A DNA stretch of 52,392 nucleotides from Lentimicrobium sp. L6 (GTDB lineage Bacteria > Bacteroidota > Bacteroidia > Bacteroidales > UBA12170). The position numbers and the translations under genes are program-made. The stretch lies in contig NZ_JABKCA010000034.1 of the NCBI RefSeq assembly GCF_013166655.1, positions 1 to 52,392 of the forward strand. The letters run 5' to 3'. Of the stretch, positions 1 through 52,392 are shown piece by piece. Position 1 is the first letter of the stretch. Every line of letters starts with the position of its first letter. The notes below the pieces were generated by a model that saw only the letters and a program-made list of their open reading frames with translations, had not been told where the DNA came from and searched no databases.

Positions 1-26
1 CAGCTTAAGTTAACGCTAATGCCCAT

Positions 27-52
27 GGGGAAGGGGCAAAACAAAAAAATCA
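27..52 (+). repeat. GC-rich dispersed repeat, copy 1 (inverted partner at 5983-6009)
   Basis: A run beginning GGGGAAGGGGCAAAAC recurs in inverted orientation at 5983-6009 with a single A/T-run length difference. Each copy is preceded by a short GC palindrome (CCCATGGG here, CCCCacGGGG there). It stands out sharply from the AT-rich surroundings. It could be a REP-like or MITE-like element; no transposase is nearby. Confidence 0.6.
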
Positions 53-127
53 TTTATTATGGGCGACTACAGTAAATTGATACTTGACTGATTAGTAACA
101 AAGATAGTTTTAGTAAAAACACTTTCC

Positions 128-778
128 ATGATGAAAAAAGGTATAAAAACATTTCTTACTATCAGCTTAAGCTTTATTCTTCTACTTACTATTTCGGCAT
201 TTATCATCAGTGAGCCCAAACCTGATTTCAACATAAAGAATACGAAACAGATAGAAGCCATCTCCATATCAAAAATAGAAACAGAAAATACAGCATTGGG
301 AAGTTTCAAGAGTGTTATGAATTTTCAGCAAAGCTCCACAAGAAATACCAATAAGGAGTTTTATGGGCAAGAAATTAGAATTAAAGACAATTCCAATATT
401 GATCAGATATTAATTGGAATTTGTAATAACCTCATCTCTAGAATTGAAGTTTTGAATAAGGGTAAGCTTATTGAAACCAAAGAGCTAGGATTCATGAATA
501 AAATGACTTGGGGCGAAATCCAAACCATGAACATTATATTTTATGACCAAAGAGATTCTAAACACCAAGGCAAGAGCAAAATTACAATGCGCTTTTATTC
601 AGGCACAGGCTTCCTTGGTGATATCGGAACTATCAATCTCGATTTAACAAAATATGGAGATGTAAGTGGTGATAAAACAATATCTATATTCTCAAAACCT
701 TTAGATATTGAAACCATTAAAAGCGAACCAGAGTTTTCCAATTTAAGTATTTGGAAAAACTATCAATCTTTCGATTAA
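128..778 (+). CDS. Hypothetical exported or membrane-anchored protein
   Basis: I do not recognise the family. The 216-residue product starts with two Met codons and a Lys-rich end, followed by one hydrophobic stretch (about residues 8-28). That stretch is either a signal peptide or a single N-terminal anchor; no lipobox Cys follows it. The rest is hydrophilic, rich in Ile, Lys, Asn and Ser, and has no cysteine cluster or catalytic motif I can name. The gene stands alone on the plus strand and converges on the arsenite transporter gene, with only 7 bp between the stops. No terminator-like hairpin is visible in that gap. A function cannot be assigned. Confidence 0.6.
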   Translation: MMKKGIKTFLTISLSFILLLTISAFIISEPKPDFNIKNTKQIEAISISKIETENTALGSFKSVMNFQQSSTRNTNKEFYGQEIRIKDNSNIDQILIGICNNLISRIEVLNKGKLIETKELGFMNKMTWGEIQTMNIIFYDQRDSKHQGKSKITMRFYSGTGFLGDIGTINLDLTKYGDVSGDKTISIFSKPLDIETIKSEPEFSNLSIWKNYQSFD

Positions 779-785
779 TAATTCT

Positions 786-1856
786 CTAAAAATACTTGGT
801 CTTAAACCTCAAGGCCACATTCACCAAAGCAATCATTATGGGCACTTCAATGAGTGGTCCAATAACTGCGGCAAAAGCCTCCCCTGAATTCATTCCAAAA
901 ATAGCAATCGCCACCGCAATGGCCAATTCGAAATTATTACTGGCTGCAGTAAAAGATAGCGTAGTACTTTTTTCATAATCAGCTCCTACTTTCTTACTCA
1001 TAAAGAAAGAGAGAAAGAACATGATTAAGAAATAAATGACCAAAGGAATGGCTATCAATACCACATCGAAAGGGATGCTAATGATGAGCTCTCCTTTTAG
1101 AGAAAACATCACAAATATGGTGAAAAGAAGGAAGACTAAAGTCAAAGGACTTATTTTGGGAATAAACTTACGCTCATACCAGTCTTTTCCTTTCCAAGAA
1201 GTCAATATTTTTCTACTCAAAAAGCCGGCAATAAATGGTATTCCTAAGTAAATAAACACAGATTCCGCAATTTGCAACATGGTGATATTCTCTACGATAT
1301 CGTTGGTAGGAACTCCAAACCATCCGGGAAGAATCGCAATGAATACATAAGCATAAATAGCAAAGAAGAAGACCTGAAAGATGGAATTAAAAGCTACTAA
1401 TCCAGCTGCATATTGTCGATCTCCTTTGGCTAAATCATTCCATACGATGACCATAGCAATACAACGGGCTAATCCTATCATAATGATACCATACATATAA
1501 GGCAGATTGGAATTGTTTTCTCCGGGAAAAGCTTTAAAAAAGAGGATGGCCAGAACAAACATCAGCACTGGACCAATAATCCAGTTTTGCACTAATGACA
1601 AGCCAAGGACTTTATAATCTCTGAAAACATCCCCCAATTCATCATATCGAACTTTTGCTAATGGAGGATACATCATTAGGATGAGCCCGATGGCAATGGG
1701 TAAATTGGTAGTGCTATCTTCAGATGGCTTTAAAGACTCCCAAAAGTCAGCTAATCCTGGAAATAAATAACCCGATAATACTCCTATTCCCATGGCTAGA
1801 AATATCCAAAGGGTTAGGTAACGGTCTAAAAATTTTAATCTTGATTTTGATGGCAT
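786..1856 (-). CDS. acr3: ACR3-family arsenite efflux transporter
   Basis: Arsenite/H+ antiporter of the inner membrane that exports As(III), the product of the neighbouring arsenate reductase. The protein is about 356 residues with roughly ten hydrophobic segments, the usual size for the BASS/ACR3 superfamily. The transport Cys sits in the conserved [11 protein letters not shown] segment (C132), and the [10 protein letters not shown] motif near the end carries the conserved Glu. I start at the ATG at 1856 (MPSKSRLKF) because the reading frame upstream offers only a TTG, which lies inside a 7-bp tandem repeat. It is the last gene of arsR-arsC-acr3, separated from arsC by a repeat-filled gap of about 200 bp. 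Confidence 0.93.
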
Positions 1857-1871
1857 AATGTTTATTTTTTT

Positions 1872-1919
1872 GTTCAAAGTTAAAGTTCAAGGTTCGAGGT
1901 TCAAGGTTCAAGGTTCAAA
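1872..1919. repeat. Short tandem repeat, 7-bp unit GTTCAAG
   Basis: Five perfect or near-perfect 7-bp units run from 1885 to 1919 (GTTCAAG, GTTCGAG, GTTCAAG, GTTCAAG, GTTCAAA), with two looser units at 1872-1884. They lie between arsC and acr3, immediately upstream of the acr3 start. The unit number is likely to vary between strains (inference). Confidence 0.8.
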
Positions 1920-1920
1920 A

Positions 1921-2080
1921 ATCACAATAACTATTCACTGTGAGTTGTTATCTCATCAGTTTTGCACCAGCCCTAAAGGGAGCCTGATGAGCGATTTTCT
2001 CCAATTAATAAATTAACTGTTCACTATTAACTATTAACTGTTAGTTGTTCACTGTTAGTTTCTAACTATTAACTATTTCC
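1921..2080. repeat. Degenerate (T)TAACTATTAACTG-type repeats between arsC and acr3
   Basis: Alternating TTAACTATT, TTCACTGTTAG and AACTGTTAG words fill about 2010-2077, with a related stretch at 1927-1950. A GC palindrome CCCTAAAGGG lies at about 1971-1981. The repeat runs into the 3' end of arsC, so its last codons (V-N-S-stop) are built from repeat sequence. Such word-like intergenic filler is common in Bacteroidota genomes; no function is evident. Confidence 0.6.
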
Positions 2081-2484
2081 TCCTGATAAAACTTTTGGAA
2101 ACCCACTCTAATCTCTTCTCTTACTCGTTCGAACTCGCTCCAGATAAATTCTTCGCTACCTTCGGCATGACTAGGATCGTCGAAGCCAATATGAAGACGG
2201 TGCTTTACTTTTCCAATAAAAGCTGGACAATTTTCGTTGGCCCCACCACAAACGGTGATAACATAATCCCACTCTTGCCCAATAAATTTATCTACTGAGT
2301 CAGATGTATGATGACTAATGTCAATACCAATTTCCTTCATGGCCTTTACCGCTTTCTCGTTTAATTTTCCTGAAGCTTCAGTTCCTGCAGAATATACTTC
2401 AAGGTTTTTGTCGAATGATTGTAAAAAGCCGTGAGCCATTTGGCTTCTACAGCTGTTTCCTGTACATAAAATTAAAATTCTCAT
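2062..2484 (-). CDS. arsC: Thioredoxin-coupled arsenate reductase (LMW-PTPase family)
   Basis: Reduces arsenate to arsenite in the cytoplasm using thioredoxin. The P-loop C-T-G-N-S-C-R (C7 to R13) is the CX5R active site of the low-molecular-weight phosphatase fold. C79 and C86 (VCGGANENC) have the same seven-residue spacing as the relay cysteines of the staphylococcal pI258 enzyme. At 140 residues it is full length. I start at ATG 2484: the frame extends to 2511, but that would run back into arsR, while ATG 2484 begins one base after the arsR stop, a translationally coupled arrangement. Its C-terminal codons lie inside an intergenic repeat. Confidence 0.93.
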   Translation of the reverse strand: MRILILCTGNSCRSQMAHGFLQSFDKNLEVYSAGTEASGKLNEKAVKAMKEIGIDISHHTSDSVDKFIGQEWDYVITVCGGANENCPAFIGKVKHRLHIGFDDPSHAEGSEEFIWSEFERVREEIRVGFQKFYQEEIVNS

Positions 2485-2485
2485 A

Positions 2486-2818
2486 TCAATCACATTTATT
2501 ATTGTGAGCATCGAAATCCATTAAAAATTCTTGCATGATTTTCTTCAACTCGATTATACTTTCATTATTTAGGCAATATTTAGTATTAACTCCCTCTATA
2601 TGACCTTGTATTAAACCTGCCTTTTTTAATTCTTTAATGTGCTGGTTAACGGTGGTTCTACTGAGTGGTAAATCATCAGAAATATCTCCACTCACACAAG
2701 TATTGGTTTCGGCTAGAAACTGTAAAATCTGTAAGCGAGCAGGATGAGCCAAGGCTTTAAATAGATCTGCCTTTTTCCTTAAATCCTTGCCGAATAATTC
2801 TGATTTCTTCTGTACCAT
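2486..2818 (-). CDS. arsR: ArsR-family metalloid-responsive repressor
   Basis: A 110-residue winged-helix protein of the ArsR/SmtB type, first gene of the arsenic operon. The HTH core runs about residues 45-70 (ISDDLPLSRTTVNQHIKELKKAGLI). Instead of the classical CVC pair in the DNA-binding helix it has one Cys there (C41), plus C82 and a C-terminal C109. As(III) could therefore be bound by a different Cys set, as in other ArsR subclasses (inference). It should release the dyad at 2860-2877 when As(III) is bound. It shares the layout and about half its residues with the second ArsR at 9414-9710. Confidence 0.92.
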   Translation of the reverse strand: MVQKKSELFGKDLRKKADLFKALAHPARLQILQFLAETNTCVSGDISDDLPLSRTTVNQHIKELKKAGLIQGHIEGVNTKYCLNNESIIELKKIMQEFLMDFDAHNNKCD

Positions 2819-2834
2819 TTCAAATGATTTGATG

Positions 2835-2842
2835 CAAATATA
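2835..2842 (-). promoter_or_regulatory. -7 promoter box of the arsR-arsC-acr3 operon
   Basis: Read on the minus strand this is TATATTTG, matching the Bacteroidota -7 consensus TAnnTTTG. It lies 17 bp upstream of the arsR ATG. The arsR operator covers the region where the -33 element would be. Confidence 0.5.
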
Positions 2843-2859
2843 TATAATATTCCAAAACG

Positions 2860-2877
2860 TGACGTATATTTACGTCA
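2860..2877. promoter_or_regulatory. ArsR operator dyad before arsR
   Basis: A perfect inverted repeat, TGACGTA-TATT-TACGTCA (7-bp arms, 4-bp spacer), sits about 18 bp upstream of the -7 box and 42 bp upstream of arsR. This position and symmetry are typical of an ArsR-family operator that blocks RNA polymerase. Binding by this particular ArsR is inference. Confidence 0.7.
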
Positions 2878-2947
2878 TAATAATGATTAATTAACATTGG
2901 GTGGTGATTTTAATCCTAAATATATATTCTTTTGAATTGAAAAAATC

Positions 2948-3721
2948 CTAATTGATAATAATTTTATCGTAAGCCCTCTGACCATCACATTCTATTTCAA
3001 GGACATAAATGCCTTTTGTGAAATTTGAGGTATTCAGTGAATAAGCCTTCTGAAAAGAGGTTTCCAAAACTATTTTCCCAAGAGGATTGATTAGCTTAAT
3101 CTTCATTTTTGATGGATACTGCTCAGAAACTTCAATATTTAAAAAATCGGAGCTTGGGTTGGGATAGACTGATACATGCTCTTTCAATAATTGGCTATTT
3201 ACTCCATTGGCATCACAAGAATCTTTTAGTATTTGATGCTGTTGTAATACTGAATCTATAAAAACAGGTGTGATAGGCTGTATATTTGATATCAATATTT
3301 TTTCTGGATTTATCAAAACCAATTGCGGCCAATATTGTATTTGCCAATCGCTATAAACCTCTTCACCTCCTCCGTTTTTTCCACTCACGGCAGGATATAT
3401 TCCACCATATTCTTCCTCAAAAGCCTGTACTTGTCCATCATAATGTAAAAGGTCGATGGCGAGAACTACCAATTGACTCTCGTTACACCCATACGACTTG
3501 TATACCTCACTAATTATAGGAACCAGCTCCCTACATTGGTCGCATGTTGTTCCATAGAAGTCGATACAAACATATTTACCCTCCTCTAAATAGGAATATA
3601 GATGATGGGAATTTCCATGAACATCAACCACATTAAAATCTGGAACAGTATCGTTAACTGCAGGTTGAGCAAATGAACTTGCTACGACGAAACAAAAAAG
3701 AACAAGGAGATATTGTCTCAT
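2948..3721 (-). CDS. Secreted TlpA/thioredoxin-like protein with T9SS sorting domain
   Basis: A 257-residue exported protein. It has a signal peptide (about 1-19, ending SSFAQ), a thioredoxin/redoxin-like fold with a CDQC centre (C60, C63; FYGTTCDQCRELVP), and a C-terminal T9SS sorting domain from about residue 180 (VYPNPSSDFLNIEV, ending KIIIN). It should act as a surface or secreted disulfide oxidoreductase. It is the last gene of a four-gene unit (5834 to 2948) that also encodes a lipoprotein, an outer-membrane barrel and another T9SS protein, all with close Cys pairs. A redox-maintenance role for those partners is inference. Confidence 0.85.
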   Translation of the reverse strand: MRQYLLVLFCFVVASSFAQPAVNDTVPDFNVVDVHGNSHHLYSYLEEGKYVCIDFYGTTCDQCRELVPIISEVYKSYGCNESQLVVLAIDLLHYDGQVQAFEEEYGGIYPAVSGKNGGGEEVYSDWQIQYWPQLVLINPEKILISNIQPITPVFIDSVLQQHQILKDSCDANGVNSQLLKEHVSVYPNPSSDFLNIEVSEQYPSKMKIKLINPLGKIVLETSFQKAYSLNTSNFTKGIYVLEIECDGQRAYDKIIIN

Positions 3722-3730
3722 AATATTGAT

Positions 3731-4525
3731 TTATGGCAGTTTAAAGAATTTACCAGATTTCAGAATGTTTCCTTCTGAACTTATTGAATAAATATAAGTT
3801 CCTCCATACAGTCCCTCAATATCCATTTTTAAAATAGTTTGGCCTTGCCCAAAAACCTTTTCTTGGATTTTCCTTCCAGTTAAATCAAAAACTTTTAGTT
3901 TGTATTTATCTGAAGAAGCTTCTTTAATATCAATAGAGATGGTATTGATGCTTGGGTTTGGAAAGACATCTGAGAATAGATTTTCTGCCTGATGGTTTTC
4001 TACAATATAACTAGCTTCGTCCATGCTATATTCCACTGTTACAGTAGCAGAATCATTGGGATTCAGCTCATCAAAAAAGGTATATGCTACCATTATATTT
4101 CCAAGCTGACCTTTGGGTTTATAATGGGCAGAATAAATATCAATAATTTCGTTACCTGAAATTTCAATGGCATGAACGGATTCAAAAGTGTAGGGTGCAT
4201 AGCAGGTTTCCCAGCAAAAATAATTCTCAGTACCAGCTATGATTTTCAAGTGTGTTTTCTTGGTATGAACACCCATTGGAGCGTTAGACATATTTTTTAC
4301 ATCGATATCAATATCCACCTCATAAGCATAATAATAGGTAGTGTCGCCTTGAAAAACATAAGTATGCAAACTATCGGCTATCACATCACCTTCCATTAGA
4401 ATAGTATCATTGTTCACCAAGATATCATTATGGTATAATTCTAAGCTTTGTGAATGGGCTGTTTTGGAAATCAATAAAATCAAAACAGAAAAAATAAATA
4501 GATAGTATTTAGTTGAATTTGTCAT
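3731..4525 (-). CDS. Secreted T9SS-sorted protein of unknown function with CxxxC motif
   Basis: A 264-residue product with a signal peptide (to about residue 26, KTAHSQ). The middle domain is beta-rich with a C-W-E-T-C motif (C104, C108), and a T9SS sorting domain follows from about residue 185 (FPNPSINTISIDI). I do not recognise the central domain. ATG 4525 is preferred to the TTG two codons upstream, and it overlaps the end of the barrel gene by 17 bp, so translation is probably coupled. Only 9 bp separate it from the downstream CDQC redoxin, which could act on its Cys pair (inference). Confidence 0.8.
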   Translation of the reverse strand: MTNSTKYYLFIFSVLILLISKTAHSQSLELYHNDILVNNDTILMEGDVIADSLHTYVFQGDTTYYYAYEVDIDIDVKNMSNAPMGVHTKKTHLKIIAGTENYFCWETCYAPYTFESVHAIEISGNEIIDIYSAHYKPKGQLGNIMVAYTFFDELNPNDSATVTVEYSMDEASYIVENHQAENLFSDVFPNPSINTISIDIKEASSDKYKLKVFDLTGRKIQEKVFGQGQTILKMDIEGLYGGTYIYSISSEGNILKSGKFFKLP

Positions 4526-5474
4526 GATCAATGATTTTTTTGGTGTATTTATTAAAATTAAAGCTTTTTGTTATTCTTAAGGATACAGAAAATTTATTGG
4601 CAATTTGAATGCCATTCATATATCGATAAACGGGGATATATCCATTTACTGAAACCGCCAAATCTTGCATTAATGTGTAATTTACTTGAGGAATTAAATA
4701 TACAACTTGACCTCCTGAGGATTCGACAATTTGGCTATTTTCTCTCTTAGCCTTATCTCTAGATTCGTATTGAATTTGAATCATTGTGTTTAACTTTCTA
4801 GAAATATTATAAGAGCCATAAATAGATAATACATAAAGGTTGCCATATTTATAATCAAAGTTTTCCGACTGTATTCTATTGGCATATTCAGCAAATACCT
4901 TAGCTGAAAGGGAGTATTTCTCAAACCTCTTCGACATAAATACACTGGCATTATACTTTAGACTTCCTGAGGAGGGTTGTAAGGAAATAGGGAGTTTCAC
5001 ATCGTCAACCTCCTGGTCAAAAACACCAACAGGAAGTTTAATTCCAATACTTGGTGTCACTTCAATCTTTTTGATGACATTTTTTATAGCAGAATATCTT
5101 AAGTTAAATTCTGCATCGCCTAATCCATAGCCCGTCATGTCGTTCCATCCCTCCACATTATAAAGCTTAGTTTTATTGATGAAATAACCTATCTGCCCAT
5201 GAATACTCATTCTATTGGAAAGACCGTATGCCATGTCTATACTCACAAAATTATAAAACATTTGATCTGGAGAAACATCCGCTTTTTTGGAGCCTTCGTA
5301 ATATTGATCAGAATAGCTATATTTATAGAACGGACTTATTTGAAACATTTTCCTTTGAATACCGGAAACATCACCAAATCCATTGAGGGGATTCCCAGCA
5401 CCACAGCATTGTGCCTTTACTTCTGAATTGAAAAATATTGGAAGTAATAATGCTAATAATATATAAGGTTTCAT
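4509..5474 (-). CDS. Outer-membrane beta-barrel protein with N-terminal Cys-Cys
   Basis: A 321-residue protein with a signal peptide cleaved near residue 22 (EVKAQ) and a mature end beginning CCGAGNPLNG, so a vicinal Cys pair (C23, C24) sits at the mature N-terminus. The body alternates amphipathic strands with Tyr/Ser-rich turns, typical of a transporter-like outer-membrane barrel; a relation to the phenol MetA-pathway barrel family is possible. It follows the lipoprotein gene by 6 bp and overlaps the T9SS gene. The substrate is unknown. The Cys pair could bind a soft metal or form a mixed disulfide (inference). Confidence 0.75.
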   Translation of the reverse strand: MKPYILLALLLPIFFNSEVKAQCCGAGNPLNGFGDVSGIQRKMFQISPFYKYSYSDQYYEGSKKADVSPDQMFYNFVSIDMAYGLSNRMSIHGQIGYFINKTKLYNVEGWNDMTGYGLGDAEFNLRYSAIKNVIKKIEVTPSIGIKLPVGVFDQEVDDVKLPISLQPSSGSLKYNASVFMSKRFEKYSLSAKVFAEYANRIQSENFDYKYGNLYVLSIYGSYNISRKLNTMIQIQYESRDKAKRENSQIVESSGGQVVYLIPQVNYTLMQDLAVSVNGYIPVYRYMNGIQIANKFSVSLRITKSFNFNKYTKKIIDHDKFN

Positions 5475-5480
5475 AGCGTT

Positions 5481-5834
5481 TTATTTGAAGGGTAAGATGA
5501 GTAGCTTTATCTGCTTTGAATCGCTGTTTTCGCTATTAGAAACTGTACAAGTGATGGTATTGGTTCCGGTACAACAAGTTCCCGCCATATACTCAATTTG
5601 CGCTCCAGAACCATTGATTTCTCCATGGTCTGCTTCCCAATTATAAATTAAACTTTGTCCTTCTGCAGTGGCAAATACCTTAGTTACTTGCCATGCATTT
5701 AATACAGTATCGTTAGCCATTAAGCTAATCAATTTAACAGCCCCAACCCCTTCAGAAGAGGAATCATCCTTTTCACAAGCCAGAAGAGAACCTATGAACA
5801 GAACAAGTAGTAATACTATTTGTCTATTTTTCAT
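5481..5834 (-). CDS. Lipoprotein with Ig/PKD-like domain
   Basis: A 117-residue lipoprotein. The signal peptide ends in a lipobox (SLLAC, C20) followed by acidic/Ser residues, and one Ig/PKD-like beta-sandwich domain (about 33-115) follows, with YNWEADHGEINGSG and a closing TITCTVSNSENSD strand pair. It contains a vicinal Cys pair, C87-C88. It is the first gene of the four-gene exported operon. A dyad identical to one beside the Crp/Fnr gene lies 46 bp upstream. It is probably an accessory surface subunit for the barrel, but no function can be read directly. Confidence 0.75.
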   Translation of the reverse strand: MKNRQIVLLLVLFIGSLLACEKDDSSSEGVGAVKLISLMANDTVLNAWQVTKVFATAEGQSLIYNWEADHGEINGSGAQIEYMAGTCCTGTNTITCTVSNSENSDSKQIKLLILPFK

Positions 5835-5879
5835 TTGTTTGTGTTTTATGCAGAATTTATCACTTTTTTTGCCCTAAAA

Positions 5880-5891
5880 TGATAAATATCA
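5880..5891. promoter_or_regulatory. FNR-like operator upstream of the four-gene exported operon
   Basis: On the minus strand the site reads TGATATTTATCA, identical over all 12 bases to the dyad at 12793-12804 beside the crp/fnr-like gene. It extends to TTGAT-N4-ATCAT, close to the FNR consensus TTGAT-N4-ATCAA. Its centre is about 51 bp before the lipoprotein ATG. Confidence 0.55.
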
Positions 5892-5982
5892 ACTCTTTAA
5901 TGTGCGATCAAATCTTATGAACTAACTCTATATGTAAAGGTTCTTTTTTGTTACTAATCTATTATCAAATTACAATAAACAT

Positions 5983-6009
5983 TGATTTTTTTTGTTTTGC
6001 CCCTTCCCC
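5983..6009 (-). repeat. GC-rich dispersed repeat, copy 2 (inverted relative to 27-52)
   Basis: The reverse complement of this segment matches 27-52 except for one extra A in the A-run. It is followed by a GC hairpin (CCCCgtGGGG). The two copies bracket the arsenic operon and the four-gene exported operon in inverted orientation. Confidence 0.6.
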
Positions 6010-6166
6010 GTGGGGAGCCAAAAAAATCAGATCTCAGTTTTTAAGAACAAATACTTTAGAAAACCTTCTTTTAAATCTAATAATATAATCTTTTTACTGA
6101 AACCCCTTGGGGCTGGGGTAATCAGGAAAAATCCAAACAAGCCATTTCCTACTATATAATTTCGTT

Positions 6167-6637
6167 TTAATTAATTCTATTCAATACCTTGTTTTTAATT
6201 TCATTTACAGAGAGATATCCAGCATGTCTGAAAATCTCTTCTCCCTTTTCATTGAGAAATATCTGAGTTGGAATAGAAGCTATTCCATAATACTTCATGA
6301 GTTCTAAGTTTTCATTTTCCGATACATTTCGGAATACCACTTGAACTTGATTAGGATATTCTTTTTGAATAGTTTGCATGACGCTTTCCATTCTTCTACA
6401 TGCTGAACATCCCGTAGAACCAAATTCGAGAAAGGTCATTTGATAATCCAAATTGGACTGGGTATAATTATATAGCGAATCAATAAGATTTTTCCCTGAA
6501 TGAATGGTTGCGGCAGAGGCTTGCTTTTGCATCATAGAAGAGGCATATTTATTCATTTCATCTTTCGAAGAAAATCCAATAATTAGCAATACAAATAATG
6601 CCACAAATACCATCCAAGGAAAAATCTTCTTTATCAT
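6167..6637 (-). CDS. Membrane-anchored thioredoxin-family protein
   Basis: A 156-residue protein with one N-terminal transmembrane segment (about 7-23) and a periplasmic thioredoxin fold. The active site is C77-S-A-C80 (FGSTGCSACRRME) and the cis-Pro is P123 (SIPTQIFL). I use ATG 6637, which overlaps the stop of the upstream permease by one base; a GTG one codon earlier is possible. It is the last gene of the second arsenic-type operon. Such thioredoxins often accompany SO_0444-type permeases and ArsG/CcdA-like proteins, supplying periplasmic electrons (family knowledge). The precise partner here is inferred. Confidence 0.85.
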   Translation of the reverse strand: MIKKIFPWMVFVALFVLLIIGFSSKDEMNKYASSMMQKQASAATIHSGKNLIDSLYNYTQSNLDYQMTFLEFGSTGCSACRRMESVMQTIQKEYPNQVQVVFRNVSENENLELMKYYGIASIPTQIFLNEKGEEIFRHAGYLSVNEIKNKVLNRIN

Positions 6638-7680
6638 CACATTAAATAATTAAAAATAAATCCAACAATCACAATTCCCATGGCTACTACACCCACAAAA
6701 ACAGCTATCAGTTGCCATTTTAATACTTTCTTTAAGATAATGATTTCTGGTAATGAAAGTGCAATGACCGACATCATAAAAGCCAATGCCGTGCCCAGTG
6801 AAACGCCTTTTTCTATCAATACACTTACAATGGGAATAATTCCTGCCGCATTTGAATACATAGGAATCCCCATAAGAATAGCAACTGGTACAGCATACCA
6901 TTTATCTTTTCCCAAAAGACTTCCTAAGAAATCCTCTGGAACATATCCATGGGCAGCAGCGCCTACTCCAATTCCTATGATGATGTAAATCCAAATTTTG
7001 CCAACAATATCTTTTACCGAAGTAAAACCACTCTGTATGCGATCGTTAAATGTCAGCTGCTCTTCCTCTTGTGCTTGCTGATTGGTTTTTACCTTAAAAA
7101 CCCAATCGGCTACATATTTCTCTAGGCCGAGAGCTCCAATAATCCAACCCGCAAAAATGGCAATTAACAATCCAGTACCCACATATATCACAGCTACCTT
7201 CCAACCAAACAAGCCGGCCAAAAGCACTAATGCTACTTCATTAATCATGGGTGCGGCAATCAGGAAACTAAATGTAACACCAAGAGGTACACCTGCTTCC
7301 ACGAACCCCAAGAATAGAGGAATAGCAGAACAAGAGCAAAAAGGAGTAACAATTCCCAATACCGAAGCCATAATATTCCCTGTGAATAATGACCTACCAG
7401 CAAGCATTTTCTTGGTTTTCTCTGCTGAAAAATAGGAGCGCATGATTCCAACCAAAAAGATGATCAAAACCAATAATAACATTACCTTAGGAACTTCGAA
7501 TATGAAGAACCGAATGGTTTCGGTGAGGTGTTTTCCTGTTTCTAAACCAAATAATTGCTCCGTAATGAAATCTGAAATATTTTGCAGATTTATATAGAGG
7601 AGGATCCAAAGTGGCAATAGTACTAAAGGAAGCAACCAGCCATTTGATTTGTTTTGGAGTTGAAGGAGTTTTGCTTTCAT
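6637..7680 (-). CDS. SO_0444/YraQ (DUF318)-type permease, ArsP-related
   Basis: A membrane protein of about 347 residues with around nine hydrophobic segments and the family signature TPFCSCSAIPLFLGF, plus a second signature block MGIPMYSNAAGIIPIV. Members of the YraQ/ArsP permease family export soft-metal and organoarsenical compounds such as methylarsenite. The two cysteines in FCSCS are the likely ligands. ATG 7680 (MKAKLLQL) is preferred to a TTG three codons earlier. The gene sits 9 bp after the ArsG-like gene and is translationally coupled to the downstream thioredoxin, so an organoarsenical or related metalloid substrate is likely; this is inference. Confidence 0.85.
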   Translation of the reverse strand: MKAKLLQLQNKSNGWLLPLVLLPLWILLYINLQNISDFITEQLFGLETGKHLTETIRFFIFEVPKVMLLLVLIIFLVGIMRSYFSAEKTKKMLAGRSLFTGNIMASVLGIVTPFCSCSAIPLFLGFVEAGVPLGVTFSFLIAAPMINEVALVLLAGLFGWKVAVIYVGTGLLIAIFAGWIIGALGLEKYVADWVFKVKTNQQAQEEEQLTFNDRIQSGFTSVKDIVGKIWIYIIIGIGVGAAAHGYVPEDFLGSLLGKDKWYAVPVAILMGIPMYSNAAGIIPIVSVLIEKGVSLGTALAFMMSVIALSLPEIIILKKVLKWQLIAVFVGVVAMGIVIVGFIFNYLM

Positions 7681-7689
7681 TCTAATCAA

Positions 7690-8388
7690 TTAAAAAAGTA
7701 AGATAATGCTATAATAAATTCCTATGGCAATAAAAATAACGGCCACGACGCGGCGAAACCAAGTCTCGAAGATTTTTATATTCTTATAGAAACTCCCAAG
7801 AGAACCCACGCTAAAGGCAATAAGCCAAGCAAAAATAATGACAGGGATTCCTGTGGCAATGGCAAATATTAAAGGAAGATACAAACCACTGGCGCTACTT
7901 ATGGTCATTGGAATGAGTAGGCCAAAATACAAGACTCCACTATAAGGGCAAAATGCCAAGGCGAATAAAATCCCTAGAAGTAAAACGCCCCAATAGCTAT
8001 TTTTAGCTTTTTCTCCAACTTTCTCGTTAAGAGAGCTTAAACCTGGAATATTCAACTTTATTAATCCCAACATAAAAACACCAATTAGTATCATTAATGG
8101 GCCTAAAAGTTTCTCTCCCCATTCCTGTAACCAACCCGCTATTTCGAACTGACTGGCTCCAAAGAAAAATACCAATCCAATAGCAAAATAGGAAATCCCT
8201 CTCCCTAAAGTATAAACCAAGCCATTGATAAATACTTTTCGCCTGTTTTCGATATCCTTACTAATAAAACCAATGGCTGTTATATTGGTGGCCAAAGGGC
8301 AAGGACTTATTGCAGTCATCAAACCTAAAATAAAGGCTGATAATAAAGGGATTTGTGAGTTTTCAAGTATACTATTGAGCAATTCCAT
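7690..8388 (-). CDS. arsG: ArsG-like / CcdA-DsbD-type membrane protein
   Basis: A 232-residue integral membrane protein with about six transmembrane helices. Its two characteristic Cys-Pro sites are SPCPLATN in the first helix and FCPYSGV in the fourth; these are the paired redox cysteines of the CcdA/DsbD transporter fold. In Shewanella the ArsEFG system couples ArsG to export of aromatic aminoarsenicals. Here the protein follows an ArsF-like protein by 2 bp and precedes an ArsP-like permease, matching that context. Alternatively it is simply a CcdA-type reductant transporter feeding the two periplasmic thioredoxins. Confidence 0.8.
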   Translation of the reverse strand: MELLNSILENSQIPLLSAFILGLMTAISPCPLATNITAIGFISKDIENRRKVFINGLVYTLGRGISYFAIGLVFFFGASQFEIAGWLQEWGEKLLGPLMILIGVFMLGLIKLNIPGLSSLNEKVGEKAKNSYWGVLLLGILFALAFCPYSGVLYFGLLIPMTISSASGLYLPLIFAIATGIPVIIFAWLIAFSVGSLGSFYKNIKIFETWFRRVVAVIFIAIGIYYSIILLF

Positions 8389-8390
8389 GA

Positions 8391-8864
8391 TTACTTAAGC
8401 ATTTTGTCAACAGTGGACTTAATTTTCTTCTCCAATTTTTCAGGATTTGTTCTTGCATTTAGGAATGCATTTGAAGTTAAATCTACAATGTCATCACCTT
8501 TTACAAAAATTAAAGTCTGCGCATTGATTTTATATTTTTCTACCATGGCTTTGTTTTCATCTTCCTCACGGTTGATACTTACGAAACTTACTTTGTCACC
8601 ATAAGTGTTTTTTAGGGTTTCCCTAGTTGTTTTCTCCACAGCTTCACAAGTGGCACAACGGCGAGTGGCATGGAAATAATAAGCCATCACTTCTGTTTCT
8701 CCAACCTTCTGTGTATTGCAATCTTTTTTCTCACCAGTGCTTGCTTTTGAGCAACAAGATGTTTTACTGCTAGCTAAAATATCATTTTTTTTGTCACATT
8801 GTGCTGAAATACTCGTGACTCCAACAATAAATAATACGATTAATGTACTTACGATTCTTTTCAT
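8391..8864 (-). CDS. arsF: ArsF-like periplasmic thioredoxin-fold protein
   Basis: A 157-residue exported protein: signal peptide to about residue 22 (SISAQ), a Cys-rich linker (C23, C37, C38, C49), then a thioredoxin-like domain. The domain has the diagnostic YYFHATRRCATCEAVE segment (C70-A-T-C73) of the ArsF family, which is linked to reduction and export of aromatic (nitro)arsenicals. It is immediately upstream of the ArsG-like gene (2 bp). The substrate is not provable from sequence; a general electron-transfer role with the CcdA-like protein is the main alternative. Confidence 0.8.
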   Translation of the reverse strand: MKRIVSTLIVLFIVGVTSISAQCDKKNDILASSKTSCCSKASTGEKKDCNTQKVGETEVMAYYFHATRRCATCEAVEKTTRETLKNTYGDKVSFVSINREEDENKAMVEKYKINAQTLIFVKGDDIVDLTSNAFLNARTNPEKLEKKIKSTVDKMLK

Positions 8865-9147
8865 TTTTCTAATTTTTGTTTTTTTAAGGAATGTGTTATA
8901 AGCTGTCTCTAACGATAATCAGATACATTCGATTTTCAACAAATCTAAGTTTGATTTATACTTTCGACGGCTTCTTGTTTGTTTCAATATTCGTTTAAAT
9001 CAAGGTTTTAATATTTATTACCACCTAAGCTTTAAGGCGCTGATTATCAAATGATGAAGAAATACCATCTTGCTTCGTGATATCTTTGTGACTTTCTGTC
9101 TTAGTGGCTGGTATTTAATATATTGGCTTCCCAAGCCTTCATTCACA
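8865..9147. other. 283-bp gap inside the second arsenic-type operon
   Basis: It separates the small thioredoxin from arsF. On the minus strand a TAGATTTG box (8947 to 8940) fits TAnnTTTG and could give arsF its own promoter 76 bp upstream. A short hairpin GGCTT-CCC-AAGCC lies near 9125-9137. The CTTTGTGACTTTCTGTC-like words near 9083-9105 resemble the degenerate repeats at 39.7 and 40.9 kb. No gene seen. Confidence 0.45.
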
Positions 9148-9411
9148 TTATTTGTTTAATAGTTCTATAATTTCTTTTTTTGAGGGAAGTTTCCCACTCA
9201 TCACCACTTGCTTGTCTACTACCAATCCTGGAGTTGACATCACTCCATATTGCATAATTTCTACAATATCTTCAACTTTGGATACTTGAGCATCTATGCC
9301 CTCCTCGGCTACTACTTCGCGAGTTAGTTTCTCTAGGGTTTTGCATTTTGCACAGCCTGTCCCTAAAATTAAAATTTCTTTATTGGCTGGTTTAATTGTG
9401 TTAAAATCCAT
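9148..9411 (-). CDS. Small redox-active thioredoxin-like protein (MTH895/TM0996 type)
   Basis: An 87-residue cytoplasmic thioredoxin/glutaredoxin-like protein. It has a C-A-K-C active site at C20-C23 (LGTGCAKCKTLEKL) and the MSTPGLVVD cis-Pro motif. This family of minimal redoxins is commonly encoded beside ArsR regulators and SO_0444 permeases. It starts 2 bp after the ArsR stop and is clearly co-transcribed. It probably delivers electrons or handles a thiol-bound metalloid for the permease system (inference). Confidence 0.88.
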   Translation of the reverse strand: MDFNTIKPANKEILILGTGCAKCKTLEKLTREVVAEEGIDAQVSKVEDIVEIMQYGVMSTPGLVVDKQVVMSGKLPSKKEIIELLNK

Positions 9412-9413
9412 GA

Positions 9414-9710
9414 TTATATATTTAAAAATCCTTTGAATAATTCTTGTGCTTCTGCCCAGTTTTCTTTGTTTACACAGTATTTTACTTTAGGCGCTTCTAT
9501 TTTTCCTTGAATGAGTCCTGCATCTTTCAATTCCTTTAAATGCTGTGATAAAGTAGATTTGGCAATGGGTAAATCTTCAGATAAATCTCCACTATAGCAG
9601 CAACTTTGTTGCCCAAGCAAACTCATAATATATACCCTAATGGGATGACTGATTGCTTTGGCATATCGTGCTAATTTTCTTTGATCGTCGGTAATAATAT
9701 CTATTGTCAT
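9414..9710 (-). CDS. Second ArsR-family regulator
   Basis: A 98-residue winged-helix repressor. A Cys-Cys pair (C37-C38, QQSCCYSGDLSEDLPIAKSTLSQHL) stands just before the recognition helix, and C79 lies in the wing, so three thiols are available for As(III) or a similar soft metalloid. It resembles the ArsR at 2486-2818 but is shorter and lacks the C-terminal Cys. It leads the operon with the small thioredoxin, arsF, arsG, permease and thioredoxin genes. Its presumed operator encloses the -7 promoter box 17 to 36 bp upstream, implying autorepression. Confidence 0.9.
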   Translation of the reverse strand: MTIDIITDDQRKLARYAKAISHPIRVYIMSLLGQQSCCYSGDLSEDLPIAKSTLSQHLKELKDAGLIQGKIEAPKVKYCVNKENWAEAQELFKGFLNI

Positions 9711-9727
9711 AAATGGTATTTATTCGT

Positions 9728-9747
9728 TGTTCGCAAAACTACGAACA
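9728..9747 (-). promoter_or_regulatory. ArsR2 operator enclosing the -7 box
   Basis: On the minus strand the sequence is TGTTCG-TAGTTTTG-CGAACA. The six-base arms are perfect complements and the eight-base spacer is itself an exact match to the TAnnTTTG -7 box. A repressor bound here would directly cover the promoter core of the second arsenic-type operon. Confidence 0.65.
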
Positions 9748-9888
9748 TAATTTTAAAATCCTAATGGTTTTTGAATAAAAACTATTGTTGTTTAGAATTG
9801 GGAAGCATAACTGACTTATTGAGATTCATCATAAAACAAGGAAGTGATAATTTTGATAGAGAAAAACTTGCTCCTTTACTTATTGACC

Positions 9889-9917
9889 AAAAAAAGCCCG
9901 AGTTAAAAAACTCGAGC
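9889..9917 (-). terminator. Rho-independent terminator of the sqr-dsrE operon
   Basis: On the minus strand a 9-bp stem (GCTCGAGTT pairing with AACTCGGGC, one G-U pair) with a T4 loop is followed by seven T residues. It lies about 30 bp after the dsrE-like stop and isolates this operon from the arsR2 operon. Confidence 0.85.
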
Positions 9918-9945
9918 CCCATTAACACATAATCCCCATCTTCAA

Positions 9946-10449
9946 TTAGGTAAATATAATTTGAGTTCTGTCGCCATCTGCCATCTCATAAAACTGGCCT
10001 ATGGTAATAATATCTTTTACTTCTTCGTGGAAATCTTCTTTTGTCAGTTTGAACATTTCTACTGCCAATTTGCAAGCAAATATCTCACCTCCACCAGCTG
10101 CAATCATCTCCAAAAACTCACTTGGAGGAGGCATATCTAAGGCATCCATCTGCTTTCGCATCATACTCGAAACACCTGCCTCTACTCCTGGTAAGCCTCC
10201 CAACATGGTAGGAAGTTTCAAGCCGCCTGGCATTCGCATCGCGGGGTTTCCGGTTGTTCCGGTATAGAGCTTGTCCATATATTTCTTGGTAATACCATCT
10301 AAACCAAAAAAGGTGAAAAACATTTTGGTTTCTATTCCTTCCATCACTGCACCATTGGCCATCACCAAACTGGCATATACATCTTCTAATGAGCCTTTAG
10401 CACAAATGATTAAGACTTTCTCCAATGGCTTTTTTTCTTGCTTCTCCAT
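9946..10449 (-). CDS. DsrE/DsrF-like (DsrE2-type) sulfur-carrier protein
   Basis: A 167-residue protein of the DsrE/DsrF/DrsH-like family. Such proteins carry persulfide sulfur on an active-site Cys in sulfur oxidation and tRNA thiolation relays. The likely active thiol is C126 in GGEIFACKLAVEMF; C16 lies near the N-terminal strand. The first 45 residues (VLIICAKGSLEDVYASLVMANGA) form the typical Rossmann-like start, and a Gly/Met-rich loop spans 62-95. It is the last gene of sqr-DUF1641-tusE-dsrE. A role accepting sulfane sulfur made by the sulfide:quinone oxidoreductase fits (inference). Confidence 0.88.
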   Translation of the reverse strand: MEKQEKKPLEKVLIICAKGSLEDVYASLVMANGAVMEGIETKMFFTFFGLDGITKKYMDKLYTGTTGNPAMRMPGGLKLPTMLGGLPGVEAGVSSMMRKQMDALDMPPPSEFLEMIAAGGGEIFACKLAVEMFKLTKEDFHEEVKDIITIGQFYEMADGDRTQIIFT

Positions 10450-10467
10450 TTCTCGTTCTTTTAAATA

Positions 10468-10779
10468 TTAAACACAACTTGTTGGCTTTGGTATTCCAGC
10501 ATATTTAGAGGACAGCTTTAATGGGCCTCCAGGAAATAGCTTATATAATCCTTTGATATCAACGATTCCAGATTTTCCAACTTTTCTAATGGTTAGTGGT
10601 GCTCCTGCCGCATGTTCGTTGCGCAGATATTCCAATACTGCGTAATGGTCATCACTTAAAATAATACCATCTTCTTTGGCTATTTCAGCTGCTATTTCTC
10701 TATTCCACTGGGAGGCATCTGCAAAAAAACCATCCTCAGAAAACATTATATCTACTCCTGCTATATTCTTCTTTTCCAT
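10468..10779 (-). CDS. tusE: TusE/DsrC-family sulfur relay protein
   Basis: A 103-residue DsrC/TusE protein. The family core is clear (NREIAAEIAKEDGI, HYAVLEYLRNEH, LYKLFPGGPLK). The universal penultimate Cys is present at C102 (PTSCV). The second Cys found 11 residues upstream in true DsrC of dissimilatory sulfite reductase systems is replaced by Ser, so it is a single-Cys, TusE-like sulfur carrier. It lies between DUF1641 and dsrE genes with gaps of 11 and 18 bp. No dsrAB genes are present, so persulfide transfer from SQR is the likeliest role. Confidence 0.9.
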   Translation of the reverse strand: MEKKNIAGVDIMFSEDGFFADASQWNREIAAEIAKEDGIILSDDHYAVLEYLRNEHAAGAPLTIRKVGKSGIVDIKGLYKLFPGGPLKLSSKYAGIPKPTSCV

Positions 10780-10790
10780 TTTAATATATT

Positions 10791-11462
10791 TTAGTTTGAT
10801 TCATTTTTATACATATTCTTTGAGATGGAAACCACTAAACCTAAGCTCTTTTGCATGCTAGGATTATTCAGGCTTTTCATTAAACTCCATATTCCCATTT
10901 CCGGAGGATTTTCTATATCCACACTATCCACTGCATCTAATGCACGATTCACCAACTTCAATGTTTTTTTATCTGATATCTTCCTAATGATCTGAACCAT
11001 CTCTGGCAAGTTTCTCTTCACTTCTTCCAAATCTTCAAGGGTCACTTGAGTCACCAGTTCATCTCCTATTTCAGCTATTTTTGTAAAGAATTCGAAATAT
11101 CCTTTGGCCTCAAAATCGGCTAATAGTTTAGAAAAATCGAGTATGGATTCGGTAAGAATAGGCGTCAGATCTTTTGATAAATCTATAACGGATTCAAAGC
11201 CACCCATCATCACATTGAAACTGTTAATATTTCTTAGAAAACTGACCGCTAACTCAGTGAGCTCCTCCGGTCTAATTTCCACTTGGCGCTTGTCCAACTC
11301 CAACACGGTGCTATCATACACATCTTTTCCAATGATGGAAACATCACTGATGAGATCTTGTATTGCTTGAGAACTTAGCCTTTGCTGATTTACATAATCG
11401 AGCAGAACATCCACTTTCTTATTGAGATCTGTTATTTGTTGATTGATTTCTATATTTGTCAT
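10791..11462 (-). CDS. DUF1641 domain protein
   Basis: A 223-residue, largely helical, cytoplasmic protein without signal peptide. It has an N-terminal coiled-coil-like stretch (about 5-45) and the DUF1641 region near the C-terminal half (about 150-215, with LKLVNRALDAVDSVD and PPEMGIWSLMKSLNNPSMQKSLGL). DUF1641 proteins are repeatedly found next to FAD-dependent SQR-like oxidoreductases and formate dehydrogenase genes, but their molecular role is unsettled. Here it is 13 bp after the sqr stop, so an accessory or membrane-attachment role for SQR is plausible. Confidence 0.85.
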   Translation of the reverse strand: MTNIEINQQITDLNKKVDVLLDYVNQQRLSSQAIQDLISDVSIIGKDVYDSTVLELDKRQVEIRPEELTELAVSFLRNINSFNVMMGGFESVIDLSKDLTPILTESILDFSKLLADFEAKGYFEFFTKIAEIGDELVTQVTLEDLEEVKRNLPEMVQIIRKISDKKTLKLVNRALDAVDSVDIENPPEMGIWSLMKSLNNPSMQKSLGLVVSISKNMYKNESN

Positions 11463-11475
11463 GATGTCCTCCTTG

Positions 11476-12708
11476 TTAAACCCTATGTTTGCCGGCCATA
11501 GTCATATGAGCTTCTATGGGCATTTCTTTTCCTCTCAAAAGAATATGCCAGTAAATCCAACGGAATAATACTTTTCCATAGTGATTGATTTTTGTGTTTT
11601 TAAGTAAGCCAAAAGGCCCGATTCCGGGCAAAGGGAAAGTACCAGGCAAGGGTTCTGTATCATAATTAAAGTCTATTAAAGCTCCTTTTCCGTAACCTGT
11701 TTCGATATAACAATTGGCATGTCCATCAAACTTAGCCATCAATGGTCTTCCCTCCATAGCGCTCATGAGATTATCAAATAAGATTTCGGCAGCAAAATGA
11801 GCAACAGAACCTGCTTTTGAAGTGGGTAAATTGGCAGCATCGCCGAGCACAAAAATATTTTCATGTTTTACAGATTGAAGCGTCTCTTTATTTGTAAGTA
11901 CAAAATTCATATCATCGCCCAAACCACTACGCTCAATCATCTCGCTTCCCATATTCACTGGGACAATGGTCAACAAATCGAAGTCAATTTCCTTATCATC
12001 ATAGCTGATGAGTTTCTTGTTCTCATTATCCACTTTTTCTAGATAAAAATCAGGAATGACCTTTATGTTTTTCTCCTCCAATAAATCGCCTAGCATTTTA
12101 CTGGCAACCGGCTTAGTGAAGGCCCCAGACATAGGAGTAACATAGGTGATATCGACTTCATCACGAATACCTTTTTGGGCAAAAAAAGCTTCCGCCAAAC
12201 AAACGAATTCTATGGGTGCTACAGGACATTTATAGGGCAGCTCTGAAATACACATGACCAATTTCCCACCTTCCCAATACTTAAGGTGCTTTTGCAAAGC
12301 CACTGCTCCTTCTATGGTATAGAAATCGAATATGTCCTTATACCAAAGCTTGTCTTTAAGTCCAGGTGTTTCTTCAGGATAGGTTTGCGTTCCTGTTGCA
12401 ATAATCAAGAAATCGTAGTTCAGTTGTTTCCCATCTTTTAACAAGACCTTATTCTCCTCACCTATTACTTTATCAACTTCTGAAAAGATAACCTCAATAC
12501 CTGTTGGGAAGAAATCATATTTAGGTTTTATTACATCGTGTTTATTATAAATATCGAAAGGAATAAATAAAAATCCAGGCTGATAATAATGGGTTTTGTG
12601 TTGATCAACAATGGTAATTTTCCATTCATCCCCATCTAATGCCTTCTTCATTTTGTTGGCCATCATGGTTCCCGCTGTTCCTGCACCCAATATAAGTAGT
12701 TTCTTCAT
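11476..12708 (-). CDS. sqr: Sulfide:quinone oxidoreductase-like flavoprotein
   Basis: A 410-residue FAD-dependent pyridine-nucleotide-disulfide-fold protein of the SQR family. It has an N-terminal dinucleotide motif GAGTAGTMMA (8-17), the ATG motif (LIIATGT, 102-108), and the FAD-binding FVLGDAANLPTSKAGSVAH near residue 305. Cysteines C153, C161 (KCPVAP) and C170 lie in the middle, C161 matching the conserved Cys-Pro of SQRs. The C-terminal stretch FLLR/WIYWHILLRG is amphipathic and could attach to the membrane. It oxidises sulfide and reduces quinone. It is the first gene of the sulfur operon, divergent from a Crp/Fnr gene whose putative sites lie upstream. Confidence 0.88.
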   Translation of the reverse strand: MKKLLILGAGTAGTMMANKMKKALDGDEWKITIVDQHKTHYYQPGFLFIPFDIYNKHDVIKPKYDFFPTGIEVIFSEVDKVIGEENKVLLKDGKQLNYDFLIIATGTQTYPEETPGLKDKLWYKDIFDFYTIEGAVALQKHLKYWEGGKLVMCISELPYKCPVAPIEFVCLAEAFFAQKGIRDEVDITYVTPMSGAFTKPVASKMLGDLLEEKNIKVIPDFYLEKVDNENKKLISYDDKEIDFDLLTIVPVNMGSEMIERSGLGDDMNFVLTNKETLQSVKHENIFVLGDAANLPTSKAGSVAHFAAEILFDNLMSAMEGRPLMAKFDGHANCYIETGYGKGALIDFNYDTEPLPGTFPLPGIGPFGLLKNTKINHYGKVLFRWIYWHILLRGKEMPIEAHMTMAGKHRV

Positions 12709-12733
12709 TTTCTTAGCTTTGTTATTGTGCTAA

Positions 12734-12741
12734 CAAATGTA
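12734..12741 (-). promoter_or_regulatory. -7 promoter box of the sqr operon
   Basis: On the minus strand this reads TACATTTG, matching TAnnTTTG, 25 bp upstream of the sqr ATG. No good -33 element is visible, as expected for an activator-dependent promoter. The nearer FNR-like dyad is centred about 54 bp upstream of the expected start point. Confidence 0.5.
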
Positions 12742-12772
12742 GGTCGTCCATCACAGGGAAAGTGTCCTATTC

Positions 12773-12790
12773 ATATGATAATTATCATAT
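12773..12790. promoter_or_regulatory. FNR-like operator 1: 18-bp perfect palindrome
   Basis: ATATGATAATTATCATAT is a perfect 18-bp palindrome with the core ATGAT-N4-ATCAT, one base per half from the FNR consensus TTGAT-N4-ATCAA. It lies between the divergent sqr and crp/fnr-like genes, upstream of the sqr -7 box. Confidence 0.65.
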
Positions 12791-12792
12791 AC

Positions 12793-12804
12793 TGATATTT
12801 ATCA
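12793..12804. promoter_or_regulatory. FNR-like operator 2
   Basis: TGATATTTATCA lies 17 bp centre-to-centre from operator 1 and is identical to the dyad at 5880-5891. It sits between where the -33 and -7 elements of the crp/fnr-like gene would be, so occupancy would repress that gene while flanking the sqr promoter. Confidence 0.6.
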
Positions 12805-12813
12805 TAGTTTATA

Positions 12814-12821
12814 TATCTTTG
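12814..12821 (+). promoter_or_regulatory. -7 promoter box of the crp/fnr-like gene
   Basis: TATCTTTG matches TAnnTTTG and lies 17 bp before the ATG at 12839. A CTG triplet 19 bp upstream (12792-12794) is a near match for the -33 TTG and falls at the edge of operator 2. Confidence 0.5.
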
Positions 12822-12838
12822 GTTCTTAAACAGAAACC

Positions 12839-13519
12839 ATGGTTTGTCAATGTGAATATTGTGATTTAAAAATGCTTTTCTTCAATTGTATCGATAAGGA
12901 TCAGGTAGAGCACTACTGCGATTCACGTACAGAAACAGCATATAAAGAAGGGGAGTCTATCATTGTTCAAGATCAGAATATTTCTGATTTTTTATATTTG
13001 AAAGAAGGCCTCGTTAAATTATTCAGAACTAATGAACATGGAGATGAGCAGATCATTAGCTTTGGAAAACCCTATGATTTCGTGAGCATACTATCTGTAT
13101 TTTCAAGTTCAAAGTATAATTATTCGGTTACGGCGCTTCGTCCAAGTGTTATTTGCAGCTTCAAGCTGACTCAAATTACCGATTTAATTCAAAGCAATGG
13201 ATTATTTGCCATGCACCTGATTCAAACCTTAACCAAATCTTCCGATAGAATCATCATCAACTCCTTAAACCTCCTCCAAAAAAGGCTATATGGGCGCATT
13301 GCTCATTTATTACTTTACTTTTCTGATGATATCTTTTTCCAAGATCAATTCGATCTCCCTCTAAGTAGAAAAGAGATTTCTCAATATATTGGTTTGACAC
13401 AAGAAAATGTAATACGAGCCTTATCTGCCTTGCGCAAAGATGGTACCATACAGGTTTATGGAAAATCGATTTCAATTATTGATAAGGAACGCTTGCTAAG
13501 GATGCGAGAGCTGAGTTAA
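12839..13519 (+). CDS. Crp/Fnr-family regulator with cysteine-rich N-terminus
   Basis: A 226-residue regulator: cyclic-nucleotide-binding-like beta-roll (about 25-125), long dimer helix (about 125-155), C-terminal HTH (about 165-220). The recognition helix (GLTQENVIRALSALRKDG) keeps the Glu and Arg that read TG/CA steps in CRP and FNR. The N-terminus carries C3, C5, C8, C17 and C27, and C106 sits about 90 residues after C17. This resembles the spacing of the three N-terminal and one distal Cys ligands of E. coli FNR's [4Fe-4S] cluster. It is divergent from sqr. A redox- or sulfide-sensing role is inference; a cluster-free CRP-like regulator is the alternative. Confidence 0.88.
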   Translation: MVCQCEYCDLKMLFFNCIDKDQVEHYCDSRTETAYKEGESIIVQDQNISDFLYLKEGLVKLFRTNEHGDEQIISFGKPYDFVSILSVFSSSKYNYSVTALRPSVICSFKLTQITDLIQSNGLFAMHLIQTLTKSSDRIIINSLNLLQKRLYGRIAHLLLYFSDDIFFQDQFDLPLSRKEISQYIGLTQENVIRALSALRKDGTIQVYGKSISIIDKERLLRMRELS

Positions 13520-13786
13520 TGTCAAGTTTTTATCATAAGTCAAAACCCATCGGGGAAATCACCTAAGCCCATTTACCGGCTAAATATAGAGAGAACCTTT
13601 AGTGACAGACTACAGAGAGGCAATATATTTGCCCTGTTTGTTTCGTAACAAGCATTGGAGCTCTTGAGGAAACCAATATTAATTAACCAAAGAATATATT
13701 GTTCAAGATTATCTTTGAAACTTCTAAAAGGGTTCCTTTTTTCGTTCTTAATACTTTAATATATATTTGTAAGAATAATATGAAGT
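13520..13786. other. Intergenic stretch between crp/fnr-like gene and M1 peptidase gene
   Basis: About 267 bp without a gene. It contains a weak hairpin GGCAA-TATAT-TTGCC (13619-13633) followed by a T-rich stretch, which may end the regulator transcript. Near the far end lies a TATATTTG -7 box (13762-13769), 17 bp before the peptidase ATG. Confidence 0.45.
13762..13769 (+). promoter_or_regulatory. -7 promoter box of the M1 peptidase gene
   Basis: TATATTTG fits the TAnnTTTG consensus and lies 17 bp upstream of ATG 13787. The -33 element is only loosely matched (TTTCG near 13740). Confidence 0.45.
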
Positions 13787-15736
13787 ATGCCTTTTAGTTT
13801 TAATAGAAAAATATGGGTCCTTATAATGTTTCCGCTAATGCTTGGCGGAAGCATTAAAGCCCAGCTTCCTTTGCCCGAAGATTTCTGCCATCATGCCAAA
13901 TCAGGGTTTAACTATTCACGCACTACTCAGATAGACTATTCTAAACACGATCTTTTTGACATACATTTCTATTATCTAAATCTTGCGCTAGAAACCAATG
14001 ATACTTATGTTGATGGAAAAACCATCATTCAAGCCACAAGCCTTTCCAATATAGATACTATTCACCTTGAACTCACTCATGAACTCGAAATTTCTAAAAT
14101 CCTCGTCAACCAATTACCTGCCCAATTTATTCATCAAAATACGGATATCGTAGAGATTATTTGTCCTATTGAGATTCCTCAGGAAAACAACTTTGAAATA
14201 GAAATACAATATAACGGCACCGCCATTTCTGATAGAGGAAGAGGATATAACACTGCGAATTCTTATCATGGGACACGAGTAAACTGGACTTTATCGGAGC
14301 CCTTTTACTCTAAAGATTGGTGGCCTTGCAAACAAGATTTGGAAGACAAAGCCGATTCGGTTTGGGTATTTGTCACTACCTCGAATAAAAATAAAGTTGG
14401 AAGCAATGGATTGCTCACCAATACAGTAGCATTAGAAAATGAGAAAGTAAGATATGAATGGAAAAGTCGTTATCCCATAGCCTATTACCTCATCAGCATT
14501 GCTTTGGCTGAGTATATGGAATATAGCTTCTACAGTCCATCACCAGAAGGAAAAGAGGTTTGGATGCTGAATTATCTTTATCCCGATTCTGCCATGTATA
14601 AAGCTCAAAAAACGCTGATTGATTGCACCCATGTTCAAATGAACCTTCTGCAAGAAAAGTACGGAAGCTATCCATTCATTGACGAGAAATATGGTCATTG
14701 CATTAGTCCAATTGGAGGAGGAATGGAACATCAAACCATGACCACACAAAGGGATTTTCAATTCCACTTAACCATTCACGAAATGGGACATTCTTGGTTT
14801 GGGAATCAGGTAACCTGTGCCCAATGGAACGACATCTGGATTAATGAAGGATTTGCCACTTATACCCAATACCTAGGTTTAGAAAATCTTGTAGACCAAC
14901 AATCTGCTGATGCCTTTAATGCCGCCATGCAATCGGTAGTGATGCGAGAACCAGATGGAAGCGTTTATGTTCCTGATGAATATTTGGAGGATCGTGATCG
15001 GATATTTTCAGGTAGATTATCCTATTACAAAGGCGCTGTCATCATACAAATGATCAGGTACCTGTTAGAGGATGATGAGTTGTTTTTTTACGTGCTTCAG
15101 GAATTTCAAACTCGTTTTGCTTATCAAACCGCCACTGGAGAAGATTTCAAAGAAGTATTAGAAGAGCTGAGTCAACAAAACTTTGAGGAGTTTTTCAATA
15201 TTTGGTATTACGGAGAGGGCTATCCCATTTATAATTTCAATTGGCAACAAATTGTTTCAGGGAAACTCAAAATAGAATCTCAGCAAGAAAGCAGCACCCC
15301 TAAGACGGAATTCTTCCCCATGAAATACGATATACTCCTCTTTTTTGAGGATGGCACAAATAAAGAAATCCAGGTCAGCCAAGAAAAGCCATTTGAGTCA
15401 TTTGAGTTTGATTTTGTAAAACGAGTAAGCAATATTCTCCCCAACCCAAGAAGCCAGAATTTAATGGATGTGAAATCGGTAAATACGGGTATGCTTTTGC
15501 CAGAAGAGGTTTCGATAGAACCCAATCCCGCCACTTCGGCATTTATTCTTCGCTTTGCCAATGCCAATTTAGAAAGGGAAATAGAAATCTATAATTCCTC
15601 CTTGCAAATAATAGAAACGCAAGAGGCACCTCATCAAAACCAATATATAGAATGCCACACTTGGGCCAGAGGAATATATTTTATCAAAGTGAAAAATGAT
15701 AAAAAAGAAAACCTGAAAAAGTTGGTGAAGTTTTAA
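13787..15736 (+). CDS. Secreted M1-family zinc aminopeptidase with T9SS domain
   Basis: A 649-residue exported gluzincin. It has a signal peptide (about 1-25, SIKAQ), an N-terminal M1 beta domain (about 50-210), and a catalytic domain with the zinc motif H331-E-M-G-H335 and third ligand E354 (WINEGFATY). The exopeptidase loop reads GGGMEHQ instead of the textbook GAMEN. A C-terminal T9SS sorting domain starts at about 575 (IEPNPATSAFILRF). It is shorter than full-length aminopeptidase N, lacking the large ERAP1-like helical domain, as is common for secreted Bacteroidota members. It stands alone and converges on the GH13 gene, 21 bp apart. Confidence 0.9.
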   Translation: MPFSFNRKIWVLIMFPLMLGGSIKAQLPLPEDFCHHAKSGFNYSRTTQIDYSKHDLFDIHFYYLNLALETNDTYVDGKTIIQATSLSNIDTIHLELTHELEISKILVNQLPAQFIHQNTDIVEIICPIEIPQENNFEIEIQYNGTAISDRGRGYNTANSYHGTRVNWTLSEPFYSKDWWPCKQDLEDKADSVWVFVTTSNKNKVGSNGLLTNTVALENEKVRYEWKSRYPIAYYLISIALAEYMEYSFYSPSPEGKEVWMLNYLYPDSAMYKAQKTLIDCTHVQMNLLQEKYGSYPFIDEKYGHCISPIGGGMEHQTMTTQRDFQFHLTIHEMGHSWFGNQVTCAQWNDIWINEGFATYTQYLGLENLVDQQSADAFNAAMQSVVMREPDGSVYVPDEYLEDRDRIFSGRLSYYKGAVIIQMIRYLLEDDELFFYVLQEFQTRFAYQTATGEDFKEVLEELSQQNFEEFFNIWYYGEGYPIYNFNWQQIVSGKLKIESQQESSTPKTEFFPMKYDILLFFEDGTNKEIQVSQEKPFESFEFDFVKRVSNILPNPRSQNLMDVKSVNTGMLLPEEVSIEPNPATSAFILRFANANLEREIEIYNSSLQIIETQEAPHQNQYIECHTWARGIYFIKVKNDKKENLKKLVKF

Positions 15737-15757
15737 TATTTACTCTTGAGCAGACTC

Positions 15758-17386
15758 CTATTCAGAGACTTTAAAAATAAGAAAATCATCGGTTTGTAAT
15801 TGCGACGAACCTAGAAGCACCTTTGTTTTTTCAGGTAATTCAAAAACCAATGGCTTTCCAAAATTAATGAGCACATGAACTCTGGAACCATTATACATTC
15901 TTACAAAATGAATGCAATCCTCCTGAATAGTTAATTTCTCGTAGTCGCCGTATTGCAATGTTGCTTCAGTATTTCTTAAGGCAATTAGTTTTTTATACTT
16001 AGAAAGCATGGATTCCTCATCGGTTTCTTGCTGTGCTACATTCAGAGTTTTATAATCTGGATTTATGGGAATCCAACTTTGAGTAGCTGAAAATCCTGCT
16101 AGTGTGTCAGTACTCCATTGCATGGGACTGCGCGATTTATCCCGATTGTGTGTATTCGCGATTTCAAGAGCTTCTTCCCTTGTTTTTCCTTCCTGAATGG
16201 CCAAGTGATAATGAGTGATTCCTTGCACATCTCTAATTTCTTCAAAAGAATGGGCAATATGGTTTTTCATCCCAATCTCTTCACCAAAGTAAATAAAGGG
16301 CACACCTTTGGCAGTCAGCATCAAAACAGCAAGAGCATAAGCTCTTTCGGGATTGCTTTTTGCCAGCCTGCTCTGCATGCGGGGCATATCGTGACTACCA
16401 AAAAACAAAGTTGGATCATTGCTCATATTGCTTTCCATACTTTGCAATTCCTCAAAAAGCTTTTGTGCCGAAAACTCGGGGATGCTTCCAAAATTGAAAT
16501 TAAACACCACATCCAATAATTCTTCTCCTTGATATTGCTTAAGGACTTCTATTTTATCACTTCCTATCTCTCCCACAATAAAGCGATTATCGTATTCATT
16601 GACGGTTTCTTTTATGGTCTTCATGGCTTGTTTTACCCCTTTCTGATCGAGATCATAAATATGTCTTTGATTTCCATTTTCATCTATTGGGTTATCGAGG
16701 GTAATGCCTTCTGTGCTAAGAAAGTTGATCACATCGAGTCTAAAACCATCCACTCCTAAATCCAACCAAAAACGAAAAACATACTGTACTTCTTCCATCA
16801 CTTTTGGATTTTGCCAATTCAGATCAGCCATTTCCTTAGCAAACTTATGATAATAGTACTGCTGAGTGATAGAATCGTATTCCCAAGCCTTTCCACCAAA
16901 AAAGGATTCCCAATTATTGGGTGAGTCTTTCCAAATATAATAATCACGATAGGGATTGTCTTTGGATTTCCTAGATTCCTGAAACCAATAATGTTCCGTA
17001 GAAGTATGATTGACAACAATGTCGATGATGACTTTGATATCACGCTTATGGGCCTCCGCTATAAAAACATTAAAATCGTCTAGATTCCCGTATGTGGTGT
17101 CTACTTTTAAATAATCACTGATATCGTATCCATTATCCACTTTTGGTGATTGAAAAAAAGGAGTCAACCAGATGCCTCTTACTCCTAATGAGGCTATATA
17201 ATCCAATTGAGAAGTCATACCTTTAAAATCGCTGTAGCCATCCTCATCACTATCCTTGAAGCTAGGCATATAGATTTCGTAAAAGACCGTTTCTTTCCAC
17301 CACTGTTTTTCAATATTGGATTCAGGTGGAGCATGACAAGAGCTCATGATAATCAAGAGTAAAAAACTGGGGATAAGCGTTTTCAT
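15758..17386 (-). CDS. GH13 alpha-glucosidase/alpha-amylase-family lipoprotein
   Basis: A 542-residue lipoprotein (lipobox MSSC, C17) with a GH13 TIM barrel. The calcium-loop sequence DSDEDGYSDFKG (45-56) is typical of the oligo-1,6-glucosidase/trehalose-synthase branch. Catalytic residues are nucleophile D218 (DGFRLDV), acid/base E273 (VGEIG) and transition-state stabiliser D333 (SHD in place of the usual NHD). A domain-B segment runs about 125-185, and the C-terminal beta domain is short. It is the last gene of the 16.7-kb glycan locus, 33 bp after the unknown-family lipoprotein. It implies alpha-glucosidic linkages in the substrate. The specificity (alpha-1,6, alpha-1,4 or trehalose-like) cannot be told. 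Confidence 0.9.
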   Translation of the reverse strand: MKTLIPSFLLLIIMSSCHAPPESNIEKQWWKETVFYEIYMPSFKDSDEDGYSDFKGMTSQLDYIASLGVRGIWLTPFFQSPKVDNGYDISDYLKVDTTYGNLDDFNVFIAEAHKRDIKVIIDIVVNHTSTEHYWFQESRKSKDNPYRDYYIWKDSPNNWESFFGGKAWEYDSITQQYYYHKFAKEMADLNWQNPKVMEEVQYVFRFWLDLGVDGFRLDVINFLSTEGITLDNPIDENGNQRHIYDLDQKGVKQAMKTIKETVNEYDNRFIVGEIGSDKIEVLKQYQGEELLDVVFNFNFGSIPEFSAQKLFEELQSMESNMSNDPTLFFGSHDMPRMQSRLAKSNPERAYALAVLMLTAKGVPFIYFGEEIGMKNHIAHSFEEIRDVQGITHYHLAIQEGKTREEALEIANTHNRDKSRSPMQWSTDTLAGFSATQSWIPINPDYKTLNVAQQETDEESMLSKYKKLIALRNTEATLQYGDYEKLTIQEDCIHFVRMYNGSRVHVLINFGKPLVFELPEKTKVLLGSSQLQTDDFLIFKVSE

Positions 17387-17419
17387 TTTAATATTTATTG
17401 AATTAGAGTATAATCCTTA

Positions 17420-19153
17420 TCATTCATAACGATAATCAATCACCACAGCATCTGCATAAAGCTTAGTGTCTTTAGCTTCAATTTTTGCATTTATAGGAAC
17501 CAAAACCAAAACGGCAGCCTCTTCTTTCTTCATGGTAAATGCAAATTCCCCTATGGCACCATTTGAGATAAATGCTCTTTTGGTGGCGTCATAGACTTTC
17601 ACTTTTTGAGTTCCAACAGAAATGATGACTTCTTTGGCCTCAGCATTTGGATTATAATACAAATAACTTGGGTAGGCTGCTGCCTTATAAAAATCCGTTG
17701 CCAATAAATCCAGTTGAAGGATATTTTCAATATTGGTTCTTGAAATAATGGATCCTGCAATTCCCACATGACCACTTCCATAAACACTAAACTGAGAAAC
17801 CTTTGGGTTCTTATTATTCCAATGCATACCATCACCTATGGCAACAGGAGGTTCAATATGTTCATATTGCTTGTAATGTGCTTTTTTGATGAGGCCTTCG
17901 TAAGCTATCACCCCTTTGGTAAACTCTTTTTCTTCAGGAATAGTTTGATGTTCATCAGGAATCTCGTAAGGATAAAATAAGCGAGACGCATTTGCTGCAT
18001 TTAATATCCACTTCCCAATAGCCTGAGCATAACGCTGATCGTAGCGTACCAGAGGAACCAATGGCCACATCACATCATAGGTATTCATTAAAAATCCAAA
18101 ACCTCCTTGATCTTCTGTACTACCCACTAAACCAGAAACATCGTATCCATTCCAATTGTCATCTAAAACACCCCAACCTTTACGACAAACTGCTGTACCG
18201 TCGAAAGTCCAGTCTAGGATATTGCTAAAATCATAATGAGTACCCTGTTCTGCGTTCATCCTTGCAGCAACATAAGCACCAAAAGGCATTAGTATTTCAT
18301 AAAAATAATTTTCTTCCTGATTTAAAAGAGATTCCAGGGCGGACTTTGCTCCCTTTAAATACTTAGGATCTTCAAATTTCTGATAAGCAGAATAAAGAAC
18401 AAAAGCATGACCCGCCGCGGCATCTTGTTGGGTGCAAATCCAATTTTTTGTGGGTTGCATGGTAGAATAATCGAAGAATGAATAGGCGTAATTTCCGTTT
18501 AGTGTGGAATCGGCCAGATAAAACTGATTAGCTACAGAGCGGAGAATGGTTTCGAAATCTTGCTGCTCCGGATAGAAATTAGCAACAGCATAAAACATCA
18601 CATTTGGATATACATCGTACCACCAATCTCTGGCATAGCCACCGCCCAATTGAGCGACTTCAGGACAAGTATTGTTCATCATGATATTCCATTGGGTTTC
18701 GCTATTGAAGTAATTCTTCAACATAGCTACATAGTTTTCTCCATTTTGATTGGACTTATCAATGCCCACCAAACTTGCTCCTAATACTGAACCCATACTG
18801 GCCAAGGATTCATGGAAAATTCCCTCATAGTTTTCAGGACCTTGTCTCACATCTCCCATAGCGGTATAAATGCCAAAGGTTTCTTGGTCGAAGTTTTTCC
18901 TTGAATTGTCTTTCCATACCAAGGGCCAATATTTTCCTGTTTGATTGGTATCATATACTTTAGCGTCGTAATCCTTAGCTAGCTGATTAAAGTCTATTAT
19001 TTTAAAGGGCAATGGAAGATTAGGCATCTGCTCAATCCGTAAAATAGATTTTTGTGCAACAGGATGAGCTTCCTCAAATGTTGTTACGGTATTACAAGAG
19101 CTGAGGAATAAAGCCATTAACATAAACACACTAGTTATTCTGTTCATTCTCAT
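17420..19153 (-). CDS. Lipoprotein of unrecognised, putative glycan-active family
   Basis: I cannot name this family. The roughly 577-residue product has a lipoprotein signal (MALFLSSC) and is homologous over its whole length to the N-terminal half of the 1032-residue protein at 21437-24535. Shared blocks, in order, are RIEQMPNLP, G-x-Y-x-PLV, GIDKSNQ, DWWY-xx-xPN, ARMNAE-x-GT-xYD, GWG, D-x-SGL and AIGKWILN-x-ANASRLFYP, then a small beta-sandwich (about 495-577). The helical repeats with conserved Trp, Asp and Glu suggest an (alpha/alpha)-barrel glycosidase or lyase (inference). ATG 19153 is used; ATG 19147 is equally possible, and both overlap the MFS gene end. Confidence 0.7.
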   Translation of the reverse strand: MRMNRITSVFMLMALFLSSCNTVTTFEEAHPVAQKSILRIEQMPNLPLPFKIIDFNQLAKDYDAKVYDTNQTGKYWPLVWKDNSRKNFDQETFGIYTAMGDVRQGPENYEGIFHESLASMGSVLGASLVGIDKSNQNGENYVAMLKNYFNSETQWNIMMNNTCPEVAQLGGGYARDWWYDVYPNVMFYAVANFYPEQQDFETILRSVANQFYLADSTLNGNYAYSFFDYSTMQPTKNWICTQQDAAAGHAFVLYSAYQKFEDPKYLKGAKSALESLLNQEENYFYEILMPFGAYVAARMNAEQGTHYDFSNILDWTFDGTAVCRKGWGVLDDNWNGYDVSGLVGSTEDQGGFGFLMNTYDVMWPLVPLVRYDQRYAQAIGKWILNAANASRLFYPYEIPDEHQTIPEEKEFTKGVIAYEGLIKKAHYKQYEHIEPPVAIGDGMHWNNKNPKVSQFSVYGSGHVGIAGSIISRTNIENILQLDLLATDFYKAAAYPSYLYYNPNAEAKEVIISVGTQKVKVYDATKRAFISNGAIGEFAFTMKKEEAAVLVLVPINAKIEAKDTKLYADAVVIDYRYE

Positions 19154-20381
19154 CTTCAAATTGTTTTTGTTGGGTTAGAAGTTGTTTTGCAATAAATATG
19201 GAAAGCAGTTGAAGTGTACCAATAATGAGGAGGGCATACCTTAAAGCAATGTCAGCATTGATGTAAAAAGCGAGAACTAAAAAGGTGCCGGCACCAAAAA
19301 AGCGCCCTACAAATAGTCCAAATTCATGATTCAAAATATAGGCAAACTCATTTCTGTTCTCGTGTTTTGAAAGTAAGTCAATCACTTTTAGCTGGATAGG
19401 GAAATAAGCGATATCAAGGACTGGGCGTGCTATTAAGAGCAAAAACATAAAAATGATAACTCCAAGCTGATTGAATAGAAGGCCGTTGATAAAAGAAGCT
19501 AGGAAGAAGAAGATAAGTCCAAAGCTAAAAATGATCAGGCGATGTTTGGGCTGTGAAATTTTACCTAAAATCAACATGACAAAGGCAGCGATTAGAGCCC
19601 CAATGGATTGAGCGGTTCCTAAAGCACCCTCCGAAGCGAAAAATTTCATCATAAGCATAGCAGGGGCCGTAACGATAAAGCCTTGAGCTAATCCTTTTAA
19701 AACGGCCAACTGCAGCATTTTATTCCAGAGCTTATGAAATTTGAAGAAAAGGAATTTCTCACTTCGTGGTTTCTCGTATTTCCCAAAATGAAATATGATG
19801 GAGGCTAAAATGGTAATAGCAAATACCACACCCGTTACCACTCTGTATCCTGTATTTATTCCTTCGTTAGTCGCTTCATTTCCTTTCATTAAATACCAAC
19901 CAATCATGATGGGCACAATGGATGCGATGATTGTATAAAAAAAAGTTTCTAAACCATAATAGTAATTTCTGGTTTTGTCTTTCGTTGTGGCCAAAACCAG
20001 ATAATCTCGATTAGCCCAATACAATCCAAATGACATGCCCATTATTAAGCCTGCCCCAACCAAACCAAAATAATTGATTTCATTTAAGGACATCATAAAC
20101 ACCATGGAAACACCACTCAGTAACATCCCAGCAGAGAAAAGCCTTTTGATGTTTATTCGATTCAGTAAAAACCCATTTAAATAGAAAGTGATGGGAATAC
20201 CTGTGTAAATAGCCAATTGATAGAACATCACCTTAGCCGGGTCATTGGAGTTCCTCATGATATAAGAAGCCACGAAAATATCTATAACGGGTAGCACAAA
20301 GGCATAAATCACATTAGTGAGGATTAATATTTTTGTACTCCTCGAAAAATCTCTAAAACCTACTGCTTTTATTTTGATCAT
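19131..20381 (-). CDS. MFS transporter, probable oligosaccharide importer
   Basis: A 416-residue inner-membrane protein with about twelve hydrophobic segments arranged in two halves, fitting the major facilitator superfamily. I start at ATG 20381 (MIKIKAVGF): the frame extends 51 bases further, but that would overlap the GH130 gene, whereas ATG 20381 overlaps the GH130 TAA by one base (TAATG coupling). The coupling to a cytoplasmic GH130 enzyme suggests it imports the oligosaccharide that enzyme cleaves. Substrate identity is inference. Confidence 0.85.
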   Translation of the reverse strand: MIKIKAVGFRDFSRSTKILILTNVIYAFVLPVIDIFVASYIMRNSNDPAKVMFYQLAIYTGIPITFYLNGFLLNRINIKRLFSAGMLLSGVSMVFMMSLNEINYFGLVGAGLIMGMSFGLYWANRDYLVLATTKDKTRNYYYGLETFFYTIIASIVPIMIGWYLMKGNEATNEGINTGYRVVTGVVFAITILASIIFHFGKYEKPRSEKFLFFKFHKLWNKMLQLAVLKGLAQGFIVTAPAMLMMKFFASEGALGTAQSIGALIAAFVMLILGKISQPKHRLIIFSFGLIFFFLASFINGLLFNQLGVIIFMFLLLIARPVLDIAYFPIQLKVIDLLSKHENRNEFAYILNHEFGLFVGRFFGAGTFLVLAFYINADIALRYALLIIGTLQLLSIFIAKQLLTQQKQFEDENEQNN

Positions 20382-21430
20382 TATATATCTAGTTTGGATA
20401 ATATTTCTTGGATTGAAAAGTTGGCTTTGCATACATATTCATCTGAAGCGCCATAATACATTTGAATGGTATCGCCCTGTGTGATATGACCATTGGTAAA
20501 AACTACATTACCAAAAAATCCTGTTTGTTCATATTCTGCCATGGGCTCCATAATGGCTTCTTCAGATCGTGCCAATACAATAGAAGGATCTTGAAGATCT
20601 AAAAGAATAGCACCTAAACAATATCTATTATCTTCAGTAGCTCCGTGGTATATTTCCAACCAACCTTTCTCAGTTTTAATAGGTGCTGCTCCAGCTCCTA
20701 AACGATGGCTATCGAATTTACCAGCTCGGGTTTTGGCAATACATTTATGATTTCCCCAATGTATTCCATCGGGAGACTGAGCTAACCACATATAATTACC
20801 TCCCAATTCTGGGCTGCTTGGACGATGGAGTGCATAGTATTTACCGTCGATTTTTTCTTCGAAAATGGCACAATCTTTATTATGAGGACTAAAAATCATT
20901 CCTCTCTTCTCAAAATGCTTCCAATCCTTGGTCGTTCTTAGTCCAACACCCACTCCATTGGCCGAAACCATAGTATAGCTAAGATGATAGGTGTCCTCTA
21001 TTTTAACCACCCGGCAATCTTCTATTCCATAGGATTCATATTCGCCTTCACCAAAAAGAGAAGCATATCCTTCTGGCTCATAGAAATGAATGCCATCTTT
21101 GCTACAAACCAATCGCAGATGAGAGATGGTGGTTAGATAATCTACTCCATCGTAATTTATCACTCTGGCGTCGCTTGCATTTAGCTTGGGGTCTTTAAGA
21201 TCGAAATGAATGATCTCCACTTTACCCTCCTCGTTGTATATAGGAACAGATAAAACGCCACCTTTTTGAATTGTTCGTTCTGCTACACGAATGAGCAGCC
21301 AGGTTTTACCGTCATATTCAAAAACACCTGGATTGAGTAAGCACTCAATGTCCATATTTACTTCGCTTGCTTTTAAATCGCCCGGTGATAAAATTGGATT
21401 TTTCTCGTATCGTTTTGCTATGTCGGCCAT
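20381..21430 (-). CDS. GH130-family glycoside phosphorylase or hydrolase
   Basis: A 349-residue five-bladed beta-propeller enzyme of GH130, without signal peptide and so cytoplasmic. The start RYEKNPILSPGDL and the catalytic-Asp block GIEDCR (D138) are family hallmarks; the usual Pro after Asp is Cys here. GAGAAPIKTEKGWLEIYHG (about 245-265) lines the active site. GH130 enzymes act on beta-mannosides (mannosylglucose, beta-1,2- and beta-1,4-mannan, N-glycan core). Without a structure-based check of the phosphate-binding residues I cannot decide between phosphorylase and hydrolase. It lies between the 1032-residue secreted protein and the MFS transporter and differs clearly from the second GH130 at 42937-44115. 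Confidence 0.88.
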   Translation of the reverse strand: MADIAKRYEKNPILSPGDLKASEVNMDIECLLNPGVFEYDGKTWLLIRVAERTIQKGGVLSVPIYNEEGKVEIIHFDLKDPKLNASDARVINYDGVDYLTTISHLRLVCSKDGIHFYEPEGYASLFGEGEYESYGIEDCRVVKIEDTYHLSYTMVSANGVGVGLRTTKDWKHFEKRGMIFSPHNKDCAIFEEKIDGKYYALHRPSSPELGGNYMWLAQSPDGIHWGNHKCIAKTRAGKFDSHRLGAGAAPIKTEKGWLEIYHGATEDNRYCLGAILLDLQDPSIVLARSEEAIMEPMAEYEQTGFFGNVVFTNGHITQGDTIQMYYGASDEYVCKANFSIQEILSKLDI

Positions 21431-21436
21431 GTCTTG

Positions 21437-24400
21437 TTATTTTGAAATGATTATTTTTTTGACTTTAGATAATTCACCTATTTGAATTTTTAATAAATAC
21501 AGTCCTGATTCCATCTGTTTGGTGTTCAATTGGAATAGCGTTTTATGATTAGTCCATATTCCCTTTAGTAGGGTTCTTCCGGAAAGGTCTATAAACTCAT
21601 AATTGATTTCTGATTCAGCTAAAGAATGAAGCTCTATATATAAAGCCTCTTTTGCTGGATTTGGAAACACCTTTACATTTTCTAAAACATTCCCCAAATC
21701 CCATGTTGATGATACATTATCATAAATATCCATAATATGAGTAGGAGATAGAGGATGATCGAAAAGATAGATTTCATCAAGTCTTCCTCTATAATAAAAA
21801 TCCTGATCGGGACGGGCTTTCCCAAGGACTAAATCATAGGAAGTGCTGGAGATTTCTCCAGAAAAAGGAATAAAGGAATCCAGTTCACCATTGATATAAA
21901 TCTCCAAATCAGTTCCACTATACACCATGGCCATATGATACCAGCTATCGTTGTTTAATAGTATTTTGGCATCCAGATCTTTGACCCCATAATTGGTTTT
22001 TACCGTAAATCGAAGGATATGATTTGCGATGGATACTTTCCATCGATCGTCCCAATTGCCATGTGAAATGGGATAAGCTTCACCCGCATTTATATTTTGA
22101 GCATAAATCCAGGCTGTCAAGGTCAATCCTGCTTTAAAGTTAAGCTGTTCATTGTTGGTAATACGGATGTATGAGGAGGAGCCATTAAAGGCAGCCGCAT
22201 TTTCAGAGAGGCTATAAACATCTTCTTCATATTGAATATTAAAGGCTGTAGTTTCCTGATGGAATGGACTTTCATCATTTACATTTCCGCTAAATGGCAG
22301 ATACAGAATAGGCTCTCCTATTTCCAGACTCGATATATCGCGAACCATCACTATTATACTGTCTCTTACTCCTCCATCGCTATCAGAAACCTTGCAATAT
22401 ATTTTATAATCACCAATCATCATGGGAGCTGTCCATTGTATTTCTTCTCCGCTACCCAAAATGCTTCCCTCCTCTGTTATCCATTCAAACACTATTTCAT
22501 CCCCGTTTTCCTCGTATACTTGGCAATTAATCATGCTGCTTTCTCCTAAATCAATTTTTCCGGGGGAGGCTTTTAAGGATTTAATCTCTGGAATAAATGG
22601 AATCCTGTCCTTAACTTCAATAGTTATAGTGGACGAGTCGCTTAATCCTGATTCTGAAACCAGCACACATTTTATATTGTAAAAGCCTGGTACGATTGGG
22701 GCTTTTATCGCCAGTATGGATTCTCCATCAATCGACTGGTCATCTATGCTCCAATGATAGCTCAGTTCTGAGGGGTTTTCATCTTGAACCGAACAAAATA
22801 TCTTTATAGAATCACTAATGACAATAGGGTTTTTTAATGCTTTTAGTGCCTTTATCCTTGGAGGAACATCCGTAATTATTTCCCCATTGTCAAAGTCGAT
22901 AACAAGCGAATTTGCTAAAGTTTTTTTGCCATCATTTGTCAAGTCAGCATTATTGGGCACATAGACCAAAATAACTGACTTATTTGCTGGAATCGAGATG
23001 TCAACAGTTCCAGAAACATTATTTAGCATAAAGGCATTATCTATGCTATTATAAATATCAATGGTTTCTTCTCCCACATCTAGGCTAATTAGGGTGTCAT
23101 TATCGTAAGGATTCCATATCAAAAAGCTAGGGTAAGCATTGGAGTAAAAATCTGTTTTGCATAAATTTAATTTTAAAACAGCCTCCACATTAGTCAAAGA
23201 AACCATGCCGCCTAAATAGCCAACATGAGATGCTCCGTAGAGCGCTAAATTAGTAGGAGCCCATCCGTTTCTCACGGCATCACCAGTAGCAAAAGGGCTC
23301 TTATCATTTAGTATTTCTTTCAGGGCCTCATGGGCGATGGAATTATGGGGATCGTTGGCTAGTGCCCACTCTTCACTGTCCTGTTGGTCTGCAGGTAAAA
23401 ACCCAGGATAAAACAGCCTGCTGGCATTGGCCAGATTGAGTATCCATTTACCGATAGCATCAGCATAATGCTCATCATATCTAACTAAAGGAACCAAGGC
23501 CGCTGCATGCTGAAAGCCATTCATGATAAAAGCATAATCGTTTCCGCCATCGTTGGCTTCACCTATGAGTCCTGAGCAATCATAATCGCCCCACTGACCA
23601 ATAATAGTTCCCCATCCCCTCAGGTTTCCACGGTCAAAACTCCAATTCAGCATTTTTTCAATATCGTAATTCGTTCCTATTTCGGCATTCATTCGCGCCG
23701 CAATATAGGTTCCATAGGGGAGTTGGATTTCATAGGAAGGATTCTCGTTCCAGTTATTCAGGAATTCCAGCGCCCATTCGGCACCGATTAAATAGTCTTC
23801 GTTTTGCGTTTTCACATAGGCATTATACAGGATCCAAGCAATGGCCCCTGCCGCCTCAGGTTGTTTCACGCCTTCAGTGAGCGGAATCATCTGTTCTAAA
23901 TTCCAAGCTCTATAATTCATATAGGGGATTTGCCAAGGACTTGAGTTTCCTCCCATTTCTCTAACAGCCTCTAACCACCGATTGGCGATGGTTTCAAACT
24001 GATAGTTGAAGGCTCCTGTATTTGGATATAAATCATTTAATTGATAGAAGAAGATATTGGGCATGGTTTCGTACCACCAATCGTTACCACTACTTGCTGA
24101 ATAGTTGTTTAAATATACATTTTCGTCAGAGCCGAGATTAAAAAAATCTTCGCTCATGAGTACCCAGTTTTTTTCAAACTGATTGCTTTTATCTATTCCA
24201 GCTAATGTAGCTCCGATGATAGCAGGCAAATAATTGATTCCTTCGGCTGAGGTTCCCAAGGGTTGACCCACATAAGTCACCATGGCGGCATTCTCATGAT
24301 TAGGGTAATTAATTCCACTAGCATTAATTCCTACTAGAGGTAAATATTCTCCTGATAAGCTCCTATCAAAAACCAAGGAATCATAGCTCTGTGCCACCTG

Positions 24401-24535
24401 TTTCCAGTCTCGCATAAGATAAGGCTGAGGAAGGTTTGGCATTTGTTCTATTCTAGGAATAATGATTTGCTGAGCGGCCATATTGCCTACTCCCCAAAAG
24501 ATAAAAAATAGGAATATGAAGCGTTTTAATAACAT
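21437..24535 (-). CDS. Large secreted multidomain protein: unknown N-domain, Ig/PKD repeats, LamG, T9SS
   Basis: A 1032-residue exported protein. The signal peptide runs to about residue 21. The N-terminal domain (about 25-545) is paralogous to the lipoprotein at 17420-19153, with shared RIEQMPNLP, GIDKSNQ, DWWYETMPN, ARMNAE and ANASRLFYP blocks. Two Ig/PKD-like domains follow (about 560-650 and 655-745; each with Y/FEW...S...I-x-C). Next is a LamG/concanavalin-like domain (about 770-930, LYLPFSGNVNDES...) and then a T9SS sorting domain (about 955-1032, FPNPAKEALYIELH). It is probably a surface or secreted glycan-degrading enzyme with a carbohydrate-binding module; the catalytic class is unknown. 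A strong inverted repeat lies just upstream. Confidence 0.75.
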   Translation of the reverse strand: MLLKRFIFLFFIFWGVGNMAAQQIIIPRIEQMPNLPQPYLMRDWKQVAQSYDSLVFDRSLSGEYLPLVGINASGINYPNHENAAMVTYVGQPLGTSAEGINYLPAIIGATLAGIDKSNQFEKNWVLMSEDFFNLGSDENVYLNNYSASSGNDWWYETMPNIFFYQLNDLYPNTGAFNYQFETIANRWLEAVREMGGNSSPWQIPYMNYRAWNLEQMIPLTEGVKQPEAAGAIAWILYNAYVKTQNEDYLIGAEWALEFLNNWNENPSYEIQLPYGTYIAARMNAEIGTNYDIEKMLNWSFDRGNLRGWGTIIGQWGDYDCSGLIGEANDGGNDYAFIMNGFQHAAALVPLVRYDEHYADAIGKWILNLANASRLFYPGFLPADQQDSEEWALANDPHNSIAHEALKEILNDKSPFATGDAVRNGWAPTNLALYGASHVGYLGGMVSLTNVEAVLKLNLCKTDFYSNAYPSFLIWNPYDNDTLISLDVGEETIDIYNSIDNAFMLNNVSGTVDISIPANKSVILVYVPNNADLTNDGKKTLANSLVIDFDNGEIITDVPPRIKALKALKNPIVISDSIKIFCSVQDENPSELSYHWSIDDQSIDGESILAIKAPIVPGFYNIKCVLVSESGLSDSSTITIEVKDRIPFIPEIKSLKASPGKIDLGESSMINCQVYEENGDEIVFEWITEEGSILGSGEEIQWTAPMMIGDYKIYCKVSDSDGGVRDSIIVMVRDISSLEIGEPILYLPFSGNVNDESPFHQETTAFNIQYEEDVYSLSENAAAFNGSSSYIRITNNEQLNFKAGLTLTAWIYAQNINAGEAYPISHGNWDDRWKVSIANHILRFTVKTNYGVKDLDAKILLNNDSWYHMAMVYSGTDLEIYINGELDSFIPFSGEISSTSYDLVLGKARPDQDFYYRGRLDEIYLFDHPLSPTHIMDIYDNVSSTWDLGNVLENVKVFPNPAKEALYIELHSLAESEINYEFIDLSGRTLLKGIWTNHKTLFQLNTKQMESGLYLLKIQIGELSKVKKIIISK

Positions 24536-24558
24536 GATTATCAGATTTAATTGACATA

Positions 24559-24619
24559 AAAAGGGTATCTGAAAGATTAATTAACTGATAATAATCATCA
24601 TACAATCAGATACCCTTTT
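24559..24619 (-). terminator. Long inverted repeat between LamG lipoprotein and 1032-residue protein genes
   Basis: Perfect 14-bp arms, AAAAGGGTATCTGA (24559-24572) and TCAGATACCCTTTT (24606-24619), enclose a 33-base loop. On the minus strand the hairpin is followed by a T-run. This fits an intrinsic terminator or attenuator that lowers expression of the enzyme genes relative to susC/susD/LamG. The loop contains a TGAT-N4-ATCA word (24586-24597) that may be chance. Confidence 0.6.
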
Positions 24620-24694
24620 ATTGAAAATTGATTTTTTAAAGTCTAATGAACAGTGAAATAAAAGTTCAAACTTTAAAATATAACAAGCTATCTA

Positions 24695-25726
24695 TTAAGG
24701 CTTTTCTAGATTATAGATAGAAGATACCTCAGCACCAGTTAATACTCTGTTGTATAATCTGATATCATCTAATTTACCATTAAAATAACCACCCCAGGCT
24801 GCAGGGATAATATGATCATTATCGTAATTAGAATCATCATCGGCATATTTACTTGAACCACATCCAATAGCTAGGTCATGGTCTTCCACTTTAACTAATC
24901 CACCAGTAACATCAGTGTATTCTTGTTGTTTAGCTCCATTTACATAAAATATCATGCTTCCTGATTCATAGGTTACAGTAAGATGATACCAAGTTAATAC
25001 TTCTAATACAGGATCGGTGTCTTTGTCATAAATGCCATCGTCAGTAGAAGCAGTAAAGAAAGATTTATTTACTGATTGAAGTTGATATTTAAATCCATTC
25101 CAAGATTGTAATCCCATAAAACGATTGTTTTCTCTAATCTCTGTAGCATTTACCCATAATGAAATGGAGATATTTGCAGGATTTAAAGCTAGGGTATAAG
25201 GCACATTAATAAAACCACCTTCATTAAAATAATAGGCATTGTTTTCGTTGCCAAATCTGTCAGTGGTTAGTGCAGGCATTCCTCCACCAAATGCTGCATG
25301 GCCAGCACTTAAAACTCCATCATTACCATTACCAGTAAAATCAGTAGCATCGCCATCGAATAACCAATATGCAACAAGTCCATCGGTAGAAACATTCTGT
25401 ATAAATTTACCTTCAAAAATTGTTTTAGCAGCTTCTAAATTCACTTCAGCGGCATCCATTACGCTTTGAGCAGAAGCACTTGGAACTGCGTTAGCTGCAT
25501 CTATAGCTGTTTTAAACACCTCTTTTGATCCTACTTCGTAGAAACCTACTGATGTTCCCTCTTGAGCTCCATCATACAAAGCTTCACAATCCACTATTAA
25601 AGCAGTTAAAGCAGTCTTATCTCCTGCTGGAGTAACTGGATCGTCATCTTCACTACACCCTGTTACAAAAACGCTAATTGCCATCATTAGAGAAAATAGC
25701 ATTAAGAAATTCATTGATTTTTTCAT
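24695..25726 (-). CDS. LamG-domain surface lipoprotein (SusE-position)
   Basis: A 343-residue lipoprotein with a signal ending in a lipobox (VFVTGC) followed by Ser/Glu/Asp-rich residues, a pattern linked to surface export. A helical, FIVAR-like region (about 35-105, with ALYDGAQEG and AKTIFEG) precedes a LamG/concanavalin-type domain (about 115-343, VAYWLFDGDATDFTGNGNDG). I start at ATG 25726; the frame continues upstream into the susD 3' end without a better start. Its place directly after susC and susD suggests a surface glycan-binding protein. Confidence 0.85.
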   Translation of the reverse strand: MKKSMNFLMLFSLMMAISVFVTGCSEDDDPVTPAGDKTALTALIVDCEALYDGAQEGTSVGFYEVGSKEVFKTAIDAANAVPSASAQSVMDAAEVNLEAAKTIFEGKFIQNVSTDGLVAYWLFDGDATDFTGNGNDGVLSAGHAAFGGGMPALTTDRFGNENNAYYFNEGGFINVPYTLALNPANISISLWVNATEIRENNRFMGLQSWNGFKYQLQSVNKSFFTASTDDGIYDKDTDPVLEVLTWYHLTVTYESGSMIFYVNGAKQQEYTDVTGGLVKVEDHDLAIGCGSSKYADDDSNYDNDHIIPAAWGGYFNGKLDDIRLYNRVLTGAEVSSIYNLEKP

Positions 25727-25772
25727 AATATACTTGTTTATTAATAAATAATTAATTGAAATTGATTTCAAA

Positions 25773-27296
25773 TTAGTAACCAAAATTTTGAGTTATATTT
25801 TTGTTGGTTTCCATTTCTGATTGGGGAATTGGAAACACTTTATGTATTTCATATACGAAATTGTCTTTTTCAGAGAATACGCTTTCTGAGTACTCTTTTC
25901 CATATCTAATCACATCAAAATAGCGCATGCATTCAAAGCCTAGCTCCACGCGTCTTTCGTGGCGAATGGCATTACGTAAAGCAATCTGCTCTGTTGTGAC
26001 TACATCTGGCAATAAACCTTCTGGAATGTTGCCGTAATCTGTAAGTTTATTGTCATACAAATAACTCTCTCTCGCTCTCTTTCTCACCATATTCAATGGG
26101 ATAAGAGCCTCTGCACAGCGGTTTAATTCACATAAAGCTTCTGCCTGAATAAGCAAAACTTCGGCATAACGAATCACGGTAAAGTTTAAATCAGCATCAC
26201 TTTTAGAACTTGTAGGTATTTCAGAGAGTGGTTGTAATGATTTCTTCTGGTTATATCCAGTTGATGACCAGGAAGAACTATAGGGTTCCTCGTCAAACCA
26301 AAGCTGACCATCTCTACCTAAAGTGTAATCTAATCGAGGATCATAAATACTATCCGCTGTGAGTTCAAATTCATCCACGAAATCCTGAGTAGGTTCGTCG
26401 AAACCATATCCATTTTGCTCTCGAGGTGCTAGCCATTGATTCAATCTGTTTCCTAATACAGGATCATAGCCCGATAAATGCTGAATTTGAAATATTTGCT
26501 CTTGATTATTATCATACAACACATTGAAGTTATGCTGATAAATAGGCATTAAAGAAAAGCCATAAGCTATAACACTTTTGCTTGCAGTAACAGCCTCCTC
26601 CCATTTTTTATTGAATAAATAGGTCTTTGCTAATAAAGCCTTAACAGCTGCAGGATTAGCCCTGCCACGCTCGCTAGAAGGATATACATCTGGATTTTGT
26701 ATTAATGCAGTCTCCATGTAATTAAAAGCGGTTATAAAATTAGATTCTATATGATTGTATACCAGCTCTTGACTGATATTTGCAACCTGCATGTCTTCAG
26801 GTTCTAAGGGCTCTAAAATGAGGGGGATATTACCAAATATATTACATAGATTAAAATAGAAATAAGCTCTAAGAAAGTGTGCTTCTCCTAATATTCTGTT
26901 TTTCAGTGCTACATTCATGTCTATAGCAGGAACATACTTGAGGACCATATTACAACGAGAAACGCCTTCATAATAAACACTCCAAATGGTTTCCAGATTT
27001 CCATTATCTTCAAAAATTCGGAACTCATCAATAAGCTCTATATCAGCTTGGTCGCCGGGGAATCCTCCTTTTACAGCATCGTCTGAAACCACGTCGGAGA
27101 GCACCCATAGGCGATTATCAGAATTGGCAAAAGACAAAGGTTCGTAACAAGCGTTAATAGCCAATTTCGCATGGCTTTCCGTTTGGTAAAACTCTGCAGT
27201 GGTATAAAGTCCTTGAGGTTTTTCATCTAAAAACTTATTACAGGATGTCATCATTAAAAAACAAAGTGTGATTATGGTATATATAAATGTTTTCAT
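25773..27296 (-). CDS. SusD/RagB-family outer-membrane glycan-binding lipoprotein
   Basis: A 507-residue SusD-like lipoprotein (lipobox MMTSC, C19; then NKFLDEKPQG, a typical SusD start). The helical TPR scaffold is visible (AHFLRAYFYFNL, AVKALLAKTYLF) and the C-terminal signature is present (RHERRVELGFECMRYFDVIRYG). It caps the SusC barrel and presents oligosaccharide for import. It lies 16 bp downstream of susC and is clearly co-transcribed. Confidence 0.95.
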   Translation of the reverse strand: MKTFIYTIITLCFLMMTSCNKFLDEKPQGLYTTAEFYQTESHAKLAINACYEPLSFANSDNRLWVLSDVVSDDAVKGGFPGDQADIELIDEFRIFEDNGNLETIWSVYYEGVSRCNMVLKYVPAIDMNVALKNRILGEAHFLRAYFYFNLCNIFGNIPLILEPLEPEDMQVANISQELVYNHIESNFITAFNYMETALIQNPDVYPSSERGRANPAAVKALLAKTYLFNKKWEEAVTASKSVIAYGFSLMPIYQHNFNVLYDNNQEQIFQIQHLSGYDPVLGNRLNQWLAPREQNGYGFDEPTQDFVDEFELTADSIYDPRLDYTLGRDGQLWFDEEPYSSSWSSTGYNQKKSLQPLSEIPTSSKSDADLNFTVIRYAEVLLIQAEALCELNRCAEALIPLNMVRKRARESYLYDNKLTDYGNIPEGLLPDVVTTEQIALRNAIRHERRVELGFECMRYFDVIRYGKEYSESVFSEKDNFVYEIHKVFPIPQSEMETNKNITQNFGY

Positions 27297-27312
27297 CTGT
27301 GTATCTTTTTAA

Positions 27313-30300
27313 TTAAAAACTCATATTAAATCCTAATGTATAAACTCGTGCCATGGGGTAGGTTCCCCAATCTATGCCTTTAGCCAAATCACCTTCTCCA
27401 ACAGCATTATCACTGGTTTGCATCTCTGGATCTAACCCGGGGTATTTAGTGAATGTGAATAAATTCTGGACGCTGAGATAAATTCTTAGAGATTTGATAA
27501 TGGTTTTATTCTTACCTATATCGCTAATGGTATATCCGAGATTTACATTCTTAATTCGCACATAGGAAGCATCAAAAAGGAATCGGGTGGAAGGTTTCTT
27601 ATTATTTGCAGCTCCTTGCCAAGAGACTCTAGGTTGTGTATCACTAGTTCCTGAGCCTGTCCATCGGTCATCATATACCCTAGTTGTCACATTAAAAGCT
27701 CTATAAAATCCTTCTATATCATGTGCCGCCTGCCAGTACACTTCATTTCCAAACACGCCTTCAACAAAAAGGGTAAAATCCCATTTCTTATAGTTTAAAC
27801 CCATATTAAAGCCCAAAGTATAATCAGGAATTGGGCTTCCTACATGTGCTCTATCATAAGAATCTATAATACCATCGGGGCTACCAGTGGGTCCACTAAT
27901 ATCTTTATATTTAACATCCCCCGGCTTTATATCACTACCTTGATAGGCATGAGTAAAAATATCTGTTTCATCTTGAAAGATGCCTTCCATTTCGTATAAA
28001 TAAAAAGAGCCCACAGGATGTCCTTCTTCAGTGAGTGTTGCAAATACTCCATTATCAATTCTTCCTGCAGGAATAGGGTTTCCATCGTATAACTCCAGTA
28101 CTTCATTATTTACATGAGAGAATACAAATGCTAAATCATATTTTACTTTTCCTAGTTGATCTTTATAACTTAATTCAAGTTCTATCCCGTTATTCTTAAT
28201 TTTGGCAGCATTAACCACTGGAGGAGATGCTTCACCACTGCTAGGAGGAAGTGGTGCATTAATCAGCACATCATCTGATATTTTGTCGAAATAATCAAAG
28301 ACTACAAATAGTTTATTTCCAAAGAGTCCCAAATCTAAACCAATATCTACTTGAGTTTGACTTTCCCAACGAATATTCTCATTACCATGTTGCGATAAAT
28401 AATAACCTGACATGGCCGTGGTACCAAAGGGATAATAAGAACCTGATGAAATGATGGATGCATAACTGTAATTTCCAATTTTCTGATTTCCTAAAACCCC
28501 TGCACTCATACGGAGTTTTAAGTAGGACAGCATGTCGACATCCTTTAAGAAAGATTCCTTATCCACTCGCCATCCAATAGCAGCAGCAGGGAAAAAGGAC
28601 CAAGGATAATTAGAACCGAAACGAGAAGAGCCATCCTCACGAACCACGATTTCTGCATAGTATTTCTTTTCATAATCATAAGAGATTCTACCAAAGAAGG
28701 ACAATAATGCCCAGCTTTCTTGCCAGCCATCAACACGCTGATTGGTGGTGCCATTAGAGAGATATCGCAAACTAGGAATTTGATCTGGAAAATTTTGAGC
28801 AGAACCTTGCTGCCCAACAGAGGTGTTTTTTATGGCCTCCATTCCTACCAGTATATTCAAATTATGCTTTTCATTGAATACTTTATCATAAGTTAATGTA
28901 TTTTTCCAAGTTTGTTCACTGGTTATGAGCGATTGCTGCACCAATGTGTTTGGATTATTAATTCGCCCATCATAACCCCAGTTTTCGTTAAATCTCTTGT
29001 CTCCCAAAGACAAATAATCCAAGCCAAAATCTGTTCTGAATGTAAAATGATCATTTATCTTCCAATTGAGAAAAATATTACCCAAGAGACGATGTTCTTT
29101 CAATCTCCAATCGTATTTATTGGCAAATCCAACCGGATTATAACCATCTCCCATAAACTGAGCTGCTTCAGGGTAATAATCTACATATTCACCATTATCG
29201 TCGTAAATGGAATATAAAGGCGCTCTAAAAAAAGCATAACGAACAACAGAGCCCCCATTTCCGCCATATCCATCTCCAGAACTGCCAACTTTATCAGTGA
29301 TGGCACTAGATAAGTTAATATTGGTTCCTATTTGTACCTTATCAGACAAATTGCTATTCATGGATGTTCTGAAGGAATACTTATCATATCCTGAATTAAT
29401 AATAATTCCATCCTGATGAAAATAATTACCCGAAACAATATAATTCATCTTCTCATTACCGCCGCTTACACTTAAACTTGTTGAGGTAATGACCGCAGGC
29501 CTAAATATTTCATCCCAATAATTTACATTAGACATGGTGTCAGCCATTTCGGAGCTAATAATAGCTCTTCCGTCATTATTAGCCGCTTCGTTATATAATT
29601 CGATATATTGATCCTTATCACACATCTCCGTTAAATTAGTAGCGGTTTGAATACCAGTATAAGAGTCGAAATTTATTCTCATGCCGCCTTCTTTTCCTTT
29701 TTTAGTGGTGATCAGTACCACCCCTCCTGAAGCACGAGAGCCATATATGGAAGCAGCGGCCGCATCTTTTAAAATAGATATGGACTCAATTTCACTAGGG
29801 ATAACAGCGTTGCCGTCAGTGGTTGGGATTCCATCAATAATATACAAAGGCGAATTATCGTTGAATGTACCTGTTCCTCTAATTCTGATAGAGGTTCCGG
29901 CACCAGGAGCACCAGAGTTTTGAGTAACACTTACACCTGTGGCCTTTCCTTGTAAGGCCTGTCCAACATCAGCCACCGGGAGGTTGGAGATTTCTTTAGA
30001 TTTAACAACAGAGACGGCACCAATAATATCTGTTTGTTTCTTTATGCCATAGCCAATGGCGACGGCCTCATCCAAAGTAAAAACAGCCATTTCTAGTATC
30101 ACATTTATCTCCGTATGACCTGCAATTCCAACAATCTGCTTTTCGAAGCCTATATATGTAAAAACCAGCGTGTCATCAAGACTTGGGACTTCAAGTTCGT
30201 AACGTCCATCAATGTCACTAACTGCACCTTGAAAGGTGCCTTTCAATACAACACTTACGCCAATTAAAGTCTCTCCAAGATCATCAGTGATGAGTCCTTT

Positions 30301-30660
30301 TATAATTGTTTTTTTGGTTTTCTGAACATCCTCCACTTTTGGCATAATCACAATATGGTTATCCAAAATTTCGAAGGATAATCCAGTCCCTTTCAAACCT
30401 TGACTTAGAAGTGTGCTTATATCAGATTCTTCTTTGTTAACAGATATATCCTTATTAAGGTCTACCTGGTCGTTTTGATAGAATATTTTATATGTTCCTT
30501 TATTTTCAATAAATCGAAATAAATCATTAAGTGTCTGATTATCTGTATCTTTATCATTTTGTGCTAGAGCACTTATAGAGAAGCTAGTTAAATAAACAGT
30601 AAAACATAATAACAAAAACCATTTAATGCTCAGGTTTTTAAAAGAATAGAATTTTCTCAT
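27313..30660 (-). CDS. SusC/RagA TonB-dependent transporter with STN domain
   Basis: A 1115-residue outer-membrane importer. In order: signal peptide (to about 35), STN signalling domain (about 45-105), carboxypeptidase-D-like domain (about 115-200), plug (about 205-330, with LPVADVGQALQGKATGV and GAPGAGTSIRIRGTG), then a 22-strand barrel ending in MARVYTLGFNMSF. The STN domain marks a transducer-type SusC that signals glycan binding to the adjacent FecR anti-sigma factor. ATG 30660 is used; an upstream TTG is unlikely. It starts 22 bp after fecR, tying regulation and transport together. Confidence 0.95.
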   Translation of the reverse strand: MRKFYSFKNLSIKWFLLLCFTVYLTSFSISALAQNDKDTDNQTLNDLFRFIENKGTYKIFYQNDQVDLNKDISVNKEESDISTLLSQGLKGTGLSFEILDNHIVIMPKVEDVQKTKKTIIKGLITDDLGETLIGVSVVLKGTFQGAVSDIDGRYELEVPSLDDTLVFTYIGFEKQIVGIAGHTEINVILEMAVFTLDEAVAIGYGIKKQTDIIGAVSVVKSKEISNLPVADVGQALQGKATGVSVTQNSGAPGAGTSIRIRGTGTFNDNSPLYIIDGIPTTDGNAVIPSEIESISILKDAAAASIYGSRASGGVVLITTKKGKEGGMRINFDSYTGIQTATNLTEMCDKDQYIELYNEAANNDGRAIISSEMADTMSNVNYWDEIFRPAVITSTSLSVSGGNEKMNYIVSGNYFHQDGIIINSGYDKYSFRTSMNSNLSDKVQIGTNINLSSAITDKVGSSGDGYGGNGGSVVRYAFFRAPLYSIYDDNGEYVDYYPEAAQFMGDGYNPVGFANKYDWRLKEHRLLGNIFLNWKINDHFTFRTDFGLDYLSLGDKRFNENWGYDGRINNPNTLVQQSLITSEQTWKNTLTYDKVFNEKHNLNILVGMEAIKNTSVGQQGSAQNFPDQIPSLRYLSNGTTNQRVDGWQESWALLSFFGRISYDYEKKYYAEIVVREDGSSRFGSNYPWSFFPAAAIGWRVDKESFLKDVDMLSYLKLRMSAGVLGNQKIGNYSYASIISSGSYYPFGTTAMSGYYLSQHGNENIRWESQTQVDIGLDLGLFGNKLFVVFDYFDKISDDVLINAPLPPSSGEASPPVVNAAKIKNNGIELELSYKDQLGKVKYDLAFVFSHVNNEVLELYDGNPIPAGRIDNGVFATLTEEGHPVGSFYLYEMEGIFQDETDIFTHAYQGSDIKPGDVKYKDISGPTGSPDGIIDSYDRAHVGSPIPDYTLGFNMGLNYKKWDFTLFVEGVFGNEVYWQAAHDIEGFYRAFNVTTRVYDDRWTGSGTSDTQPRVSWQGAANNKKPSTRFLFDASYVRIKNVNLGYTISDIGKNKTIIKSLRIYLSVQNLFTFTKYPGLDPEMQTSDNAVGEGDLAKGIDWGTYPMARVYTLGFNMSF

Positions 30661-30682
30661 AATCAATCATTTAAAAAACAAC

Positions 30683-31699
30683 TTATTTTATAATCACTGT
30701 ATCGTTATGTATCTCATATTCAAACGGTGTAGGCAATTTGATAACCGCCAGAATGCTATTGATATCGTCTTCGGTAGTAAAGCAACCCGTATAATTGCAC
30801 TTTCCTACATTTTTATTCTGCAGAATGAAAGTTAGGTTATGGGTTCGCTCAAGTATTTTAAGTATTTCGGTGAATTTTTGGTTCTTGAACACGATTTCTC
30901 CATCTTTCCATGCAGAATAGATTTCAATATTGTCTGTTTCTACAAGTTTGATTTCTTGCGTGTTCTTATGGAGAATATATGTTTGATTTACCTTTAATTC
31001 TATTTCTGCACCATGATGATACGACAAAGAAATACTACCACGTTCGAGAGAAGTTCTAAAAACATTCTCGTTTGGATAAGCATATACATTAAAGGCTGTC
31101 CCCAAAACTCTGATGTCATTTTCTTGGGTATGGACAATAAAAGGTTTGTTGGCATTATGGCTCACATCGAACCAAGCTTCTCCTTCAAGAAAAACTTCAC
31201 GACTAGCGCCTTCAAAATTTTCTTCGTATTTTAATTTCGAATCGGAGTTAATGAAGACCACAGTTCCATCTGGCAAAATGATGTTTTTAGACGCTCCCTT
31301 TGCTACACAAAGTTCTTGATAAATAGGCTCAGCATCACGAATAGAGGAGTTTGAAAAATAATAGATGGCGCTGGCTAAAAATAGCAGGATGCTTGCAGCT
31401 GCTGCGTATCTACCTATCTTTTTTAGGAAAATAGTTTTGCCCTTATTCTTTCGCTTGATTTCATTTAAATGTAACCTAGTACTTAATTTATGCCATTCTT
31501 CGCTAATAAATTCCTTTGGAAGCTCCTGTTTATGGAATCGTAATTTATGGATCAGCATTTTGGCATCAAGCGCAATCTTCAAATTCTTCGGATTCTGAGA
31601 AAACCATTCTTCCCACTTTGCAATATCAGCTTGATTTTTGTTGGTGGCATAATTGACAAAAGAATCATCTAAAATGAAGTCCTCTAATTTATAGTCCAT
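30683..31699 (-). CDS. FecR-family anti-sigma factor
   Basis: An inner-membrane regulator of about 338 residues. The cytoplasmic N-terminal domain (about 1-100, WEEWFSQNPKNLKIALDA) contacts the sigma factor. One transmembrane helix follows (YAAAASILLFLASAIYYF), then the periplasmic FecR domain (LPDGTVVFINSDSKLKYEENF; REVFLEGEAWFDVSH) and a C-terminal DUF4974-like domain. It receives the signal from the STN-SusC and controls the ECF sigma encoded just upstream. The start is ambiguous: in-frame ATGs also occur at 31708 and 31723; I chose the one giving MDYKLEDFI. Confidence 0.93.
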   Translation of the reverse strand: MDYKLEDFILDDSFVNYATNKNQADIAKWEEWFSQNPKNLKIALDAKMLIHKLRFHKQELPKEFISEEWHKLSTRLHLNEIKRKNKGKTIFLKKIGRYAAAASILLFLASAIYYFSNSSIRDAEPIYQELCVAKGASKNIILPDGTVVFINSDSKLKYEENFEGASREVFLEGEAWFDVSHNANKPFIVHTQENDIRVLGTAFNVYAYPNENVFRTSLERGSISLSYHHGAEIELKVNQTYILHKNTQEIKLVETDNIEIYSAWKDGEIVFKNQKFTEILKILERTHNLTFILQNKNVGKCNYTGCFTTEDDINSILAVIKLPTPFEYEIHNDTVIIK

Positions 31700-31785
31700 G
31701 ATGGGCATATTTTTACTAATCATACCCTTTAGAGTCGAAATCTGACGCTTTATACTCACTTAAAAATAAATAAATATTTAAATTA

Positions 31786-32427
31786 CTACAATAGGCCGGA
31801 TATCAGTATGTTAACAAAGTTAATGTTATTTTGTTTTTGATGTTTCCTTAAAGTTTTTATTGTTCTAGCCAGTAAGTTGGCTACAGATTGTTGCTTGATT
31901 GATAAAATCTCACTTATTTCTATATTGGAATAATTACCATAGAATTTCAGATAAATGATCTCTTTCTGGTTTGGACAAAGTTTCGCCAATAGTTCTTTGA
32001 TGATTTGCTCATTCTCTATTTGAGATTCATGTTCTAAATATATTTCTTCAGGGGAGATATCAAACTGGTGATGGCTAATCTTATTCTCATCCGAATAACA
32101 ATCGTTTAATAAATCCTTTGGGGAATTTTTTAAAATATTATTTCTTAAAGAAGTAAAGAGATAGGCTTTTACATAAGTCACCTCTTTATTACTCGTTCTC
32201 TTTTCCCAAATGTTGGCGAATAAATCTTGAATAGTATCGGCAGCGCTATGATGCTTACTTTCTAATTTTGAACCATAAAAAAACAAATCATCATAGTATT
32301 TGTCAAATAGTGTCTTTAAAGCAATCGGATCCCCAAGTTTTATGGCATTCCACAGCTGTTGATCCTCATCAAGTTGAAAATTGACAGTTTTGCCATTTTC
32401 GCTTTTTTGGCGTTTGGGTTGCTTCAT
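31786..32427 (-). CDS. ECF-type RNA polymerase sigma-70 factor
   Basis: A 213-residue sigma factor. Region 2 spans about 28-95 (ALKTLFDKYYDDLFFYG; DTIQDLFANIWEKR). Region 4 spans about 140-195 (LCPNQKEIIYLKFYGNYSNIEISEILSIKQQSVANLLARTIKTL). It belongs to the Bacteroidota FecI-like group that activates susC-susD operons. The extended, Lys-rich N-terminus (about 1-25) is unusual but short. It is the first gene of the locus and is paired with the FecR gene downstream. Confidence 0.94.
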   Translation of the reverse strand: MKQPKRQKSENGKTVNFQLDEDQQLWNAIKLGDPIALKTLFDKYYDDLFFYGSKLESKHHSAADTIQDLFANIWEKRTSNKEVTYVKAYLFTSLRNNILKNSPKDLLNDCYSDENKISHHQFDISPEEIYLEHESQIENEQIIKELLAKLCPNQKEIIYLKFYGNYSNIEISEILSIKQQSVANLLARTIKTLRKHQKQNNINFVNILISGLL

Positions 32428-32477
32428 GATTCAAAGTAGGCCAAAAGATTCATATTTGAGTAAAATATATTTAATGT

Positions 32478-32507
32478 CAAAATTACACTTTTATCATCAG
32501 TAGTCAA
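32478..32507 (-). promoter_or_regulatory. Promoter of the ECF sigma gene
   Basis: On the minus strand a TTG (32507-32505) is followed by exactly 19 bp and then TAATTTTG (32485-32478), a complete match to the Bacteroidota housekeeping promoter TTG-N19-TAnnTTTG. It lies about 50 bp upstream of the sigma-factor ATG, so the regulator is probably transcribed constitutively. Confidence 0.6.
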
Positions 32508-32613
32508 TGACTCGGTATCTATTAGTTTAAGAAAAATGCGAATTCACTTCAAGATAACCCAGCGCTATCAATTTAATTACAATCGGATTTCCATATTTTA
32601 TATTTAGACTTTA

Positions 32614-32633
32614 AATCATTTTATAAAATGATT
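32614..32633. promoter_or_regulatory. 20-bp perfect palindrome upstream of the sigma gene
   Basis: AATCATTTTATAAAATGATT is fully self-complementary. It lies about 190 bp from the sigma gene ATG and 350 bp from nadK. It could be an operator or a hairpin; nothing in the window identifies a binding protein. Confidence 0.5.
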
Positions 32634-32983
32634 CGGATGGTTCTTCTTAGGTCTAGATGAACCATGCGCTAATTATTTAAAAATGCAGAATGATTCAGTA
32701 ATGGACCATGGTAACACAAACTAAAACCCCATTGGAATTCTCCTTGCTCCACTTTCTTTCTTCACAAAATGCTTCATATATGCTCCATCCTCAAAGATAA
32801 AAAATAAAATTGTTAATTATTTAGTATTTTAAAATGGGCTAAGTATTAGGAAAGGCCTAAAAATTAAGACTTTTTATGCGGTTAAATATTGTTAATTTTG
32901 AATTTTTAAAACTGTTAGGCTTTATTAATTTTTATTTTTGCCGAGCACTAAATACGGCGCAAGCAAACTACACTGATTTTTAG

Positions 32984-33862
32984 ATGGTTAAAATAGGCAT
33001 ATTCGGAAAAAATTTGAAAAGCGAGACTTTTCCCTACATTCAGACTTTATTTAACAAGTTAAGTTCTGTTTATGCGCAAGTTTTTGTTCATGAAGAATTT
33101 CATTCTGTCATCGGAAAAAAGATAATGATGCAAAACCCTATTGTTTTTAGCCAACATTCTGAAATTAGAGATGAATTAGATTTCATGATTTCCTTGGGTG
33201 GTGATGGAAACATGCTCAGCACGGTTACTTTAGTGCAAGACAGCGGTATTCCTATCATTGGTATTAATTTAGGAAGACTTGGTTTTTTAGCCAGTATTAA
33301 TAAAGAACATATCAATAAAGCCATCGACTGCTTGGTAGAGAAAAAATATACGCTAGAAAGCAGAAGCCTTATCAAGCTTACTACTCCAAAAGATGTTTTT
33401 GGGGAACAAAACTTCGCACTAAACGAAATCAGTATTTATAAGAAACAGCCCAATAGCATGATCTCTGTGATAGTTCATGTGGACGACCAATACCTTAATT
33501 CCTATTGGTCTGATGGTTTAATAGTGGCCACTCCCACCGGAAGTACAGCATATTCGCTAAGCACCGGCGGTCCTATTTTACATCCTAAGGCTCATAATTT
33601 TGTGATCACACCTATTGCACCTCACAATTTATCTGTTAGGCCTGTCGTTATCCCAGACGATACCATTGTTCGCATGAAAGTAGCGGATAGAGATGGCGGT
33701 TTTTACGTGAGTCTCGACAGCAGAACCATTGAATTAGAATCTGGGATTGAACTTCAAATTGAAAAAGAATCTTTTGAAATTCAACTGGTTCGATTACCAG
33801 AAGAAAATTTCTTTGGTACCATTAGAGCGAAACTACTTTGGGGTATCGATAAAAGGAATTAA
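32984..33862 (+). CDS. nadK: NAD kinase
   Basis: A 292-residue cytoplasmic NAD+ kinase that makes NADP+. The diagnostic GGDGN motif is at 72-76 (SLGGDGNML), the NE motif in FALNEISIY, and the conserved SDGLIVATPTGSTAYSLSTGGPI block lies near residues 178-200. Length is standard. It opens the conserved Bacteroidota block nadK-DUF6089-uppS-bamA-ompH. Confidence 0.96.
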   Translation: MVKIGIFGKNLKSETFPYIQTLFNKLSSVYAQVFVHEEFHSVIGKKIMMQNPIVFSQHSEIRDELDFMISLGGDGNMLSTVTLVQDSGIPIIGINLGRLGFLASINKEHINKAIDCLVEKKYTLESRSLIKLTTPKDVFGEQNFALNEISIYKKQPNSMISVIVHVDDQYLNSYWSDGLIVATPTGSTAYSLSTGGPILHPKAHNFVITPIAPHNLSVRPVVIPDDTIVRMKVADRDGGFYVSLDSRTIELESGIELQIEKESFEIQLVRLPEENFFGTIRAKLLWGIDKRN

Positions 33863-33881
33863 AAATTTAAATAAGAGATCA

Positions 33882-34850
33882 TTGAAAAGTAAAACTAAAA
33901 TATTAAATAAAAGCCTGCTGTTCTTGAGCTTGATCTGCCTGAGTTTTGGGTCAGTACTAGACCTTAAGGCACAAACCATGGATGTGGGAGTCTTTGGTGG
34001 AGGAGTTTATTATTTAGGAGATATTAATCCGAATTTACATTTTGCATCAACACAACCTGCATATGGAGCATTTTTTAGATTCAATTATAAAGAAAGATGG
34101 GGTTTTCGATTAGGAGCTTCCAAAGGCAAACTAAAAGCCGATGATAAAGACTTTATGGAAGTTAATGCCCTACAAGCTTATGCTGGTGGAGACTTTGATA
34201 TCAACGACCCCAACCTCATCTATTACGCAATTAGCAATAGGGGATTGAATTTTGAAACAGATATTACTGAATTAAGCCTAATTGCCGAATTGAACTTCTT
34301 TCCATTTTTTGTAGGAAGTAGAAAAAACACATGGACTCCATACATTTTTGCCGGAGCTGCCATGTATTTATATAATCCGAAACCAATAGGTGGCGGAGTA
34401 AACTTAAGAGATTTAGGTACCGAAGGACAAGGATTCGCAGGAAGAGAAGCTCCTTATGGAAATACGGCTTTTGCTATTCCTTTTGGCCTTGGTTTAAAAA
34501 TCAGCTTAGGCAGTAGAATAGGTTTAGGATTTGAATGGGGAATGAGAAAAACCTTCAATGATTATATAGACGATATTAGCACCTCCTATTATATGGATTT
34601 ATATGGTTATAATCCAGAAGAAGGAATATATTATGCTCCGAATCCTGAAAATCCAGTGGAGATTATTTCGTTTCCCATCACTGATGATGTATACTATTCA
34701 GACCCTACTTTTTCCCATAAAAGTGGAGAGAAAAGAGGCAACGAATACAATAAAGATTGGTATGCATTTTATGGCGTCAGCCTCACCTTTAAAATCAATT
34801 TGTTAAAAGATGATGGTTGTCGTGATTTTGGAAGGGATTCATATTATTGA
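33882..34850 (+). CDS. DUF6089-type outer-membrane beta-barrel protein, TTG start
   Basis: A protein of about 322 residues that starts with a signal peptide (KSKTKILNKSLLFLSLICLSFGS...LKAQ) and continues as an outer-membrane barrel (GVFGGGVYYLGDINPNLHF, YGAFFRFNYKERWGFRLG). This family normally sits between nadK and uppS/bamA in Bacteroidota and is thought to be envelope-related. No ATG precedes the signal peptide after the nadK stop, so TTG at 33882, 19 bp downstream of nadK, is the probable start. The frame also reads back into nadK to an ATG at 33747, which would destroy the signal peptide. Confidence 0.82.
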   Translation: MKSKTKILNKSLLFLSLICLSFGSVLDLKAQTMDVGVFGGGVYYLGDINPNLHFASTQPAYGAFFRFNYKERWGFRLGASKGKLKADDKDFMEVNALQAYAGGDFDINDPNLIYYAISNRGLNFETDITELSLIAELNFFPFFVGSRKNTWTPYIFAGAAMYLYNPKPIGGGVNLRDLGTEGQGFAGREAPYGNTAFAIPFGLGLKISLGSRIGLGFEWGMRKTFNDYIDDISTSYYMDLYGYNPEEGIYYAPNPENPVEIISFPITDDVYYSDPTFSHKSGEKRGNEYNKDWYAFYGVSLTFKINLLKDDGCRDFGRDSYY

Positions 34851-34868
34851 TTATGTTAAATTTGCGCG

Positions 34869-35612
34869 ATGAATTATAAAGACCAAGTAATAAAAGAAAG
34901 ATTACCCAAACACATAGCTATCATTATGGATGGCAATGGTAGGTGGGCAAAGCAGAGGGGACGACTGCGCGTATTTGGTCATGAAAACGGGGTAAATGCG
35001 GTGCGAAACACGGTGGAAGCGGCAGCCGAAATAGGAGTAGATTACCTCACTCTTTATGCTTTTAGTACCGAAAATTGGAACAGACCCCAAAAAGAAGTAG
35101 ATGCTTTGATGTCACTTTTAGTTAAAAGTCTCAATAAAGAAACTGCTACATTAAATAAAAATAACATTAAATTAAATGCCATTGGTGACTTAAAAAGCCT
35201 TCAGCCCAAAACCTATACGGAATTGATGAAAGCCATAGAAAACACCAAAGAAAATACCCGCACAACTCTTACTTTAGCTTTAAGCTATAGTTCAAGATGG
35301 GAAATCACCAATATGGTGAAAAAAATTGCAGAAGAAACTTCCAAAGGAAATTTGGAAGTTGAAAATATTGACGAGAAAATAATATCAAACCACCTTTCTA
35401 CTAGTCATATCCCAGATCCGGAATTATTGATCCGAACTAGTGGAGAACACCGCATCAGTAACTTTTTATTATGGCAAATAGCCTATTCCGAATTGTATTT
35501 TTGCCCTAAACTATGGCCCGACTTTGGAAAAGAAGATTTTTACGAAGCTATAGTCGATTATCAAGGGAGAGAAAGAAGATTTGGAAAAACCAGTGAACAG
35601 ATAAGCAAATAA
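34869..35612 (+). CDS. uppS: Isoprenyl transferase (undecaprenyl diphosphate synthase)
   Basis: A 247-residue cis-prenyltransferase making the C55 carrier lipid for peptidoglycan and surface glycans. The catalytic IIMDGNGRWAKQRG (D21) and the YAFSTENWNRP and RTSGEHRISNFLLWQIAYSELYF motifs are intact. It follows the DUF6089 gene by 18 bp and precedes bamA by 4 bp. Confidence 0.97.
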   Translation: MNYKDQVIKERLPKHIAIIMDGNGRWAKQRGRLRVFGHENGVNAVRNTVEAAAEIGVDYLTLYAFSTENWNRPQKEVDALMSLLVKSLNKETATLNKNNIKLNAIGDLKSLQPKTYTELMKAIENTKENTRTTLTLALSYSSRWEITNMVKKIAEETSKGNLEVENIDEKIISNHLSTSHIPDPELLIRTSGEHRISNFLLWQIAYSELYFCPKLWPDFGKEDFYEAIVDYQGRERRFGKTSEQISK

Positions 35613-35616
35613 ACTT

Positions 35617-38277
35617 ATGCAAAGGAATTTTATAACATACAATAATAACAAAACACTCATCTTCATCACCTTTATACTGATGCTGTCAGGATGGAGTGGG
35701 CAAGCCAGTGCTCAAATTAATCTGGGACAACAGGTACAAGAGCTCGACTATTCCAGACCTCAGAAATACGAGATTGGAGGAGTGAAAGTGGAAGGCATTG
35801 AGTTTCTTGATGAGAAAGCTTTGGTGATGATTTCTGGCTTACAAGTTGGAAATACCATTAATGTTCCTGGTGACGATGTAGCCAAAGCCCTTAAAAAACT
35901 TTGGAGCCAAGGCCTCTTTGAAAATATCTCCATCAATATTGAAAAAATTGAAAACAACCGAATTTTCCTAGTCATACAATTGCAGGAAAGAGCTCGATTA
36001 ACAGGTTTTTCTATCAATGGAGTTAAAAAAGGAGATGTGGATAATATCCGTGAAAAGATAAAGCTTGTGAGTGGCGATGTGGTTACGGAGAACCTTATTA
36101 TTAGAACGAAGCAAAAAATCCATAAATATTTCGATGAAAAAGGATTTTTAAATGCAGAAGTAGAAATTGAAAAAAAGGCGGACGAAACCAAACCCAATGG
36201 AGTTATTTTAACCATCAATATTAAGAAATACTCTAAAGTAAGAATTGCCAAGATCAATATCTACGGAAACGAAGAAGTAAGCACCGATAAGCTAAAAGCT
36301 TCCATGAAAGAAACCAAAGAGGTGGGACATATTAAACCCCTCTATAATATGGAGAAACTGGTTTGGAATGTTGTGAAGGATGTTGCCACTCTTCAGATTC
36401 CTAAAATCCAAGACGATGCCGAAGCTTATTATAAAGAAAATGTGAAGTTGAGAATCTTCAAATCTTCAAAATATATTGAAAAGAACTATGAAGATGATAA
36501 GGCCAACATCATAGCTAAATATAATAAATTAGGGTATCGTGATGCTAAGATTGTTGTGGATTCTATTTACAAAGCCAGCAATAATAAAATCGATATTGAT
36601 ATAAATGTGGAGGAAGGTAATAAATATTACTTCCGAAATGTGAAATGGGTTGGAAATACTGTCTATTCTAATATTGACCTTTCAAACGTTCTTCAAATAA
36701 AAAAAGGGGATGTTTATAATAAAGAATTATTAGAAACCAATCTTCAGTTCAATCAAAACGGTCCCGATGTGAGTTCCCTTTATCTTGATAATGGATACTT
36801 GTTCTTCTCTGTTGACCCAGTTGAGGTGAGCGTAATGAACGATTCTATTGATTTGGAAATCAGGATTAGAGAAGGTGACCAAGCCACGGTTAAAAATGTG
36901 ATTGTAAAAGGAAATACCAGAACCAATGACCACGTTATCATTAGAGAACTCAGAACTCGTCCGGGTCAGCTGTTTAGTCGCTCTGCTATTATCCGTACTC
37001 AGCGAGAATTGGCTCAGTTGCAGTATTTCGATGCTGAAAAACTAGGTGTTGACGTAAAGCCAAACCCATTAGACGGAACTGTAGATATAGAATATGTAGT
37101 TGAAGAAACCTCCTCCGATCAGATTGAGTTATCAGGTGGTTGGGGTTATGGTAGAATCATTGGTACTCTTGGACTTTCTTTCAATAACTTCTCCTTAAGA
37201 AATATATTAAAGAAAGATGCATGGCGTCCAATTCCTTCAGGGGATGGTCAGAAATTGAGTCTTCGTTTCCAAACCTATGGTTCTGGTTATATGAGTTATT
37301 CTGTTTCTTTCACCGAGCCTTGGTTGGGTGGTAAAAAACCCAATGCTTTTAGTGTGAGTTATTATCACTCAAAATATACCAATCAGTTAGAAAGAAACGA
37401 CCCAAGATATGGTCAGTTTGTTATTGATGGATTTACCGTAGGTTTAGGTAAACGATTGACTTGGCCTGATGACTTCTTCCAATTATATCAAGGCGTTAAA
37501 CTTCAAAGCTATAAACTACAGAACTATGGAAATATCTTTAGCGTTGGAGATGGAAATGGAAAATTCAACAATTTCGCGTATAACATTGCCCTATCCCGTA
37601 ACTCTCTTGATGCTCCTATTTATCCTCGTAATGGTTCGGATGTTGGTGTGAGCTTAGAACTTACTCCTCCTTATAGTATTTTGAATGGTAAAGATTATAC
37701 TACCATGAGCGAGAACGATAAGTACAAGTGGGTAGAGTACCACAAATGGAAGATTAGAGCGGCATGGTATTCTTCAGTTGTTGGTGACTTAGTGTTGAGC
37801 ACAAGAGTGAAGTTTGGTTTCTTAGGAGCCTATAATTCTGATATTGGAGTGACTCCTTTCGAGCGTTACTATTTAGGTGGTGATGGGCTTTCTGGATACA
37901 ATAATATGGATGGTAGAGAGTTAATTAGCTTGAGAGGTTATGGAAACGAAACCTTAACACCAGATTATTATAAGAATACCAATTTAGGTGGTACCATTTA
38001 CGATAAATTCACCATGGAATTACGTTATCCTGTTTCACTAAACCCAAGTGCGACGATTTACTTCATGGGATTCCTTGAGGCTGGTAACAGTTGGTTGACG
38101 TTTGACGATTTCAAACCCTTCCAAGTATACAAGTCTGGTGGATTTGGAGTGAGAGTATTCTTGCCTATGTTTGGTCTTCTTGGACTGGATTGGGCCTATG
38201 GTTTCGACGATGTTCCAGGCTTACCAAATGCCAATGGTGGTCAGTTCCATTTCTCCATCAATCAGTCCATCGATTAA
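35617..38277 (+). CDS. bamA: Outer-membrane protein assembly factor BamA
   Basis: An 886-residue Omp85 protein: signal peptide (about 1-33), five POTRA domains (about 50-450), then a 16-strand barrel. VRIRF-type residues are replaced by Bacteroidota variants; GGDGLSGYNNMDGRELISLRGYGNE and the end FHFSINQSID are typical. It folds outer-membrane barrels such as SusC and the barrel at 4509-5474. It is immediately downstream of uppS and probably co-transcribed. Confidence 0.96.
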   Translation: MQRNFITYNNNKTLIFITFILMLSGWSGQASAQINLGQQVQELDYSRPQKYEIGGVKVEGIEFLDEKALVMISGLQVGNTINVPGDDVAKALKKLWSQGLFENISINIEKIENNRIFLVIQLQERARLTGFSINGVKKGDVDNIREKIKLVSGDVVTENLIIRTKQKIHKYFDEKGFLNAEVEIEKKADETKPNGVILTINIKKYSKVRIAKINIYGNEEVSTDKLKASMKETKEVGHIKPLYNMEKLVWNVVKDVATLQIPKIQDDAEAYYKENVKLRIFKSSKYIEKNYEDDKANIIAKYNKLGYRDAKIVVDSIYKASNNKIDIDINVEEGNKYYFRNVKWVGNTVYSNIDLSNVLQIKKGDVYNKELLETNLQFNQNGPDVSSLYLDNGYLFFSVDPVEVSVMNDSIDLEIRIREGDQATVKNVIVKGNTRTNDHVIIRELRTRPGQLFSRSAIIRTQRELAQLQYFDAEKLGVDVKPNPLDGTVDIEYVVEETSSDQIELSGGWGYGRIIGTLGLSFNNFSLRNILKKDAWRPIPSGDGQKLSLRFQTYGSGYMSYSVSFTEPWLGGKKPNAFSVSYYHSKYTNQLERNDPRYGQFVIDGFTVGLGKRLTWPDDFFQLYQGVKLQSYKLQNYGNIFSVGDGNGKFNNFAYNIALSRNSLDAPIYPRNGSDVGVSLELTPPYSILNGKDYTTMSENDKYKWVEYHKWKIRAAWYSSVVGDLVLSTRVKFGFLGAYNSDIGVTPFERYYLGGDGLSGYNNMDGRELISLRGYGNETLTPDYYKNTNLGGTIYDKFTMELRYPVSLNPSATIYFMGFLEAGNSWLTFDDFKPFQVYKSGGFGVRVFLPMFGLLGLDWAYGFDDVPGLPNANGGQFHFSINQSID

Positions 38278-38357
38278 TTGTGGTATAGTTTTGGTATAAT
38301 TGAATTAGAAAAACATTAAAACCCAGGAAAAATGAAACGAAATACGATTAAATAATA

Positions 38358-38375
38358 ATTATCATCTATGATAAT
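38358..38375. promoter_or_regulatory. Inverted repeat between bamA and ompH
   Basis: Eight-bp perfect arms ATTATCAT and ATGATAAT with a 2-bp spacer lie in the 153-bp bamA-ompH gap. The half-sites are the same words as in the 12773-12790 palindrome but in the opposite (tail-to-tail) order, so the same regulator is not expected to bind in the same way. It could also be a weak transcript hairpin. Confidence 0.4.
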
Positions 38376-38430
38376 GATTATTTAGTCTTATGTAGTTCCA
38401 TCTGACAATTAAAAACAAAAAAAACAACAG

Positions 38431-38976
38431 ATGAAAATATTAAATAAAAACTTCGGTAAGATATTAATTCTAGCACTAGCCCTTATGCTGACTTCAGCTG
38501 TTAGTGCTCAAAAGTATGCCTATATTGACTCTGACTATATTTTGAATAATGTTCCAGAGTATCAAGATGCGCAAAACCAAATGGACGAGCTATCAGAAAA
38601 ATGGCAAAAAGAAATTGAAGGAAAATTCCTTGAAATTGATAACCTCTATAAAAAGTATCAAGCAGATGTAGTATTGCTTCCTGCCGATATGAAGAAGAAG
38701 AGAGAAGAGGAAATCATCAGCATGGAAAAAGAAGTAAAAGCCTACCAGCAAGAAAAGTTTGGACAAAGCGGCGAGTTATTCCAGAAACGACAAGAATTGA
38801 TTAAGCCGCTACAAGACAAAATATATAATGCCATTGAGGAAATTGCAACCACCAAAAACTATGCTTTCATTTTTGACAAAGCCAGTGGAGCAACTATCAT
38901 GTATGCCAATCCAAAGTTTGATATCAGTGATGATGTATTAGATGAATTAGGATACAGTTTCAATACTCAAAAATAA
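38431..38976 (+). CDS. OmpH/Skp-family periplasmic chaperone
   Basis: A 181-residue exported chaperone: signal peptide (about 1-26, SAVSAQ), then a long coiled coil (about 50-130; QNQMDELSEKWQKEIEGKFLEIDNLYKKYQ...), then a short beta cap (KNYAFIFDKASGATIMYANP). It holds unfolded outer-membrane proteins for BamA, encoded just upstream. Length and layout are normal. A clear terminator follows. Confidence 0.94.
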   Translation: MKILNKNFGKILILALALMLTSAVSAQKYAYIDSDYILNNVPEYQDAQNQMDELSEKWQKEIEGKFLEIDNLYKKYQADVVLLPADMKKKREEEIISMEKEVKAYQQEKFGQSGELFQKRQELIKPLQDKIYNAIEEIATTKNYAFIFDKASGATIMYANPKFDISDDVLDELGYSFNTQK

Positions 38977-39004
38977 AAATTTTAATAGCTCAAAATATCT
39001 CAAG

Positions 39005-39030
39005 AAGCCTTCCATTGTGAGGGCTTTTTT
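39005..39030 (+). terminator. Rho-independent terminator of the bamA-ompH block
   Basis: An 8-bp stem (AAGCCTTC pairing with GAGGGCTT, one G-U pair) with a six-base loop is followed by a run of T. It starts 29 bp after the ompH stop. Confidence 0.85.
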
Positions 39031-39060
39031 CTTGTATTTTTGACAGCTTAATTTTAAAAT

Positions 39061-39519
39061 ATGTCTAAAAAAATCATTATTCTCATCAGTACTTTATTCG
39101 CATTTTTTGTATTGGCTATAAGTGGCTTGGTTATGTTTTTTATGTTTCAGGAATCGAGTCTGAACTATTTCCTAGGAATGAAAAAAGCAGGCTGGATGAA
39201 AGTTCATAATATCTCTGGTGTTTTCGCTGTCATCCTAATTGCCTATCATGTAGCCATACGATGGGAGTGGATAGAAAATGTGATTCTTAGAAAAAAGAAA
39301 ATGCAATTGAGTAAGGAAATGATAGGAAGAAGAAGAAATAATACTTGGTTCCTACTTTTTTTCTCTCTTACCTTTGCCACTGGCTTCTTAAGCTGGATTA
39401 TGGGTGGTGATTGTGAATATTGCCTTGAAATTCATGACAAGTTAGGGGTAGTTTTATTTTTAATTTTCTTGGTTCATTTTTATAAACATCGAAAGTCTTT
39501 TTCTCGGAAAAGTAAATAG
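39061..39519 (+). CDS. Small DUF4405/cytochrome b-like membrane protein
   Basis: A 152-residue membrane protein with four hydrophobic segments (about 5-28, 43-65, 92-112, 125-142). Paired histidines occur in the second and fourth helices (MKVHNISG...LIAYH; LEIHDKLG...LVHFYKH). This is the four-helix, di-histidine pattern of DUF4405 and cytochrome b561-like domains, so heme binding is plausible. A TATTTTTG box at 39035-39042 just after the preceding terminator could be its promoter. Its physiological partner is unknown. Confidence 0.7.
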   Translation: MSKKIIILISTLFAFFVLAISGLVMFFMFQESSLNYFLGMKKAGWMKVHNISGVFAVILIAYHVAIRWEWIENVILRKKKMQLSKEMIGRRRNNTWFLLFFSLTFATGFLSWIMGGDCEYCLEIHDKLGVVLFLIFLVHFYKHRKSFSRKSK

Positions 39520-39909
39520 TTTCCTAATTATGTGGTTGCGTATTTATGTGATTACGTGGTCACAATATCATTTAACTGAAGTTTCGCAGGCCTCTTTAAG
39601 TAATTAATAATGTATCAGATATGATTTTACAATAGTCCTATATTGTTAGATATCAGATGTTTAAAATATCCATTTTCATTAAACTAAACTTTGAGAAACT
39701 TTGTGTTTTCTTTGAGAAACTCTGTGTAATAGCTATTTCACAAAGAGACACCAAGGAGTCACCAAGTAACACTAAGAGTAGATAAATGTACAAAGCACAA
39801 CCTTACTGGTATTTATGCACTTACTTACAAAGAGCTAAACATCAGTTATTTAAATAAAATCATCCTCCATTCGCTGTAGTAATATTGTTTTCCCTACTTT
39901 TGTAACCAT
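39520..39909. repeat. Intergenic region with degenerate CTTTGTGA/CACAAAG-type repeats
   Basis: This 390-bp gene-free gap contains imperfect, word-like repeats: ACTTTGAGAAACTTTGTG and CTTTGAGAAACTCTGTG in tandem (about 39689-39727), then their near-complement CACAAAGAGACACCAAGG with CACCAAGTAACACTAAGAG (about 39739-39780). The last segment aligns with 40853-40899 (shared GCTATT-x-CACAAA...AGTCAC...ACCACTAA pattern). No RNA gene is evident. Confidence 0.6.
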
Positions 39910-40638
39910 ATGTGTATTTTGATAAAACCCATACTTCTTTGGTTAAAGAAATCCTTTAAAGCTCTATTTCTATTTTTAGGGCTCATTGGTTTTATCATGC
40001 TCATTCTAAGTTTCACCAGCCTGCCATTTTGGGCTGATTATTATTTGGGCATTTCAGCAGATGCTTTAGAGGAGGATCCTGAAGTGATTATAGTACTAGG
40101 AGGAAGTGGAATGCCAAGCCCTAATGGGCTCATCAGAAGTTATTATGGGGCAGAAGCTGCTTTAGTTTACGAGAATGCTAAGATTATCATTGCGCTCCCT
40201 GGAGATACACTAGATAAGAATAGTTCCATCAGGCTTATGGCCCATGAGATGATCATCAGAGGTGTGGATTCCACTAGAATTGTTTATGAAAACGAAGGTA
40301 CCAACACCCGATGGGAAGCCTTGAATGTGAAATCCCGATTTTTTCCCAATAGCAATCCTGCTGTTTTATTGGTTAGCTCCCCTGCTCACATGTATCGCAG
40401 TGTAAAAACATTTCAAAAAGCTGGATTTACCAATGTGGGAGGATTACCCTCTTTTGGTCGGGCCAACGAAACGTCTTTGGCTTTTGATGCCGCACAACTG
40501 GGAGGCTCCAACTCCATGCCCGATGTGGGAAAACAAATCTCTATTCGCTACTCTATTTGGACTCGTTTACATTTGCAAATTTCTGTGTTTCGAGAGTATA
40601 TGGCCATAGCTTATTACTGGATGATGGGGTGGATTTAG
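39910..40638 (+). CDS. YdcF/SanA/ElyC-family (DUF218) membrane protein
   Basis: A 242-residue protein with an N-terminal hydrophobic anchor (about 8-37) and a DUF218 domain (about 55-205). The domain shows the family's VIIVLGGSGM start and the PGDTLDKNSSIRLMAHEMII, YENEGTNTRWEA and VSSPAHMYRSVKTFQKAGF blocks. Family members act in the cell envelope (SanA, ElyC in E. coli), but the chemistry is unsettled. It stands alone between two repeat-rich gaps. Confidence 0.85.
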   Translation: MCILIKPILLWLKKSFKALFLFLGLIGFIMLILSFTSLPFWADYYLGISADALEEDPEVIIVLGGSGMPSPNGLIRSYYGAEAALVYENAKIIIALPGDTLDKNSSIRLMAHEMIIRGVDSTRIVYENEGTNTRWEALNVKSRFFPNSNPAVLLVSSPAHMYRSVKTFQKAGFTNVGGLPSFGRANETSLAFDAAQLGGSNSMPDVGKQISIRYSIWTRLHLQISVFREYMAIAYYWMMGWI

Positions 40639-41096
40639 TATCAGAGCAAACTTAACTTCTAGCTCTATTTTAAAAAATAAAAAACGGTCGGCTAATTAAG
40701 CTAATCAGCATGGATGATTTACAAGGATTGATAGATTGAAAACTAATTGTTCATGATCATATTATACGCACGGAAAACATTTTCGCGCTAGCGATAAAAC
40801 TGTCCGCGAATTACGCGAATCTACACGAATTATTTCTATAAGTTACGTAAAAGCTATTGCACAAAAAGCTCAAAGAAGTCACAAATACCACTAAAGGACA
40901 ACGAAGATGTAATATCTAAGCTGGCTCGGGCTTGCAATCCATAAAAATTACACCACACATTATACACAATTGTTTTTCAACCATTTAAAACTACCACTAC
41001 AATCAATGTTACACCTTTCCCCTACATTTGAAATGTAACTCTCCCACTCATTTAGCCATTTCCACTGATTTTTGCCTATCAAAACTGGAAATAGAA
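40639..41096. repeat. Intergenic region with degenerate repeats before the mannan operon
   Basis: The 458-bp gap has a CGCGAATTACGCGAATCTACACGAATT word run (about 40806-40831) and a stretch at 40853-40899 resembling 39737-39782. A TACATTTG box (41023-41030) fits TAnnTTTG and lies 67 bp before the symporter ATG; no matching -33 element is visible. No gene is seen. Confidence 0.55.
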
Positions 41097-42920
41097 ATGA
41101 GACTAAACACTATCGATATTGCTATTATTCTGATGTACTTATTGAGTACCATCCTCATCGGATTATACCTGAGGAAAAGTGCACAGAAGAATAAAGAATC
41201 CTATTTGCTGGGAGGAAATAAATTACCTTGGTATATGCTCGGGCTGTCAAATGCTTCGGGCATGTTTGATATTTCCGGAACTATGTGGATTGTGACCATA
41301 GGTTTTGTTTATGGATTAAAGAGTATCTGGATTCCTTGGTTATGGCCTGTTTTTAATCAGGTGTTTATGATGGTATTCCTATCTATCTGGCTCAGGCGAT
41401 CCAATGCCACCACTGGAGCAGAATGGATTTCCACTCGATTTGGAAACAAAAGAGGAGGGAAATTATCTCACACCATCGTCATCGTTTTTGCCTTGATTAG
41501 CTGTTTAGGATTTTTAGCTTATGGTTTTATAGGATTAGGGAAATTCGTCCAGATTTTCATTCCATGGGACATCATCGCTCCTTTCATTCCTTTTGAAGTA
41601 GCTGCTGAATATGTACCTCATATCTACGGAATTATATTTACTGCTTTTGCTGTTTTCTATACCATTTTAGGTGGTATGACTAGCATAGTATGGACAGATG
41701 TAATTCAATATGTGATTATGACTGTATCTGCATTGGTCATAGGAATTATTGCCATGAATGCATTAAGCTCTCACGATTTAATCGTTCCCGAAGGCTGGAT
41801 GAGTCCATCGTTTGGATGGAAATTAGATTTGGATTGGTCCAATATCATAACAGGGGTGAATGAAAAAATACAATCCGATGGATATTCCCTATTCAGCATC
41901 TTCTTTATGATGATGGTATTTAAAGGGATATTAGTGAGTATTGCTGGCCCAGCACCAAATTATGACATGCAAAAGGTATTGAGCACCAAGAGTCCACAAG
42001 AAGCTGCAAAAATGAGTGGATTTGTTTCTGTGGTATTAATGCCAGTTCGTTATTTTATGATTACTGGATTTGTGGTTCTGGCCATCCTCTTCTACGACCA
42101 ATTGGATTTAATGGTGGGGGGAAGATTAGATTTCGAACAAATCCTTCCATCAGCCATTAACGAATTTGTTCCTGTTGGATTTACTGGAATTCTATTGGCT
42201 GGATTATTAGCTGCTTTTATGTCCACGTTTGCTGGCACCTTAAATGCTGCCCAAGCCTATATTGTCAACGATATCTATCTGAAATATGTAAACCCAAAAG
42301 CCAATAATCAAACCATCAAAAGAACCAATTATATAACGGGAATTACAGTGGTGATTGTGAGTATTGTCTTTGGAATTTATGCTCTCGATGTGAATGCCAT
42401 CTTGCAATGGATAGTTTCTGCATTATTTGGAGGATATGTCGCTTCAAATATTTTGAAATGGTATTGGTGGCGCTTCAATGGAAATGGATTCTTTTGGGGT
42501 ATGGTAGCCGGAATCGTTCCAGCATTAATATTCCCTTATATTTTCGAAACACTCGACTTATATTATTTCCCATTCATCCTGCTAATTTCAATAGCTGGTT
42601 GTATTATTGGAACCTTTACAGCTCCACCAACAGAAGAAGAAACACTAAAGAATTTCTATAAAACAGTAAGACCTTGGGGATTTTGGAAACCCATTCACGA
42701 TAAAGTAATAGCAGAAGACCCAAATTTTAAAAGAAACAAAGATTTCAAAAGAGATATGTTCAATATCTTGCTTGGAGTTATCACTCAAACTGCCTTGGTA
42801 GCGCTGCCCATGTATATTGTATTAAAACAAACTTGGCCTATCGTCATCCTCAGCATCATCACGCTAATTGGTGGATTTATTATGAAGAGAACCTGGTGGG
42901 ATCATTTAAAGAATGCTTAA
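41097..42920 (+). CDS. SSS-family sodium:solute symporter, probable mannobiose importer
   Basis: A 607-residue inner-membrane symporter with about 13 to 14 transmembrane segments of the SSS/SGLT fold (YLLGGNKLPWYMLGLSNASGMFDISGTMW; LLAGLLAAFMSTFAGTLNAAQAYIVNDIY). ATG 41097 (MRLNTIDIA) gives the usual short N-terminus; the frame extends upstream to a TTG inside the candidate promoter box. Its position at the head of a mannosylglucose phosphorylase and epimerase operon matches the transporter of the Bacteroides fragilis mannan cluster, so beta-mannobiose or a similar sugar is the likely cargo. Confidence 0.92.
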   Translation: MRLNTIDIAIILMYLLSTILIGLYLRKSAQKNKESYLLGGNKLPWYMLGLSNASGMFDISGTMWIVTIGFVYGLKSIWIPWLWPVFNQVFMMVFLSIWLRRSNATTGAEWISTRFGNKRGGKLSHTIVIVFALISCLGFLAYGFIGLGKFVQIFIPWDIIAPFIPFEVAAEYVPHIYGIIFTAFAVFYTILGGMTSIVWTDVIQYVIMTVSALVIGIIAMNALSSHDLIVPEGWMSPSFGWKLDLDWSNIITGVNEKIQSDGYSLFSIFFMMMVFKGILVSIAGPAPNYDMQKVLSTKSPQEAAKMSGFVSVVLMPVRYFMITGFVVLAILFYDQLDLMVGGRLDFEQILPSAINEFVPVGFTGILLAGLLAAFMSTFAGTLNAAQAYIVNDIYLKYVNPKANNQTIKRTNYITGITVVIVSIVFGIYALDVNAILQWIVSALFGGYVASNILKWYWWRFNGNGFFWGMVAGIVPALIFPYIFETLDLYYFPFILLISIAGCIIGTFTAPPTEEETLKNFYKTVRPWGFWKPIHDKVIAEDPNFKRNKDFKRDMFNILLGVITQTALVALPMYIVLKQTWPIVILSIITLIGGFIMKRTWWDHLKNA

Positions 42921-42936
42921 TTAAAAAATATTAAAT

Positions 42937-44115
42937 ATGACAACAAACGCTAAATTTACCCAGCGATTAAATAAAATCACAAAGGAATATACCGACCTTA
43001 TTTCAAAGGAAAACGAAAAATTGGAGGAGGGCTATAATGGAATCTATCACCGTTATAAAAACCCTATTCTAACAGCTAAGCATACACCAGTATTTTGGCG
43101 CTACGACTTAAATCCGGAAAGCAATCCATATTTAATGGAGCGCTTTAGTATCAATGCCGTTTTTAATGCTGGAGCCATTAAGTTCAATGGAAAGTATTGT
43201 TTAGTAGCACGAGTGGAAGGAGCAGATAGAAAATCATTCTTTGCCGTAGCAGAAAGTGAAGATGGAATCAATAATTTCAAATTCTGGGATGAGCCAATCA
43301 CGCTACCAGAAACAGAAATTCCTGATACCAATGTATATGATATGAGGTTGATAGCCCATGAGGATGGATGGATTTACGGCTTATTTTGTACCGAAAGAAA
43401 AGACCCCAATGCACCAAAAGGAGATACTTCTTCTGCTGTGGCCAATTGCGGAATCGCAAGGACAAAAGACTTAAAATTATGGGAGCGCCTACCCGATTTA
43501 ATCACCTATTCTGGTCAGCAAAGAAATGTGGTTTTACATCCTGAATTCATCAATGCGAAATATGCACTCTATACGCGTCCACAAGATGGCTTTATTGATA
43601 CCGGCTCAGGTGGAGGAATTGGTTTTGGATACACCGATGATATGTGTAAGGCAGAAATCAAATCTGAAACCATCATCGATGATAAGGTTTACCATACCAT
43701 TAAAGAAGTGAAAAATGGACAAGGCCCTGTTCCAATAAAAACAGATAAAGGTTGGATACATCTGGCACATGGCGTGAGGAATACTGCCGCTGGATTACGT
43801 TATGTTTTATATGTGTTTATGACCGATTTAGAGCAACCAGAAAAGCTGATTCACAAACCTGCAGGCCATTTTATTGCTCCCGATGGTGAAGAAAGAGTGG
43901 GCGATGTGAGCAATGTGATTTTCGCCAATGGTTGGATAGCTGATGAAGATGGAAAAGTATTTATCTATTATGCCTCCTCCGACACACGTATGCATGTGGC
44001 CACCACAACTGTAGGCCAATTATTAGACTATTGCATAAATACACCAGAGGATGGTTTACGAAGTGCTACTTCTGTTGAAACATTGAAAAACATCATTAGG
44101 AATAATAAGAAATAA
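42937..44115 (+). CDS. 4-O-beta-D-mannosyl-D-glucose phosphorylase (GH130)
   Basis: A 392-residue cytoplasmic GH130 enzyme of the subfamily with long N-terminal helices (about 1-35). The catalytic Asp is D135 in NVYDMRL, and [20 protein letters not shown] lines the phosphate/sugar site. It cleaves Man-beta-1,4-Glc with phosphate to mannose 1-phosphate and glucose. It is 16 bp after the symporter gene and 15 bp before the epimerase that makes its substrate from mannobiose, exactly the known pathway order of partners. Confidence 0.93.
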
Positions 44116-44130
44116 AGAGCTCCGATAGAG

Positions 44131-45321
44131 ATGAACTTAAAAATAGAACTTGAGCAGGAATTGGTGAATCATTTACTTCCTTTTTGGCTAAACAAAACCA
44201 AAGATGAAATAAACGGAGGATTCATGGGTCAGATAAACTACCTGAATGAAATCAACACCAATGCCCCAAAGGCTGCCATCCTCAATTTTCGCATTCTTTG
44301 GACCTTTTCTGCGGCCTATAATTTCAAACCAAATCCGGAATATCTTAGATCTGCTGAACAGAGTTTTCTCTACATCAAAGAGCATTTTATAGACCATGAA
44401 TATGGTGGTACTTTTTGGCTTCTCGATAAAGATGGAGAATCAATAAATGATAGAAAGCAAGCCTATGCACTTTCCTTCGCCATGTATGGATTAAGTGAAT
44501 ATTATAAAGCATCAGGAGATGAAATGGCAAAAGATTTAGCAGTCCAACTCTTTCATGATATCGAAAATCATTTTTACGATACCGAAAACCAAGGTTATAT
44601 AGAAGCCTTAGCAAGAAACTGGGACCCTTTAGAAGATATGCGATTGAGTGACAAGGATATGAACGCTCCTTTTACCATGAATACGCATTTACATATTCTT
44701 GAAGCCTATACCAATCTATACAGGATTTGGCCAAACTCAGACTTAGCCAAGGCTTTAAACAACCTCCTCTTCATTCATAGAGATAGAATTATGGATGACA
44801 AAACTCATCATCTTGAACTGTTCTTTAATAGAAAATGGGAATCTCAAAACCAGGTGATTTCTTATGGACATGATATTGAAGCAGCTTGGTTGATGTTAGA
44901 AGCAACAAAAGCCTTAAATGATACAGAAATCATTAAAGAATTTGAAACCATCCTCATCAAAATATCCAAAGTGACCATGGAAAAAGGAATTCACGAAGAT
45001 GGTTCCATTTTATACGAAGGAAATCCAAGTGGGGTGATGGATACAGATCGTCATTGGTGGCCACAATTTGAAGCCATGGTTGGCTTTATGAATGCTTATG
45101 AAATCACTAAAGATGAAGCGTATTTAAAGGTGGTAAAGGGTTTATGGCAATTCACCAAATCCCATTTAAAGCATGAAAGTGGAGAATGGTGGTGGAGAGT
45201 GAATGAGGAGTACTTACCAAATGTATCGGACGATTTAGTGGGTCCTTGGAAGGGTCCATATCATAATTCTAGAGGAATGATGGAAGTCATCAGGATACTA
45301 AGCGCTACTCATACAAACTAA
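44131..45321 (+). CDS. Cellobiose 2-epimerase (AGE superfamily)
   Basis: A 396-residue cytoplasmic (alpha/alpha)6-barrel epimerase that converts mannobiose to mannosylglucose (and cellobiose to glucosylmannose). Family motifs and candidate catalytic His residues are in MNTHLHILEAYTNLY, ISYGHDIEAAWLM and GPYHNSRGMMEV; DRHWWPQFEAMVGF lines the pocket. It immediately follows the phosphorylase gene and feeds it. Confidence 0.94.
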   Translation: MNLKIELEQELVNHLLPFWLNKTKDEINGGFMGQINYLNEINTNAPKAAILNFRILWTFSAAYNFKPNPEYLRSAEQSFLYIKEHFIDHEYGGTFWLLDKDGESINDRKQAYALSFAMYGLSEYYKASGDEMAKDLAVQLFHDIENHFYDTENQGYIEALARNWDPLEDMRLSDKDMNAPFTMNTHLHILEAYTNLYRIWPNSDLAKALNNLLFIHRDRIMDDKTHHLELFFNRKWESQNQVISYGHDIEAAWLMLEATKALNDTEIIKEFETILIKISKVTMEKGIHEDGSILYEGNPSGVMDTDRHWWPQFEAMVGFMNAYEITKDEAYLKVVKGLWQFTKSHLKHESGEWWWRVNEEYLPNVSDDLVGPWKGPYHNSRGMMEVIRILSATHTN

Positions 45322-45325
45322 TACT

Positions 45326-46501
45326 ATGACAACAATTTCGAACAAACTTATTTTTGCAAAACCAAGCTTTATACTCTTTGTTGTACTGACGGCTTTTCTT
45401 TCATCATGTCAATTTGAGGAGATTAAAAATCAAGAATCTTCTACCTATAGTATTTTGCCAGTCAATAAAAATGCTACACAAGAAACTAAAGCCTTATACC
45501 ATCAACTCAATATGCTATCTAAAGATTATGTTCTAGTTGGGCATCAAGATGATTTGGCTTATGGAGTTAATTGGTGGGACGAGCAAGGCCGCTCCGATGT
45601 CAAAGATATAACAGGTTCTTATCCTGCCATTGTGGGCTGGGATATTGGAGGAATTGGTAGAGGATGGCCCATGAACTTGGACTCTATTCCTTTTGATAAA
45701 ATGCGAAATTATATTCAACAAGCTTATGAACATGGCTCTATAAATACCATCAGCTGGCATACTTACAACCCTGTTACAGATGATGGCTCTTGGACCGACA
45801 AAACCATTGCCAATCCTACTCTAAGTCAGATTTTACCAGGTGGAGAATTTCATAATAATTATGTGGAAATGCTAGATTTAGCCGCCGATTTCATTCAAAG
45901 TTTAAAATCTAAAGATGGAAATTTAATCCCTATCCTATTTCGTCCATTCCACGAGAATAATGGCAGCTGGTTTTGGTGGGGAGAAATTCATTGTAGTCCT
46001 GAGCAATACAAAGAACTATATCAATTTACCATGAAATATCTTATTGAAACCAGAAAGCTCAATAATTTACTTTTTGTATATTCACCCGATAGAGCTTTTA
46101 CAAACGAGAAGGAATACCTCGACCGTTATCCGGGTGACGATTTTGTGGATGTGATTGGATATGACGATTATTATTCTTTTAAAATTGGAGATACATTGGG
46201 TCTTCTTCAACGCCTAGAAGTCATTAGTGATTTTGCAGAAAAGAGAAATAAAATAGCAGCATTTACTGAAACAGGAATTGAAGGTTTAAAAGGTGATAAA
46301 ATATTTACTGAGGTGTTTTTGCCCATACTTCAGCACAACGAAAAGACCAAGAAAATGGCTTATATCATGTTTTGGAGAAATGCCAATACACATCATTTTT
46401 ATGTGCCTTATTTGGGTCAAGAAGAGGCAGAAGATTTTAAAGCTTTTAGAAACCACGAAAGCATATTATTTGGTGATGATTTACCCAAAATGTATCAATA
46501 A
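45326..46501 (+). CDS. GH26 endo-beta-1,4-mannanase lipoprotein
   Basis: A 391-residue lipoprotein (lipobox FLSSC, C28) with a GH26 TIM barrel. Acid/base is E210 in RPFHENNGSWFWWG and the nucleophile is E315 in AFTETGIEG; the start LVGHQDDLAYG is typical of Bacteroidota mannobiose-producing GH26 enzymes. It starts 4 bp after the epimerase stop. It probably acts at the outer membrane or in the periplasm to release mannobiose for the SSS symporter. Confidence 0.93.
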   Translation: MTTISNKLIFAKPSFILFVVLTAFLSSCQFEEIKNQESSTYSILPVNKNATQETKALYHQLNMLSKDYVLVGHQDDLAYGVNWWDEQGRSDVKDITGSYPAIVGWDIGGIGRGWPMNLDSIPFDKMRNYIQQAYEHGSINTISWHTYNPVTDDGSWTDKTIANPTLSQILPGGEFHNNYVEMLDLAADFIQSLKSKDGNLIPILFRPFHENNGSWFWWGEIHCSPEQYKELYQFTMKYLIETRKLNNLLFVYSPDRAFTNEKEYLDRYPGDDFVDVIGYDDYYSFKIGDTLGLLQRLEVISDFAEKRNKIAAFTETGIEGLKGDKIFTEVFLPILQHNEKTKKMAYIMFWRNANTHHFYVPYLGQEEAEDFKAFRNHESILFGDDLPKMYQ

Positions 46502-46509
46502 AAAAATTA

Positions 46510-48285
46510 ATGGAGATTAGGAAACCACATATTATCACATTTATTTTATTCTTAGGAATCCTATTCCTCCTATCTTCTTGTCGAACCAAAAACGAGAAAC
46601 CCAATATTCTACTTATTCTTACCGATGACCAAGGCTATGGCGATTTATCCATGAATGGAAATCCATATCTAGAAACTCCAAATCTAGACCAATTGGCTAG
46701 CGAAGGTGCTCATTTTACCAATTTCTATGTCAGCCCAGTATGTGCTCCAACCAGAGCCAGTTTACTCACCGGAAGATATCATCAAAGAACAGGAGTTTCA
46801 GGTGTGACTAGAGGTAGAGAAAACATGAAGCTCGATGAAAAAACCATGGCCGATTATCTAAAAGCTGAAGGTTATCAAACGGCTTGCTTTGGGAAATGGC
46901 ATAATGGAGCTCACTATCCTTATCACCCGAATGGCAGAGGATTCGATGAGTTTTATGGCTTTACTGCTGGCCATCTCTCAAACTATTATCAACCTGTTTT
47001 AGAACATAATGGCGAAGAGGTCATTCCTGAAGGATATATCACAGATATCTTAAGTGAGAAAGCCATTGATTTTATCAGGAAATCGGACGAGGAAAATGCC
47101 CCCTTCTTTTGCTATTTGGCTTATAACACTCCCCATACTCCTGTTCAAGTGGACGATAAATACTATGACAAATACAAAGCCATGGGACTTCCGGATTTCG
47201 ATGCTGGAATTTATGGTATGATGGAGAATATTGATGATAACGTAGCTTTGGTATTAAATGAAATTGAAGAACTAAATATAAAGAATCATACCATCGTCAT
47301 TTTTTTATCGGATAATGGGCCTTTAAATTTTCGCTATAATGCTGGGTTTAAAGGTAGAAAAGGCTCAGTGGATGAAGGAGGAATGAGAGTTCCATGCTTT
47401 ATCCGCTGGCCTAGCTATATCCAAGCCAAAACTCAAATTACTCAAGTTTCTGCTCACATCGACCTTTTACCTACTTTACTCGAAATGATCAATAGTCAGA
47501 CTCCTCAAAAAAATAGAATGGATGGAAAAAGTTTAGTCCCACAAATGCTGAGGAATGCAGGAAATGAAGACCGTTTACTGTTTCAAGAATGGTCGGGAAA
47601 AAGAAGTGTAAGAAGTCAAGATTATTTAATGGTTGACCAAGAATTATTTCATCTACAATCGGATAGTTGTCAGAAAACCAATATTGCTCTTTTACATCCT
47701 GAGCTCATGAAAGAATACCAATCGAAATGGCAAGAATGGTATCAGGAAGTCAACAATAAAGAAAATGAAACAGCAGCCATTCCGGTGGGTCATCGGAAGT
47801 TTCCAAAAACCATTCTTCCGGCACACGAATCTGTTTTATTTCCTCCCTTCGAATTCAGGAAAGACAGAAAACTTACCGGAATCGCCTATCATGCAAAATA
47901 TGGTTGGGCACATGATTGGATTGACTTCTGGACTAAAACAGAGGCCTATGCAGAGTGGAATATAGATATTTTAGAGGAGGGCAATTATCAAGTTACACTT
48001 AGTTATAATTGTAAGCCAGAAAATACAGGAACTGTGCTCAATATTTCAGCCGGACAAGCACAATTAGTGACCGAGATTGACGAGCCTTTTGTTTCGGAGG
48101 TACATGCTAGTTTCGACCGAATAGAAAGGGCACAAGAAGCACCCACAAAAACCTGGGCCAAGCATCAAGCTGGAATCATTCATTTGGATAAAGGAAAATC
48201 CACTTTTCAAGTGAAAACTCAAAACATGACAGGCCCAGAATCTATTGAACTAAAAGAAATACAAGTCACACAAATAGAGCAATAA
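46510..48285 (+). CDS. Sulfatase lipoprotein with C-terminal extra domain
   Basis: A 591-residue lipoprotein (lipobox LLSSC, C24) of the formylglycine-dependent sulfatase family. The modification motif is C78-A-P-T-R (VSPVCAPTRASLLTGR), with metal ligands D39-D40 (LTDDQGYGD) and SDNG near residue 265. After the alkaline-phosphatase-like domain (about 30-420) comes a beta-rich domain (about 440-591; WNIDILEEGNYQVTLSYNC). It is translationally close to GH26 (8 bp) and GH5 (1 bp) genes, so it should remove sulfate from a mannan-type or associated glycan. It depends on a formylglycine-generating enzyme, not seen in this window. Confidence 0.92.
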   Translation: MEIRKPHIITFILFLGILFLLSSCRTKNEKPNILLILTDDQGYGDLSMNGNPYLETPNLDQLASEGAHFTNFYVSPVCAPTRASLLTGRYHQRTGVSGVTRGRENMKLDEKTMADYLKAEGYQTACFGKWHNGAHYPYHPNGRGFDEFYGFTAGHLSNYYQPVLEHNGEEVIPEGYITDILSEKAIDFIRKSDEENAPFFCYLAYNTPHTPVQVDDKYYDKYKAMGLPDFDAGIYGMMENIDDNVALVLNEIEELNIKNHTIVIFLSDNGPLNFRYNAGFKGRKGSVDEGGMRVPCFIRWPSYIQAKTQITQVSAHIDLLPTLLEMINSQTPQKNRMDGKSLVPQMLRNAGNEDRLLFQEWSGKRSVRSQDYLMVDQELFHLQSDSCQKTNIALLHPELMKEYQSKWQEWYQEVNNKENETAAIPVGHRKFPKTILPAHESVLFPPFEFRKDRKLTGIAYHAKYGWAHDWIDFWTKTEAYAEWNIDILEEGNYQVTLSYNCKPENTGTVLNISAGQAQLVTEIDEPFVSEVHASFDRIERAQEAPTKTWAKHQAGIIHLDKGKSTFQVKTQNMTGPESIELKEIQVTQIEQ

Positions 48286-48286
48286 A

Positions 48287-49582
48287 ATGAAAAAACTCTT
48301 TTACTTATTCATACTACTTACTTTGATTTCTTGTCAAAACCAAGAAACACCAAATTCAAATTTTGTAGAAGTCAATGGCCTTGACTTTATTCTCAACCAA
48401 GAGCCCTATCATTTTTCTGGTGCCAATTATTGGTTTGGTATGAACCTCGGAGCAGAAAAATCAGGTGACCGAGCAAGACTCATAAGAGAACTCGACCAAA
48501 TGCAAAAGTTGGGTATCACCAACCTAAGAGTTTTGGCAGCCAGTGAAGCACATGAAGATGCCAAATACTGTGTGCATCCTGCCTTACAAACTGCTCCTGA
48601 CGTATTTAATGAGGATGTTTTTGGGGGATTAGATTTCCTATTGGCTGAAATGGCTAAACGAGATATGAAAGCGATTATGGTGTTGTCAAATTACTGGACC
48701 TGGAGTGGTGGTTTCCCTCAATTCTTAGAATGGACCGGAGCCGATTCTATTCCATATCCTCAAGAACCTCCCTATAGTTGGAGTGTTTTCACCAGCTATT
48801 CTTGTGAGTTTTATAAACATCAAAAAGCCCAAGAGCTTTATAAAAACACGGTAGAAGCCATTATCAACCGCAAGAATCACATCACCAATAAAATCTATAA
48901 AAACGACCCAACTATAATGACTTGGGAATTGGCCAATGAACCACGAGGATATGACTATCCAGCTGAATACCGACAATGGTTAGCCGATGCTGCTGCTTTT
49001 ATAAAAAGCCTCGATAAAAATCATTTAGTAGCAGCCGGAAATGAAGGAAGTACCAATAGCAAAAGTGCTGGAGTAGATGTGATTCTCGACAATCAAATTG
49101 ATGATATCGATTATATCACTTTACATGTTTGGCCACAAAACTGGAGTTGGTTCGACCCAAATCAAGCGGAAGAAAGCTTTCAACCAGCCATGGACTTAGC
49201 TAAGGAATATATAGAAACTCACGAAGCTGCAGCTATCAAACTCAACAAACCTATGGTATTAGAAGAATTCGGAATTGCCAGAGATGGAGGAGATTTTCAA
49301 GAGCATGCTTCCACTGTCTATCGCGATAAATTCTATCAATATTTCTATGAAGTGGTTTTAGAAAATATTAAATCTGACGGCCCTATCCAAGGCATTAATT
49401 TCTGGTCCTACACTGGGGAAGGGAGAGCTCCAAGACCAGGTGAATTTTGGAAAAAAGGCGATCCATTTATTGGTGACCCTCCTCATGAGTTGCAAGGTTG
49501 GTATTCGGTATATGATAAAGATGAATCTACCTTGAACATCCTTAGAAATTTCAATAAAGAACTACAAAACATCAAAAAATAA
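48287..49582 (+). CDS. GH5-family beta-mannanase-like lipoprotein
   Basis: A 431-residue lipoprotein (lipobox LISC, C16) with a GH5 TIM barrel. Acid/base is E218 (TWELANEPRG) and the nucleophile E327 (MVLEEFGIARDG). The sequence GANYWFGMNLG near the start and THVWPQNWSWF-like block (LHVWPQNWSWFDP) resemble the GH5_7 mannanase subfamily. It starts 1 bp after the sulfatase stop. It complements the GH26 enzyme in mannan depolymerisation. Confidence 0.9.
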   Translation: MKKLFYLFILLTLISCQNQETPNSNFVEVNGLDFILNQEPYHFSGANYWFGMNLGAEKSGDRARLIRELDQMQKLGITNLRVLAASEAHEDAKYCVHPALQTAPDVFNEDVFGGLDFLLAEMAKRDMKAIMVLSNYWTWSGGFPQFLEWTGADSIPYPQEPPYSWSVFTSYSCEFYKHQKAQELYKNTVEAIINRKNHITNKIYKNDPTIMTWELANEPRGYDYPAEYRQWLADAAAFIKSLDKNHLVAAGNEGSTNSKSAGVDVILDNQIDDIDYITLHVWPQNWSWFDPNQAEESFQPAMDLAKEYIETHEAAAIKLNKPMVLEEFGIARDGGDFQEHASTVYRDKFYQYFYEVVLENIKSDGPIQGINFWSYTGEGRAPRPGEFWKKGDPFIGDPPHELQGWYSVYDKDESTLNILRNFNKELQNIKK

Positions 49583-49588
49583 TAAATC

Positions 49589-51421
49589 ATGAAATCTAAA
49601 TCTTTAATTATAGTAGCTGTATTATTTCTGCTGCTTCCTAATCTTCATGCCCAAGGTTTTGAGCATTTCATCACCGCCAAAGGAAATAAATTTATGAACG
49701 GGAAAGAACAATTTCGCTTTATCTCTTTTAATATTCCTACCCTGAATTTTGTGGAGGATGAAATGGGTTTTAGGACTGTCTATCCTTATAAATTACCTAC
49801 AGAATATGAGATTAGAGATGTATTGGAGTCGGTAAAGCAAATGGGAGGTGAAGTAGTCAGAATTTATACTTTACCTGTGAAATATCCTAACTTTCCTGAC
49901 AGTGTAGCTACTCATATCACTGGTCCTGGAGAGTTTAATGAAGAGGCTTTTAAAGTAAATGATTTGATGCTGAAAATTGCCAATGAGCTAGAAATTCGTA
50001 TTATCTTTTCCCTGCTCAACAATTGGGATTGGATGGGAGGCGCACCTCAATACGCTGCATTTAGAGATAAGGAATGGGATGATTTTTGGACCGACCCACA
50101 ACTCATTGCGGACTTTAAAAAAACCATTGAGTTTACACTGAACAGAACCAACACCCTAACAGGACTTAAATACAAGGATGATAAAAGCATTATGTGCTGG
50201 GAAACTGGTAATGAACTAGTTTGTCCTCACGAATGGACCGCAGATATAGCAGCATATATCAAAAGCATAGACAATAACCATCTTCTTTTAGATGGATATC
50301 ACGCCATGGATGAGCGTTTTGTAAGAGAATCTTCCGTAGCTGACCCTAATATTGATTTGATTCATACCCATCATTATGCCCTAGACCCCGATGTCATTTA
50401 TGGTCATATTCAAAAGAACATAGAAATTATTGATGGCCGAAAGCCTTATATTTTGGGTGAATTTGGTTTTCAAAGCACTAGAGCTATGGACATTCTTATT
50501 GATAAGATTATAGCTACTGAGGAGATTTCTGGTGCATTAATTTGGGGATTGAGAGGACATAGAGAACAGGGTGGATTTTATTGGCATTCGGAGCCTCATG
50601 GACAAGGTATTTACAAAGCTTATCGTTGGCCTGGATTTAGCTCTGGAACGCTTTATGATGAGGCTAATTTCTTGGAAATGTATCGCAGTAAGATTTACAA
50701 AATGCGAAACATGGAAGTTCCAGAATTGGAAAAACCAAAGGCACCAGGATTACTACCTATTCAGGAGGTTTATAGCATCAGCTGGAAAGGTTCAACTGGA
50801 GCCAATGCCTATCATGTGGAAAGAGCTGAAACCCCATCAGGACCTTGGACTCGTATTGCTCATCATGTCTCAGATGCTCAACATGCTTACTTTCCTCTTT
50901 ATAATGATTTCTATGCTCAAATTGGCAAAACCTATTTTTATAGAATTATAGCTATTAATTCAACAGGCTCCTCTCCATCTTCTAATATTATTGGTCCAAT
51001 AACGGTGAAGGAAAATGCCATTGTGGATAATATGGAGAATATTGGCCAGCAATATTTCTCAAAAGACTTAGAGCTCACTACCGGAAATGACAGGAGATTC
51101 AAAGAAAACATAAATCGCTTTAAGGGAAAAGAAGGAAGTGAATTGATATACAGAACTGCAAAAGATTTTAAGGAATTTAGAATTTACAGTTTTGAAGAAA
51201 CCGATGATATAGGATTGAGTATATGGGTTTCAGAGAACGGAAAAGACTATAAAAAAGTGGATGCCAAGGTTAATGATTATCAAGAAAAAGAGAGTAAATA
51301 TGATTATTTACATCCGCTCTATTATCACGGAAATATAGAGGCTAAAGAAGACATCCATTATCTAAAAGTATTGTTTGAAGGTGAGGCTGAATTGGTGAGA
51401 GCTGAACTTATATTTAACTAG
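49589..51421 (+). CDS. Secreted GH5-like enzyme with FnIII and C-terminal beta domains
   Basis: A 610-residue exported protein: signal peptide (1-21, NLHAQ), divergent GH5-type TIM barrel (about 25-370), fibronectin-III-like domain (about 385-470; YHVERAETPSGPWTRIAHHV), and a C-terminal beta domain (about 475-610) that may be a carbohydrate-binding module. Catalytic candidates are the Glu of CWETGNELVC and of YILGEFGFQS. The canonical Asn-Glu-Pro is Asn-Glu-Leu. No lipobox and no T9SS domain. It follows the GH5 gene by 6 bp and ends the mannan operon. It could be an exo- or accessory mannosidase; exact activity is unknown. Confidence 0.82.
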   Translation: MKSKSLIIVAVLFLLLPNLHAQGFEHFITAKGNKFMNGKEQFRFISFNIPTLNFVEDEMGFRTVYPYKLPTEYEIRDVLESVKQMGGEVVRIYTLPVKYPNFPDSVATHITGPGEFNEEAFKVNDLMLKIANELEIRIIFSLLNNWDWMGGAPQYAAFRDKEWDDFWTDPQLIADFKKTIEFTLNRTNTLTGLKYKDDKSIMCWETGNELVCPHEWTADIAAYIKSIDNNHLLLDGYHAMDERFVRESSVADPNIDLIHTHHYALDPDVIYGHIQKNIEIIDGRKPYILGEFGFQSTRAMDILIDKIIATEEISGALIWGLRGHREQGGFYWHSEPHGQGIYKAYRWPGFSSGTLYDEANFLEMYRSKIYKMRNMEVPELEKPKAPGLLPIQEVYSISWKGSTGANAYHVERAETPSGPWTRIAHHVSDAQHAYFPLYNDFYAQIGKTYFYRIIAINSTGSSPSSNIIGPITVKENAIVDNMENIGQQYFSKDLELTTGNDRRFKENINRFKGKEGSELIYRTAKDFKEFRIYSFEETDDIGLSIWVSENGKDYKKVDAKVNDYQEKESKYDYLHPLYYHGNIEAKEDIHYLKVLFEGEAELVRAELIFN

Positions 51422-51443
51422 AGAAGTAACTTTTGTTTTTAGA

Positions 51444-51478
51444 AAGGTGCCATACATTTTGTGATGGTACCTTTTTTT
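51444..51478 (+). terminator. Rho-independent terminator of the mannan operon
   Basis: A 10-bp stem (AAGGTGCCAT with ATGGTACCTT, one G-U pair) and 10-base loop are followed by seven T residues, 22 bp after the GH5-like stop. It separates the mannan operon from the aldo/keto reductase gene. Confidence 0.9.
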
Positions 51479-51496
51479 ATTCTTATTATTGTATTT

Positions 51497-52324
51497 ATGA
51501 AAAACATCAATAGCACCAGAAAATTAAATAACGGAGTAGAAATCCCATTATTCGGATTGGGTGTATTTCGTTCGGAAAATGGAGGAGAAGTAGAAAATGC
51601 CATCCAATACGCATTTGAGGAGGGCTACCGATTGATAGATACGGCTGCCATTTATAAAAATGAAGAAGGAGTGGGACAAGCCATCTTAGATTCAAAACTA
51701 AAGAGAGAAGATATATTCCTAACTTCTAAAGTATGGAATGAAGACCAGGGTTATGAATCTACCCTAAAGGCTTTTGAGAAATCATTAGAGCGACTTCAAA
51801 CCGATTATCTGGATTTATATTTGATTCATTGGCCTGTAGCAGAGAAATATATCGACACCTGGAAAGCCATGGAAAAACTCTATAAAGAGGGAAGAATAAA
51901 AGCCATTGGAGTGAGTAATTTCAATCAGCATCATCTGGAGGATATTTACAAAATAGCCGAAATTACTCCTATGGTCAATCAGATAGAGTTGCATCCTGAA
52001 TTGGCGCAACCTGAGTTGGTTAAGTTTTGTGAGTCTCATGGGACTTTATTACAAGGCTGGAGCCCGTTGATGAGAGCTAAGATATTAGATATTACTATTT
52101 TGCAGGAATTGTCTAAAAAGTACCGAAAGAATATTGTTCAAGTGGTTTTGAGATGGCATCTGCAAAAAGGGTTTCTTTTAATTCCGAAATCCTCACAAAA
52201 AGAGCGCATTCAATCCAATGCCAATATTTTCGATTTTGAAATCAGTTTGGAAGATATGGGGAAAATAGATTTGCTGAATTGTGAGAATAGGACTGGGCCG
52301 GACCCTGAGAATTTTGATTTTTAG
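51497..52324 (+). CDS. Aldo/keto reductase
   Basis: A 275-residue NAD(P)H-dependent reductase with a full AKR catalytic tetrad: D48, Y53, K78 and H111 (LIDTAAIYKNEEG; TSKVW; LIHWP). The C-terminal IPKSS motif binds the cofactor phosphate. I start at ATG 51497 (MKNINSTRKL); the frame runs further upstream, but that part lies in the terminator hairpin. Substrate is unknown (sugar aldehydes or 2,5-diketo-gluconate-type compounds are typical). It may be independent of the mannan operon. Confidence 0.93.
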   Translation: MKNINSTRKLNNGVEIPLFGLGVFRSENGGEVENAIQYAFEEGYRLIDTAAIYKNEEGVGQAILDSKLKREDIFLTSKVWNEDQGYESTLKAFEKSLERLQTDYLDLYLIHWPVAEKYIDTWKAMEKLYKEGRIKAIGVSNFNQHHLEDIYKIAEITPMVNQIELHPELAQPELVKFCESHGTLLQGWSPLMRAKILDITILQELSKKYRKNIVQVVLRWHLQKGFLLIPKSSQKERIQSNANIFDFEISLEDMGKIDLLNCENRTGPDPENFDF

Positions 52325-52392
52325 GCTTAGGAAACCTAAAGGATGATAGCCCCAAGGTACGCTGGGGATAGCGTCCTTGAATTTGTTACTCC

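Follow-up and report, generated by a model that had tools for sequence, protein, structure and literature searches.

Closest described systems

GH130 enzymes have a five-fold propeller fold, according to an excerpt of PMC8950772, and beta-1,2 linkage in this family has been tied to a lysine, according to an excerpt of PMC4599007. This Lys rule tells beta-1,2 from beta-1,4 only; beta-1,3 is outside its reach. The excerpt of PMC8950772 includes beta-1,2-mannobiose among the products of Uhgb_MS and mentions a GH130 from Zobellia for beta-1,3-mannooligosaccharides, its role unelucidated. Uhgb_MS is listed as a synthase of mixed linkage, for which alpha-1,2-mannobiose, too, can serve as acceptor. 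The origin of the substrate is often an open question for GH130 beta-1,2-mannoside enzymes; in Thermoanaerobacter, no potential source of beta-1,2-mannosides was identified in the genus, as an excerpt of PMC4264767 has it. In GH76, the catalytic carboxylates form a pair, Asp124-Asp125 in BcGH76 and Asp-Glu in BT2949 (excerpts of PMC9213526 and PMC4321491).

Two homologous proteins in a SusC/SusD locus

We analyzed a window of 52,392 nucleotides (the whole stretch of DNA under study) from Lentimicrobium sp. L6; all features given below lie on its minus strand. PAR1 (17420..19153) is a 577-residue lipoprotein and PAR2 (21437..24535) a 1032-residue secreted modular paralogue. ORF calling and translation place both frames where a sequence-only reading of this DNA had put them, and a lipobox (LFLSSC), read by eye, agrees with its view of PAR1 as a lipoprotein. 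Homology between PAR1 and the N-terminus of PAR2, also claimed there, is borne out by BLASTP: PAR1 33-574 aligns with PAR2 21-548 at 37% identity (208 of 555 columns; 340 bits, E = 2e-109), a match far beyond chance similarity. The blocks cited in that reading (RIEQMPNLP, GIDKSNQ, DWWY, ARMNAE, DxSGL and AIGKWILNxANASRLFYP) are present in both translations. The PAR1-homologous domain of PAR2 (residues 20-548; 22892..24478) was also located by a search of the organism's own genome. In the family tree, PAR1 and PAR2 form two old clades (support 100/100), so the pair is not a recent tandem duplication.

The remainder of PAR2 is modular. As the sequence-only reading had it, there is a LamG-type domain (residues 784-934; 21734..22186; PF13385, 79.1 bits) and a C-terminal T9SS sorting domain (residues 956-1030; 21446..21670; PF18962, 48.7 bits; TIGR04183, 39.8 bits). 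The Ig/PKD domains of that reading gave no Pfam match, yet the predicted structure of PAR2 (pLDDT 83.9, pTM 0.67) has two small all-beta, Ig/PKD-like domains at residues ~560-642 and 650-731 (22343..22858). When the whole PAR2 model was submitted to Foldseek, the best 50 rows were mostly jelly-roll lectin-like domains, with botulinum receptor-binding domains at the top (TM-score by query ~0.17). We take these matches to reflect a generic LamG-type fold, with no sign of toxin function.

The pair sits in a run of genes with a FecR anti-sigma factor and an ECF-type sigma factor (30683..32427; PF04773, PF16344, PF08281), followed by SusC, a TonB-dependent receptor (27313..30666; Plug 72.2 bits, barrel 48.3 bits), SusD (25773..27296; PF07980, 125.4 bits) and a LamG-domain protein that may bind glycans at the surface (24695..25783; PF13385, 79.8 bits). 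PAR2 comes next, then a GH130 related to beta-1,2-mannobiose phosphorylases (20381..21430; PF04041, 159.7 bits), an MFS transporter that is probably an inner-membrane disaccharide importer (19131..20432; PF07690, 51.9 bits), PAR1, and finally an oligo-1,6-glucosidase-like GH13 (15758..17386; PF00128, 427.7 bits; best solved relative 1UOK, 391.2 bits). With adjacent SusC and SusD genes, enzymes and a regulator, this is a SusC/SusD polysaccharide utilization locus. Pfam recovers the GH130, MFS and GH13 neighbors that had been named, as well as the sigma, FecR, SusC and SusD parts of the proposed sensor; the STN domain of SusC is weak, at 23.8 bits against a cut-off of 28.4.

Predicted fold and family recognition

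The AlphaFold model of PAR1 (mean pLDDT 93.1) consists of a helical barrel followed by a C-terminal beta-sandwich, the very fold that had been guessed. The predicted (alpha/alpha)6-type barrel with its loops covers residues 38-480 (17714..19042) and the sandwich, by model strands, residues 490-575 (17429..17686); both sets of bounds are approximate. Comparison with (alpha/alpha)6 enzymes, proposed earlier as a check, places GH76 mannanases nearest by VIA-align (Z 18.5-20.5 over 296-331 residues, 8-10% identity), with Z 20.5 and rmsd 3.7 over 322 residues for 4MU9 against the predicted model. Foldseek puts GH127/GH146 on top (E 2.4e-6, TM-scores 0.2-0.4), families that are outside the best 50 VIA-align rows. 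Several further (alpha/alpha)6 proteins, from such groups as GH94, GH116, rhamnosidases, AGE epimerases and unsaturated glucuronyl hydrolases, stand in lower rows of one search or the other. A common fold does not by itself make a family member.

To place the shared domain by sequence, we used Pfam (29 PAR members scanned), NCBIfam cut-offs and PDB sequences. No score passed an NCBIfam cut-off within the domain in PAR1 or PAR2, and the PDB sequence search found no relative. C5-epim_C (PF06662) was the one Pfam family matched, in 4 of the 29 members (best E 4.7e-4, implying ~20 bits); PAR1 scores 19.7 bits where the curated cut-off is 23.3. These searches agree with the earlier claim of an unrecognized family, with no confident Pfam match to a characterized one. 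Profiles of the structural neighbors fared no better: PF03663 (GH76), PF07944 (GH127/GH146) and PF10091 (standing in for GH144) each matched 0/29 members at E 0.01, and hhalign probabilities were 0.9% for GH76 (from 4 GH76 sequences only), 3.9% for GH127/GH146 and 0.8% for GH144. Neighbor families c7 and c8 likewise gave no confident hhalign match (0.2% and 12.5%). For C5-epim_C the hhalign probability is 39.8% over 41 columns, lower than GH76 (88.9%) and GH127 (83.2%) reach against the same profile. C5-epimerase and LanC-like identities were rejected, each match being a single helical hairpin.

Six acids are constant in 40/40 aligned PAR members (E115, E286, E419, D441, D63 and D487), as are several aromatic residues. 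Conservation marks four of the acids, spanning 17831..18811, as candidate active-site residues: E115 (18809-18811), E286 (18296-18298), E419 (17897-17899) and D441 (17831-17833). An adjacent conserved acid pair of the GH76 kind is absent across the 40 members. Membership in GH76, suggested by the fold list, is rejected on motif and profile.

PAR genes and GH130 across Bacteroidota

GH130, MFS and PAR1 genes are contiguous and co-directional in 25/25 PAR1 loci (the window, L003-L019 and L063-L069), always with the MFS gene between the other two. In 18 of the 20 PAR-bearing genomes, PAR has a GH130 on its contig within 7.3 kb; the chance expectation for a GH130 within 10 kb is 0.32 genomes. The other two (G507 and G701) have no GH130 on their PAR-bearing contigs, which we count against a beta-1,2-mannoside role. 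A 49-residue fragment on G507 contig C61 was left out, and the two GH130s of that contig were assigned to the set far from PAR. In the phylum sample PAR occurs in 19/395 genomes, own genome included and G557 left out for its partial match (92/573 positions, E 1.3e-4). GH130 above cut-off is found in 19/19 of these versus 148/395 genomes overall. The survey that had been proposed finds GH130 linkage across the phylum and a carbohydrate context stronger than first claimed, in loci whose counts are not independent because they share ancestry.

PAR2-only loci of other classes (L051-L059) have a GH130 in 7 of 9 cases. The longest branch of the PAR tree is a very divergent protein (L025/L060). Its SusC/SusD locus also encodes a ROK kinase and a GH130, and an MFS gene stands immediately before PAR. 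Its GH130 scores 641.8 bits against the NCBIfam beta-1,2-mannosidase model (cut-off 550) and is the only one among the near-PAR GH130s scanned to reach an NCBIfam cut-off. By its sequences, this locus would be an independent case for a link between PAR and beta-1,2-mannosides. A phosphomannose isomerase gene adjoins the set in L003, as it does, judged by similarity, in L013 and L067.

The beta-1,2 lysine is present in 41/41 distinct near-PAR GH130s, whereas 15 GH130s away from PAR divide into 9 with Lys and 6 with Arg; Glu-Asp plus Lys appears in every readable near-PAR row. The nine Lys-bearing proteins away from PAR we count against a beta-1,2-mannoside role. Signatures were read in the fetched loci rather than in every GH130 match of the phylum search. 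Near means within one fetched locus or, for L079 only, ~10.5 kb off; rows at the locus edge in L073 and L074 were removed as duplicates, and the far set takes in one PAR-less genome (L100). The window GH130 has the signature as Glu137-Asp138 and Lys185. It is 65% identical to Uhgb_MS (225/346) and next nearest to the beta-1,2-mannobiose phosphorylase Lin0857 (162/349 columns). We had guessed that it was of the Zobellia beta-1,3 type, but its nearest solved relatives are instead beta-1,2 enzymes. It falls below all NCBIfam cut-offs (best NF050092, 414.5 versus 550 bits), so its own linkage is one that we infer.

A proposed route for beta-1,2-mannan and its rivals

Because PAR genes usually adjoin beta-1,2-mannan enzymes, PAR proteins are probably the missing extracellular beta-1,2-mannan cutters. 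Our main reading, to which we give a probability of roughly 0.5, is that the PAR proteins, built on an (alpha/alpha)6-type barrel, form an uncharacterized family of glycoside hydrolases and degrade beta-1,2-linked mannosides. The substrate would be beta-1,2-mannan or a glycan bearing such chains. PAR2, with its T9SS export signal and LamG module, probably cleaves the polymer outside the cell; fragments would enter the periplasm through SusC/SusD, where lipoprotein PAR1 may trim them down to disaccharides (beta-1,2-mannobiose most likely), which the MFS protein would import and GH130 would phosphorolyze to mannose 1-phosphate and mannose. Catalysis, the linkage cut, endo or exo action and the division of labor between PAR1 and PAR2 are what we infer from genes and models.

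More tentatively, we hold PAR to be the founder of a new family of glycoside hydrolases, and the first family to depolymerize beta-1,2-mannan. It would have two old subfamilies, the T9SS-exported modular PAR2 and the lipoprotein PAR1, the latter linked to a beta-1,2-mannobiose phosphorylase and an MFS importer. If so, a phosphorolytic beta-1,2-mannan pathway is scattered across Bacteroidota and an overlooked natural beta-1,2-mannan is implied. PAR would make the substrates of GH130, turning the question of their source into a direct assay; it would also be useful as a tool enzyme on beta-1,2-mannans of the Candida and Leishmania types, and would make metagenomes readable for beta-1,2-mannan use.

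The GH13 gene fits less well. This alpha-glucosidase-like enzyme follows PAR1 in the window, has counterparts in 9/25 PAR1 loci and is unexplained by a pure mannan, which we count against beta-1,2-mannan. It suits the idea that PAR cuts a related mannoside glycan (beta-1,3-mannosyl, mixed mannosyl-glucosyl, or alpha-sugars carrying beta-mannosides) and leaves the remainder to GH130, as do the GH76 alpha-mannanases nearest in fold, the use of alpha-1,2-mannobiose by Uhgb_MS and the Zobellia enzyme. Since Uhgb_MS is a mixed-linkage enzyme that accepts alpha-1,2-mannobiose, the natural glycan may be an alpha-mannan with beta-mannose caps. Yet the uniform Glu-Asp and Lys signature, the beta-1,2 activity of the nearest solved GH130s and the separate beta-1,2-mannosidase clade beside PAR in L060 all argue for beta-1,2-mannosides, and we regard a related glycan as possible but unlikely. 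Among the earlier suggestions, a lyase and sulfated glycans found no support, and the GH13 gene is the sole pointer to alpha-glucan.

Somewhat less likely again, PAR could belong to an existing CAZy family that Pfam and NCBIfam lack because it is too new or has been modeled too little; against this, the GH130 and beta-mannan literature, among the matches listed and mostly non-subscription, contains no beta-1,2-mannan depolymerase. A purely glycan-binding role at the surface, with an enzyme-like fold but no catalysis, seems improbable for PAR: PAR1 is a lipoprotein, PAR2 has a LamG module and neither has a recognized catalytic motif, but the invariant acids and aromatics exceed the usual need of a binding role, and no other exported product of the run has a Pfam match to a mannosidase family. 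A lyase or epimerase acting on uronic-acid glycans, which the C5-epim_C matches might suggest, is very improbable, given a single hairpin, a PAR1 score under the cut-off, the better matches of GH76 and GH127 to that profile, and no uronate-pathway family among the run's Pfam matches.

Comparison with known systems

PAR shares an (alpha/alpha)6 barrel and a setting in Bacteroidota mannan-degrading loci with the GH76 alpha-1,6-mannanases (BT_3782, BT3792, BT2949 and Salegentibacter GH76A), but it lacks their consecutive catalytic carboxylates and shows no profile similarity to them. The GH127/GH146 beta-L-arabinofuranosidases, which combine a helical barrel with a beta-sandwich, are its best Foldseek matches, yet differ in the low TM-scores and hhalign probability given above. 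The hairpin shared weakly with the D-glucuronyl C5-epimerase C-terminal domain covers 41-59 residues. GH144 enzymes are beta-1,2-glucanases, unlike PAR by profile; we propose them purely as an analogy, a helical-barrel cutter of a beta-1,2 hexan that feeds a phosphorylase. GH130 (Uhgb_MS, Lin0857, Teth514_1788/1789 and BT3780) has an unrelated fold and would act downstream, but it shares the proposed pathway, and its relatives are encoded beside PAR.

A paralogous pair without a recognised family

The lipoprotein PAR1 (577 aa; 17420–19153, minus strand) and the first half of the modular protein PAR2 (1032 aa; 21437–24535, minus strand) share 37% identity across an alignment of 555 columns (E = 2e-109), which bears out the homology proposed in the sequence-only reading. 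When PAR1 was searched against the organism's own genome (195 contigs, 96.5% complete), only the PAR1 and PAR2 sites were returned. The family, here termed PAR, had been called unrecognised, and it stays so: the domain shared by the pair reached no Pfam or NCBIfam cut-off, and the best E-values against PDB sequences were 0.35 (single-sequence search) and 0.54 (profile search). C5-epim_C was the sole Pfam match among 29 PAR members scanned singly (4/29, best E 4.7e-4), with PAR1 scoring under the family cut-off. Profile–profile comparison of PAR gave probabilities of 0.9%, 3.9% and 0.8% for GH76, GH127 and GH144, respectively, and 39.8% (41 columns) for C5-epimerase. Because GH76 and GH127 match that epimerase profile better (88.9% and 83.2%), we attribute the last match to a generic helical hairpin.

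Both genes belong to a run of ten co-directional minus-strand genes, from 32427 down to 15758, in the order sigma, FecR, SusC, SusD, LamG-domain protein, PAR2, GH130 (20381–21430), MFS (19131–20432), PAR1 and GH13. Read by eye, the N-terminal signal peptide of PAR1 carries a lipobox, and that of PAR2 is of the ordinary kind. As previously claimed, the C-terminal part of PAR2 comprises a LamG-type domain and then a T9SS sorting domain (Pfam, NCBIfam). An M1 peptidase gene with a T9SS tail (13787–15736, plus strand) is convergent with the operon end and probably unrelated.

A contig scan, skewed to close relatives because its patterns were taken from PAR1, yielded 17 PAR relatives. In a phylum sample of 395 genomes including the own genome, 20 matched, and 19 were counted as PAR once a partial match was dropped; in a class sample (also 395 including the own genome), nine matched with PAR1 as sole query. 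PAR1 and PAR2 form two separate clades in the tree (support 100/100). The PAR of locus L025 joined the PAR1 side, a placement that is unsure because of its very long branch. In other classes, PAR2-type proteins of ∼1050 aa occur without a nearby PAR1.

GH130 genes beside PAR

GH130, MFS and PAR1 were contiguous and co-directional in 25/25 PAR1 loci (gaps <300 and <600 bases). GH130 was found in 17 of 19 loci fetched around sampled PAR members, and was absent from the other two (L054 and L058). By genome, 18 of 20 (19 from the phylum sample plus G226 from the class sample) carried GH130 on PAR's contig, at most 7.3 kb away; the chance expectation for GH130 within 10 kb of PAR is 0.32. The window GH130 shares 225/346 residues with Uhgb_MS, described in excerpts of PMC8950772 as a mixed-linkage mannoside synthase with beta-1,2-mannobiose among its products. 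Its second-nearest solved relative is Lin0857, a beta-1,2-mannobiose phosphorylase. It reached no NCBIfam cut-off (best 414.5 versus 550 bits).

Excerpts of PMC4599007 state that Lys199 of BT3780 is kept in beta-1,2 but not beta-1,4 enzymes, and that beta-1,2 enzymes have Glu instead of Tyr before the putative catalytic Asp. The Lys was present in 41/41 distinct near-PAR GH130s and Glu-Asp in 40/41, the remaining sequence being cut off at that site. Among 15 GH130s read elsewhere, nine had Lys and six had Arg with Tyr-Asp (Lys contrast, Fisher p = 1.5e-4, ignoring shared ancestry). One of these six is the window's second GH130 (42937–44115), whose operon is beta-1,4-mannan-like and also encodes GH26 and an epimerase; it serves as a built-in control. 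Thus, the genes beside PAR point to beta-1,2-mannosides as its likely substrate.

That second, separate beta-mannoside locus (41028–52324, plus strand) encodes an SSF transporter, the GH130 with beta-1,4 signature, an AGE epimerase, GH26, a sulfatase and a GH5/GH2-like enzyme. It also encodes a 610-aa protein (49589–51421) with no Pfam match.

Other locus arrangements

The PAR of L060 is very divergent (36% identical to PAR2). The GH130 of its SusC/SusD locus scores above the NCBIfam cut-off for BT3780-type beta-1,2-mannosidases (641.8 versus 550 bits); the locus further encodes a ROK kinase, and an MFS gene immediately precedes PAR. In this independent arrangement, hydrolysis together with a kinase would take the place of phosphorolysis; retention of PAR with a different downstream route is expected if PAR acts first.

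GH130s occur in 7/9 PAR2-only loci of other classes (L051–L059). Three of six large neighbours scanned in PAR2-only loci are GH2 (L053, L055, L059). The other three resemble the GH94 superfamily, over the cut-off in L059 (12097–14664) and L051 (13095–15584) and under it in L057 (3918–6446); each is a possible further phosphorylase or hydrolase.

Family c7 (∼822 aa; L010:11892–14363, relatives in L006, L007, L015 and L018) adjoins PAR1, or in L018 precedes SusC, in flavobacterial loci where the fetched stretch holds no PAR2. Neither Pfam nor NCBIfam gave a match for the L010 member, and the family is possibly another depolymerase. Family c8, a ∼425-aa lipoprotein (L007:6084–7409, L059:4104–5384 and relatives), recurs beside GH130 and PAR in three PAR1 loci and also in PAR2-only loci; two members scanned had no Pfam match, and hhalign gave a weak match to GH76 (83%). 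Beside PAR2 and GH130 in L061, where an ABC-type solute-binding protein adjoins GH130, lies a 1358-aa protein (3475–7551) with five LamG-type domains, a T9SS tail and a 25% match to PAR2. A similar 1359-aa gene is found at L062:12063.

Proposed pathway

Export signals and gene order suggest the following sequence of steps. PAR2 outside the cell and PAR1 at the membrane would probably cut beta-1,2-mannosides, SusC/SusD and MFS would transport the cleavage products, and GH130 would yield mannose 1-phosphate and mannose. The window GH13 (15758–17386, minus strand), which follows PAR1, is oligo-1,6-glucosidase-like and is unexplained by a pure mannan substrate. GH13 genes in 9/25 PAR1 loci (the window, L003, L009–L011, L013, L018, L067 and L068) suggest that the natural glycan may also carry alpha-glucose. 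That glycan may be an alpha-mannan with beta-mannose caps, or may have a beta-1,3 linkage, as the Lys rule was derived against beta-1,4 enzymes only.

Fold and conserved acids

The predicted PAR1 model (mean pLDDT 93.1, pTM 0.91) is mostly helical, with a beta-sandwich from about residue 490 on. In the PAR2 model (pLDDT 83.9, pTM 0.67) the elements come in a similar order; two all-beta domains, a LamG-type domain and the sorting domain then follow. Both predictions support the helical barrel plus beta-sandwich guessed earlier. Foldseek with the PAR1 model placed GH146/GH127 top (E 2.4e-6) with low TM-scores, and VIA-align, a re-examination of the Foldseek matches, gave its highest rank to GH76 mannanases (4MU9, Z 20.5, rmsd 3.7, 322 residues, 10% identity).

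Six acids are invariant in 40/40 PAR members (D63, E115, E286, E419, D441 and D487; PAR1 numbering). Catalytic acids of such barrels commonly sit just ahead of helices, and in the PAR1 model predicted helices begin one residue after E115 and three residues after E286.

Among the matches listed from open-access literature on GH130 and beta-mannan, most of them screened by title and opening of the abstract, no beta-1,2-mannan depolymerase was found. We regard PAR as a candidate for a new enzyme family. Its locus is of a familiar type, and the proposed substrate is unusual and open to direct testing. PAR also differs from the family ranked first by VIA-align: excerpts of PMC4321491 and PMC9213526 describe the catalytic carboxylates of GH76 as consecutive, whereas the 40 PAR members have no adjacent pair of conserved acids.
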